A stretch of DNA of 64,000 bases from Owenia fusiformis. Taxonomy: Eukaryota > Annelida > Polychaeta > Sabellida > Oweniidae. Location of the stretch: assembly GCA_903813345.2 (NCBI GenBank), contig CAIIXF020000001.1:44969885-45033884 (forward strand), read 5' to 3'. A program made the position numbers and the translations under genes. Positions 1 through 64,000 of this stretch are shown here, one piece after another. The notes under the pieces were generated by a model. It was not told the origin of the DNA and searched no databases. It worked only from the letters and a program-made list of their open reading frames with translations. The first letter of the stretch is position 1. Each line of letters begins with the position of its first letter.

Positions 1-120
1 CCATCTACAGGAGCTATACATACACAGCCTCTTCTTTCTTTCCTGAAAAAATGAACATAATGAACTAGTATTTTCCAAGATATAGCGATATCTTTGGGTT
101 GCGTTTTTTAACACCCTGTA
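1..120. mobile_element. Right end of a TA-flanked palindromic TIR element (cut by window edge)
   Basis: The sequence ending in AACACCCTG followed by TA matches the right arm of the complete element at 19377-20291: same 'gggttgcgtttttt-aacaccctg' end, the same 'ccaagatatagcgat' block and the same 'tttcctgaaaaaatgaacataa' block. Only the terminal 120 bp lie in the window. The rest continues to the left. No coding potential is visible. Confidence 0.75.
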
Positions 121-202
121 TAAGGCACATGCTTTAATTTGTTTCAGTATTTATTGACGAAGGCAGTGTGATCACCGTGGGAGAAATTCCAAGTAGGAAA
201 CA

Positions 203-3200
203 ATGTTGTTTCATTGGTTTCGTTCAGTACACAAGGACATTACTAATGATATTGTCTTGGTCACTGGTGGAGGTAGCGGACTTGGAAAGCAAATTTCTTT
301 GATCATTGCCACACACAACCCTAAACATGTACGTCTTTTAGAAATCGGCCATCATAACCTACCTCTTTCAATGGCTGACTACTGATCTGTTAGAATGCGA
401 CGATAAAAAATCTAATTCCAAGGCAACATGCACGTTTTAAATTAATAACACTGCAAGTTAGCTAGCAGCCAGCCTTTGAAAGAGGTAAATCATAACTATT
501 CGTGATCAGCAAGTACTAAATGGATTCATATTATATTTATTGTTTTAACGCTTCATAGTCAACTCGTACCCAAGACAAATCGTAACCAAGTTTATTTTCA
601 GTATGTAAGGCTTATTTTCTAAAAACAAAAACTTGGGTATGAGTTGTCTTGGGTACGACTTGACCAGTTACCGTTTTAACGATGGGAGTCAATTATGAAA
701 TCTAGATCGAAAATTACATGTTATTCACATTGACAGGTGGTTGGATATACAATTTGTAATGTACACAAATAGTGACATATGCTAAAATATTCTCGTCCGT
801 TTCCCACAGTTCAGATAGTCACTTCGTCGTTCCATCGTAAATATTAATTTTCAGATAGTTCTATTAGGGAGAAACGAAGCAGCACTGACTTCAACAAGAG
901 ACGAGATAGTGGAGAGCGGTTGCACTTCATGTTCCTATGTCACATGCGACTTAGCTGACTCTAATGCCATAACTGAGAAGGTAATACTCTGTAGAGAATA
1001 TTTAACACCAATGCAGGGAACTGGGGAAAATGGAGTCAAACGACCCTGTGGTTTTGTCACTGTACAAACTACAATGACGGCGTTAAATGTAATGGTTCGT
1101 TGTCTTCATTTGTAATCACGCCCGGTGATCGTACAAAATGAACGGGGGGGGGGGGGGGAGGCAATTTATTTTTTCAAGAGAAAGTTTACAACTGAATTGC
1201 CAAATAAATAGGCGCAGTACGTACATGTTTTTTTTGTTAGGTCTTCTAGTTTTTTGAACTGATACGCTTCTAATATATGAGATCTATTAAAAAAGGCGCA
1301 TCGTCACCAAAGTGCAAAAGTCAAGTCAAGTCAACTATAAATCAGGCAACAATGGTCTACACGACCTGTAATACATAGGTATAAGAGACGTTATAATCAC
1401 AAGACTAATGATATCATTGGCTTAGTTAGTTTCCATACGTTTTAAAAAAATAATTGAAAAAATTAAAATTGAATTGAGGGGAGGGGGGGGGGGGGGGTGA
1501 ACGGAGGGGGGGGGGGGGGGGTAACGTGTATGTATGACATGATAAGACATGTTAATTGAATTTATTCATATAACTCCAAATTTTCCCATTTTTCATTCTC
1601 CAGAGATGTAATATCCAGTATCTTACTGAGGTTCTGAGTTTAGTTTTTTCAAATACCCGAGTTCTTGAGAACTTATTCCATCTTAAAGACATATTACTCC
1701 CCCCTCCGTTCACCTCCCCACCTCTGTTCAATATTATTTTTTCGATAATGTTTTGTATAAGCATGGGAACTAACTTTAAAAAGCGAGCAATATGTTATTG
1801 GTGTTGTGATAATAACGTTCCTTATACCTATTTATTACAGGTCGTGTAGACTATTGTTGCCTGATTTATGGCAAAATCATTGACTCTTGCACGTTGGTGA
1901 GAATGCGCCTTTTTTTTATGTCCCCACCACATAGTGTGGGGCCATATTGTCGGCCTAGGCGCGTCCGTCTGTCTGTCCGTATGTCTGTCTGTCTGTCTGT
2001 CCGTCCGTACGTCCGGCAGTTTTCTCCAAAACCACTACAGATATCACCTTCAAATTTTCAGGGATAACTTATGAGTGCATACAGATGTGGATGAAAAAAA
2101 ATTATCTCGATACCTACTTCCTGTCGGCCATTTTGAAATCAAATGCTAAAATCCTTGTCTGCAAACTTTTAGAAAAACGGCTTCACAGTTGCTTTTAAAA
2201 CTTTAACATCTTGTTCAGCTCACTTCATTCTAGATCTGATTAGGTTTTGGACCTGTTAGCTCAGTCATGTCAGCCATTTTGAATGTTTTAAGAAAAGTTA
2301 GCGCACGATTATACTTTGTATCATATTGAATGGTGTTTTTCAGTTTTCATACTTTAACTATTTAGTAGCTTTATAAATAGTTTCAGGTGTACTTTGTTGT
2401 AAAAGCCTATGTTATTGTTAACAGTAGTTATATGTGATAATTTTGTAAAAAGAAATCAGCAAAAACTCATAATCACTTTTTTATTGTCGGCCATTTTGGA
2501 TTTTTCCGTCCTAAAATCTTGTCTGTAAAGTCTTGTCTACGCGTTTTCAGGTGAACCGTTTGGTAGATCAATTTCAAATTTTCAGGGATGATTCTTAGTA
2601 TGAAAATCTAGATCTGATTAGTTTTTGGGCATTCTGGGTAAATGTCAAGGCAGCCATTTTGGATTTTCCGTCCTAGAATCTTGTCTGTAAAGTCTTGTCT
2701 ACGCATTTTCAGGTGAACCGTTTGGTAGATCAATTTCAAATTTTCAGGGATGATTCTCAGTATGAAAATCTAGATCTGATTAGTTTTTGGCCATTCTGGG
2801 TAAATGTCAAGGCAGCCATTTTGGATTTTCTGTCCAAGTCTTGTCTACGCATTTCCAGGTGAACCGTTTGGTAGATCAATTTCAAATTTTCAGGGATGAT
2901 TCTTAGTATGAAAATCTAGAACAGATTAGTTTTTTGGCATTCTGGATAAATGTCAAGGCAGCCATTTTGGATTTTCTGTCATCAAATCTTGTCTGTAAAG
3001 TAACTGTGTGACGGATCAATTTCAAATTTTCAGGGGTGTTTCTTAGTATGAAAATCTAGAACTGACTAATTTTTTTGCGTTCTTGGTAAATTTTAAGGTG
3101 CCCATTTTGGATTTTCCGTCCTTAAATTGTGTCGGTAAAGTCTTGTCTACTCATTTTTAGGATAACCATTTGAAGGGATCACCCATAGGTGGGGACATTT

Positions 3201-4821
3201 TGTACACATTTGTGTTCTTGTAATGGATCTCATATCTTAGAAGCGTTTCGGTCCAAAAAATACTATAATACCTAACATATTTTGCCATGTACAGTGCCTA
3301 TTCATTAAGCAATTTATATAATTATTGGTAAACTTTCTCTTGAAAAATAAATCTTCAAGATTTGTTGGATTTGCTTGCAGAGATCGCCTACTCCTCCCCT
3401 CCGTTCATCTTGTCCGATCACCGGGCATGATAATAGCCTAATAAATAATATACATTCCCTTTGGTCTTTTTGCCAAGGCTGCACTTCTTATTTTAAAAAC
3501 GTTGCTTTCACCGTGGGATAAAATCAAGTTTAGTACATGTACTTCCAACCTAGACATGTTTTCTCGTGTAGCTAGATACTATACGAATGACAATAGGAGA
3601 CGTTACAATACTGATCAACAATGCAGCTGTAGCTTACCATACATCCTTCTTCGATAGCAGCTGTGATGAGTTGACCCGATCATTTCAAATCAATACCCTA
3701 GCATTTTACAAGGTGAATTTTTGCTAAAGTCTCAATTTATAAGATTTAGATAAACAATTTAAGATATTTAGTATTTGAAATGATCCGTTAGATGTATTTT
3801 TAGTATACAGAAAGTTAGTAGAAAATGTCCTATCAGAGAAAAAACTACACATTACAATGTTTCGATAGAAAATGATTGTATAAGGCTATTTTTGCGTATT
3901 TCACGGTTATCGATACTTGTTACAGATACTAAGATCTCTAATACCATCCATGGTAAAACTGGAACGTGGTCATATAGTAAACGTGAACTCTGTATTGGGA
4001 GTTCTTCCACTTAACGGCGCACCTTTCTATTGCTCGACCAAGGCTGCAAATCTCGGGCTGGTTGAGAGTATCAAAGATGAGCTACGCTCAGACGGTTGTG
4101 ATTATATACATTTTACGAACATCTTGCCCTACCAGATAGACAATACAATGTTCAGTGGTGTTAAAACAAGGTATGGGGAAATGTGTTTTACATCAAACAA
4201 GCAATAAAATACATAGTAATACATCCAACTTATAATAGAGAAAGTTACCTTTGATATTTAGGTATCATCTCGTCATTCTTATTTCAACTTTCCTTTTTAG
4301 GTTTCCGTCCATTTTTCCTCCATTGAAAGAGGTCGCTGTTGCCAAGGAAATTGTTGAAGCCATCCTGACGAACAGAGAAAATCTCGTACTTCCAAGATAC
4401 ATGGCTTTTCTTTTCTTCTGCAAGAGGTATCACTATACGTACTTTTCATAACTCATAATTGCTCCATTTTAGAATTAGGTAGGCCTAGCCTGCTGGAAAT
4501 GAAAAATATCATAAAAAACATCACATATCAATATTTAAATGAGAAAAGTTTGTTTATACGAGAGTACACGATACGGATTCATTCATCAAATCACATGTAG
4601 AAACTTGGTTGTGCACAACTTCGTACATCTTTCTCTTTACTTTTTTCCTTACCCTCGTATGACTTCGTCCCCTACTGATTTGCACACATATTTGCAAATT
4701 ACACAACGGTTATAATTGTTTCGAATTATTCAATTTCAGTGTGTTGCCGGTTGGTGTAATGTATGCTTTAAATGCATTTATTGGTGTGGACCAATGCATG
4801 ATGGGATTCCACGTAAAATAA
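203..4821 (+). CDS. DHRS3-like: DHRS3-like short-chain dehydrogenase/reductase (SDR), six exons
   Basis: Exons 203-328, 855-980, 3572-3712, 3926-4170, 4301-4426 and 4740-4821 give 281 aa, all with GT-AG splice sites. The product is a classical SDR with the cofactor loop TGGGSGLG (residues 21-28), NNAAV (100-104), and a catalytic triad of Ser153, Tyr166 and Lys170 in the usual S-x12-Y-x3-K spacing. The C-terminal part (RFPSIFPPLKE, then a C-terminal CMMGF) resembles the SDR16C group, in particular DHRS3 (retSDR1), a microsomal NADPH-dependent retinaldehyde reductase. From family knowledge a retinoid or related carbonyl substrate and an ER location are plausible, but substrate is inference. DHRS3 normally has about 30 more N-terminal residues forming a membrane anchor. 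These are absent here: an in-frame stop at 194-196 lies upstream of the ATG, so either the anchor is lost or the true start is in an upstream exon joined by an acceptor I cannot fix. Intron 2 is swollen by repeats. Confidence 0.85.
557..662. repeat. Short hairpin in SDR intron 1
   Basis: About 35-bp imperfect inverted arms (left 'caactcgtacccaagacaaa', right 'gtcttgggtacgacttgac') are separated by roughly 40 bp. This is probably a remnant of a foldback element. No gene is seen in it. Confidence 0.6.
1108..3432. mobile_element. Nested repeat block with inverted ends in SDR intron 2
   Basis: The outer ends are inverted copies: 'cacgcccggtgatcgtac..aatgaacgggg' near 1118 and 'ctccgttcatcttgtccgatcaccgggcatg' near 3400. 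They are followed inward by matching 'aagagaaagtttac' / 'gtaaactttctctt' and 'atatgagatctatta' / 'taatggatctcatat'. A second inverted pair inside (about 1290-1395 against about 1805-1912, sharing 'caggcaacaatggtctacacgacctgtaata') brackets two long poly-G tracts. A third repeat (1921-3200) begins with 'gtccccaccacatagtgtgggg' and (gtctgtcc)n and ends with 'ataggtggggac'. The order suggests an outer element that received two later insertions. No long open frame is present. Confidence 0.7.
2490..3150. repeat. About 150-170-bp tandem repeats, four diverged copies
   Basis: The unit 'gtcttgtctacgcattttcag..gaaccgtttggtagatcaatttcaaattttcagggatgattcttagtatgaaaatctaga..gcagccattttggattttc' recurs from about 2530, 2690, 2840 and 3000 with scattered differences and a shortened fourth copy. 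It lies inside the 'gtccccaccacatag..ataggtggggac' element. Confidence 0.8.
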
Positions 4822-4840
4822 TTTTTAAAGATATTACGCA

Positions 4841-4846
4841 AATAAA
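4841..4846 (+). promoter_or_regulatory. Polyadenylation signal of the SDR gene
   Basis: AATAAA lies 20 bp after the TAA stop at 4819-4821 and is followed by a GT-rich stretch (tgtgacgaagatcctggtaacatgtg). It is the nearest canonical signal and fits the terminal exon. Confidence 0.65.
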
Positions 4847-4849
4847 GCT

Positions 4850-5306
4850 CTGTGACGAAGATCCTGGTAACATGTGCTATTGGATGTTACTTTGATTTTG
4901 CGGTGTTATATATGAACGGACTAACTATATAGCTATGCTTTAATTAATTAAACCTCGTTTACATAGAAGTTAGTTAAGCTATGGACAAAAAAAGTACAAG
5001 AGTATACTAACCATGTTTAAATTCAAGTTAATAGTTATGATATCAGATGGCTTCACTTGACCATTTTTTAGTTTTAGGTAAAATGCTTAGATGAGTTGAT
5101 CGTGCTTTTTACAAGTACGTGCTTGGGGAATGAGAAATCTGGTACTATATTTTCTTGGCACAATGGTCACTCTAGCCTGTTCAAATCAAACATTTTCTGC
5201 CAATGCATTACCGACAGATTACCGGGTTAATTTCAAAAACGACCGACTGCTCAATGACAAATCAAAATCGAGTATATAAGGTTAACTAACATTTACATTG
5301 TATTAT
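4850..5306. other. Intergenic stretch, nothing recognised
   Basis: AT-rich sequence between the SDR polyadenylation signal and the next repeat. I see no coding exon, RNA gene or clear repeat boundary here. Confidence 0.5.
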
Positions 5307-6397
5307 CCCACCGAACGAAGTTCGAGGGGGATTTAGAAAAGCCGTCCGTTCGTTCGTTCGTTTGTTTGTCCGTCTATCAAGGGCAATAACTCAAATAGCG
5401 TTTAACAGATTTGATTCAAATTTTATAGATTTATGACTTATGGCTCTGTCGAGGAATTTTCAATATGGCCGCTCAATTCAAAATGGCCGCAATTTGTCGT
5501 GAAAATCTAATCTTTCAAAACTCAAATACTATTCGAAAGATTTGATTCAAATTTTTATGCTGATGCCTAGGGACAAAGGAGCTTTGCTCAAGAAGAGATG
5601 TTCAAGATGGCTGCATGTTAAATTATCACAATGACCGCCATTTTGTCGTTAAAATCTAATCTTTGAGAACTCAAATACCACTGGACAAATTTTGTTCAAA
5701 TATTATACAGACGTTATAGGCTGATGCCTAGGGACACAGGAACTTTGCTCGAGAAGAGATTTTCAAGATGGCAGCTGAATATCAAAATGGCTGCTATTTT
5801 TAGTGAGATAACAATTTCATATGCTGATGCCTAGCGACAAATGAGCTCTGATCAAGAAGACATTTTTAACATGGCTACTATTGTCGCCATTGTTAGTAAA
5901 AACGAAATCTTTGATATTTCAAATATAAGTGCACTGATTCGGTTAAAATCTTATAAGCTGATACCTAGGGACAAAGGAGCTCTACCTGAGAAGAGATTGT
6001 CATTTTTCGTAAAAATCCGTTATATATCTTTGATAATTTAAGATGGCCACTATTAATCAAAATGTGCGCCATTCGTCAATAAAAATACCAATGGACTTAT
6101 TTGGTTCAAATTTTATATGCTGATGCCAAGGTCAAAGTCCTGAGCTCTGCTAAGAAGGAATTTTCAGAATGGTAGCAGAATTTCAAAAAGGCCACCATAT
6201 TTCGTGAAAACATAATTTTTGTAAACTAAAACACCTGTGGACAAATTGGTTGAAATTTTATATTTTGATACGTAGGGACAATACAAAGGATTTCTGTTCA
6301 AGAAGAAATTTTCAAGATTGCTATTATTTATCAAAACATGTTTTGTTCAGTAGCGTTTGCAACTCCGTGGAGTTGCTGTTTTCTAGTTTCTACCTAG
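5307..6397. repeat. Interspersed repeat with internally repeated ~130-150-bp units
   Basis: It starts with 'cccaccgaacgaagttcgagggggat' and (ccgttcgt)n, then repeats 'ctaatctttgaaaactcaaatac..gacaaatttgattcaaattttata..gctgatgcctagggacaaaggagctttgctcaagaagagattttcaagatggc' about six times. It ends near 'aactccgtggagttgctgttttctag'. The same 'guccgt-rich start plus repeated units' plan is seen at 1921-3200, but the sequence differs. No protein is conserved across the units. Confidence 0.7.
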
Positions 6398-6399
6398 TC

Positions 6400-8827
6400 C
6401 ATCTACCTTGAAGCATGTGATCATGTCAGTGAAATCAAAGATATTCCTGTTTTATACTATTGTACTTCATATATTTACGTATGATATGGCCTTGGAGTAC
6501 GTTTAACGATTATCATTCATTTCCTAAGAGTTGTGTTTAGATTACAAAATGGAGATCGCAGGAGAGGGATGTAAAGTGACATCCTCCGCACGAAGAAGTT
6601 GCGGAGGATTGATGTACAGGGGTTTCCATAAAACTGTATATACCTAACTTCAAAAGTAGCAGTAAAGAGCTTAGTTTGTCATCCATCGTATGATACCTAA
6701 AAGGTAGTAAAATCGGCACTGTGCCAAGCTTTCATAATGGTCATGATTGCTCAGTCCTCCATGATCTAGGTACCATTTGACCTAGTTCAGGACAAACTAG
6801 GCTTTTTACGGCTATAGCTACCTTTGTATGTCAGATGTATTGCGAACCCCCCCCCCCTGGCCCAAAACTCTTTCAAAATCATGCAGTTTTTCACCATTCT
6901 GAGCACTTCTCAAGTGATGTTAGTCATATTTGGGCCAAAATTGTCAAATGGAAATTTTTGAAAACTGAACCCCCCCCTTGGCAAATCCTGACTACGGGCC
7001 TGAGGAGTTTAGTAATCTGCCTTTGAAGTTGGCTATACTTTTTTCATGGACACCCTGTAGAGTGTATAAAGGATATAAGCATTTCTCCAAAGTAACAATA
7101 ATACATTGGCTTTTCATACTGAACTTCAGCGAGGCTTGTAACGCGATCTTAAAATCAAATAAAGCTCTGGTATCTATTTCAGGGCAAGACTTTAAACTTA
7201 TATTGAATATAGTGTCAAAATACAAAAGACATATCGGTTTAACACACCTTGGAGGCCTAATGTGTTTGAGGGACCTGACAGTAGACAATTCAAAGCGAAT
7301 TATCGCACTCTTGAAAAAACAAGAGGTCTATTAAAAATTGTGAGCTCAGTGTAATGTTAAAATATTAAATCCGGAAGGATTTCTGTAAATCATTTTTTAC
7401 TGAGTGAAAATATGTATATAAGCATATTGGATTGCAATTGATTTTGTTTAAATTTAATTTCTTAGGTGGTATATAAGCATCAAAATTTATGTGTAAGTAT
7501 AGTATATTTAGATAAAGGCAATATTTTAAAAGTACTTGCAAAATGTGTCATATGACTAATCGTGCTATAGAAATGAAACTTCCATTACAGTAATTGTTTG
7601 GAAAATTATAAAACGTTTTATGTTCTCTAGAAAACCTTAAACGAAACGTTTTTAGGATATTAGTCCCATTATTGATAGAGCCATATATCAAGCTGTGTTT
7701 CTTAATGTGTCAAAAAATTCAGTAAAACGATAATACAACACTGGTTATTTATGAGTCGCTTGACTCTTTGTGAAAACGAATCTGCCTCCCAAGAAGGGTT
7801 GTAATTAATAACATTGCAATAATGGCACAATAGTCTGTCATGTTCTTCTCGCCAATTCAGAATAATAAATCTGTGAAATATGCTCGTAATAAGGTCGATG
7901 TATTTTCTCAGAGTCCACATCTGCTTTAAAACGTGACATTTCCCTCTTTATTCGTCCATGTTTGTTTGTTCTCTTGCCTTGCTATCTAATGGAATTAATA
8001 CACTAGAGGAAGAAGTTATTAAGGGCTTCTGAATGGCCATAATTTGTGAGCTTCAATCAAATTAAAGTGTCCAATAAAGCAGGAATTATTAAAGGCTTCA
8101 TATATGTAGATGGATGAGATATATTGGCAACTTCTATAAACCTATTAAGAGATATTGGTACTGTGAAGACAAAAGGTCTAGTTTTGTTTCTAGGGACTAA
8201 CTGGTCAACATTCGATTATTTGAATGAATGCCGGAGACCCATTTGCACCCGGGATACAGTCTTAAATTTACTTTACCATAATAGAACCAATATTATCAAA
8301 ATTGTCTCTATTTGATTTATCGGGTATCCCTGAATTATGATTTAAATTCGCTTCCTATCAAAGCTTACTTTATTAACCAGTGAATCAAAAATTATTTCGT
8401 ATGGGTGATTAAGTTCAAACAGTATCAAAATATTATTTTATTTAAATCAGATTCAGGATCGATATATCTGGGATCCAGGATAGTCAAGTGAGCTCCAATC
8501 GGCTCTTATATGCCACTCGCAATCGAGCAGGACGCGGCTTATCATTTGCAGATAAAGTTCGAATTCATGAAAGCAAACAACTAAAGGCATTATGACAAAA
8601 AGTTGTGGAAAATTTAAATGAATGACTAGAAGCAAGACAAAAACAAAAATAAAGTGGAATAATTTTAAATATACAGTAAGGTAAGCTATGCATATATAAA
8701 TAAAATCGTTGTTTTAAATTAGGATATATTATAGGACGTTTGTAGTTCAAATAGGATGATGTTAATGGAATATAAGTGAATTGATTGACCAGCAGATGAA
8801 GCCATCAATTTTGTTTTAGGAGGTAAA
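6400..8827. other. Intergenic region upstream of the C1q gene
   Basis: No exon is supported. Several frames of 60-118 codons occur but show no domain, splice-site context or conserved motif, and two overlap on opposite strands (around 6980-7330), as expected by chance. An acceptor-like tttgttttag immediately before 'gaggtaaaATG' (8819) suggests that a non-coding first exon of the C1q gene lies somewhere in this region. Confidence 0.45.
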
Positions 8828-11800
8828 ATGAAGATTGACCATTACACGTTCACTCTATTGCTTGTTGGCCTGTTACTCTATGGATTGGGACTGTCAGAAT
8901 CTAAAGACAAAAACGGAGATGGGACTAAATCATTCAAGAAACATCGAGACAGAGCACAAAAAGACAAAGCACTTCGGGAAAAGGCATTCAGAGATAAACC
9001 CCAAAGGGACAAATCACTAAAACAACCCAGAAATGCAGATCTAGAGGAGTTGGAGGAGAAAAATGATGGAACCTGCTCTCTGGAGGTTCGTTGTACTGAC
9101 GCCGGAAGTTTACCCGCTTCGCTACCTATCAAAGGGCCCAAAGGACCACCTGGAAAACCGGGTGAAAGTGGGTCGCCAGGGATGAATGGCATACCCGGGC
9201 TTCCAGGAAAACCAGGTATGGATCTTTTTGATTACTTCTACTAAAACAAAATAAAATAATATGACTATTCCCATGGGAGTGATTGATACAATTGCTTTTT
9301 TGGTTTACTGACTTTCTGAGTTTACATTTGTAATAATGCAATGTCAGTGCTACTTTTCACAGCATTGCACAATAAAGCTTAGCATGTTTGTTTGATTAGT
9401 GATTATTTTAATGGTAAGTTCATGAGGATCATCCTGGATTATGACATGATGACAAAAAGATATGAGAGGTCAATCAAGTGCTACTTAATTTCTTATTGTA
9501 TAAACACCACCCTCAAGAGCATTTACAATCATTCATATACCTGTACCCAAGACTAAGTAAATTCGACACAGGTGAATGCCGTTAATAATTAATCACGTCT
9601 TATTATTGTCAGTATATAAATCAGAGATAATTAAGTCTGTTAGCCTCAATACCTAGATCGATGCATGTAATCGAAGAACATTGCCCAAGAGGGGTTGCTA
9701 GTTAAGATATCGAAACTTTCAATCCATTTAAGCCTCTGTTCAAAGCTGATAAACGATCAAATTACGTCTTCACATCGAATGTTTCGATCGCAATAATCAT
9801 CTTAATCAGATGGAACGTGTTTCCAGGGGTCCATTTGAACCTCATCTTCCATTTCACGCTTCATTGGTTCAACTATCTAAATGTGGTGATGTATTGTCAT
9901 GGAAGAAAGCAATTCCAAGATTGTGTTTACTGTAATTGGTATATAGGATCAATATTTGGCCTATCGCCATTGTCTCCAATTTACCACAATAAGCAAATAA
10001 ATAAGCTTCATCTTGATTTTTCGCCTTATCTTCATCTTGAATATAGATCAATGTGTGACATGAAACGTCTCAGAAAATGAGGTCTTCTTTAAAGTTCGAA
10101 CCTTACAAGAAGCAACTTCACTTCATTAAGCCAACCCTGAGAGGCTTTCACTTTCTACTTGTAACGCCCCGTTGCAAATGTGGCCCCACATAAGACGTGT
10201 CGCAAAAAGGTCGCGCACGCATTGTTACACATTTTAGCTTTTTTAACACCACAGAATGTGACGTTTTTTGAGAAAAATGTACACATATGGAAATCCTTTC
10301 GTCCTCCACATTTGCCTCTATATCTCAAAATGTTTAAGTCGAATAACTCTGATATCGTACATGTATTAACAATGGGATAGGAGTATCATAAAACACGAAT
10401 CAATTGATATTTTAGGTGAAATAAATATACGTGTTGCTGTGCTTGAAAATAGGCGAATGGCGTAAATTAGCCCTATTTTAATGAATTTTGAAAACCTTTC
10501 GTCCTCCACTTTTCCACATACAACAGAAAACACATACTTTTGCGAACAAAATCAACTATTTATTAATAAAATAGAGTTTAGGAGCAAAATAATCATGTAT
10601 GATTTATTAAAAATTGATCTCGTATTTTTTGTTAAACGTACACCTGAAAAGCTGAAGGTAACAAAAAATGAGCAAAAAAGGTCGCTGTCAACAGATTCTA
10701 TTTTTCAAACTCTATGACGTCACAATATCACGGGATACTAGAGTATCCGCGTATATTGAGTATGACCGGTTCTAAGCTTACGAGTGTGACCGTATTTCTG
10801 TTCCTATAAACAGACGGGGTGAGTACTTGCTTTTTATGAACACTTTCGAACGTTTTCTTTTTATCCTACTTGGTCAATGAATGATACTTGGTATACTTAT
10901 AATGCCAGGCATATCACAAGGGGCCTTAATCAACAGAAAACGTATTAATATTAGATTGAAGCCGTAAAATCCTAGTTTCCAGCATCTTTGATCAGTTTTT
11001 GTGTAACACAACGCAACCCCGAAGAGGATGACACATCTTATGTATAACATATAGCTAGATCTACGAATTAGTCATGAATATTTTAAATAATTTAGCCTGC
11101 TCTGTCCAAATATGATACATCTTTGATTTTTTGAGAATACGAATGTCACTGGTGCCCCATTATTGGAGAATACGGTTGTGAAATGTCTTGGATGCCGTGT
11201 TACACTCGTTTCCATGACATTTCACAAGCGTATCCTCTGGGAAAAGATAAATCCTTCTCTTGCTCACTCTACGGGGGATCATATAAACTGAGATTTGGAA
11301 ATCTTGTTCAGGTTAGCCATAAAAAGGTTTGGGATTTTTTTTTTCAACTGTGATATTAATGATTTGGCTCTAATGCGAGAAATCTGTACTTTCTGATTGA
11401 TATTCCATTATGAACAGTTACATTGCTAAAATAGCTCATGTTTAACATTTTTTTGTTACATTACTATTAAATACAGCATAAACTATATTCAACAAACGCA
11501 ATTTCAAAAAGGATAATATAGAAGTTAACCTTTATTTTCCATTTTTAAGCAGCTGTGCCTCTCATGACTTTCCAAAACAGGTCATATTCGTAGCCTAAGA
11601 ACCGGTCATACTCAATATACGCGGATACTCTAGTTACCCGTGAAAATGGGACGCTTACTAAAATTCATCCTTCGAAATAAAACGTCCACCTACCTTTATA
11701 AAGACGAAAAATAAGTATAATAGTCATATATTGTTTGAGTTATGAGCGTTTAAAGACGAAAAATAATTCAAAATGTAACGTGTCAACAGGAGATACTTGC

Positions 11801-13769
11801 CAGATGTTTTGGTAACTCTTTTTTTTAAAAGAACGCGCAAGAATCGTGAACGGAGTGTAGTTGATCTAAAAACTTCATCGAGACAGCTTTAAAATGATAT
11901 ATAACTTTAGAATATTATCTTATAATCCGGAGAATCAAAGTTACATTCACGCGATACCCTTAAAAACAAATGCGCCACCTTTTTGCGACACGTCTAATGA
12001 TTACAAAGTGCGATTTGAATAGATAAAGAACCTTCACTTTTTGATATATTTTAGTCTCATTGCATACATATGAAATATCTGATTATCGAGATAATCCAGA
12101 AGATATCATTAATCTTTGGGTTCTCTTGCGGCTGCGTTAATAATAACCATCTTTCACTCTGTAGAATGCTAATTGTGCTTTTGTTGATTTAAGAATAAAC
12201 AGATATGAAAAATGAACTTCCTAAATACAGCCTGCTAATTGTATTATGTATTCTTGATTATCTTTCTACTTGCAATTCTTCTAGGAGGTTGATCCTCAGG
12301 AAGTTTCGACTTCAAAATATTCAGATTTGGCCACCATGAATAAACCATGTCACCCCTAGTCTAAAGGGTTACATAAAGCTTCCCGTTAAACAGTATAACT
12401 GCTCCAAAACTAGTCTATTTGATCAGTCTACTTTTAAAGAAATTAGGGGAATTTTGTTCCCGTTTAATAATCTGAAGAAGTTTGCAATCTATAACATCGA
12501 GAGGCTGAATTATCCAAGGTATGCATTGAGCCAATGTAGATCCTTGTATTTATATGTTTTGTTTCAATAATATTGAAATCAAACCAATATCATCGCACTG
12601 TTGATAGGTAAGGTGATATTGATTTGTCTATTCTATTTTTTCAAGATCCAAGATCGCTCCTTTTATACTAAACGGTGAGCAACACCAACAAGGGGTGTTC
12701 AATTTGTTAAACGTTATGCGTTACCCTTTTAGTCAGGAGATTGTATTGTGTTACAAAGACAGATGATGTATTCCATAAAATTCATGATCGGTGGCTGGAC
12801 GTGTATCTTTTGATAACTTTTATGAATGTTTATTCATTGGTAGTTGGTGTTGCTGATGATACCGAGCATGAAATTTTTTAAATCGGGTTCGAATTTGTCA
12901 TATATGTTTGTTCAATGTTAATTTCCAAATAAATTGATTTTATCTGAATAGCTGATGATTGCAGTTTTTAATATCAATTTGGTTATGACAAGATATATGA
13001 AGTGTTCTTAAATAGATCCAAGTGATCTATTTCGTGCATTTGAATAGTATTCAAATGTTCAAGCTGAAACTGACGTAATGCATCAAATAGCTTCAAAGTT
13101 TATCGATGACCATGTTTGCTCATTAAAAAAATTAGTACCGTGGGTACTGGGCTCACATGGTGTTGCTCAAAAGTGAAAATAAAAAAGACGGGTATAATTT
13201 TTTGCAGATTTTTTGTGACAAAATTATTTCATACAACTACTCTTTACAAAGACATGGCTTTTTACAATGCAGGACACCTGAACTTATTTGTAAAGCTAGG
13301 AAATGGGCCAAAATTGAATTTCCCGAGACAAAAATGGTGGCCATTTTGAAATTAGGCGAGATTTTGAAGCAGGAGTCACAGTTTTTTTTTCTTTATTGAT
13401 GTTGAACAAAATTATTTTAAATCGGGAATCCTATCTACAGAGGATTTAAAAAGTGTTGACAGAGGTTTAAAACTTGCCACTTTTTTGGACTGACTGAGAG
13501 ACAGATGGACGAATCAATGTTAACTAAAATGGCTGAAAATAAAAAAACTGATATAATATTTTGCCAACTTTTTGTAACAAAATTATTTCATACAACTACT
13601 CTTTACAGTGACATGGCTTTTTACAATGCAGGACAGCTGAAATTATTTGTAAAGCTAGGAAATGGGCCAAAAGTGAATTTCGCGAGACAAGAATGGTGAC
13701 CATTTTGAAAATAGGCGAGCTTTTGAACCAAGAGTCATAGGAGAGTTTTTAAAACGTGCCACTATTGTT

Positions 13770-13801
<32 letters not shown>

Positions 13802-15890
13802 GATGTTAAAGATGTTGATTTAAGAGCAAAAAAGGCTCCAAAACTTAATGAAATATGTAGTTTGGATGTTCATTTATGTCTGTGGATTATATTTTATATA
13901 ACAAACACTTTATAAATACCTGAAATTTGCAATAAAAGTGCCCAAAAATTGTTGTTTCGAAATTCCCCATTTTTCCTGTATCGCGCTAGTCACGTGACCA
14001 TAACGCGTAGCAGTCAATGTACAGATATTACAGTACTAATATAATATATGTTCAATATGGCAAACATCAGCGATTCTGATTCCCGGGTTCTGGGAAATGA
14101 CTATATAAATCGGCGAGAGGGTGTAATTTGAATGAAGACAATTTAAGGAGGGGAAATGTGTGCAAGTATGGCAGTAAGAGAGCAGATATGGGGACTTTAA
14201 ACAAGAACTATGACGGAGAATCAACTAAAAATGTGAGTTCTGGAATGAAGACCCGTTGCCATTGACTGAAGATTCCAGCGATCCTATTATCATACTCAGT
14301 TTGAATCTAGACGCGGAAAACAGATTATGAAAACAGGTTTTCTGCAAAGTTATCAAATTTAGAAGATATGGATCTTGTTTTTGAGTGGCTTAACAAGCAT
14401 TTAGATACCAGACTTGGCGCTATCTCTTGTCAAATACATGCACTGGACTTGCACTGTAAATTGGCCATTGCAAATTGCAAAATCAGATCTTCAAATTAAT
14501 CGCTTCGTTTTTAAACCTACGCTTCATATCTTCTTCCAAAACTTTAGGATTCGATAGAGATAAGTTATAACTTGTACAGGAAAAAATGGCAGATCCTACC
14601 TTAATTTAGAATCGCTGATTTCTCTGGACAAATTCCGAGAAGAAATTGTTCAACATCGCGATCACCCCAGACAACATGTCGCGTGCGTGTCACTCTGAAC
14701 TCACGTGATAAAATACGGCATCTTGATTGGTTACTACTCGTGTTGTCATGACGTGAAAAGCAGTAGTAAACACTGAATATGTTAATGAACTGCCATATAT
14801 GGAACAATTGTCTTTCTGATTGGTTAACTTTACACGCCTCCTAAATGAATATAGAAGTCGTAGTAAATGATTCATTGATAACTCTGAAAGTGGGCGTGAC
14901 CAGCTTCATTTTGACACCAAATTCAAGATGTTTCAAATCAAAATGGCCTCGCAAGACGAGGTTGAAATATCAGTAATTTGATACTGATATGGTCTACGAT
15001 AGATCAAAATTGACTGCCCCGCGTCACATGTCACGTGAGCCTATATTTGTTGAAAAATGAAAGAGATAGTGACACTTTTTAATCTTAAGTTTATACCAAT
15101 ATTACAAACACATATCTATTTTTTTCATTATATATTTATTTCTTCATAATACATACATTTGTTTTATACTACATTGATTTATTTTTGCAAAACCTTTGCT
15201 ATTAGATCTTTAACTAAAATGGCTGAAAATAAAAAAATGGATATAATTTTTTGCTGATTTTTCGTAACAAAATTATTTCATACATCTGCTCTTTACATTG
15301 ACATGGATTTTTACAATTTAGGACACTTGAAATTATTTGTAAAGCTAGGAAATAGGTCAAAAGTGAATTTCGCGAGACAAAAATGGCGGCCATTTTGAAA
15401 ATAGGCGAGCTTTTAAGCCAGGAGTCATAGGGGAGTTTCTGTATTGATGTTGAACAGAAATAACTTAAAACAGGAATCCTATCGACAGAGGTTTTAAAAC
15501 GTGCCAGTGTTGTTGACGGAAAAGTGGATTTCACAAGTCAGATGGACAAATCAATGTTAACTAAAATGGCTGAAAATAAAAAAATAGATATAATTTTTCG
15601 CTGATTTTTTGTAACAAAATTATTTCATATATCTACTCTTTACATTGACACAGATCTTTACAATGTAGGACACCTGAAATTTATTTTAAAGCTAGGAAAT
15701 GGGTCAAAAGTGAATTTCGCGAGACAAAAATGGCGGCCATTTTGAAAATAGGCGAGCTTTTGAACCAGGAGTCATAGGGGAGTTTTCTGTATTGATGTTG
15801 AACAGAAATAACTTAAAACAGGAATCCTATCGACAGAGGTTTTAAAACGTGCCACTATTGTTGACGGACGGACGGACAGACAGACAGACG

Positions 15891-15922
<32 letters not shown>

Positions 15923-18900
15923 GACAAGTGAGCGATTGCAAAAGCTCACCATGTGAGCTAACAAAACGAGTGAATTTATCAAATGGAATCGTGATTATTC
16001 CAATATGTTCAAAGAGTGTCTTGGACGAGAGTTGTCTGAATATTGTTTGATCCAAGTGAAGTACCAGAAGTGGCGAAACATGCCTTATCTGAAACATTCA
16101 AAAATATCACTGAAGGTACTATTGAAAAGGTAAGATCTAAGTTTGTTGGGAAATATCTAGTGAATAATACAGAATCAATAGAGGAATGAATTAGTCCGTA
16201 TGGACAAATAAAGAGTGATTAATTGGTCCTCTAACACTCGTTGATTGGCAACTCCAATCGACAGCATCATCAACTCACTAGATGAAGTGAAAACTGTTCC
16301 GATACTTGGATAAAGTTTGTACTTAACATCTGTTGACGATCTAATCTCAATAGTCTTATATTTATTTATGAATACTGGTAACACAAATGCTGTAGATCAT
16401 GAGGGACACATGTTACATGAGGGACACCTATAATGCTACTGGCGATTGGGTCCCTCATGTATGATATGTACTTTTAATATACGTATGATTAATGGCAATA
16501 AAATCTCTTGATGAAAAAATGCTGTAGATCATTAGACGATAATATACTCTAATATTAATCAGGGACATTCATGAACAGTCAAAGTGTGCACTATACTAGT
16601 TTGATTTATAAACAGTTTTGACCTGGACCAATTTTGAATCAATTAACTAGATCGAAAATTAACCGTTCCGCCATATAATTGAATGATTTGGGATCAACGC
16701 TCTTTAGAATAAAAGCTACATGTAGGGAAATATCCATCTGTTACAAAAACTGCAAATGTAAATCTTGATTACTTTTCATAACTAATTAAAGGATTTGAGA
16801 CCCTTTTTGAAAATATGACATTTGAAAAAGGTTGTTCATCTATATATAATTTCCAAAAGTCTTCTGGCAGCTTGCACAACCCTTGAATAATGGAAGATAA
16901 TGTTTTCCATTTCTTTAATTTTGTATTTGACAATCATTGAACTTATTGGATTGATATCGATATGGTGAACTAAATTCAACAATGTTTTTTTTCTTGAACC
17001 AATTATTGAAAACATTCTGTAAAAACACGATACTTTATGTAATTTTGACTGATTGACAACGTACATAAACAATATATTTAATGCGAAAATTATTTATACA
17101 TATTATATATAGTTTTGGTTAACATTTTTAGTGCAATTGTTTTTTGTTCCTTTTTGCCAATTCTTGATAATGAAATAGAATATCATTCCGAAGTCTGTTG
17201 GAAGAAAATAGCATATACAACATTTTCTTAGACCTCTCAATATTATAGTTATACAAAGGAAATTGTGGTAAAGTATTCCAAAAATTAAAACAAAAAAAAC
17301 CAAATAGATAAAAAAATTAAGATAAACGTTTTATTTCATTAACAAGATATTTTTTTTGAATCAACCAAACTTTCCTTTGTACAATTACAATATTGAGAGA
17401 CCTAAATTCGTTGTGTTTATGTCATTTTGTTCCAATATATATGAGGTTCGGATAGATATTGCTACCCTCCAAAAAATGACCATTAAATTGACGATGTATA
17501 AAATTATCAGAATTTTTTGATGACTGGTTTAAGAGAAACGTGTGTTCAAAAAGTTCACCATATCGATACCCATCCTTTCGATTATTAAGTTTATCAGTGT
17601 TGCCTTGAATCTGAATGAGTGCAAGATGGATACCACAGCACTCTTAAAATACAATTATTTTAAGTGTCACATTTAAGCCTATATCTTTAATTGACATGTT
17701 ATTTTTCAGCACCGCTGGAGTTGTATTGATTTTATTGATTTCTTCGGAAAACGTCTTCGAATGTTAATTAAGATGTTTCATTTGTCAGCATCTTTGGTTG
17801 AGATAATACTGCCTTTTATATAAATATACCATCACATACCATTGTGTTTGTAGGCTTTCCTGCTCCAACACCACACCAGGTTGCGTTCATGGCTGGTCTT
17901 TCTGAGAACATTGGACCAGTAGATGTAAACTCTGACATTGTCTTCGATCGGATACTGACAAACCGGGGAAAGGGCTATGATGAGAATACTGGCAGGTTCA
18001 CAGCTCCACATAATGGCACTTATCAGTTCTTTGTTGTAATATCCGCACAGGGTCGACAGAAGGTATGTAAACGTGTGAAATTCGCAATACTAAATGTTCA
18101 CAGTGAAGGTACTTTTGTATTAATGTGGCAAATTCACGAACGTCATGCACAAACTAGTTTTTAAGGCCTGGACCCCCTTTCTATATTACAACAGTTTTCA
18201 AAGTACATAAGGAGGGAAGGGGGGGGGGGGGGTCGGTCCAAGGTCTTGATATAAGACTAGCTGAATGTTAGACATTGCCTCTTTATGCGTTTGATTATAA
18301 TGTGGGATGCTGGGGTTTGGTTTTCCTTATGACTGGTTGCGCTCTTAGATGTTTCTTTTTTAGTGATTTTTAGTCTTTTCTCTACAGGGAGCTGTTTTTA
18401 AGGCCCTGGACCCCCTTTCTACTTTACAACAGTTTTCAAAGTATATAAGGAGGGAAGGGGGGGGGGGGTCGGTCCAAGGTCTTGAAGTAAGACTAGCTGA
18501 ATGTTAGACATTGCCTCTTTATGCGTTTGATTATAATGTGGGATGCTGGGGTTTGGTTTTCCTTATGACTTGTTGCGCTCTTAGATGTTTCTTTTTTAGT
18601 GATTTTTAGTCTTTTCTCTATAAGGAGCTGTGCACACATATACCTATATAACTCATTTTAACAGCTTTGTTGCAGAAATCCCAAAATCTAGGTTACGGCA
18701 CGGTACGACAAACCAAAGTTTGTGAATAAATATTATGTATCTTTTATTTTATTTTTCCAGGCAGCTGTGAAATTGATGCGTTCAGTGGGACTCGGAGGAA
18801 AGAAACAATCTATGATATTCACTGTATGGGCCGAGAGTATCCCTTACTGGGCCACTGCGACAAATACTGCCATCTTGGATCTCGAGAAAGGGGATCAGGT

Positions 18901-18979
18901 GTGGCTGGTGCTACTAGCAAGAGCACCATACCTGCACGGATACATGTACTCCACATTTACAGGGACCATACTATTCTAG
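8828..18979 (+). CDS. Secreted collagen-stalk C1q-domain protein, three exons
   Basis: Exons 8828-9215, 17854-18062 and 18761-18979 give 271 aa with agreeing phases. Residues 1-25 form a signal peptide (hydrophobic LLLVGLLLYGLGL). Residues 26-80 are highly charged with recurring RDK/DKALREK-type units, then come two cysteines (83 and 89). Residues 103-130 are nine Gly-X-Y triplets. Residues 131-271 form one C1q domain, including NGTYQFFVV, FTAPHNG, ILDLEKGDQVWL and the terminal YSTFTGTILF. C1q-domain proteins trimerise through the gC1q head. In invertebrates many are soluble pattern-recognition lectins, so a recognition role is an inference from the family. The collagen part is very short, so a further collagen exon in the 8.6-kb intron cannot be excluded, although the existing phase-1 junction keeps Gly in register. 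Intron 1 is packed with repeats. Confidence 0.85.
9216..10192. other. Start of C1q intron 1, nothing recognised
   Basis: AT-rich intronic sequence. The frames present here (up to about 87 codons) lack domains or splice context. No repeat boundary was identified. Confidence 0.4.
10193..11995. mobile_element. 1.8-kb TIR element in C1q intron 1
   Basis: A perfect 19-bp inverted repeat, AGACGTGTCGCAAAAAGGT, stands at 10193-10211 and as its reverse complement at 11977-11995. The interior has subterminal repeats such as 'cctttcgtcctccac' (about 10295 and 10497) and 'aaagacgaaaaata' (about 11700 and 11753) but no long open frame, so it is non-autonomous. A second inverted pair lies inside it (see 10728-11643). 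Confidence 0.75.
10728..11643. mobile_element. Inner TIR element nested in the 10193-11995 element
   Basis: A 36-bp perfect inverted repeat occurs at 10738-10773 (starting ctagagtatccgcgtatatt) and 11598-11633, extended outward by 'tcacggg' / 'cccgtga' with a few mismatches. About 830 bp lie between the arms, with no open frame of note. Either this is a transposon inserted in the outer element or it forms the subterminal half of one complex element. The absence of an obvious target duplication leaves this open. Confidence 0.65.
12000..13110. other. C1q intron 1, unannotated stretch
   Basis: AT-rich, without frames, repeats or splice-flanked exons that I can support. Confidence 0.4.
13115..15955. 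repeat. Four direct ~300-bp repeats flanking a 1.4-kb unique core
   Basis: Copies begin near 13126, 13510, 15211 and 15553. Each contains 'ttaactaaaatggctgaaaataaaaaa', 'aaattatttcata..tactctttaca..gacatggctttttacaa', 'aaagctaggaaatgggccaaaa', 'gcgagacaaaaatggcggccattttgaaaataggcgagcttttgaa' and 'aaaacgtgccactattgttgacgga'. The second and fourth copies end in (gacagacg)n, and the last is followed by 'gcaaaagctcaccatgtgagct'. The 60-100-codon frames seen here are parts of this repeat, not genes. Confidence 0.8.
16000..17853. other. End of C1q intron 1
   Basis: AT-rich sequence with no supported exon. A duplicated tetramer-rich patch 'catgagggacacatgttacatgagggacac' occurs near 16398-16427. 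Minus-strand frames of up to 80 codons have no recognisable domains. Confidence 0.4.
18162..18630. repeat. Tandem duplication (2 x ~233 bp) in C1q intron 2
   Basis: The unit from 'ttaaggcctggacccccttt' to 'ttttctctacagggagctg' (18162-18391) is repeated at 18395-18630 with very few changes, including a poly-G tract of 14 in the first copy and 10 in the second. Near identity indicates a recent duplication. The 'ctctacaggg' end resembles a splice acceptor but opens no frame matching a C1q exon. Confidence 0.9.
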
Positions 18980-19376
18980 ATACTTGATTGCAGCGGGGAG
19001 GCAGAACCGACAGTAGACTCAATTAGAGTGAGCAGCCATAAATGTCAAGATATCTGGCGATATGTTCAGAGTAGTTCGCGATATGATCCAAGCTGGGTTA
19101 CCAACCTCGAATGTACGGACGTGTAACTTCAAACATAAAATAGTGTTCTGCATTAACTGACATTATTTTGCCAGAGGACACCATTCCATCTTGTTAGCTG
19201 TATAAGTGTTGACAAAAAGTTGCACTACGTCTGTCAAGCCATGCACTATAAACTGACACATATAGGTCGTGGTTAGACGTTTAGACAGTTTCATTAATTA
19301 TAATCTGACAATAATCAGGCCTAGCAATGTAATTGTTATATATATATGTTAATGTCCATATTTGCCACACTTAGTA

Positions 19377-20291
19377 CAGGGTGTTAAAAAAAACGCAGCC
19401 CAAAGAAATCAATCGCTATATCTTGGAAAATACTAATCCAATGATGTTCATATTTTCAGGAAAGAAAGAAGAGACTGTGTATGTATAGCCCATGTTGTTA
19501 GTTAGTTGTAAAACATGATATCTCGGACACTTGCTCAAAAGACAGATGTACTAGCAAAATACGAAAAGCATGAATAGAAAATCACTATATCTTGGAAAAT
19601 ACTTATTCAATTGTGTTCATTTTTTCAGGAAAAGAAAGAAGAGACTGTGTATGTATTGCTCCTGTTGTCAGTAAGTTGTAAAACATGATGCCTTGGACAC
19701 CTGCTCAAATGACAGTTGTACTAAGCAAATATGAAAACGCAGTCAGAAGTGACTGCCACAGCAATAAAACCAGATAACTTTCTAACCATGGTGTTTTGGC
19801 ACTTTAGCTTTGGCACAAATTACCCTCATTCAATGTGTAGTGAGTTTGTGGAGTTTCATTAAAATCACTCTAGGGACTTTACAGTCATGGTCAAAATGGC
19901 TTCTTAAGTCTCCCTGAACCAGGGCGTTTGATTGCGATTTGAAAGCATTTCAACCATTACTGTAAAGTCCCTGAAGTGATTTTGGTTTCACTCTACAGAT
20001 TTACCATACAGTGAATGAAGATGATTTGTGCCAAATTTGAAGAGCCAGAACACTATGGTTAGGAAGTTATTTAATTTTTTTGCGGTTGCAGTCACCCCTG
20101 ACTGTGTTTTTCATATTTTCCTAGTACAAATGTCTTTTGAGCAGGTGTCCAATGCATCATGTTTTTCAACTTACCATTTACAGGATCTGTACATACACTG
20201 TCTCGTCTTTATTTCCTGAAAATATGAACATAATTGGACCAGTATTTTTCAAGATATAACGATTTCTTTGGGTTGCGTTTTTAACACCCTG
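19377..20291. mobile_element. TA-flanked palindromic (foldback) DNA element
   Basis: The element runs from CAGGGTGTTAAAAAAAACGC to GCGTTTTTAACACCCTG and is flanked by TA on both sides (19375-19376 and 20292-20293), as expected for a TA target duplication. Nearly the whole of it is an inverted repeat with the fold near 19920. For example 'gacttttgagcaggtgtcc..catgttttt' on the right mirrors 'aaaacatgat..ggacacctgctcaaa' on the left. The left arm holds an extra copy of about 165 bp (19400-19560 and 19580-19730). No coding frame is seen. TIR and TA duplication point to the Tc1/mariner-type superfamily. Confidence 0.8.
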
Positions 20292-20633
20292 TAGAACATT
20301 TAGCTACTTCATAAATCATGTGAGGTATAAACGTATTTATATAAATATTCGAAAAAAGAATGTTCTAACTAAAACTGGTCTCGCTAACCACCCAAATTCA
20401 CTTTTGTTTCAATCCATAGCTGGGCATACAAAATTCTCCGTCCAAATATCTCATTATCAGTCATGCTTCAACTTACCATTTCGGAATTGTGAGATGACTG
20501 AAAAAATCACTAAGATTTCACTCTGGAGAATTTATATCTGCTCCCTCAGTGGATAGAGGAGAAGTCAAACCATTAAGTCAAATGGAGATTCCAACCCTTT
20601 TCGTCAATTCTTGCATACATAAGAGTTATGTTG

Positions 20634-20755
20634 TTGGAGGTTTTGGATATCGGGGTATACCCCGAGGAAAATATAGATATCTCACTGAGGCACCGGAGGG
20701 TCCGAGGTAAGATATCATATTTCCAGAGGGATATACCCCATATTCAAAAGTGAAC
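20634..20755. repeat. Palindromic 'GATATGGGGTATATCC' family, copy 1
   Basis: The left arm 'ggaggttttggatatcgggg' with 'tataccccgagg' is mirrored by 'gagggatataccccatattcaaaag', with 'gatatctcactgaggcaccggagggtccgaggtaagatatc' between. The same palindrome recurs at 21005-21150 and 54583-54700. Confidence 0.75.
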
Positions 20756-21004
20756 ACCGTATAACTAATTTATCCTATAACAAGTGAGGCTTCACCAGTG
20801 AGGTTACCAGGACATCTAGATCTGTATCCATGTTTGTTTTCTTTTTCATTATTTTCGAGAAATCCATCATCATTTTGGTCAAGAAAAATTCGACCGTCTG
20901 CTGCATCCATTTTGACAGTTTCTGTATAGTAAGATATTGAACAAATTGACTGTTTTTACACTAACAAAAACGAGAGCGGGAGATACACAACGGGAGATAT
21001 AAAT

Positions 21005-21150
21005 ATTTGGAGGTTTTTGGGAGGTTTTTGATATGGGGTATATCCTGAAGGAAATATAGATATATTACCCAGGTCCCGGATGGTCCGAGGTAAGATATAA
21101 TTTCCCGGAAAGAGATATACATTATATCCAAAATTGAGCATCATCACATA
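21005..21150. repeat. Palindromic 'GATATGGGGTATATCC' family, copy 2
   Basis: 'ggaggtttttgatatgggg' and 'tatatcctgaaggaaatatagatat' on the left and 'agagatatacattatatccaaaa' on the right surround 'cccaggtcccggatggtccgaggtaagatat'. Both copies are followed by 'ataactaatttatc' and 'caag', so the family includes that downstream sequence. The left arm is preceded by a duplicated 'ggaggttttt'. Confidence 0.7.
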
Positions 21151-21179
21151 ACTAATTTATCATTTGACAAGCTTTTGGC

Positions 21180-22310
21180 TGATTTTCAAGTCATTTCTGC
21201 TTCAGAGATTTCCGTTTCTTAGCTAAAGCCAAGCCTCTCTGATCTACGATTCGTAAACTTTATTAGTGAACTTAACTTAAGTATTTTTTCCGTCTGATGC
21301 CCAAATACACGCTTGCTAGCGAGATATTCTTACAAATTTGACTGTTTCTACTCTGAACAAAAACGTTTTTCTGTAATATTGAAACGGATACAACGAGAGA
21401 TGCATGTAAATATACGTCCCGCTTCCCCAAGATATGAACCCGAGACGACCTCACGTGTCATAGTATAATCAACAAGATGATGTAAGACTGATTTTGTAGC
21501 GATAAATTATAAATTGACATATTACTTCAATAGAATCAGCAGTTGGAGAGGCGTGTCATTTGAAGGAGAGCATATCACCAATACAAAGAATAAGTGATAG
21601 AGGGCAATTTTTCTAAAATTTTGACCAGAATATTTTTATCTCCGTTATTTGATAAACCTACTTTGCTATTTTAATTTTATTTCAATTTCGTTGTATTTTC
21701 CCATTCTGTGTATGTTTTAATTTAGATGCATTTTTCCATTCTGTGTTTATTTCTTTTTAAGGTCAAAGAGTTTGACATTCAATTTCTACCTTAGTAGTGT
21801 CTCTTGTAACATACACTATACAGTATATACATGTTATAGATACGATGTAGTAAAATAATAATTGTATTTCATACACTGTACATATTGAGAACCTATTTAC
21901 ATGCTTCAGCCATAGGTATTATTTAACATTGTTCTACTAAATGTTTTGATACGTACGCATCCATACCATGGCAGATAAGTTTCCCCGAAATGAGCTTGAT
22001 GATTTATATAGCAGGCAACTAGTTTTTTGTTGAATTCTGATGAATTACATATATAGGATGTAAATATTACTACAATAAAACCAATTTGCTTTGTTCTTTC
22101 AAGAAAGACAATTTAGTATCATGTTGTTCTTTGATCGTTGCAATATGAAAGCGTGACATGACCGCCATAAGCACGGATGCGACAGGAGACGTCGCCAATG
22201 CAACGGCAAGGAAGAGTGTGGTGTTAGTTATTCCAGCGTATTCTATTCGATGATCTAAGACCCAATTCTCTAAATGAAATTGGGGGAGGGGGGGGGGGTT
22301 GTTTTGGAGA
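21180..22310. other. Region downstream (3') of the beta-lactamase-like gene
   Basis: AT-rich, with a poly-G tract at 22287-22299. A minus-strand AATAAA-equivalent (tttatt near 21748) could serve the neighbouring gene, but the distance makes that uncertain. No other feature is supported. Confidence 0.4.
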
Positions 22311-25300
22311 TCAAACTAGAATTCCAATATGATCGATTAAAAAGATCGAAAAGAGAACAAGAACTTGGAGTAGGGCTGAAACGGGATCCTTGACAGAGTG
22401 GCAGGCATGCGAAACAAAGCCGCATGGGTTACCAGGCATGATAGTAGTGGGAATGGGGAGCGAATCCCACTTGAGACCTCGATGGAACTCAGGTTTGGCA
22501 GACGCATCTACGTGCACTGCTACCAGTGTCTGTATGTTACTCTCGTTACCCCCAGATGATTTGAAATACAAGGGGATCCTATCCGACCACCCATCCGCTG
22601 AAGTCCAGAACTTTAATGGGCCGAATAGTTTCATGTAGAATCGATGCCGACCATGCAATGGGTAAAGACGAGCACGGAAATATTTATTTTGTGATATATA
22701 CAATAAATCGTCCGTTGTGTTATAAGTTACTGTTATGTTCCCGAATGCTAAATGACCGTACGTTCCCGCGTACTGTCTTAACGGAATATCTGAGACATAT
22801 TGCAGTTTCTGCATCGTCTCAAGTAATGAATTTCCTGAACGTCTTGCTGCTGTATCAGCTTTATGAGATGCTGGGCGTCTCCCTTCGTGGTCACTCATCC
22901 AAGGATTTGGAAATGTACAAGCAGTCGTGTGGTTCAACCATACTTTTTCCTTTAGAAGTATATCAGAAATATAGTAATGTAAAGCTCTGAGTCCATTATA
23001 TGACTCGTCATTCATAGGACCATTGGTGCTGGTGAAGATTCCGATATCACTGTCAGGGAAAACCCATATTAGAGAGTCGTAGCCATTGATTCGACCTGGA
23101 TGCTGAACGTTGTGGAAGCCTTGAAATAAAAGTTTACTCTAAAATACCAGGAGGAAAAACATGTTTCCACCATATTATATAATAACATTTTTGTGCTAGA
23201 ATGAAACCATATCTATTTGTGTCAGTATGGTGATTTAAACGAATATGTGCGTCCTCTAAATATCATTAGGTTCTTAGCTTTAGAGCGTCAAAGTTACATA
23301 GTGAATAACATACCGACACTATAAAATAAAGGCATACCCATTACCCACCTCTGTACGTGCCAGATCCCCAGCCCATGTCATAGGCAAACCTGCCTTCGGA
23401 AACGGGAAATATAGGTTTCTTTAATGTCTTCTTCCCCAACTGTAAGTTCGTAGGGAGCTGTGGTTTAAGAAGTTCCTTGAATTCCCGAAACCTAAGAAGT
23501 TCATTGTTAGCCTGGTCTAAACCTTTATTAACCACAAACAAAAGCCACTGTGCCATGTCACGAGCAGTTGAACAGATTCCTCCTGCAGGATCTGCCGGGC
23601 TGACCACTCTACAATGGTTAGACAAACTTTTAAAAAATTAGAAAGATGTCGCACTATGCTTGGTATTTGTAAGTGGAGAGATAATACAGATGTCAAAATT
23701 CTGTGATCACGGTGCCATTATTTTGTAATGGCAAGCTAGATGGATGTACCTTAATTTTTATTTTAACGTATTCACCAGACATGGGTGTTGAGAACTTACG
23801 CAAGAATATCTGGACTTATACACTTGAGGGAATTGTTGAATGACATGTGGGGTAGAGCAAATCCTTCCAGCGTCTCGATCTCACTCACCAAGAGTGACGA
23901 CGTCATCTTCAAGGGCCGCAAAATCCTCTGCTTTAGTAAGGTTTCCCACGATTTACCGGTGATAATTTCAGCGACATACCCAGCCAACATGTACATAAAG
24001 TTATTGTAGATATATTTAGAACGAAATGGCTCGTCTGTTGTGAAGTAGCGAAGTCGGCTGCAAAACAAAAAAGACATTGCAAAATGTCATCACCTACCAT
24101 ATATTGAGGGAGCCGAACGCCGAACATCAACCGCCAAACACAGTCCACAAAAAGTTGGAGATTAAAACAACAGTATGTCACAACTTGTGGTGGTGACATG
24201 CCATATGTTATAATTGTTTTAGACAGTGGATGTATTAAACTCACTACAGCATAATCTTGAGAGCCCTCTCCGACCGAAGTATTGGTCACATCAAAAGCGC
24301 CACGTTGCAAGAAATTTCGAAGAAGGTCGGTCCATAGGTGCAAAGTAGGTAAGGGCCATAAGAAGGCGCCAAAAGCTTTCATTTCATCCAGGGGATTAAT
24401 ATTCAGTATTTTAGAGAAGGTAGCCTTTATAAAATATAAGGCATTCGATCCCAAGATCCATGACTTACATAAACTTCCAAACGCAACTAAATGCACACCG
24501 AGAAGGTGATCTGGGCTAATGGGCCTTTTTTGGCAAAAATGGGCCTTTTAAGGCCTTATTTTTAATTTTAGACCAAATTATCAGGAAAATGTGCCTTGAA
24601 TTTTCAAAAGACTTTTTGCGGAATTTCCTTTTTCAGACTTCAAATATGCCCCCCCCCCTCCGGTTGTTGGTTCCTAGATCCGCCCCTGGTACCATTGCAT
24701 TTCACAAGATAATTGAGGCTATCTCAACACACGATGCAGCGACGTTCGACGATGTTCTGAGATGAAGATGAAATTTTGATTTGATAAATGGAATAGCTTC
24801 GTATAAAAATGAATTGCGTGCTTGTTACTTTTGAGAATTGTTTTACCTCACTAGTTCTTTCCTGTCCACTTCCATACCACTCATCAGTGCGCCAAAGTAT
24901 CCAGGGATACCCAGCTTATGAGCCAGGAGGTCTCGTATCGTCGCCTGATTTGTTCTTTCCTCATCTGCTAGATGGAAACTGTTTCCCATGATATCCCGAA
25001 TTCGCGTGTCCCAAGTCAAGCTATAATATATCAAAATGTTCATATTAGAATTTTGATGTACAAAAGTTCACAAAACTTCACGGAATCTAAGATGTATTTA
25101 AGAGACAAATTTTACAATTAACGGTACTGTGTCCAATACAATACAAGTACTTTGGACATCTTGTTTCTTCCACCAAGTGAAACGGGGCGTTGTGGACTAG
25201 AACTATCAGAAGCGACATCTTTCAATTTAATAATAACTTGAATCCATGAGAATTGACTTTACCATGTATTGGATCATTCCAGGTGTAAAGGCGTTGTTTC

Positions 25301-26815
25301 CCCAAATTCTCAAAAACTGGACCAAAAGACAGAATTCATAGATCATAATATAAACAAATGGACTTGTGTTTATTGGATATGATGATTAGACCGATCCATT
25401 TCAGTTACTCGTGCTAATTGCTAGAAGGATAAATTGAGTTTTTAACCCGGGTAACCACTATTTAGAGGATCGGCTTATTTTCTCTAAACAAATCGTATAG
25501 ACTGATATGGTTAAGTAATATTTCATCGTGTGGTAAGATCTTGAGAAAAATGAACTTCTCCAAAATCTAAATTAGGAAAGATGATTGAAAGAAAATAATC
25601 CAAATTATCATTCCGTCTGAGTACTTTGGACTTAAACCTTTTCAAAGATTGTGAGTTCAGTTACAATATTGTTTCAAGAATATCTATATTGCCATATTTG
25701 ATAAAATCTTATTAATTTATTATCCTAGGACTTATTGAACAGCCTCGTGCGTGTACATATGAATGCACGCACTGTATTATTGGGATTGTTTCTTTTTATG
25801 AAATGTGTTGTTGCCTATCAAAGAAATACTTTATGTTATTACACGGTGATAATTTCTAGCGTTGTGGAATTAATTGATGCTCTGTAGTATTTTGGTGTTA
25901 ATCCGTCGTTAATCCTACGTAGAAATCCCTGGATTATAGGGATGACGATAAAGAAGGATATCCTGGTGCCTAGATTCTTCAAGAATAACATATAGTACAA
26001 GGAACACGGAATTAAAAGTTTGAATCAATCAAATATAATAACTGATAGAAAATGATTCATTTGCAGTGACATATATCAGTAGCAATAAATAAAAGTTAAC
26101 TCAACGATTTCTTTAAGTTGTTCAATAGTTAACTAAGTTGCGACCCTGAAGCATGCACTTGATGTGCAATTGACAGAAACGTCAATTAGCATTTACCAAT
26201 CTGATATTTATGTTATTTTGTTTTCCGACGTTTGGGATTTTAACCAGGTGTAAAAGGGTAGGTGGTCCTATCAAATTTTGGTCCTACTCTCTATTGATTT
26301 ATATGGTGACCTAATTATTTTCCTTATTATTTATACACAGTCAGGGCCAGTAAGGGCCGCAAGGACAGGGGACCATAATCCCAAGGGGACCATCATTTCT
26401 TTTACACGGGATTTTATTGGATCATCATTGATCAAACTAAAACGGGATCGCTTTATACTATATCTTCTGCGTACCTTTTATTTTCTGCAATCAGCATTGC
26501 TAGAATCGTAGCAGTGAACCCCTTCGTGATTGATCCGATACAAAACGTGCTATTTTCCGTTACTGTCAATTTGCTGTAGACATCCGTCACTCCATATCCT
26601 TTAGTGAGCAGGACATCTCGGCCCCTAACAACCGACAAAGCAAGACCAGGTATCCCGCGACATGTTAATAAGTTATTTGTGAAACTATCCAGTTCTTGTA
26701 TTTCCCGCTCTGTGAATCCCTCTGTCGTTGTTGTTCGTGTTTTCGTGAGCAACATCAAAATCACCGAGGATAACGCATTCAATGACAACGCCATACTGAA
26801 CGCTTTACCAAACAC
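22311..26815 (-). CDS. Serine-beta-lactamase-like (LACTB/class C-fold) ectoprotein, five exons
   Basis: Exons in transcript order are 26815-26475, 25020-24847, 24057-23800, 23608-23349 and 23119-22311 (613 aa; phases 2, 2, 2, 1). Residues 7-24 form a signal peptide or anchor. The beta-lactamase-fold motifs are present: SITK (Ser95, Lys98) as the SxxK nucleophile motif, YNN (Tyr189-Asn191) as YxN, and HPG (351-353) in place of KTG. A second domain (about 400-500, with QYAGTYGH and FGNITVTYN) resembles the DUF3471-type domain that follows the hydrolase domain in this family. The C-terminus ends in a strongly hydrophobic run (LLQVLVLFSIFLI), which suits a GPI signal or tail anchor. The animal relatives are serine hydrolases or peptidases rather than antibiotic-resistance enzymes, so I infer an extracellular or secretory-pathway hydrolase with unknown substrate. 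The intact triad motifs suggest it is active. Confidence 0.85.
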
Positions 26816-26819
26816 ACAG

Positions 26820-28700
26820 AGACTTTCACATTGTGTTAAGTAGAGAGTCCTTTAGAAAACAGTTGCAATACCAGGCATACCTGTTCTTTAACAACTACAA
26901 CGACTACTTTACTTCTCTGTGAATCCGATTTAACTTTCGCCTATAGCCAAGTGGGTATAATAAATGTAAAATAAGTATTTTATCGCCACTTAGAAGTTGA
27001 TAGCAAGGTTATTTTCCCCAGATCCTACCCTTACTGTCTAACATAAACCATGAGCTAATCAGTCATGTCCAAATAAGATTTAAATATATAACTCGACATT
27101 TCCAGATGTCGTTCAAGTGATCTGCGAGTACGGTACACTCCTCGAATTATTTCTGAACTATGTCAAGTAAAACTGCGCATTTCGGACTATGTTCTTAAGT
27201 TATTGCTCGTCTGTTTGATCCTAGCTAATGCCCTTGTCTCTAGAATCACTGATTCACCCACCTAACTTGTCTTGTAATTGGTCTACAACATAATACCTTA
27301 GTTAATTGCATAATTTAGTAATTAATCTGGTTATGGTTTGCGGCCTATTGTTTCAAACAATTCCTCATCTAGGCGTCAATTCCCCAGGCATATTATTTAT
27401 ACACTAATCTTTGTAAATTATGGCATTTTCAGTTATTAATTTGCGCTCGAATATATTTCTTTGAATTGTGATTTGATCTTTCGTGGATAACGTTTATGTT
27501 TATGGCCAGTTCTCCGAAAACAGTAAGCTGACATTCCTATGGAGCAATTTTCAAGTCTCGAAGACATCAAACTCGTTACTTCCACGATCCGTCAATACAT
27601 GTTCACCTTAAAATAATATTTAAATTACTATTTGTATATGCTTAACCATTGTTTTAAACCAATGTTTTGTTTGGTGCTACTTGTCATATAACCGATTTTT
27701 GCCAAAGGTTGTTCTTGTTTCCGCTGATTTCAGTGTTTCATTACGTTTCCTCGTTTTCAAGAGCAGAGATTTATCCGTCGGCATTTCATGTGTCACCAAA
27801 CAAATAACAGGTTTAAACTCACAACGTTTTTCATCTCCCGACTCTGGACCTGAGTGTATTTCTTAAAGATGCAACAATAAGTGCAGAGGGGCCATTTAAC
27901 GACCATCGACCAGTGTCAAAATATATTTAAGTTTGGATATTTCACCAAGACTAACATATATTTTTATATTCTACAAAGAAACCACCTGGAAAAACATTAT
28001 TTCAGCTGATATCCACTTGAAACCCGGGCTTGAAACGTGGTGGATCTTATAAATCTATAACTGGGACCCCTTTATAGAAGCTTTGAACTGAATTGACACT
28101 TTTTAATGCTGAAATTGATAGTTTATCCATTCATTTTAAGAAAATAGGTATGTCAAAGAAGATATTTTTTAAATGATAGCTCAGAAAAAGTAAAAAGTTT
28201 CGAATTTTCCATACAGGCCTTGTTGCCCCTTTAATTTGAAAAATCAACTTTATTTTGACATTATGATTTATGGCTTATGAGGCTCTACTGTGTTAATTAA
28301 GACTTGAGTAGACAAGATCCTAGTAGAAACAATCATAAAAATGATCATTACTAAATATTCAAAAAGTCAAAGTGATACTTTTATATATCTACATGTAGAA
28401 TAACATCCACAAATGAAGTTTTATCAGCTTCGAAAAAACGATTTCTCGGTCAGGTGGATTCCTCATAGAATCCAAATATAAAATGGAAATAAAAAATATG
28501 CCTTTGTATTGAACGGATCATAATTTCTTCATAATTTCAACGACTGATTCTATGAGGCTCAAAAAGGATTTGATTGATGATATTGGGAAAAAGAGTTGTT
28601 TCATTTCTTAGGGTCTACAAGTTATAGATACATTCAAGATCGTAACCGAAGCTCACACACTACTCAGATTGTCAACATTATGTTATGTTTTGACAATATC
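26820..28700. other. Intergenic region between two minus-strand genes
   Basis: It should hold the promoter and 5'UTR of the beta-lactamase-like gene and the end of the lectin gene's transcription unit. I see no exon, no clear TATA-box and no repeat with definable ends. Confidence 0.4.
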
Positions 28701-28706
28701 TTTATT
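28701..28706 (-). promoter_or_regulatory. Polyadenylation signal of the lectin-kringle gene
   Basis: tttatt on the plus strand is AATAAA on the minus strand, 93 bp beyond the TAA stop at 28801-28799. It is the only canonical hexamer I found close to the stop. Confidence 0.55.
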
Positions 28707-28798
28707 GAACATTTCAAAAATATGTTTAGCATACAACGTTAACTATCCTTCACTTAGATATATGTCCAGGAGCTAGGTCCCCCAGCCTTTTAACAGAT

Positions 28799-31625
28799 TT
28801 ACGGGGCTATTAATGGCTTCACACTGTTCTCAATGTCATCGAGCCCTCCTGAAAACAAAATTGAAGTTCCTTTATTTTGAAATCATTCTTCCGCAAAATT
28901 AACTCATCTATATCCACTTTTGTTTCAAGAAACAAGACAACTCTAAACGCCCCATTACCCCTCCCATTGAGAGGAAAAATGAGAGGAAATGGAATGGTTG
29001 ACTAAAAACTTGATGCAAGACTAAGCTTGTATTCGCGAATGCAAATAGTAACGGCTGTCGGCTACAGGATTAATACTATTTTATGGCCAACTCGTTTAAA
29101 CATGAATGTAATAGTGGCTGGGGCAGGTACTATTCATGTTTAAATGAGTTGACCATAAAAAGGTTAATCCGGTAGCCGACAGCCGAAGTTGCATTAACGA
29201 ATGCAAGCTAGCGACAAATGAAAGTTAGCTGCCGTGTGGCCATATTAATTAGCATTTGATTTTATGTAGACTTACCAGTCTGGTCGTCATCTGCAGGACA
29301 CAGCTCAATGTTACACAATTCTCTCGTACCAAACAGATCAATGAAACACCACGGTCCATATTCACTGGAATCCGGATTTCGGCAGAAGTTCTTTGCTGAT
29401 TTCAAACCAACTTCTCCACTGCCCTCTGGGAAGATTTGATTCGACGTGGGTAACCAGAAATTGTCTTGACCTGCTGCCGCAGCCCATCTATGGGGGAGCA
29501 AAAATGTATTTCTGAACCAAGATGACGAAAAAGAATATCGGCATGCAAAATGGAATCCAATTTGCCTATGTTCTTGATAAAACACATGCACTTGCAAGAA
29601 AACAGCAGAACACTGCACAGCAGCGATCACAACACAACACAACAACACAGTACAATAATACAGAGTCTGACGTAAAATACAGTACACCGCCAAGTAAAAC
29701 AATACGGCGGTATCTGTATAATTCCTGATTGGGGAGATGAATTGAAATATCATCTTAAACTTACGGCATGCATAACTTCTTGGACTTTGTTTTTGATTCA
29801 TTTCCAGCATATGATTTTCCTAAATCCGACGTCTTGCAGTTTTTCATTGACGATCCTAAAGTCAAAACAAAAATGATCGATGAATATACCATGTATCATT
29901 AAACCAGCTGCAGCTCCATCGTATAGGCTGTCATGCATGGTGGCATATAGATTGTGTGCTCATAAAACCAGAAGCTAAGGTTGAACGTGCACTGTCTCCG
30001 TACGTTCATCCTAACGATATTTTCGTTATTTGATTTAGGAATTAAAGTCAGACATCTTGGACCTTGTAAAAATAGACGCAACACTGATTTGACTCGTCAT
30101 TAGGAAAAATCATGTAAAACTAACAATTTTTTCTGTAAGCTAAATATCCTCAGCTCGATACATTCCTTCCTTATGTCTAGGTCACATTTGCTTCGATTCA
30201 TCGACCGGCGCCTGGCCGATAATTTAAAAAGTATTTTGCTTAAAATTGAAGGTGAAATCTCAAATTTGAGATCAGATGTGAACTCTTAAGAACGTGTACA
30301 TGATTTAAAAAAATCAGTTTTGAACAAAATACTGCAATCGGCCGGGCGCCGGTCGATGAATCGGAGCAAATGTGACCTAGATAGTTTTTGAAATAGTCAT
30401 GGAACGATGACTTGGGCATAACAACAACAAATTATAATATTCTTGGTATTAAAATAAAGAGGCCAAATTAATTAGCCGAAATAATACGTGAATATTATCC
30501 GTTACCTACAGGACCTCTTGTAGGACGAGGAATAGTATTCGTGCTTGTTCCCGCCTGAATGGTTGTAATCTGAGCAATGGGTTCAGGCTTTTTGCAGATA
30601 TATCCTGCTGGTGTATCTACGTAACTCTCCCGGAATTTACAATTTACATCAGCCCATCCACCATCCTAGAGATGTTGTATCATAATACTAGCATGTATTG
30701 TAGATTATAATGTTAATTCTAGATTGATGTTCAACTACTTTTTCAAAATAGTCCACAGTAATTTACGATTTTTATACCTGTTTATACATTGCAGTATATG
30801 TTTTGACACAACTGCCGTAGTCATTTGGTTCTCCCTTCTTCCAGTTTGTGAATTTGACCGGCGACCCATCCGTCCATTCATACTGACCATTCACGTGGAC
30901 CAGGCCAATCCACACAGGTTGCCGGGGCGCCACCCAATCTGATGAAAACGAAGACGAAACGCGATATGGATATTGTCAATTGTATTGATTGATCAAGAAC
31001 GAACGAGTTCACACATTATTTTCTTAATTCTCCGTCTTATCAAGTTTAATTCATTGTGTGATGTCTTGTATAAAATTTCAACTTAAGAATATGAAACCCG
31101 CCACTCAACAAAAGATCAATTACCTCTCTCGCTACGTCACCCGACTTACCAAGTGCCTTTGCTTGGGCTGCAGCGTATTCGAATTCTTTTTGGTCAGTAA
31201 TACTGAGTAACTCCGCGTCATCCTTTCTACATTCTGCCTGTGCTTGCTCCCAGTTTTTAAAATAATCATTTTGAAACCTGTAACAGTTGCCATTGTGGAG
31301 AACCCAGCGCCAACTGCCACAGTTTCCATTGCTTTTGCTGCCAGCTTCGTTGCTTTTGCTGCCAGCTCCACTACCACTCCCACTTTCCCCATCGTCGTCG
31401 CCATATTCACGGTCATCTTCCCAGCTATAGGGACCATAGTAGTCATAGTAGTAATCAGCCAACACACACGTTGAACAAACCAACACAAGAATAACACGCA
31501 GGACCTACAAAATACATGTAGGAATAAGTCTGCATCCATGTATATAGCATTTTTGAGATGAATACGACTGTTAGTTAGACACTGAAACATCCGGACATTT
31601 TTATTCCAATTTCACTTACTATCAT
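28799..31625 (-). CDS. Secreted C-type lectin-kringle protein, seven exons
   Basis: Coding exons in transcript order are 31625-31620 (only ATG ATA), 31504-31150, 30938-30778, 30665-30506, 29855-29765, 29487-29276 and 28848-28799. Together they encode 344 aa and all phases agree. The signal peptide is MIVLRVILVLVCSTCVLA. A linker rich in Tyr, Asp, Gly and Ser follows. The C-type lectin domain (about 56-188) has WIGL (130-133), EPN (157-159, the mannose-type Ca2+/sugar motif), WAD (178-180, where WND is usual) and the terminal YICKK. A Thr/Pro-rich linker leads to one kringle (Cys234-Cys321) with all six cysteines, GKSYAG, CMPW, FCRNPD and GPWCF. A short acidic tail ends the protein. The kringle is split between two exons after CMP, and its first exon was found from phase and motif. 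C-type lectins bind glycans and kringles bind protein or carbohydrate ligands; a humoral recognition role is inference. No protease domain is present. Confidence 0.9.
29022..29210. repeat. Foldback hairpin in lectin intron 6
   Basis: Arms of about 80 bp pair with few mismatches: left 'aacggctgtcggctacaggattaat' and 'ctcgtttaaacatgaat', right 'attcatgtttaaatgagtt' and 'ttaatccggtagccgacagccg'. The loop is about 20 bp. It looks like a small foldback MITE and could also fold as RNA within the intron. Confidence 0.85.
30177..30380. mobile_element. Palindromic 204-bp MITE in lectin intron 4
   Basis: It runs from CTAGGTCACATTTGCTTCGA to TCGGAGCAAATGTGACCTAG. The arms of about 50-60 bp also share 'attcatcgaccggcgcc.ggccgat'. 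There is no coding capacity. The arms differ at only a few positions, so it is relatively young. Confidence 0.85.
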
Positions 31626-33787
31626 TGTAATTTCCAAAGCCAATATAGACCAGTCCTACTGTAGCAACTAAATATCAGATTTGTCAGATCCGATTAATAT
31701 GATAATTCCGGAACCATTATTTGTTCTTGATTGGGCATCATTATGTACGCTACTCATCATGTCATCATGTACTCTCATTAGTTATTTACCGGTCATTATC
31801 AGTGCTAGCAACAAACGTTTTTGTATCCCGAATTACCAAAGGGAGTGAGGGGTTCGAAAATGTTTGTGCCCAGCCCTAGGGTATTTATTACTCGATGTAA
31901 TACCTGGCCTGAGGTCTACATGTATATTACGATTCGAACATGAAAACGCACGGCAAAATTTTGCGAAATCGTCACTTCATGATCAGTTCCCACTTCTGAT
32001 TTAGCGTTTACTGAACGAGACACTTAGTACAGACGGGGTGTTGAATCGATGCATAAATATCGGATGAAATATTGACTTTGTTCACGGTTTATGGAAGACA
32101 TGAATAAAGTCATGTTCGAATATATAATATAATGCCCATTATAATGCATAAACAGTATGGAAAACTGGGCCATGATTTTAAAATTGGGCCCATCCATTGC
32201 CTGATTGCAGTCGGTTCAAGAACAACTTTGGGTATCTTTCAGAGATGGCCACCCCGCGCCGGGTGCTCCCTGGGGTGTGGTACCGTCCTGCAAATGCATT
32301 TTGGTCATTGCAGGACGGTCCGACTTTTTCAGCCTACTAAGGGCCGGAACCTGTGTGGAAACCCTCCTTGTGAATTTCTAGATCTGATAAAATAAGTCAG
32401 GCTGAACCGGGAATATTTGGGTTTAGATTAGTTGAACCAGAGTAAGAACATGTGAAGCTCCAAGTGTTCTGGGCTACCCAAGAATTCCAAATTTTGCTGT
32501 TGGACAAGAGTCAGAACACTAACTCTAGAATTCCTAAGGGGGAGGGGGTATCCCCCCTAGTCTGATTTCTTCTGATAACTTCTGAAGTTAGCATCGGCCT
32601 TTGCCTGGTTTTTCATGTAGCTGCTCCTAGGTATATAGGAATAATCTAGTGCAAAATTATGGGAGTCTACTAATTACCTTTTTATTAATTAGCAAAGTCA
32701 AGTACCCTGTATTCATGGTAGATTTTTCTATGCATAATGCGCTAAAATACACGAAGTACAGTTTACAGTGCTGTAATAATTAGTTACTATTATTGATTAT
32801 ATTCAATTAATGACATTTTTATGTAATATAGCATTTTAATTTTTTCACATCAATATGTTAGATTTGATGTTCTAAATTGTCAAAATACATAGACACGTCA
32901 AATCATATAAGAAACGCGATTTTCTCCATCTTTTGTTATACCCTTCAGTAATTAGGCAGTGATATCTCCTATTGCAAAGATGAACTATCAACATCACTAC
33001 ACTCCCAACAGAATGAGTTGTCATCAGGCAATAGTAATTATTTGGTAAAATGAGGATCATGATTGCCTGAGACGGGGGACTTCACTGATAGAAATTTTGG
33101 CAGGGTCCTCAGGCTGAACCCTCAGATATCCCCATACCAATCTGTCAAATTTCGATGTGTTCCCACACCAACCAAAATAACACCCGGAAGCCATACCAAA
33201 ATGTCTAAACATACAATAGGACCAAATGTCCAGATACGGACCAATGCCATACCAAGGACCAATGTCACGGCCCAACTGACCAAATTTGAAAAAGCCAATA
33301 ATCAAACTGAAGAAGGCCCAGAGAAGAAAGATGATCTATGAGGAAAACGGAAAACAATCTCGAATAAGGATATGTGTAGTTACTACTGCCATACGGTCAC
33401 AAGTGTGACTGAGGTAACATATTTTGCATGACCATTCTCTGAGGCCCAGGAATGTTTAAAAAGTCCCCTAGTGTACCGAGTTGGTAATGCGTGGTGTATA
33501 GGCTACAACTTGACCCGAGTTGACCCGACCCTGTTGTAAATATACTGACTTTTACTTTAGTTACTTACTTGCTATAAGAATAAGACTGATATTTTATTTA
33601 TGACTGTATACCCGGGCCTCAGACCATTCTCATACCCGAGCCCGGGTCAGTGGAAAAATGTGACCTTGCATTGCCATATCTCAAAAGTCATAATTTGGGG
33701 GGCATTCTCAGACCAGATCCTAAAATTTGGGTCAATTGATGTCAAAAAGGTACCCCTTCGAGTGCGCCGAGGATCCCCGTCAACGTT
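31626..33787. other. Upstream region of the lectin gene and gene-poor sequence
   Basis: The lectin promoter should lie just above 31625, but I cannot assign elements. A 15-bp-arm hairpin (accgtcctgcaaatg / cattgcaggacggt) occurs at 32281-32329. Frames of 60-90 codons at 32.1-33.3 kb have no recognisable domain and overlap on both strands. Confidence 0.4.
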
Positions 33788-35068
33788 TAAGGGAACATGG
33801 GGCAAAACGGCCCTAAAAATTTAGTTTTAAGTTGTTCTGTACGGGATATTTTCTTATCTGTCAATCATCGCGCACTTTGATGTTCCACTTTATTAATGGT
33901 TTGTGGTTTACATTTTTGGAGTGTTTTATACTTGCCTAGGACTATTTTCTGTGATTTTTCAATGGTCAAAAATATTGTCGAGAGTGGGGCAAAACGGCCC
34001 ATGGGTGGGGCAAAACGGCCCACTCTCTGTTACATGGGTTTTAAAACCAAAATTAATAATTTACAAGACTCGTCTACACACATCTTATCTCAGACCTTTG
34101 GCAGATAAAGTATTCTTAACTCCTACCATAATTCTAGCCATTCGATATGTGTCGGAAGGAAATAATTAAGGTACAATTAAACAAAATGTTAAAATCGTTA
34201 TAATTTGAGAATTGTTCTTGTACAATAAGACTTTTGTATGTTATAACATGTGTGGGCCGTTTTGCCCCAAAGGCATGTGAATTTTCATATAGAGTTACTC
34301 AGATGCAAGTAGGTTCAGGCTTACCAGTTTCGCCACCAGATGGCTGATTCGGGGGAAATAACATGGCAGGGTATTGTAAAATTCCCTTAAACTTGAATAT
34401 TCATCAGTTACTTGTTCACTTTTCATATTACCCTTTTGTATCTGATAGTTATACAAATTAAAATATGTCCAGTGAAAGAAAATATTATCTGCCCAACACA
34501 AGAAAAGATATTTCCATTTTTGTGATTTTACAACGTGGGGTCTATGGGGAATCTCCCAGACCTAGAAGAAGAAAATTAAATTTTCGAAGTTGATAAACCC
34601 TTTTCAAAACCACATTTTTGGATGTAATTTTACATGTAGATTCCAAATATGACATCAATTTGACTTAATTTGGAACTTTTAATGACATAAATCAAGATAA
34701 TTTCTACTCGCATCTAGGATATTTGGCTAATATTTGAAGCTCGGAATTTTTACAAAAATAAAGAATAACTGAATATGCATACTCTGTGTGAAATGTTCAA
34801 TCAAAACGATATTCCATTGTTGCCGGATTTTTTAGAGATTCTTGTGGGAGGGGTAATTTGCAAAAAAGAGAGTGAAAAGTAGAATTACCTCTAATTACCT
34901 AAAGCGAGACGCTGAGCTTGCAGTTAAAAATGGGCGGTCGAGAAGGTGGCGGAAATTTCAAAATTCGGTTATGTGACTTTTGAAGAACCATCTTTTTATA
35001 CTACAGTTCAAAAGATATTTCGATGGGCCACTTTGCCCCACAGGGCCGTTTTGCCCCATGTTCCCTTA
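33788..35068. mobile_element. 1.28-kb TIR element with repeated GGGGCAAAACGGCCC motif
   Basis: A 26-bp perfect terminal inverted repeat (beginning TAAGGGAACATGGGGCAAAA) lies at 33788-33813 and 35043-35068. The GGGGCAAAACGGCCC core recurs inside at about 33987 and 34008 and inverted near 34254. The left end abuts TTAA and the right end TTAT, so a TTAA-type target (piggyBac/Kolobok-like) is possible but imperfect. No transposase frame is present, so it is non-autonomous. Confidence 0.8.
34290..34420. repeat. Interspersed repeat copy A (related to 37555-37690)
   Basis: 'ccagtttcgccaccagatggctgattcgggggaaata.catggcagg.tat..gtaaaattccctta..cttgaatattcatcag' matches 37573-37665 in the same orientation, with substitutions. 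It sits inside the 33788-35068 element. The minus-strand reading 'CAG|CCATCTGGTGGCGAAACTG|GTAAG' resembles an exon but is better explained by the repeat. Confidence 0.55.
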
Positions 35069-35234
35069 TGTCATGAAGTGTTAGCCTCCCCGGGGCGGTA
35101 CTTTGTGCCCCCCTTAGGAACTCCCGTAAGTGCGATTAGCTTAGGAACTCTACGGCTAAGGTGGCCCAATATATTGGCTTTCACATTTCCCGACCTGGCA
35201 ATGGGAGATCTATTTTGCTAACTTGAAATTGGAA

Positions 35235-35305
35235 TAATCTGGGGTAGTTTAGAGAATACAACACCAAGAAAATGCATGCTGGTGGCTCCCAGAGGGTATA
35301 CACAT
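35235..35305. repeat. Inverted repeat, left partner of 40376-40448
   Basis: 'ggtagtttagagaatacaacaccaagaaaatgca' and 'ggctcccagagggta' match the reverse complement of 40376-40448 with a few differences. Together with the 36668/39970 pair it gives two nested inverted pairs spanning 35.2-40.4 kb. Confidence 0.7.
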
Positions 35306-35884
35306 TTTTCACCAAGTGCTTTTTTCATCTCCAATCAAATTGCAGGATTCGATCACGTGAACAATCATGGGCACATGCTCTCTCAGTGCTGCGCATGCGC
35401 AGAGTTAAATTTGAAATCGTGGGAATGGCGTTTACATCAGTTCAACATCGTCATTTCAAACCTACGGTAATACTATTGAAGTTACTCGATCCATACTTGT
35501 AAAGAATACTCATAAAACTACAGTGAAAATTTGGAGATCCATTTCAACGGCAAATTGAGGCCTGTTTATAAAATTTGTTTTCGAACGTGCTAATATGATA
35601 GGGCATCTTTGGGGAATCTCCCCCCTGGCCAACACGGTAAAATACCGAATGGCGAAAAAAGCGAACGCATTCCGTTCGGTCTTTGCATGCGATTGCCGTT
35701 TATGTCACGCATTTGGTACAAAATATGTTTATATATCACTCATTTGTTTCGAAAATATTCACATCTACTATATATATTTTGCAAGTGGATCCAAGAGACC
35801 AAGTGGGCAAGTCAATTATTTTGCAGGGGTGGCATGATACACAGATTTCAATTTTGTATATAGTGAATTCCCAGTGATTGATTT

Positions 35885-36100
35885 CAGTACAGTAAAACTG
35901 TCATAGTGAACACCTCTTTAGTGAAGATCTGTGCCCAGTGAAAACATGCGTCTACTCTATTGAACACCTGTGTATAGTGAACACCAATTCCCAGTACAGT
36001 AAAACTGTCATAATGAACATCTCTTTAGTGAAATACTGTGCCCAGCGAACATATGAGTATACTCTATTGAACACCTGTGTGTAAGCGAACACCAATTCCC
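35885..36100. repeat. Tandem duplication, 2 x 107 bp, of a pogo-type repeat end
   Basis: The unit 'cagtacagtaaaactgtcat.gtgaac' to 'tgaacacctgtgta..gtgaacaccaattcc' starts at 35885 and again at 35992 with few changes. It contains repeated 'agtgaacacc' words and the CAGTAAAAC start shared with the MITE next to it. Confidence 0.8.
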
Positions 36101-36138
36101 AGCCAGTGATTTCAGTAACTTTTAGAGGGGATTGTACC

Positions 36139-36598
36139 TACAGTAAAATCTGTCTAATCCAAGGGACCAGCTCAGAGCGTTCGGATTAGGAGGTGTTCAC
36201 ATTTTGAGGTTTTGCATTTGCAAGATTTGGGTTTTTGAAGAAATAGAAACAAATTCTCAATAAATATTATAGTTCTTTTGACTACTTAGCTTTGGCATTA
36301 GAGTGACATGAAAATCTGATTCAAATGAATTTAGTCATCCTAGAAAGCCCCACCATGAGTGAGATCGTTCAAGTTTTTTTCAAATATTTGATCAATTTAT
36401 GGAACATGTGATATTTTATGTGTTCAGATTAGATAGGTTAATTTTCAAACATGACTGTTCACTGTCAAAATTGGGAGATGTTCATATTTCAAGTTTTTTA
36501 AACATTTGAGTCAATGGGAGAAAAAACGGGACCAAAAAATGTTCAAATTGGGAGGTGTTCGGATTAGCCAAGTGTTCAGATATACAGGTTTTACTGTA
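36139..36598. mobile_element. Pogo/Tigger-like MITE (460 bp)
   Basis: It runs from TA-CAGTAAAATCTGTCTAATCC to the inverted ATACAGGTTTTACTG-TA, with 'gttcggattaggaggtgttc' on the left and 'gtgttcggattagcc' on the right. CAGTAAAACCTG-type ends flanked by TA are characteristic of pogo-group elements. It has no open frame, so it is non-autonomous. Confidence 0.75.
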
Positions 36599-36667
36599 CT
36601 ACAATTGTTTTCAATCTTTTGGAGGAAAGTGTACATCATTCCAGAGAAATGACAGATGCACTGTATA

Positions 36668-36742
36668 TACAGTGATCGCCTACTATTAAAAGTGCGTAGC
36701 GTGATCAAAGACTCGACAAGATGCGCAAAATTCAAATATTTT
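36668..36742. repeat. Inverted repeat, left partner of 39896-39970
   Basis: The sequence 'acagtgatcgcctactattaaaagtgcg..tgatcaaagactcgacaagatgcgcaaaattc' is present inverted at 39896-39970. The copies are nearly identical apart from a 5-bp insertion (tagcg) here. The pair brackets the minisatellite region. Confidence 0.85.
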
Positions 36743-37554
36743 TTAACGGTTACTTTTAAAAGATTCATTTGTGTTTATATTACAGGCTACTGGTGATTCA
36801 ATTAGGTTTTGTAGGCACAAGAACACCCATATTCTTTGAGAAATATATATTAGTTTGACCATTTTTCGTATATGTTATTGATTTTACAATTTAAAGATAT
36901 AAATGCGATACAATATGTGTTATTTTATTTAAAAAGCTTGAAAATATCAAAAACAATAGAACATTTTTACTCTCTTTAATTTTTTATACTTAGGTAGGGT
37001 CTTGGACTTCCATTTGACCATGATGAAATTCACGTTTCCCCTTCAATAACATGAAATAAATATTTTAACACAGAAACGAATGGATCAGCCAATAGCGTGA
37101 GTTTCAGCAAACCATACACCCATATCTATATGCTTTTCAAGAGAAGAAAATGGGGATCTCGCAAAATGTATGTCCAAACTGATTCAGTCAATTAAATGGT
37201 CACTGTGTGTGTGTTCATTTTGTTTTTCTGCCTAGATTTGAATACATTACCATTAAATGATATATACACTGAACCTCTAGAACCTGCTAAGTGAAACACC
37301 TCTTGAAGCGTAACACCTTACAAGTGGAACCGTTTTTTAAGTTCCATTTTAGTCCATTTATTTTACGCCTCTGTTCCCAAGGTATGAGAACTATACACCT
37401 TGGCATCCAAGATGATTGTCGAATTGTAATGTAATTGTAATTGTAATAAAATATAAAATCTGAATTGTACATTATCTATTTCATTGGGGAGTTAAATCAT
37501 TCTTTTGCAGCAAGGTATCAATAAGTAATGTAATGACGTAATAACCTTCAGTAG

Positions 37555-37690
37555 ATGCCAGTAGTCAGTTCCCAGTTTCACCACGAGGTGGCTAACTTGG
37601 GTCATATATAAATGACAGGTATAAGGGAAAACTCCTCTAAGGTATTCAATATTCAGTAGATTTATTGATCAATTTTCAACTAAGGTCTAT
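37555..37690. repeat. Interspersed repeat copy B (related to 34290-34420)
   Basis: It shares the 'cccagtttc.ccac.a.gtggct' core and the downstream 'ggtat.agggaaaactcct..ggtattcaatattcag' order with copy A at 34290-34420. It is diverged and non-coding. Confidence 0.5.
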
Positions 37691-37699
37691 AAGTGATTA

Positions 37700-38700
37700 G
37701 CTTGAGAATTTTAGAATTGTATGTAATCTAATGCAAAATAAACGACTAGTGAGCGTTTTTAGAGAAACTCTACAAAATGTGAAATAAATACCATGCTATT
37801 ATCTCTAATGACAGAGTTATGTGGATCGATGGGACCGAGTAAAAGTTCCAGTTTAGGCTTTGCTCAGAGGGGTATCATCTCAGATTAACTGGTGGACACT
37901 ATTGGAGAATGAGAGTCTATTGTAATTTCAGAATCATTTATTGTCATTTCATTACTTATTGATATTCTCGTTCTATTGCAATTTCATTGGTAATTTTTTT
38001 TGATTTTGTAGCAGTTGTTGAATCAGAGATTCTGGATGATTTCATTCGATTATTGTCAATCACTGAAATTGTCATGAATTCATCACTTTCTACAAGTATG
38101 TGTTTATTTATTGATTTCACTTCATTTGGTATTATTCCAGAGAAATTTCTTGTTATCATTCTAGATTTGCCTCTATTTTCAGTAATCTTTCTCATCTTCA
38201 TCTCTTCTTCTTCATGATGTTCTACAAGGTGGTTTATAATGATTTGAAATTTAGGAGTTCGTAATGAAGGACAGTAAAATCATGTAAACCCAACCACTCT
38301 GAAATGCAAAGAACATATCATTAGAATCCACATGGTAAAATCACCCACTTGGCTGATCATAAATTGTTTTCATAACATCCTTCTTACTCGATACTGAAGG
38401 GGAGATGGAACGTCTGATATGCATGTAATGTTAAGTATTATGTATATTAACCATAAGCATGTTGGTTTTGTGGTTTTGGTAATCTAAAAACAGAAAATTT
38501 GGTGAAATATACATTTTCATTCGGCGGGTTTTTTGATTTTGCTTCATTTATTAACTCAGTTCAGGTATTTCGGTTGAACCAATCACCGAATCCTGTTACC
38601 AAATGAATCTTGAGTCTCTTATACAGCATATGGAATACCATCTGTAGGTAAAATGTCATTAAGGTGGTAAAGAAAAGAGAAACAAACCCAGCCTATTGCC
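37700..38700. other. Gene-poor stretch, nothing recognised
   Basis: AT-rich. The region 37938-38215 has antiparallel open frames of about 80 codons on both strands, without domains or splice context. I do not call a gene. Confidence 0.4.
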
Positions 38701-39030
38701 AGGTATAGTCAGTCTATACCAAAAGTATACTAAAAGTATACCTTGTTGATAGGTCTATACTGATACCAGACTGATACCATACCAATTAAGAGGTATATAT
38801 ACTGAATATAGATCTGTAAATAGGTATGAAGATACTGAATATACTGAAAGTATACCTGTTTTACTTATGATTTTCAATAGTATACTGAAAGCATACCAAA
38901 CAAACTCTGATAAATACTGAATATACTGAAAGCATACCAGTTTTACTTATGATTTTCAATAGTATACTGAAAGCATACCAAATAAACTCTGATAAATAAT
39001 GATTAGACTGAACGTATACCAGTTTTACTA
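38701..39030. repeat. GTATACTGAAA-type minisatellite, block 1
   Basis: A degenerate tandem repeat of 'atactgaaagtatacc' and 'gtctatactgataccat' words, including three copies of a ~65-70-bp higher-order unit ending 'ttttacttatgattttcaatagtatactgaaagcatacca' (about 38870-39000). The core contains the palindrome GTATAC. Confidence 0.85.
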
Positions 39031-39477
39031 TATCATTTTATAATATAAACGGCAAATGCAAAATTCATGATAAAAGTCAACAATTATTCATATGTAAGTT
39101 CTATTTTATGACCATTTGTTTCCACAACCTGTCCAACCAGACTAGGTGGCAGGGGAGCATTCCTGCTCATAATTACATTGAATGTTTTATATATTGAAAA
39201 CACAAAAAATGAGAGAAAGATATGAAAGATAAAGTCATAGTAAAAGAAATACAGTTAAAATTTGAAAATTAAAACTTTGCATCAAAAATACATCATGAAT
39301 AAAACTTGAATATAGTTAATATAAGAATATTAATTTATTTGTGGTACGTCTTTTAGAAGTCTTCATAATCCTGCATCTAATTAATTAGATAATGTAATGC
39401 TAGAAAATAAGACTGCTATCCAAATTACATGTACTAATTTTTCTCATCTGCAGAATGATTTAAAATTTAAGTTAGTA

Positions 39478-39870
39478 GAGTCACATTCATCCATATCAGT
39501 CTACAGACTGACATGTTAAGACTGTCAGTATAGACTAAATGTCGACCTATAGGTATATACTGATACCATACTGAAAGATACCTATATGTATACACTGAAT
39601 GTATACCCATTGGTATATACTGAAATTATACTGAAACCATACTGGTATGTATATACTGAAAGTATACTGAATGTATACCTATTGGTTTATACTGAAAGTA
39701 TACTGAAACCATACTGGTAAGTCTAATTACCATAATTGAAACATACCTGTCAATGGAATTTTAACATGGGACATATACTGAAAGTATACTGAAACTAGAC
39801 TAAAAGTTGACCTGTCAGTATAGACTGAAAGTATACCTGTCAGTATATACTGACCATACCTGGCAATGGG
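39478..39870. repeat. GTATACTGAAA-type minisatellite, block 2
   Basis: The same motif as 38701-39030 continues after about 450 bp of unrelated AT-rich sequence. It has many copies of 'tatactgaaagtatactga' and 'acctattggtatatactga' with scattered substitutions. Confidence 0.85.
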
Positions 39871-39895
39871 CCGGGAACATACCTTTCCTCCGACA

Positions 39896-39970
39896 TTTCG
39901 AATTTTGCGCATCTTGTCGAGTCTTTGATCACGCACTTTTAATAGTAGGCGATCACTGTACATACAGTGA
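39896..39970. repeat. Inverted repeat, right partner of 36668-36742
   Basis: It is the reverse complement of 36668-36742 and directly adjoins the end of the minisatellite. Together the two copies define a ~3.3-kb inverted-ended segment. Confidence 0.85.
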
Positions 39971-40375
39971 GGTGACACACTGTTATGGGAACTGGTCATA
40001 TCAGATGTTCCCACGCTTTTCGTCCAGAAGAGGTCATTTCCCAGGATTATAGATGAACCCTTGGCCAATCGATGATATAGTTTACATAAGAGAAGTATGA
40101 CTGTATGAATTCTGGGATATTCCTGTTTTGTTGAGACAGGTGAGAATAAAATTAACCCTTTGCAAATTTGATCAATACTGCCTCCAATCATCCAATACTT
40201 GGCTCAGTTAAAATAGTTGATTTATATTTGAATTCGATAATAACATTTAAAAATTAAATGTGTAGTAGTAATACTTTAGTACCTCTTATTAATTAATGTA
40301 TAATATTACAACATACATAATGATGTAGGCAATTTGCTTCATAAAAATCTAAAAGTAAAATTCATAATTTAAATT

Positions 40376-40448
40376 TACCCTCTGGGAGCCCCAAAATTTT
40401 AGAAAATGCATTTTCTTGGTGATGTATTTTCTAAACTACCATAATCCA
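40376..40448. repeat. Inverted repeat, right partner of 35235-35305
   Basis: 'taccctctgggagcc' and 'gcattttcttggtgatgtattttctaaactacc' are the reverse complement of the left partner, with an 18-bp internal difference. Confidence 0.7.
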
Positions 40449-40449
40449 A

Positions 40450-42348
40450 GGGAAAGATCAATACCCGGTGATTTCAGCGGGAAGTGGCGTTTCGTTCATT
40501 GGATGAGCTGCGCGCGCACGCATAAATGTGATTATCCAATATAATTAGGGGAGGGCTATTTGAAGTAGTTTTTGGTCTCAGGCGCGACCCAGGGCTGTTG
40601 TCTTAAGGACATTTCGTTGAAAATGAGCCATTCGGCTGATAATTGGTAAGAGTTTGCGATCTTATAATGTATAACTGTTACTCAGACACATATTTTGACA
40701 CGATTCTGTTGGAAATAAGCTTTGAACCGAGAGATATTCACGATTGATATGCACATTTTTGATTGTGCCATTGCTTTTCTATTGCACAACCCATGTATTG
40801 ATAGAAGAAACATTTATAATACAGATTGGTTTACCTTCAATACATGGCAGACACTACATATCGGTCTATTAATACCAGTTTGTGCCTTAAATAGTTTTAT
40901 ATTTCCGCATCCACGGCCTGGAGCCTGGGTGTGTTTGTCTCTTATGTGTATGCTTGTGCATGGACTTCTAATCACTAGCAGAATTTAACATGATGCAAAC
41001 TCGACATTATAACTCATGCTGTAACATTTTGACTTCGCTGGAAAACAATAGGAATTATTTTTCTTGCCAATCAATCATGAATCACAATCAAAATTTCAGA
41101 ATGATCAATCAGGCAATGATCCAAATCAAGTTATAACATTATATGATATTCAGCAAGAAGTCCGGTAGAAATACAGAATATTTAAACATCAAAGCTGAAA
41201 GTTAAAAGCTAATCTGTCAATTTTCTGTCTGCAAAAGAGCGTCCCAAGAGCGTTTACATTTGACACAATAACAGACTGAGGCCTTGAAATCTAGGATTCC
41301 CCAGGAAAATATGACGTCATACTAATTAGCATAAGGATTTCCCTATTGGGGTGGGTCGAGCCTTGTTCGAAAACACAATCCATAAATACATGCTAATTTC
41401 TAAGGAGATAGGAAGTGTATAACGTGTTTATCGATTTTGTTTAAAGATTTAATCAATTATCAAATTGTTTAAGTGGATAAAGTGGTCACACTTGCTTCAA
41501 TTCATAGCGAAATCGACGGATAGAAACTGACCGAATTCCCGATATCCTACCCCGTATTACTGTAGGCTATAAGCACAGTGACCTACAGAGGGCGCTATCA
41601 CAAACAAGTACTGGACGAACCGATAAATTCCCGGGTATTGTAACGCCCTTGCATAATCTGGCTCTCACACACCAATCTCAAAATCGATTTGTGGTCGTTC
41701 ATTTGAAGAGCCGGAACTGAAAACGCGGGAGTGTTTGAGGCAAGTTATGTTTTTGTTATTTTATGTTGTAATTGTCTATTAGTATGTTATTGTAATCACA
41801 TTGCATATGAAAAACATGTGAGAAATAACTTGCACGTATACGAGAATATATTTATTAGTATATCACCTATGACATCGTTTTTATAAGAGTTGAAAAATTT
41901 GGAATTTTATTTTCAATTTTATTTTGGCAGATTTATTTTGAAATTGGCCTAGACTAGCCTACAGTCTCAGTCTGTTAGCCTACAAATTTGTTTTTTAGCC
42001 TAGCCTCACACCGGAATAGCCTGAAAATGGTAAAGTCAGATACCGTTGTCACAAATGGCGGACATAACCGTCGGTTCAATTCTTCAATCACTTGCTCCTC
42101 GTTTCATGGGACCTTATCGTTGCTAAGTCTGTGCATTTATTAATCTCTTGTGATAATGTATCACATGAAATCCCAATTTCGTTCAAATTGGGTCGTGAAT
42201 CGCCAGAATACAGCGTCTCCGATATCATCAATAACAACGGAATCTGAATTTGGAATAATTTACAAAGACAACGACATATGGTAAATTATTTAAAATTCAG
42301 ATTCCTGTCATGGTTTTTATTCCATACTTAGTAAAGATAAAACAGAAA
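40450..42348. other. Gene-poor stretch upstream of the MDC1 gene
   Basis: No supported exon on either strand. Around 41,700 the sequence 'gaaaacgcgggagtgtttgagg|caagttatg' combines an E2F-like GC-rich word with a possible GC-type splice donor, so a non-coding first exon of the MDC1 gene could end there. This is speculative. Confidence 0.3.
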
Positions 42349-43153
42349 TTCTAGTGACCAGTTCATCTGGTTAAAATAACGAAATAATGAAATGTAACCA
42401 TGTGTCTACTTACCAGTTTGTTCAATGTCATCCATCCTGCTAGGTTACATTGTGCAACGCAGCCAAACACGACAATGAAGGCAACAACATATCGATATTG
42501 ATCTTAGCAGAATTTTGGGAAATTTAGATTGTCCATTTTGCAAGCTCACGTCACTGTCATGTGATACGTGTCTGATCATGTGACACGTGTCTGATCACGT
42601 GACTAGTTACTGTATCGATCATGTGACTTAATGATGTGTCACCCAAACCATGTCTTCAAGGAAAACGGTAGTAAATATTTTTGAAAATGTTTTGCGAGCA
42701 TTTTCTACTGATTATAGAAGGCCCAATTACGCAATGAACGAAACTGCTAAATTGTTTTTCGTGCCTAACAGGCCCAGTACGACACGGATGAAACTGCTAG
42801 ATTTTTAGTCTGCTTATTGATCTATTGATTCATAAAGACCTGAACTGATGCATTCAAGTAAGACCACCTCCTAAATGAAAACACTACACAAAAAGTGGTG
42901 AAAAACAAAGAACTAAAGTTGAAAGATCGCAACGTTTGCTACTTTGTTCAATTCCGGAAATCTCTAAGGGGCTGCAAATCTAAAATTTTTTAGATTTAGA
43001 TTTATAACCTCAGAGTACTGCCTTCAGTGTCGTGTTTGGCTGAGTTCCACAATGTAACCTAGCAGGATGGATGACATAGAACAAACTGATAAGAAGACAC
43101 ATGGTTACATTTCATTATTTCATTATTTTAACCATATGAACTGGTCACTAGAA
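42349..43153. repeat. Inverted duplication, 135-bp arms around a 535-bp spacer
   Basis: The left arm 42349-42483 and right arm 43019-43153 are reverse complements with roughly 10 differences, sharing 'aatgtaacctagcaggatgg' and the flanking 'ttctagtgaccagttcat'. The spacer is not palindromic. It stands immediately upstream of the MDC1 coding start. Confidence 0.9.
42414..42435 (-). CDS. Candidate first coding exon (MDDIEQTG) of an unidentified minus-strand gene
   Basis: On the minus strand ATG GAT GAC ATT GAA CAA ACT G is followed by a good donor, GTAAGT. The right arm of the inverted duplication carries the same ATG and seven codons on the plus strand, but its donor is changed to ATAAGA. No downstream exon could be attached, so this may be an exon of a divergent gene sharing the MDC1 promoter region or simply part of a repeat. 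Confidence 0.25.
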
Positions 43154-43349
43154 TTTAGATTTCAACTTTTCTCAATGATATTAAGTTTTTCTGTTTTCAC
43201 ATTTTATTCATGTTACTTTATACAGTTTTGATTTCCAGTTGATAAAAATGACATGCATGTTATGTACTATCTGTTGATATCTTGATTGATTAAATTCTTG
43301 ATTTCATTTACTAGGTCAAAGGTCATTGTAAATATTGGGGTTCGGAACC

Positions 43350-46300
43350 ATGGACTTTGACGCAACTCAAGCTGTAGACTTTGACTGTACACAGGCCATT
43401 GATGATTTCCCTGAGGAAGATTCCAAGCAGAACGTAAGTTTATGTGGGATGAAAATTCTTTGTACCTACAAGTTCTCTAATTACATAAGCTTTGAACAAT
43501 TACATAATTTAGTACCAAACATGGCTTAGTTTGTAAAATATCATGAATTCAAATTCAAAAATGACTGTTAAATCCAAAGTGCACATGCGCATGATATCCA
43601 CACAGAGTGTTTTCTGTGAAGCACCATCTGTATTGGGCGAGTAAGTTATTTCATAGAATAGATCATAGTTTGCATTCAGTTTGACATTTCAACCCTCTTC
43701 TATCTTAGAGACTATAATATTGTAGGTTGGGAAATTGGTAGTTGCAGAACAAAAAGGATTCCCATTTACTGAGTTTGTACTGCAAAATGGTAAGTCTATT
43801 AATATAATACCATTCATTGACTCCTCATGGTCATATCTTGTTATTTGGTCCACATGTTGGATAGTAATAATACAATATAAGTATGTTTCATACAATATAA
43901 TTATGTTTCATCTATTGGTTAAAAGAAACAAATACTACTCATGCACGGTGACCAAGAGTTAACAGTGCAAATCGGCCCGGTCGTGTTTTTTTAAACTCTT
44001 TAGTCGTGTTTTGTAAGAACATGGGATGCGACATTCGATAGAATGGAGCAAAAAGGTAAGAATATTCTATATTTTACAAACTTACATATCTTGACTTCTA
44101 CCTAAGATGTTCTTCTTCATACCCACGAATCTATTTTGGGGATAAATCCATCATACTTCATATCAATCGCAATTATATACCCAAAGTGCCAGAAATATGT
44201 ACTTAATTTGCATTTAGTGTTATTTAATCAAGTTTAAACAGACAATCCATTCAACAACGTGGAATAATATTCACTACTCTAAAGATCGTGTAAATATTTT
44301 AACTGTATTTATCTTAAAATTGCCATAAATGACCGTAAATGTAGAAAGTGGAGTTAACTATGGAGAAGGGACAATATAACGTCAAGGACGTGTCTTATAA
44401 TAAGCATGTTAACGTTTTGGAATTGTAAAGATAACGTTTTAGACGTGATAAAATTAACGACTTTGAATTGTCTTGTAATATTGTTCACATTGACCATGTT
44501 TTGTTGCTTAATAATGTGTCTGTGCTTCTGAAAATAATCGTATTAGTACTTTGAAGATAAGTGTTTGTACTACATGACTATTCACATATTTTGTAATTTC
44601 AGTTCCTCGGAATAAGTGCCACGCGTGCTCTTTCAAAAGCGCTCATAAGAACACTTTCCTTGAACATTATGAGAAGGTTCATCCGACTGATCTGTTCAGA
44701 ATTGACATCCCTATCCACGATCTAGTACTAAAATAAATTGAAAAACTAAATTCTTACTATCTCGTATTTCTGCTAGAAGTTAAAACTCAAAAAGTATCTT
44801 CTTAATCAATAATATAATTTATAGTTTATGTTGGTTTTATAATAATTTGCGGGCCTAGTGCGACACCCACTATTAACCAGAAACAAATAGTATGCATTAT
44901 TACACAAGCAGATCCCCACCATCTGTTCATGTATTAGTATAAAACACGGGAATATACATTATGTGTCACCCGTTTATTGTAATTTGAAGTCAAGATATGA
45001 ATAAATAAGAATAAATAAAAAAGACACATATATGATTTAACAAGATCAACAGATGTTGTAATTTAATTCGCTAGAAAACTATGTTACAGTACAGTTCATA
45101 GATCACTCATAGAACGATAGCAGCATATGTAGCGTTTTTTACCTATTGCAATTTGAAAATTAAAATTGAAATTGTATTGCATTGTGTGAGGCGAATTAGG
45201 GAATAACATCGAATCAAATTGTTAAAAATCCTGAGGCAAACCTAATAGATATTGAGCATACGGTTTTAATAACGGTGGAGTTATTCCTTACATTAGGTTA
45301 TCATATATATGCATTTACATGTAGTGCATCACAAACTAAACATTTCCTCTCATTTTAAATAAATTTATTTACGTTCATGACAGGGAAAAGTGAGTTTAAG
45401 GCCAATAGGGACGTTTTAAAATGTATTTGAGGCAAATTCAAAAATAGCAACGAGCCATTTAATGAGCGACAGGGCAATTAAAAAATAATATGACTGGTAA
45501 AATTTTCAAAATGACGAGCGACGAGGCAAAGCTCGCTTGCATTAACTATGCGTGTCTGATTCTAACCATTTTGATTTAAGTATCAAATTCGGTAGTGATC
45601 CCATAGATCAATCTTGACATATTATGTCGTACATTTGATTATTGTTAATCATTTATAATTAAGATAGTGTCACTCAGACAACAACTTCTTCCACATTGTG
45701 ATCATTTTTTGGGAAATACATAATGTTAATTGTGCTGTTTCCCACTTCCAAATCGTTAAACCTCAATGTCTCTACACGTCTAGAACGTTTCACTAACAGG
45801 TCAACGTCATTAACCGCAATCTTTTCAACACGTCTAAAGAGTTTAATCTAAAAAATATTATTCGGTCAATTGCTACTTATTTAAGCTCTTCTAACTTTTG
45901 ATTTTCGCACATATTGTGACTGCTTTCCTTATGAATCGATGTATTCATTGAATACAAGTCAGGCAAGTGATTTTCAGGCAAAAATATGTATAACACTGAC
46001 AGAATTGCTCATTTCCCGATATAACAAGACTATAGCATACGATTCGTGCAAATAACACGTTTACGAATACCTGAAGTTAAGATATATAGTATGGAAAGCA
46101 ATATAAATTACTTACTTTTACATAAAGTCAAGTGACAGCAATTTCATGACCATATTTATCAACCTACCTCTCAAATTTTCAAAAAACACGACTACAGAGT
46201 TTAAAAAAACACGACCGGGCCGATTTGCACTGTTAACTCTTGGTCACCGTGTCATGTGTGCTATTCAATTATATTGTATGCAAGCCATAATCAATGCTAT

Positions 46301-49300
46301 GTTTTAGTCACATGACGACAGACCTAACTGTCAGAAAATTATGTTGTTTTTATAGGAGAAAAGTATGTGATAGGAAGAAATGTTAAAGCAGATATTCAAA
46401 TACCTCTTAAGGTGAGTGAATTGCTATATTAATTCTTTTCAAATTTTGGCTGAAATTGACTTACACTCTTTCTTTACTTTAATGTTTAGAAATAATCACA
46501 TAGTTGAAATTGAAAATGCACATAAAGTGTATTGACATTGATCACCAATTGTCATACATTTAAAGCACTTTATGGGGCTATGTTATTTCCCTATATTAAA
46601 GTGTGAAATACAGGTGAACAATTACTGACTTCCATTTAGAACAATATATACCTGATTGTTTAAGGGTCTGTCTAAAGAGCACTGCTGCATTGAAGTGAAG
46701 GATGGAGTCACTCTTATATGGGACATGGAAAGCAGGAACAAGACCCGCAGAAACAAAGTGAGAAACAGATGAATCATAATGTCAAAATACTAAAACATTC
46801 AAATGGTCTCAATAGTAAATAATCAGTTAATAGCACAAATTAAAAGGTTCATCAGAAGCACAATAAGCATGAAAGCAAGTGCTGATATACTAACAATAAT
46901 ACATGATACATACTGTATGTACATCTTAGAAACCATATTGTTTTACTTGGTTACATATTCAAGACCAGGGTAAACCCATTTTCATATAAGCAAATACTTA
47001 TGCAAGTTTTATGATCAAACAATGAAATCAAACTGAATAAGAACACTCCATTCTCTATATGTTTTAACAGATTTGCCATTGGAAATAAAAGAAGATAGTA
47101 TTAGTTTTTACACTGAAGGTATATACAATACGTACTCTATTGATTCTATTATTTTTTAAATTGTAGATGGTACTCAGTCCAAATGTCCGCTATGAGCTGC
47201 AGAATAACAATAAACTAGTATTTGGAGATGTGAATGCCACCTTTTTGGAAATAAAAGAGGTTTGAATATTATCTGTGTATAAATTCTTTTCTATTTATTA
47301 ACCTTAGAGACATGGTTAATTAACTCATTGCTGATCATCCCCGAGATATTTCGTCTATGACGTCATAATCGTATCTGACCAACTCCAAGATATCTCGGGT
47401 TGCTGTCCATTGATTGTCACATAATCTATACCAATTATCTTACCAAATATTGTAGGGATTACTAGGGGAACATGGTTGGGTGCAATTGAAATATATTGTC
47501 ATTGGCTTCACAAATGACATAAAAAGTAACACAAAGGGTGTTCATACAGTCCATTTTATGCTAACGTGAAAATGTGCAATTTTTCTCAATTTTCCATCAA
47601 AATTGCCAGCCACCAGCATAAAACCTCCAAAAATAGCTTTGGTCAGCAATGAGTTAATGCTGTCTTATCCTAAGACATCATTAAAGAGAGAATCAGAGAT
47701 AGCGAGTAGGCTAAACAAAAAATTGTTTCAATTTTAGAATATTTTTGGCTCATGTCATTCCTTGTCATGTCTATTTTCTAAAAATCACAAAAGTGCATAC
47801 TTTATTCAAGGAAAACAAAAGATTTTTACAATAATGTATTATTTTTCTATAAGAATGGTTACCATTCTTATTATTTGGAAGAATTTAAACACTTTTCACT
47901 CATTTTCGCACTTTGAATCATTAATAACTTCACCAATTTATAACATATCGTGAATCTTTTGGGAGATATTGTATTTGATATTGTAAGGAATACATTGGTA
48001 GGTCGATTATGCATGTTGCTTGTAATTTTGTCACCCCCTATAGATCTGATTCTGCCTTTAACTGAATGTTAACTTGACATCCTAGCTAAACATTTATTGA
48101 TCATTTCAAATTAAAACTAAAACTTAATGGGATTCTCCCCTCAGCCGCTAACTTGGTTATATATTTGACTGTCATAAGACAGATATGATTTAAAGTTTTT
48201 TATTTCGATGGATGCATAAAACTTTGCATAATTTGTTTCCAGGCAACAGATGATGGTTCTGATACAGATTCCGATTTGTCTGAGATTCTTGATTCAACAC
48301 AGGTGACAATTCTTTACATTGCCGCCACACTCTAGGCAGATATGCACTTCTCAGTTCTTTAATCATTTTAGCAATAACATTTGAACTAAACACATATACT
48401 ACATTTCTAAGATATTAAATGGCTGTTGTTACCAATTATCACATGTTTTAGCATGTTAAACAGGAAATATTCCATGAAAGGTAACATTGAAACATATGAT
48501 GACGATTTTATCACGCGTCTAGGAGCTTTTAAGCATTTTGATTTGGTCATTTGTGATTGTGGGTAGTCTGCCCTGGTAATTTTGATGCTGTTTAAAACTG
48601 CATATAATCAGTGACGTAGTGATACAGTCCACCATCTCGCATGAAAATGAGTCATGTGCCTTTTGATACGGAATATGCATCATCACAATTGACCAATCAA
48701 AATGCTTAGAAACTCCTAACCATGTGATAAAAAGTAATGAAACATGTTTTTGCTTTTATCTGAATCCTAATTATAGTTCAGCACTGCATGCATTTCACGA
48801 TCTTGCTTCTTGATGTAGGGTTTCCATACAAACAACAAGTCTTCCACACAGACCCCTACAACAGCACTAAATAAGCCACCCCTGATACTCGAAACACCTG
48901 CAGTTCAGTTAGCAAAGAAAGGTGCCCTTTTTATATTGTTTTCAATAAATATTCAACGTAAGATAATCAACCTATTATAACATGCACTTTAAAAAGAATC
49001 CTAAAACACTCCAGATGGTACATATAACAGTAAAACCTGTGTATATTGAACATAAAATTGCTGAGAAAAAGGTTCAGTGTTAGTAGGTGTTCACTACAGA
49101 GAGGATGATTTATAAATAAGACGATAGAGTATGTGCGGAGGAAGGGTGTCCACTAGAGACGAATGTTCACTAGAGAGAGGTGTTCACTAATTCAGGTTTT
49201 ACTCTATATGTACATTGTGAAGTCAGAGGTAGATTCAAGCTAAGTTTACACTCGCTCAGATTTGGTTTTTATGATATGGATCACAAAATAGCTAAATATG

Positions 49301-52300
49301 TATTGTAAATGTTTTCTATAGAATCATCTGAGTATGTCTTAGCTGCTGACTCTGATTCAGAGGAGCCAATAGTGGACCAGACTCTGATCATGTATGATGA
49401 CACAGATGCTATCCCTGCAACACAGGCTTATGAAGAGGGTGAGGGATCAAAAAAAATTTAAACAGTGTGATTTTAACCTCATTCTACACTGCTATATTAT
49501 CCAAACACTCTTATTAATAACATCAGACTTTGGATTGGACGTTTTTGTGGGAAAATTGTTCTCATTGAAATTTATTTTCACACTTTTACTTTTAAACAAA
49601 ATGGCGTTTTACTTGTACAAAGCACCATGCAACTGAATTAATTTTTGTGTAGAATTAAAGTAAAAAAGATAATGAATTTATTTTTGTGTAGAATTAAAGT
49701 AAAAAAGATAAAATTAAGGTATGAAGTTTTGTATTTACTAATTTCCAACCATAAGATAGATGGATGAGACAACTGCGTACTGTATATGGTATATTTACTC
49801 CTGAATGCCTCCATGAATGATGGAAATTGATAAATTTTTAAAATGAAAAAGATCATGAAAAAATTAAAGTAAAAAAAATGAAAGTCATCTATGGTATCTT
49901 TTTGACAACTCTTACATCAGTATTCAAGCCCATTTTAAAAAATGTTTAGAAATATGAAAAACCTGGTCTTGTTGGATTGTTTAAATTATGAAACTACCTG
50001 TAAGCTCAGACAAGAAACACACTGAGAATTTTTTGTTCTTCCTTCAGATGATTGTGAGCCCAATAAATCTGGTCTGTTTGAAGCCACTCAACCTTACAGT
50101 AGACATCCAGCTGTTGATGATTCTGATGAGGAAGCTAACAGTTCAGAGTCTGACATCTTTGATAATCCAGACTCCATCCAGAATGTATGTAAAAAAGCCA
50201 TCTTATGGCAAAGTATTGACACAACTTATTATTGCCTTTTTCAAAATATTTAGAGATAGCCTTTGAACTATAAACAAATAATATAAGTTCAAGAAGTATC
50301 TAACCTCCCATTTTATGGTAAAGTTGTCTTCAATATAATTAACATGTCAGTTTAAAACAAATTAAATCTTTAGGTATAATGATACTCACATATGTAAACA
50401 TGCCTAATACAGACTAAATATCTCATTAACTTCATCAAATTTGACTTTTATTACATCATGTTTTTCTTTGTTGATTTTCAGGACAGCAAAACATTTGAGG
50501 CCACACAGGCTTATGGCAGAACCCCTCAGAAAGTAGACCCCATAGATTCCACTCAAATATTAGATGACAGCTTTGAAAATATTCCACAAACTCGCAAATC
50601 TGAACAACCAGATGAGACTCAGTATGAACTAGATGAGAATGAGACTCAGGCATTTGATGATTCAACTGATTTTAAAATGCCTAAATTACCAGGTCAAAAG
50701 AATGAAAAAGAAAGTGAACAGACACAATATGTTCTCGCAGAAGATGCTACTCAGTTAATGGATGGAGGTGCAGAATCCCCGATATACAAAAGCACCCCAT
50801 TAATATCCACAAAATCTGATACACAGTATGAGTTAGCGGATGATGCTACACAAGCTATGAATTCTGGTCCTGCACCTCTGGTGTCTAAGCTAAATTCCAC
50901 CATCAAACAAACGTCTGAATCTGATGAACAAAATAATGCAGCTGAAGATGATGCAAATGCTCCAACTCTAATGGTAGAGGATTTGGATGTTTTTAAAATG
51001 CCAACACCAGTATTTAACAGCAGAACAAAGCCTAAAGTATCCATTATTCCCCCTGTAGTAGAAGCTACAACAGAAATTGATGACATTGAAGAAACTCAAG
51101 CATATGAAGATGATGGGCCAACACAGCCCTTTGATGAGGAGGTTAATCCAACTGAGTCAGAAAATGTCACAACCAAAGAAGATGATAAAAGTGGTGCAAC
51201 TGATGAACACAAAATGGCTGCAGCACACTCAGATGATGATGCCACACAAGCTTTTGAAGATGACCTCGAGATGGAAAACCATAATGAACCGAAGGAAAAT
51301 AATGTAAAGAATGATAATGACAATGAAGAGGATGATCTTGATGAAACTCAGGGGTTTGATGATTCAGATTTTCCAAATGCTCCAACGTTTATTCCAAATG
51401 GATCACCTTCAAAGAAATCAACTCCTAAAAGAGATGAAACAAATGAAGATGCATCTGATTCAGTTAATGATGCCAATGCTCCAACACTAGCAATAAGTGA
51501 AGTACTCAATGAAAAGGCAACTCCAGAAATAGAAGACAGTGATGAGGAATCAAGCGATGATGAATCTTTGCTTCTTCCTCAGGTTAACTCTGACTTACCA
51601 ACAGTAATTTCAGATAAAACAGAAAATAGTGACTCAAAGGAAAAAGACCAAGATCACATTGGAATAAATGAAGAAAGTAAAGATGAGGAGGGAGACACTC
51701 AACCCATAGTAGACTTGGATATTCCTCAATCAACTAAAACTGCTACTGCTAATGATCTGGATGAAGATGGTGAAACACAACCAATTGAAGAGGAGCTGGT
51801 CCCTGCTACAGTTAATTCCAATGCTGAAGATAAAGAGGAAATAAATAATGTTACAAATATAGATTCTAATGAACTTAATGAAGATGATGAGACTCAACCA
51901 ATAGATGAAGACACTGACACTGTGGCAAAAGAAATTATAACAGAAGAGGCGAAAGATGAGACACAACCAATACACGAGCCTACTACATCAACTACTGACC
52001 CAACGCAATTAATTGAAACTCAGCTTATGGATGAAATAAGTGACATACCTCAAGTTAGAATAAGTCCTTATAATGATGCCATTACACCAGTAAAACAAAC
52101 AGAAGGTCCAAGAAGATCATGTCGAGAAAGAAAGTCAACAAATCTAGGTGATTTTTTACAACCAGAAAAGCCAGTTAGAAAGTCTAATAGAAAGTCAAAA
52201 TCACCTGAACCTGCTGAAACTATATCACCTCTTACTAAAGAGGAACTTCAGGCCACCCAGGCATATGGAAGTGACTCACCAGTAAAGCAGCCTGTAAAAC

Positions 52301-55300
52301 CCAATAAAAGAGGAGACAAAGATGATAATGTAAGTGCAGCTAAAGACACCTCATCAAGACGAACACTCGGGAACAAGATTACAAAACTGTCGAAGGTTGA
52401 ACCTGTTGAACTCAGTCCTGTTAAAGTACAAACACCAAATAAGAACTTAGCTGAAACTCAAGCATATGGAGATTCTGATGATGCTACTCAAGCTTATGGG
52501 GCAAGCCCAATTAAAGCACCTCTAACTCCAGAAACAAATACCAGTCCCTCAACCACTAGGAGAAGCCATGTATTTGGGAAAATGAACTCGACTGAAACAC
52601 CAACAAAAAATGCAGTTGAGGAAAAAGAACTGGTACCTGTAGGTGACAAAAACACAAGAGCAAGAAAATCAAATTTAGGACAAAATGAAGCAAGTGTGGA
52701 GACTAAGCCAAAAGAAATAGCAGAGGAAGCTCCTCTGAGTAAAAGAAAGTCAACAAGAGGAAGACAATTTATTAAGAAAGAAGATAAAGAAACTAGTCAT
52801 GAAGAGACTGCTGAAGTGTTAGCTAATGTTCCAAATGAAAAAGGTGCTAGAAATTCTAAAATTACCTTAGAAGATGCAAATAAAGTAACGAAGAAGCCAC
52901 CAAAACCGCCGACTAAGTCAAAAACCACCACAAACTCAAAAAATGATTCTGTGCCAAGTGAAGTTAAAGACACTGAAGTACCAGTGAGAAAAAGTAAGAG
53001 AAGTACAGGTGTTCCTTCCAAGGTGGATACGGGTAGAGATGACATTGATACAGATGATACTGAATCAGTATCATCAGAGGCATCTGAACCAAGACGAAGT
53101 GGCAGAGTCAGGAAAAGTATTATTCCAGTTGAGGAGAGTGGAAAAAAAGGAACGAGGGGATCCAAGCGTAATAGATCAGCGGATAGTGTCTCTGTAACTT
53201 CAGAAACCTCTGAGCCTAGTAAGAGATCTAGAAGATTGACAGAGATGAAACCCGTGTCTAAAGATGAACCCAAAAGATCTTCATCAAGGGGTAAAAAAAC
53301 TGAAGTTGAAGATGACAAACCTGCTGAAACTTTAAGTACAACCAGAGGATCAAGAAGTAAGAAAATTAGAATTGAAGATGATGAGTCAGTTGAAAAAATT
53401 ACTAGTACAACCAGGGGAGCAAGGACTAATAAAAAAACTGATATAGAGAAAGAAAAATTAGTTGAGACAACTAAAGGATCAAGGAGTAAGAAAGCCAAAG
53501 TTGAAGATGAGTCTAATGAAGAATTCACTTGTATGACTAGGGGATCACGAAGTACAAAAACTGAAAATAAAGATGATGAGCCAGTTGAGACAACTAGTAA
53601 GGCTACTAGAGGATCAAGAAGTAAAAAGATTAAAGTCGAGGATGATGAACCAGTTAAAGAAATTACCAGTACAACCAAAGGATCAAAAAGTAAAATCACC
53701 GAAGTTGAAAATGACAAGTCAGTTGAAACAATGAGTACAACTACAAGAGGAACGAGAAGTAAAAAGATTAAAGTTGAAGAGGAGCCCAATGAAAACACCA
53801 CCAGTTCAACCAGGGGATCAAGAAGTAAAAAGGCTGCAGAGGACAGTAAAACAGAGAAAAGTGGAACGTCAAGTAAAACGTGTAGAGTGAATAAAGACAT
53901 TGACGATGAAGAAAACATTTCTTCTTTAAGCAATACAAGTGAAAATAATAATGAGACTAAAGTTGAATCAGTAGTAATATCTAAATCAACTCGAGGGAAA
54001 CGTGGTGCTCAGAAAGAACTTAGTGAGGAAGTTCAGGTTAAAAAAGGGAAAAAAGGTAAGATATTTGTTCAACAATCTTGAGGAAATCTTTTTTGTAAGA
54101 AACTAAAAATTTTCTCTTAATTTATGTTGATTTGTTAACTTTAGATTGCTACATACTTTAGATAGTACATGTATATTATTAACGTCCTAGAGGTTCATCT
54201 TTACATGAAAATAGGTTCATATATGAATTCTCAGTTATCCCCTTCCTTTACAGCTGTATTTTTACAAAAATATTCAATAGGTGACTGTCACAATACAATA
54301 ATTGATTAACCCTTAAATTTGAAGCCCTCCTCCAAATGTAGTTTTAATTATAAAATACATTATTTACTGTCATAAATCCTATAGATGGGATTAAGCTAGA
54401 GGCTCAAGTAAAGTTAGAAGAGGCCCCCAAGGCAAGGTCATCCAGAGGGAGGAAGTCGGAGATGCCACCCCCTGCTCCAGCTGCTACTGGCAAAGTGAGG
54501 AGACAGAGATCTGCAGACAGCATCTCCAGCAGTCAGGTAATTAGATGTTACAATTAAGTTAGCATAAATAAGGGTTATGTACTGGGAGGTTTTGGATATG
54601 GGGTTTATCCAGAGGGAGATATGCATATCTACCCGAGGGACCATAGGGACCGAAGGTAGATGTGCATATCTCACGAGGGATGAACCCAATATCCAAACCG
54701 TCTGTACATAACTGCTTTATCCTATACCAAGTAGAGTTTTCAGGGGCATATGGCCATTTCAATAGTGCAAGGTGTAAAAATAAACAAATAATTCATATGC
54801 AAAGTCATTTTATTGCTTTTTCACTTTTAAATTTTAAATACATTGATAACTTTTTGAAATACAAAAGTGTTGTTTAACAATTAGCGGGATCAGATGTCCA
54901 GATATAACCCTTTTTTTGTTCGGCTTTTTCAGGAAAGCAACAAACTTGGCACATTTGTAGAAACATATGATTTGAGTGGAAAATGATTTCAGGGCAAGTG
55001 GTTGGGGGTGGTCTTCATGGATTTTTTTACCTCTGACCCCCACCCCTATCAGGTGGGGAGGGGTAAATTATAAAAAATAAATAAAAATGGTTTCAAAGTA
55101 TTTTTGTTTAAATGACTTCATTTGGTGATTGCTTTGAGCCTTGAAATGATGTAAAATTCATTTTAGAAGTGGTATTTAGTGAGGAAAATACATTTTAACC
55201 CAATTATCAAGGAGAAATTCATTATTTAAAGGGCCAAATATGGGACGTCCATTACTGTATTTCAAGAATGTGATGAATAATAGTCTTTAAAAAATTCACA

Positions 55301-58300
55301 GTAATAGAAGTATAAGTGTTTATTGCAGATAGAAAATATTGCTTTGGTAGCTGATGTATTCTCAGTGAAAAAAATTATCGAAATTTCAATTTTTTTGTGC
55401 ATTTGGCTCAGGGGTAACCTTATCTTACCTCAATAATTTTTAAGATAGTCAATGTATGCATCTCATATGAACTCAGAATGGTGCTTCTAGTCTTGTTTTG
55501 TCATATTATTGCTAATTAGATGTATAAAAAAGATTGGAATTAAAAAAAATTCAAATTTTTATTTTCGATTCTGAATGGCCAGGGGTAACCATATTGTACC
55601 TTAATAATTTTCAAAATATGTAATATATCCATCTCAAATGAGCTCAAAATGGTGCATCTAGTCTTGTTTTGTCATAAAATTGCTAATTAGAAGTAAAAAA
55701 AGATTGGAATTTTTTTTAAATTTAATTTTCATTTTCGCTTCTGAATGGCCAGGGGTAACCATATTGTACCTTAATAATTTTTAAAATATGTAATATATCC
55801 ATCTCAAATGAGCTCAATATGGTGCATCTAGTCTTTCTTTATCATGTTAACCCTAATAAGATGTAGAAAAATGATTGATAATTCTTAAAACTCTAAATTT
55901 TCATTTAAGCTTCAGACAGTCCAGGGGTAACCATATTTAAGCATAATAATTTTCAAGATATGTAATATATGCATCTCAAATGAGCTCAAAATGGTGCATA
56001 TAGTCTTGTTTTATCATACCCCAAATAAGATGGAGAAAATTACTGGACATTTCTTAAAAATCTGAATTTTCTATTTGACCATATTTTTAACATAATAATT
56101 TGCAATGCATAACATATGCATCTTAAATGAGCTCAAAGTGGTTCATATACCAGAAGTCTTGTTATCATATTTCCCCTAATGATATATAAAAACATAATTT
56201 GACATTTCTAAATATCTAATATCTAAAAATCTAAATTTTATATTTGATGTTTTGACAGCCCAGGGGTAACCATACTTAAGATAATAATTTTCAATGTATG
56301 TTACATATATGCATCTCAAATGAGCTTGAAATGGTGTATATAATCTTGTTTTGTCATATCATTTCTGAGGAGGTGGAAAAAATGATCAGATTTTGATTTA
56401 GCTTTTGACTGGTTATAGGTGGCCTCATTTTACCATAATAATTTTCAAGATATGTCACATTTGCAACTCAAATAAGCTCAAAATGGCATTTTGTCATACG
56501 AGTATTCATATATTCATACTGAGATATAAAACGATAAATCAATGAAGTATTATATAAAGATATAAGGTTTAAGAACACTTGCATCACCTCTGGGTACACC
56601 TTCCATTCCTCCAAATCAGATGATTTAGAGTAGTACTTAAATGCAGATGTGACATCGCATAGAATGATTGAATGAAAAATGGGGAGGACTAAACTTTGGT
56701 CATGGCCAATTGATCTTGCAATATCATGCACAGATAGTTATTGAATGGATTTTCTTTTACCAAATGCAATCCAAGATGTAGTGGGAACAAGAGGGAGCTG
56801 TCCTCCTTCCAGGCATCAACACTGAAACCCTCAAGAACATGGCAAGATGATAGTGACCAAGTAATGCAATGTCTTAGGCGCCTTCAAGGATATTTCTCCA
56901 TACGAGAGACTGCTTCAATCATTGCCTAACAGTTGATTTTGATGTGGTTTATCCTGGTGGCAACTTGTGCTGAAAAACTGAAAATGTCATTTTGGATTGC
57001 ATATGGTAAGGGGAAATCCTTCCAATACCTACCTGCCCACAATATTACAAGACCACTTGGCCATGACCAAAGTTTAGCCCTCCCAATTTTTCATGCAATC
57101 ACTGGATTTGATATGTCACCTTTGCATTCTACTACTTCTCTAAATCATCTGATTTGAAGGAATGGAAGGTGTATACCCAGAGCTATTGCAGTTGTTTTTA
57201 AACTTTGAATCTTTTTTAGAAACATTGCAGTTGTAGAGTCATTTGTTATTCTGATGCATTCTAACCCACAGTTTCTATCACCACATGAATGTGGTTGGAC
57301 TACTCCCACTGCTGATACTGAGGCCACAACATATGAAAATGTAGGTCCTATGAGGCGGATATCTGTATAATAACAAAAGATGTTGCATCCGAGGCATGGA
57401 AAAAACTTGTTTAATGTTTAAGGAGTGTTGTGGGAACATATGCAAATGTTTGAAATCATATCTCATTTGCTTTGGAGACTGTCAGAATCTATAAATCCTG
57501 ACCTGTTTGATTATGTTTTATGGATTTGGATTATATTTTCAAATGATTATACACAGAATCTTAATAATGCTACAACTCAGTATAAACTGGACTGTCAAAC
57601 ATTTTCAAATCTTAGAAAAGTGCTCGATAAAACTATAGTACAGTATTGAGCTACTGGTACTAAAAAGGAATAAATGTATGTTGTGATTCTTTATATAAAT
57701 AAATAAATGGATGTTGAGATTTTTTATAATTTTTTTAATCATTATTTCTTATTTCAGAAGGAATAAATGGCAAAACTTGACTATAATCAACATTTTGAGC
57801 TCGTTTGAGTAACAAGTGTGATATATCTTTATTTAAATTATTACGGTAAAATGGCCGTAAGAATTAGTTTCTTTGTTTTGCGTCCCCTTGCTTGCATGAT
57901 TTTGAGTAATCAGAAAAAAACAAACACATCCAAATAGCAACCACAATGGTCTGAAAGTAACATCGCATTTCATTCAATCAGAATCAGACGAAATGGCGGA
58001 TAAATTGATGTGCGTCAAAATTGACAGTGTTATTGATTACTTGGGCATACATTGTGTATTTTTTTTTACCCTTGAATAATACCTATATTTAAATATATTG
58101 TATAAATGTATAGATCTGTGTTTGTATCACTGCAAATTGGTATGTCATTCCTTTTAATGCCCATAAAATATACATTTCTCAGCAAACAAGTTTGTGTTTT
58201 TTGAGTTTGTGTTTGTTTTCCTTGTACCCTTGCATGATTTGGATTTTGCCAGGACGCAAAACAGAGAATCTAATTCTTATGGCCTACTATGAAAATATCA

Positions 58301-61300
58301 TTTTTCAAGTTTCCAAACATTTTTTACATTCCCTAGAAATAATATATGACAAAAGAAGATTAAAAAAACCTTTAAAGCTCATTTGAGATGCTTACGTCGT
58401 GTGCTTTGAAAATTATTAAGGTAAAATATGGCTACCCATAGGCCACAATAAGCTAAAATGAAAATTTAGATTTTTAAGAAATGTAAAATCATTTTTCTAC
58501 ATCTAATCAAGGGCAATCTGATAAAACAAAGCTATATGCACCATTTTGAGCTAATTTGAGATGCATATATTACATATCTTGAAAATTATTAAGGTAAAAT
58601 ATGGTAACCCCTGGCCTTTTAGAAGAGAAAATGAAAATTCGGATTTTTGAAAAATTTCCAATAATTTTTTTACATCTTATTAGGAATAATATGACAAAAC
58701 AATACTCTATGCATCATTTTGACCTCATATGAGATGCATACATTGTATATTTTAAAAATTATTAAGGTAAAATAAGGTTACCCCTGAGTTGCATGCACTT
58801 AAAAATTGAAATTTCGAGAATTTTTTTCTCAAAAAACACATGAGCCACCCATGTTATATTTTCTATCTGTGATAAACACTTAAACCTCTACTACTATGAA
58901 TTTTTTCAGGACTATCAGACATCACATTCTTGAAATACAGTACTAGATGTTCCGTATTTGGCCCTTTAAACAACGAATTATTCTTAGATAATTGGGTTAA
59001 AATGAGTTTTTCTTGCTACAGACAACTTCTTAATTGGGTTTTACACAATTTCAAGGCTCAAAGCAATCACCAAATGAAGTCATTTAAAGAAAAATACTTT
59101 AAAACCATTTTTATTTAATTTTAACAATATACCCCTCCCAGTCTGGTAGGGGCGGGGGGTCAGAGGCTAAAAAATCCATGAAGACCACCCCAAATCACTT
59201 GCCCTGAAATCATTTTTTACTCAGATCATATGATTCTACAACTGTGCCAAGTTTGTTGCTTTCCTGAAAAAGCCGAACAAAAAAAGGACATCTGACCCCG
59301 CTAAATGTAACAAAAGGATAAATGTATCCAACACCGACCGTGCATAACAGATGTATTTCATACCTACTGAGGTTCTAGGTTCATCATACCTTATAAAGAT
59401 CCAAAATTCCAAAACATAATTAAGGTACGCATTTTGTTGGTCTTAAAGTTTGCGAGATTTTCAAAAAATGTGCAAAAAAAAAGAAATTAAAAAAAAGTGA
59501 AAAAATTGAAAAAAGAAATATTTTGATTTTTTTTAAATTAAAAAAAAATTTGAAAAATTCAATATTTTTTTAAAAATGTGAAGTGAAATTACCGGAAGCG
59601 GGAAGATATGCACCGAAGCGGGAGATATGGCGGGAGATATGGAGGTTCTGGATATGGAAACCTCAAAATCAGGATACGGGATATATCTTACCAACTTATC
59701 TCCCTAAAACTCTACTTGGCATAGGATAAACAGGATTATTTTATCCCATGGGTTGCCCAGAACCATCTGATGTTCCCAGCCATAGTCCTCCACTACAGGC
59801 AAGATCACATTAATTCAATGTGTCGCAATCATCTATTGGCTTTCTATCCTGCATTAGGAACTAAAGACATCCATTTTTTTGGATCAAAATTCAGTTAGGC
59901 CTCATCATGGGAAAGCCAAATACATGAAGTCATATTTGAAAAAGATGTTCCTAGAAAAGGACCTTATACACCCTCCATTGGGATCTCCCCATGGGAAAAA
60001 AATAATTCATCTGATTTTTCAAAATGAGTAGTCTGCTTCAATTATTACAATTATATGCACACTAGTATCTTGTTGACCTATATTCAGCACTGTATTGATG
60101 TAAAGGCCACTTATTAGGGTCATAATTCAATCATGAAGTGTAGAGGCATAGATTCCAAACCAGGAAGTATTTTTGTGTCTTTCAAAATCCATTTACATCC
60201 TACGCATCCCTGCATCTTATCCAAATATGTTACTACATAATGAAATATAATAGTATAATCTTTGGTTTTACAAACTTGTATGATATTTGATAATTGTAAA
60301 AGTTGTTTTAGGAGCATTTTTCTATAGCCATTTTGTAGGGGAAAAAATGATGAAAAAATGTACAATCTTTTAATTTTAAGTATGACCTGAATCGATTGCA
60401 AACTCCATATTTGCACATTTGATGAGATAAACAATTTGTGTCGTATTGTGAAATTATTAAGTTTGCAATAGATTCAGGTCATAGTGTATTTTTGGTATTT
60501 CTGTGATAGTCAATGGAAACCAATGGCCTCTATTGGGATCTGCTGATATCCTCATGTTAAGTCAATGGTGCACAGCCCCATGTAAGTCAATACAATCTTA
60601 CTGAACGAAATGATCCCTATCTCAGCTTATGTGTGTCCGAGCACTTTCATATTTTCCAAAGTATTATATGACATTTTATTCTTCATGTTACACCTACGAA
60701 TGATTCATTTTGACCATAGGGATATTTGCCAATAATTGCACCTTGTCCTTTCTATAATTTCTAGTAGAAATTATCTTTTAATTTTAATCCTATTGTACAT
60801 GTATATATTTAATACATTTTGCTTTGTGCCATTCTCATTATAGAAGAGTGACCCTGGCTCACCAGCGAGGCTGTCCAGACCTCCAGTTAACACTAGCAGT
60901 CCCTCTCTGAGAGCTCCCTCCATCAAGCCTCGGATACTTTTTACTGGGGTTGTGGATGATCAGGGCCAGAAGGCAAGTGAATCTTACATCTATCAATCAC
61001 AGTTTCTGCATAGACTGATAGAGATTTGTATTTTTCTTGCATATCTTCCCATTAACAATGAGATCAAAAGATTAAGTCAACAATAAAGCAGTATGAGTAC
61101 CAAGATAGCAAGCATACCATAAACATGTACATCCAAAAAGTATATTACGCATAAAGTTAACGCATAAATGAATTTCATAGCACTCAGAGACTGTATCAGG
61201 AATTAAGTAGAAAATTAATTTCTTTGTTATTGAGGGAATTTAGGTCACCTTTGTGAAAGTAAAATCATTGACATTAACAGCAGTGATCCAGTTCTAACCA

Positions 61301-63273
61301 TTTTTGTATACTTTATATTTATGATTCGTATGTTTTAGACATTGAAGTCATTGGGAGGGGAGCATGTACAAACAGTTGCTGATTGCACACATCTTGTCAC
61401 TGATAAGGTAATCTGTCTTTCTTTATACCTAGCTTTTGGTGTTGTTCAATTTCCGACAGTAAATACTAAATATCACAAATATGAGATGTAGCTAGCCCCA
61501 ATTAATTGAAAGTGGCTATGTTAACTGTTTTCAATGTTATTTTGCTTGCATTATTTAATATGCATTGATGGATGTCCAGAGGTTCAATGCGAGACTCCTC
61601 AATTAAGACAGTATTGTATATAAACGAATTGTAACTGCATTTTTTATCTCTCTGCACAATTAAGAACACAGAATCCCTTTAATGATTACACAGTACAAAC
61701 AAACAAAATAAAAAACACCATGCAAATAATTGCATTAAGTTGCCCTGTGCATGCATGATAATCTCGGAATCTGATTTCAATATGTGACATTTATTATGTC
61801 CCTTGTTTATGAATATGGCACAATATGGCTTTGTTACAGGTGAGGAGAACAGTGAAGTTCCTTTGTTGTATTGCTAGGGGTATACCCATTGTTTCAACCG
61901 TGTGGCTGGAGAGGTGCAAAGATGCTAAAACATTCCTAGGTAAAGTGACTCATACAATACATACATGTACAATGTACTTTACTGTATACAATTACAACAT
62001 ACTAAAACTCGTTTAATCATGAGGAGGACTGCAAGATAAGTGGTGACAGTAGAAGAACATAAATATATGTAAATCCCATATGTTTCATAGTGTGCACAGT
62101 ATAACAGTTGTAAAATACACTTTGAACAGTACTTACTGATGCTCTTGTGTGAAAGTAGTAATAAAAATCAATTGTTTTTATTAAAATAACAGCTGATTGG
62201 CGTTATGAGTAGAGCAGCTTGCTTATCATATGAGTAAACGAATTTTGATTGGTTGTGTTGAAAAGATGTTTATTTTTTATTTTAGATGCCACTCCATTTA
62301 TCATTAGGGATCAGGAAAATGAGAAGAAATTTTCTTTCTCTATGGAGACGTCTTTGAAAAAGGCCACACAGAGGCAACTATTTGAAGGCTACCAGATTCA
62401 TGCCACAAAATCAGTCAAGCCTGATGCATCACAAATTAAAGGTAACTTAGATAATATTTACTCCGAAGATTGAAAGACACCTACGTGAATCTTAAGGGAC
62501 AATGTAAAACCATAAAAACAAAGCTGAATGTGTAGATTTGGACAAAAAAAAGTTCCCCAAAATTTGCAGAATTTTATGTGATCATTCTTACATCTATAAA
62601 GTATTGAGAGTTATCCTATTATGTGGATATTAGAATTCACAGAAAACCTTACACTGCTTTTTATTTTCAGAAATAGTAGAAAGTGCTGGAGGAAAGGTGA
62701 GAGTTATTATTCACAATTAATTTATTATCCATAAATTAAAATGATGCACTGATACTTATTACTTACATGTACATGTAAATGATTTGGAAAATATTCACAA
62801 ATAGATGAAGAAACTAATTTTTTGTTCTGATCACCAGGTTTATTTAGCAGACACATTTTCTTTTTATGCTAATTTAATCTTTTTATGCACATTTACTTGA
62901 AATGTATTTTCTCTAAAAGAGTGATACTGTACCTGGGTTTGAAAGCTTTCTAATGTTTTATGGAATCAAACTATTTGTAAATCTTACACAGAATTTACTG
63001 AACTGTGAACTGCTTTCAGTTTTGCAATTCAAATATTTAAAACAAAATTTGATTGGTCTTCAGTACTTAAGCAGCCCTATGAAGAAACCTGGAAACAAGT
63101 ACGTTGTCATAGCAACAGAGGATGACCACAAGTTATGCCAGCCAATGATTGACATGGGAATCACTGTAGTCTCCAATGAGTTCATTCTCACAGGAGTGCT
63201 TCAACAAGAACTCAGTATGCAAATGTATCCTTTGAGTAAATACCATTACTCCTCAGAAAGTGTTGAATGTTAA
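43350..63273 (+). CDS. MDC1: MDC1 orthologue: DNA-damage checkpoint scaffold (FHA, TQ array, tandem BRCT), 17 coding exons
   Basis: Exons: 43350-43433, 43726-43789, 46356-46411, 46665-46757, 47167-47259, 48243-48302, 48819-48921, 49322-49438, 50048-50184, 50482-54055, 54385-54536, 60844-60972, 61339-61407, 61840-61939, 62286-62441, 62671-62696 and 63064-63273 (1740 aa). The start is accATGG; an acceptor at 43314-43315 implies a 5'UTR intron. The N-terminus carries TQAVD and TQAID, like the ATM site at human Thr4. The FHA domain (about 29-130) has IGRN (Arg57) and SKEH (Ser71, His74). SDTDSD (136-141) is an NBS1-type CK2 motif. About 27 TQ dipeptides follow, 11 as TQxF/Y, the form that recruits RNF8. 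Residues about 1200-1390 are basic TTRGSRSKK repeats. The tandem BRCT (1539-1740) keeps LFTGVV (Thr1545) and RRTVKF (Lys1583), the positions that bind the gamma-H2AX tail in human MDC1. The protein is nuclear and recruits repair factors to double-strand breaks (family knowledge). Confidence 0.95.
43944..46252. mobile_element. 2.3-kb DNA transposon with ~70-bp TIRs in MDC1 intron 2
   Basis: CACGGTGACCAAGAGTTAAC starts the left end and its reverse complement closes the right end. About 70 bp match with only a couple of differences. Both ends are flanked by TCATG (43939-43943 and 46253-46257), a 5-bp target duplication. Subterminal words such as 'acgttttagacgtg' (left) and 'cacgtctagaacgtt' or 'cacgtctaaagag' (right) recur, as in CACTA-like elements whose ends also begin with CAC. 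No full transposase is visible. The only gene-like content is the small zinc-finger gene at 44043-44736. Confidence 0.85.
44043..44736 (+). CDS. Tiny C2H2 zinc-finger protein inside the TIR element, two exons
   Basis: Exon 1 (44043-44055: ATG GAG CAA AAA G, then donor GTAAGA) joins exon 2 (44603-44736, acceptor ttgtaatttcag) in frame to give 48 aa. The product holds one C2H2 finger, C-x2-C-x12-H-x4-H, starting KCHACSFKSAHK and ending YEKVH, followed by a hydrophobic-acidic tail (RIDIPIHDLVLK). The ATG is about 30 bp inside the left TIR, as expected for an element-encoded gene. A DNA-binding accessory or regulator of the element is the natural guess; a degenerate transposase fragment is the alternative. 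No homologue is known to me. Confidence 0.45.
49026..49207. mobile_element. Pogo-like MITE (~180 bp) in MDC1 intron 7
   Basis: It begins CAGTAAAACCTGTGTATATTGAAC and ends with the inverted GTTCACTAATTCAGGTTTTACT. The interior has several 'tgttcactagagag' words. It belongs to the same end-family as 36139-36598 but is shorter. Confidence 0.7.
49638..49720. repeat. Two-copy ~40-bp tandem repeat in MDC1 intron 8
   Basis: 'atttttgtgtagaattaaagtaaaaaagataatga' occurs twice in a row with almost no differences. It is non-coding intronic sequence. Confidence 0.75.
54575..59745. mobile_element. ~5.2-kb foldback element in MDC1 intron 11
   Basis: The outermost arms are inverted: 54583-54745 (palindrome 'ggttttggatatgggg' plus 'tttatcctataccaagtagagttttcag') against about 59640-59732 ('ggatatgg', then 'aaaactctacttggcataggataaa'). 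Next come 54880-55080 against 59110-59310 (sharing 'caggaaagcaacaaacttgg', 'atttcagggcaagtg' and 'ggtggtcttcatgga'). Then tandem ~170-bp units with 'accatattgtacct.aataatttt' and 'aaatgagctcaaaatggtgcat', at 55400-56470 on the left and 57780-58800 inverted on the right. The centre (56470-57650) holds inverted fragments of a protein gene. It inflates this intron to 6.3 kb. Confidence 0.8.
56468..57650. pseudogene. Two inverted, broken fragments of a mobile-element protein
   Basis: On the minus strand, frame 56731-56468 reads IARSIGHDQS, LPIFHS and SDLEEWKVYPEV. On the plus strand, 56990-57210 reads GKGKSFQYLPAHNI, LPIFHAITGFD and then, after a frameshift, SSDLKEWKVY. The pattern 'G..F.Y.P.H.IA..LG....ALP.FHA.TGCD' is familiar from multicopy uncharacterised proteins of invertebrate genomes associated with mobile elements. 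Stops and frameshifts break both copies. A downstream piece (about 57425-57530, LLWRLSESINPD) may belong to the same protein. Confidence 0.55.
60973..60978 (+). promoter_or_regulatory. GC-type splice donor in the MDC1 BRCT region
   Basis: Exon 12 ends CAG AAG and the intron begins GCAAGT, matching the AAG|GCAAGT consensus of GC-AG introns. The intron ends gttttag at 61338. Both phases are 0 and the BRCT1 reading (DDQGQK joined to TLKSLGG) is continuous, so the splice is well supported. Confidence 0.85.
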
Positions 63274-63688
63274 CATGAAAACCATCATTCAAATCATCAT
63301 TTGTTGAGTTAAATGTATAGTATAAGAATGATGAAAGGCAAACTGTATTCAATATACTTGTAGTTATGCTTTGAAAAGACTGTACTGGCAAACTAAACTC
63401 TGACTTTATAAAGAGTGCTTATACCAGTTGTAAAACAGTTTTCCTTGACCTTACTTCAGGTACAGATTGTTTACATCAAGCAAAAGGAAGAGATGAGAAA
63501 GTTCGGTTCAAACATTAACAGTGAACGGTTTTAATCATAATTTGAACATTTATAGTACATATATAATAGTGAACTGAATTGAGGAATTGGACTTTGTTTA
63601 TGAACTGAATTGCAATGCAATGGAATGAGGATATAATGAAATGGCACAAGTTTTATTATTATAATGTTTTAGTTTGTGAAATCAAGAA

Positions 63689-63694
63689 AATAAA
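63689..63694 (+). promoter_or_regulatory. Polyadenylation signal of the MDC1 gene
   Basis: AATAAA lies about 415 bp after the TAA stop and is followed by a T-rich stretch. It is the first clear canonical hexamer I found downstream of the stop codon. Confidence 0.6.
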
Positions 63695-63699
63695 GATGA

Positions 63700-64000
63700 T
63701 ACAGTGAATAACAACAAATATTAATATATTTTTCAAATACTATATATCAGCGGCTATGTTTTTATCAAAATATTTACAAATTCTAGATAATACCACATGT
63801 ATACTGTACATGGCATCGTATTACTCTAAAGAAAAATTTCAGAATTTTCTTCTGAAGAAACATTATAAAGCACAGTTTATATGTACAATATATTTCTGAA
63901 ATGAAGATTTTGATAGTTTTAGAATACTACCAACTGATTCCTGAATTATCTATTTTATTGTAGCTTTCTATCTAAAACAATACATCATATGAGTATTTAA
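63700..64000. other. Downstream flank of MDC1
   Basis: AT-rich sequence to the window edge, in which I see nothing definable. Confidence 0.4.

What the first reader, a model, noticed from the sequence alone, without database searches (positions are those of the whole stretch)
43350..54055. Invertebrate MDC1 with a greatly expanded array of TQ motifs
By my count there are about 27 TQ dipeptides before the BRCT region, at least 20 of them in the 3.6-kb exon 50482-54055, in acidic surroundings such as DATQAF, ETQAYE, DETQPID and EQTQY. Eleven fit TQxF/Y, the form that in vertebrate MDC1 is phosphorylated by ATM and bound by the RNF8 FHA domain; human MDC1 has four. The acidic D/E-x-TQ spacing suggests successive unit duplication. 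This implies a scaffold able to load many FHA partners, or a different partner reading TQPI/TQYx.
Basis: partly seen in the sequence, partly recalled or inferred. Interest (0 to 1): 0.75.

Follow-up and report, generated by a model that had tools for sequence, protein, structure and literature searches.

The report
Animal MDC1 with many phospho-docking sites
This is an animal, probably invertebrate, version of MDC1, the protein that gathers repair enzymes at broken DNA; it carries many more potential kinase-activated docking sites than the human protein, plus a repeated basic stretch that may hold it on chromatin.

Summary
The window contains one complete 18-exon gene (43350-63496, + strand; [quoted passage not shown] There are 27 TQ before the BRCT, 21 in the 3.6-kb exon; 20,000 shuffles reach at most 16. 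Twelve (not 11) fit TQx[F/Y]; human MDC1 has four. In 24 of 27, +3 is F, Y, I, L, V or M, the position FHA domains read.

Fresh unit duplication of TQ segments is not supported: shared residues use the same codon only slightly above expectation. An unreported array (8 copies of a 20-23-aa TRGSRSKK unit) is truly tandem, in the place of vertebrate PST repeats.

Best reading: an ATM-phosphorylated, multivalent FHA-docking scaffold. The genome holds RNF8 and a Pellino FHA, the known TQXF readers. Five internal TQxI sites copy the N-terminal TQA[V/I] motifs and may bind MDC1's own FHA. TQ repeats in invertebrate MDC1 are already in print; the number, the +3 classes and the basic array are the new part. 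No relatives were available, so expansion in this lineage is untested, and 'invertebrate' itself is likely, not shown.

The parts
43350..63496 (+). MDC1 gene, 18 coding exons (43350-43433, 43726-43789, 46356-46411, 46665-46757, 47167-47259, 48243-48302, 48819-48921, 49322-49438, 50048-50184, 50482-54055, 54385-54536, 60844-60972, 61339-61407, 61840-61939, 62286-62441, 62671-62696, 63064-63224, 63460-63496); 1736 aa
   Evidence: hand-built splice model, all phases fit, one stop at the end; no RNA evidence
43365..43394 (+). two N-terminal TQ motifs, TQAV (T6) and TQAI (T14); human MDC1 begins with TQAI at T4
   Evidence: in the alignment the T6 motif pairs with human T4
43726..47259 (+). FHA domain (Pfam stretch residues 53-119; exons 2-5)
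   Evidence: Pfam FHA E 2.1e-12; PDB MDC1 FHA E 1e-5; 38 of 125 aligned residues of the N-terminal part identical to human
48258..48269 (+). single SDTD motif (residue 136), the type that binds NBS1 in vertebrate MDC1
   Evidence: chance of SDTD within 40 aa after the FHA 0.006, anywhere in 131-940 0.11
49336..49368 (+). candidate TOPBP1-binding site VLAADSDSEEP (residues 190-200), resembles the human S168 region
   Evidence: shuffle P 0.02; suggestive only
50110..50142 (+). candidate second TOPBP1-type site AVDDSDEEANS (residues 245-255), resembles the human S196 region
   Evidence: only second-best linker match to the human S196 peptide, behind the first site; weak
48297..50508 (+). first TQ block T149-T277: TQGF, TQTP, TQAY, TQPY, TQAY
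50482..54055 (+). exon 10 (residues 270-1460): 21 TQ and the basic array
   Evidence: one DNA match in the genome, itself
50551..50853 (+). mixed TQ block T293-T392 with three 9-residue doublets (315/324, 350/359, 383/392); up to 7 TQ in 100 aa
51094..51351 (+). TQx[F/Y] block T474, T483, T524, T558
51697..52023 (+). TQPI block T675, T701, T740, T763, plus TQLI T777 and TQLM T782
52255..52491 (+). last TQAY block T861, T928, T938
53323..53874 (+). basic tandem array, 8 copies of a 20-23-aa unit with core T[R/K]G[S/T/A][R/K][S/T] (cores at residues 1223, 1246, 1266, 1288, 1311, 1334, 1357, 1379)
   Evidence: pI 9.45 for residues 1200-1400
60928..63496 (+). tandem BRCT (residues 1540-1736) with the human gammaH2AX-contact residues kept
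   Evidence: PDB 2ado E 7.6e-48; 80 of 197 identical, counterparts of T1898, G1899, R1933, K1936, E2063 all identical

Best explanation
The gene is the MDC1 orthologue of an animal, probably an invertebrate. SHOWN by sequence: FHA, acidic TQ-rich linker, basic repeat array, and tandem BRCT with the gammaH2AX-contact residues. INFERRED mechanism: the BRCT pair binds phosphorylated H2A.X at a break. ATM-type kinases phosphorylate the TQ threonines. The 12 TQx[F/Y] sites then dock FHA-bearing ubiquitin ligases, RNF8 and probably Pellino, whose FHA domains are both encoded in this genome, so one MDC1 can load several ligases at once. The TQA[V/I] motifs at the N terminus serve as in vertebrates to pair MDC1 through its own FHA domain. 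The basic TRGSRSKK array holds the protein on chromatin, as the PST repeats do in human MDC1. The many copies are kept by selection on short motifs rather than being a fresh tandem duplication.
For: Splice model with fitting phases. FHA and BRCT identity. TQ excess over shuffles. With TQ pairs held as units and the rest of residues 1-940 shuffled 5,000 times, F, Y, I, L, V or M at +3 occurs 23 times against mean 5.7 and maximum 13; F/Y alone 11 against mean 1.1 and maximum 6. SQ is absent from residues 1-940; FHA domains show acute pThr specificity (PMC11884936). RNF8 in the genome: RING 51% identical to the recalled human one, E 2.3e-18; FHA exons about 14-16 kb away on the same strand with GR and SRxH kept, then a stretch that looks like coiled coil by eye. 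Pellino FHA: 5 matches in a row at one locus, best E 1.2e-29. Published: TQXF is phosphorylated by ATM and bound by RNF8 and PELI1/2, with F/Y at +3 preferred and +4 Asp and -1 Glu contacted (PMC11884936). Three sites here (T324, T474, T558) have the form E-TQx[F/Y]-[D/E]. PST repeats bind the nucleosome acidic patch, and 5 copies bound where 1 or 2 did not (PMC6858307).
Against: No RNA, phosphorylation or binding data. No orthologue from any relative was available, so selection on TQ positions is inferred, not shown. The absence of SQ is significant in a plain shuffle (P 0.012) but not when the TQ pairs are held fixed (P 0.11). Codon identity over TQ pairs is slightly above expectation (naive z 3.0, pairs not independent), and single pairs exceed it (474/928 7 of 7 against 3.3), so some duplication is possible. 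The RNF8 FHA here is 4 residues shorter than human in the loop next to the phosphothreonine pocket, so its +3 preference may differ. ATM and NBS1 searches found nothing, and neither did their controls. H2A.X was not examined. That the animal is an invertebrate was not tested; a single Pellino locus (mammals have several) points that way.
Confidence: 0.72

Rival explanations
1. Two-reader scaffold: TQx[F/Y] sites load RNF8/Pellino, while the five internal TQxI sites (T675, T701, T740, T763, T777) are bound in trans by the FHA domain of other MDC1 molecules, because they copy the N-terminal TQA[V/I] motifs. ATM activity would then cross-link MDC1 into chains or condensates.
For: The +3 classes form blocks along the linker (11 adjacent same-class pairs against mean 6.8, P 0.026). 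Isoleucine at +3 is in excess in residues 1-940 (6, T14 included, against mean 1.4, P 0.002; 5 against 1.25, P 0.006 in 131-940). The N-terminal motifs are TQAV and TQAI. Human MDC1 (recalled letters) has no TQxI in its linker. Precedent: a phosphorylated Rad53 SCD promotes dimerisation (PMC3564818 passage).
Against: The class definitions were made after seeing the data. No binding data. That human pT4 dimerises MDC1 through its FHA is recalled, not read here.
Confidence: 0.25
2. General phospho-switch: the TQ sites are an ordinary S/T-Q cluster domain whose mass phosphorylation changes charge or tunes the ATM response, with no specific FHA docking for most sites.
For: The density meets the published SCD definition (up to 7 TQ in 100 aa) in a strongly acidic linker.
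Against: It predicts SQ as well as TQ and no rule at +3; observed before the BRCT are 1 SQ against 27 TQ, and 24 of 27 with F, Y, I, L, V or M at +3.
Confidence: 0.15
3. Recent tandem duplication of a TQ unit by replication slippage, without selected function.
For: Some places are alike in DNA: flanks of 701/740 share 71% and of 359/392 60% of 48 bases (random pairs 99th percentile 50%, maximum 60%); short direct-repeat families of 19-46 bases cover many TQ sites, the best pair 80% over 46 bases. A few pairs share codons more than expected (474/928 7 of 7 against 3.3, 740/763 6 of 8 against 3.6, 324/558 7 of 9 against 4.6). Like motifs cluster.
Against: Over all pairs codon identity is near background (591 of 1185 against 541 expected), and the most similar pair, 701/740, has 5 of 10 against 4.7. 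Tandem Repeats Finder on 50400-54100 reports arrays only at 52902-52942 and 53536-53830, outside the TQ part. The 27 TQ use six codon pairs (8, 7, 5, 5, 1, 1).
Confidence: 0.07
4. Chance in a T-, Q- and D/E-rich disordered linker, or a wrong splice model that joins an unrelated exon.
For: No RNA evidence; weak donor after exon 7 (gtgccc).
Against: 0 of 20,000 shuffles reach 27 TQ. 21 TQ lie in one open frame. The neighbouring exons 8 and 9 have TQAY and TQPY. The exon carries both a TQ array and a basic array, the order known between FHA and BRCT in human MDC1. Phases fit through 18 exons.
Confidence: 0.03

Closest known systems
Human MDC1
   Same: N-terminal TQ motif, FHA, acidic linker with TQxF, SDTD, basic repeat region, tandem BRCT with the gammaH2AX pocket
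   Different: 27 TQ against 12; 12 TQx[F/Y] against 4; 1 SQ against 21; 1 SDTD against 6; five internal TQxI sites against none; basic unit of 20-23 aa x 8 instead of 41 aa x 13 (human letters recalled)
Invertebrate MDC1 as described in print, including Drosophila MU2
   Same: FHA plus tandem BRCT and TQ/TQxF repeats (PMC11014961; MU2 'several' TQ dipeptides, PMC2672170)
   Different: PMC11014961 states that invertebrate MDC1 had only TQxF repeats; here there is one SDTD and a basic tandem array. Per-species TQ numbers were not in the text that I read.
Plant BCP4
   Same: variable TQx(hydrophobic) array (3 to 10 motifs) plus tandem BRCT (PMC11014961)
   Different: BCP4 has no FHA domain; here there are 24 TQx[F/Y/I/L/V/M] and an FHA
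S/T-Q cluster domains (SCD)
   Same: TQ density well above 3 in 100 aa
   Different: almost purely TQ with a +3 rule, which points to FHA readers

Membership tests
Metazoan MDC1 | N-terminal FHA domain | tested here: met
   Pfam PF00498 47.8 bits, cut-off 20.7; MDC1 FHA among the PDB matches, but behind a GGDEF-protein FHA and Ki-67
Metazoan MDC1 | C-terminal tandem BRCT of MDC1 type | tested here: met
   PDB MDC1 E 7.6e-48, PTIP 9.9e-35, Brc1 8.5e-16, Mdb1 2.9e-10
Metazoan MDC1 | gammaH2AX-contact residues (human T1898, G1899, R1933, K1936, E2063) | tested here: met
   all five aligned and identical; numbers for G1899, R1933, K1936, E2063 from PMC11014961, T1898 recalled
Metazoan MDC1 | ATM-type TQx[F/Y] motifs between FHA and BRCT | tested here: met
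   12 motifs
Metazoan MDC1 | N-terminal TQ dimerisation motif (function in human recalled) | tested here: met
   TQAV and TQAI near the start, human TQAI; binding itself not tested
Vertebrate-type MDC1 | SDTD repeats for NBS1 | tested here: inconclusive
   one SDTD just after the FHA, no repeat
Vertebrate-type MDC1 | PST repeats (about 40 aa, 13 in human) | tested here: inconclusive
   no 41-aa PST unit seen; an 8-copy basic TRG array lies in the same place; best profile match is the TRG core in register, P 0.026 (51 of 2000)
Metazoan MDC1 | phosphorylation of TQ by ATM and binding of RNF8 FHA | not testable with these tools
   -
PTIP/PAXIP1 | BRCT pair closest to PTIP | tested here: not met
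   MDC1 scores 43 bits higher; an FHA is present
S/T-Q cluster domain | at least 3 S/T-Q in 100 residues | tested here: met
   up to 7 TQ in 100 aa; definition from PMC3564818 passages

The most novel reading that the evidence does not exclude
This MDC1 carries two phospho-codes in one linker: TQx[F/Y] sites for ubiquitin ligases and TQxI sites for its own FHA domain. ATM would then both load ligases and polymerise MDC1, while an independently built TRG repeat array ties it to nucleosomes. This would be an invertebrate design reaching the vertebrate three-part layout with different units.
Probability: 0.2. Interest if true: 0.7.

Novelty: new variant of a known kind. Interest (0 to 1): 0.45.

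Why it matters
Why most MDC1 orthologues have several TQXF motifs is posed as a question in PMC11884936. A natural MDC1 with 12 TQx[F/Y] and a separate block of TQxI sites gives a ready series for asking how copy number and the +3 residue decide which FHA partner is recruited. If the animal is an invertebrate and the basic TRG array binds chromatin, tethering by repeats would not be confined to vertebrates, against the published statement that invertebrate MDC1 has only TQxF repeats (PMC11014961).

Tried and rejected
Fresh unit duplication of TQ segments: not supported by the codon test over all pairs or by Tandem Repeats Finder, although some pairs and short repeat families are alike and like motifs cluster. 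SQ avoidance as an independent signal: weakened (P 0.012, but 0.11 with TQ held fixed). TOPBP1 sites: a local alignment of residues 131-269 to human 139-230 was not significant (65 of 1000 shuffles as good), single motifs only at P 0.02-0.045, and both human peptides point best to the same place here. RNF8 by its FHA alone: nothing; found by RING plus FHA family hits. ATM by TAN and NBS1 by PF16508: empty, as were the controls, so uninformative. CHK2: 14 matches at the 1e-12 cut, all in the kinase part; that cut would hide a weaker FHA match.

Limits of the exon-by-exon genome searches: the BRCT search (15 matches) and the FHA search (19 matches) list none in this window, although the gene is there, so a miss says little. 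One search looks for DNA likeness only; a diverged second gene would not show.

Dropped rows and choices: the pairwise TQ tests left out the two N-terminal TQ and pairs closer than 18 residues. The spacing result (4 of 24 linker gaps equal to 9, P 0.0025) and the +3 classes were chosen after seeing the sequence. Stretches covering all 19 FHA matches were fetched (18 stretches); only L012 was read, because the script meant to compare them found no files.
Full report
What is there. The + strand of the window carries one complete gene from the ATG at 43350 to the stop ending at 63496. I read 18 coding exons by hand. Every phase fits, and the product is 1736 residues with a single stop at the end. 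Introns are GT-AG except one GC-AG donor after exon 12. The last intron has a U12-like donor (gtatcctt) and a branch-like ttccttgac; the U12 consensus is recalled. The donor after exon 7 (gtgccc) is weak. Exon 10 has one DNA match in the 498-Mb genome, itself; a diverged second gene would not show there. There is no RNA evidence.

Identity. The C-terminal 198 residues match solved MDC1 tandem BRCT domains best (E 7.6e-48), ahead of PTIP (9.9e-35), Brc1 (8.5e-16) and Mdb1 (2.9e-10). Identity to human is 80 of 197, and the five residues that contact phosphorylated H2AX are all kept (numbers from PMC11014961, except T1898, which is recalled). The N-terminal part has an FHA domain (Pfam E 2.1e-12). 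By sequence its best PDB hits are the FHA of a GGDEF-domain protein and Ki-67, with MDC1 close behind, so the FHA alone would not name the family. FHA plus tandem BRCT is what 119 metazoan MDC1 proteins share in PMC11014961 (passages and part of section 10).

The TQ array. There are 27 TQ before the BRCT and one inside it; 21 are in exon 10. Shuffling gives at most 16. Twelve are TQx[F/Y] and twelve more have I, L, V or M at +3; the other three have P or E. When TQ pairs are held as units and the rest of residues 1-940 is shuffled 5,000 times, 23 such +3 residues are seen against a mean of 5.7 and a maximum of 13. The +3 position is a key determinant of FHA specificity (PMC11884936). Only one SQ precedes the BRCT. 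In human MDC1 the counts are 12 TQ, 4 TQx[F/Y] and 21 SQ.

Classes of site. The sites fall in blocks: mostly TQx[F/Y] at 149-277; mixed L, M and TQY sites with one F at 293-392 (three doublets 9 residues apart); F/Y at 474-558; I at 675-777; Y at 861-938. Same-class neighbours exceed chance mildly (P 0.026), and the classes were drawn after seeing the data. The I class copies the N-terminal TQAV and TQAI motifs, which sit near where human T4 lies. My lead, not a result, is that MDC1's own FHA reads them.

Origin of the array. If TQ units had been copied recently, shared residues would use the same codons. They do so 591 times in 1185, against 541 expected from codon usage (naive z 3.0), while the basic array next to it does so 143 times in 221 against 88 expected (naive z 7.7). 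The pairs are not independent. Against this reading, single pairs do exceed expectation (474/928 7 of 7 against 3.3), short DNA repeat families cover many TQ sites, and the flanks of 701/740 share 71% of 48 bases. Old duplication kept by selection, or repeated gain of motifs, fits better than fresh slippage, but some local duplication is likely in the history.

The basic array. Residues 1217-1400 hold eight copies of a 20-23-residue unit such as ATRGSRSKKIKVEDDEPVK, visible in part as a 69-base tandem repeat. It lies between the TQ array and the BRCT, where human MDC1 has 13 PST repeats. Those are basic, bind the nucleosome acidic patch, and bound with five copies but not with one or two (PMC6858307 passages). 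Single-molecule work agrees that the PST region tethers MDC1 to chromatin (PMC10319438 passages). The human unit (recalled) is 41 residues with a core such as ATRGRKNRSS. A profile comparison puts the two TRG cores in register, but only at P 0.026 (51 of 2000). I treat this as like in place and charge, with homology unproven. PMC11014961 says the full set with PST is found only in mammals, PMC6858307 says PST is conserved in vertebrates; neither mentions such an array in invertebrates in the passages that I read.

Other motifs. One SDTD stands just after the FHA (residue 136), where chance gives it 0.6% of the time, though 11% anywhere in residues 131-940. Two acidic serine motifs resemble the human S168 and S196 TOPBP1 sites (named in PMC9288427), but the support is weak.

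Partners. RNF8 is encoded in the same genome: a RING with 51% identity to human (E 2.3e-18) and FHA exons on the same strand 14-16 kb away, with the human-like DNKSxNG and GIPLPN segments and then a stretch that looks like coiled coil by eye. That these form one gene is inferred from position, strand and likeness. The FHA keeps the phosphate-binding GR and SRxH but is 4 residues shorter than human in the loop between them. The human Phe+3 is held by an insertion loop (PMC11884936); whether it is this loop I do not know. If so, this RNF8 may accept a wider range of +3 residues. A Pellino FHA is also encoded (5 matches in a row at one locus). ATM, NBS1 and CHK2 searches were uninformative, and H2A.X was not examined. 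The exon-by-exon BRCT and FHA searches listed nothing in this very window, which shows how little a miss means.

How it most likely works. Breaks are marked by phosphorylated H2A.X, MDC1 binds through its BRCT pair, ATM-type kinases phosphorylate the TQ sites, and RNF8 and Pellino dock on the F/Y class. With twelve such sites, one MDC1 could hold several ligases. The first step rests on conserved residues, the second and third on published human work plus the +3 rule seen here, and the multivalency is inference.

Which animal. A single Pellino locus, where mammals have several (PMC11884936), and 41% BRCT identity to human suggest an invertebrate; this was not tested further.

Novelty. TQ repeats in invertebrate MDC1 are already reported (PMC11014961; MU2 in PMC2672170 passages; PMC11884936). 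My searches for papers on TQ arrays in invertebrate MDC1 (listings read, selected papers opened in part) showed none giving TQ numbers per species or a TQxI class, within the open-licence library only. So the kind is known, and this is a marked variant of what I saw described.

Noticed in passing
window 43944-46251 (intron 2): A 2,308-bp mobile element with 83-nt inverted ends (92%) starting CACGGTG and a 5-bp target duplication TCATG; 13 full-length or nearly full-length copies at 97-100%, this one included, among the 40 of 350 candidates scored. Only a weak zinc-finger-like 44-aa frame was found inside. The ends recall the Transib/RAG group (recalled, untested).
   Followed up: partly
window 54882-59304 (intron 11): A fold-back element of about 4.4 kb with long inverted arms (503 nt at 83%, 138 nt at 92%) and 14 other long copies at 93-97% among the 32 of 3190 candidates scored; it makes up most of the 6.3-kb intron.
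   Followed up: partly
window 63225-63459 and 60973: The last MDC1 intron has a U12-like donor gtatcctt and branch-like ttccttgac; the donor after exon 12 is GC.
   Followed up: no
window 50956-50967, 51376-51387, 51475-51486 (residues 428, 568, 601): The motif NAPT[L/F] occurs three times in the acidic linker; no reader known to me.
   Followed up: no
L012 1953-2069 (-): The RNF8 FHA of this animal is 4 residues shorter than human in the loop between GR and SRxH, which may change its +3 preference.
   Followed up: partly
window 8789-9244, 17802-18164, 22311-23138, 26453-26851, 29262-29819, 31046-31504: Other reading frames: collagen-like, C1q, DUF3471, beta-lactamase-like, kringle and C-type lectin (Pfam; collagen, DUF3471, kringle and lectin are below Pfam's cut-off).
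   Followed up: no
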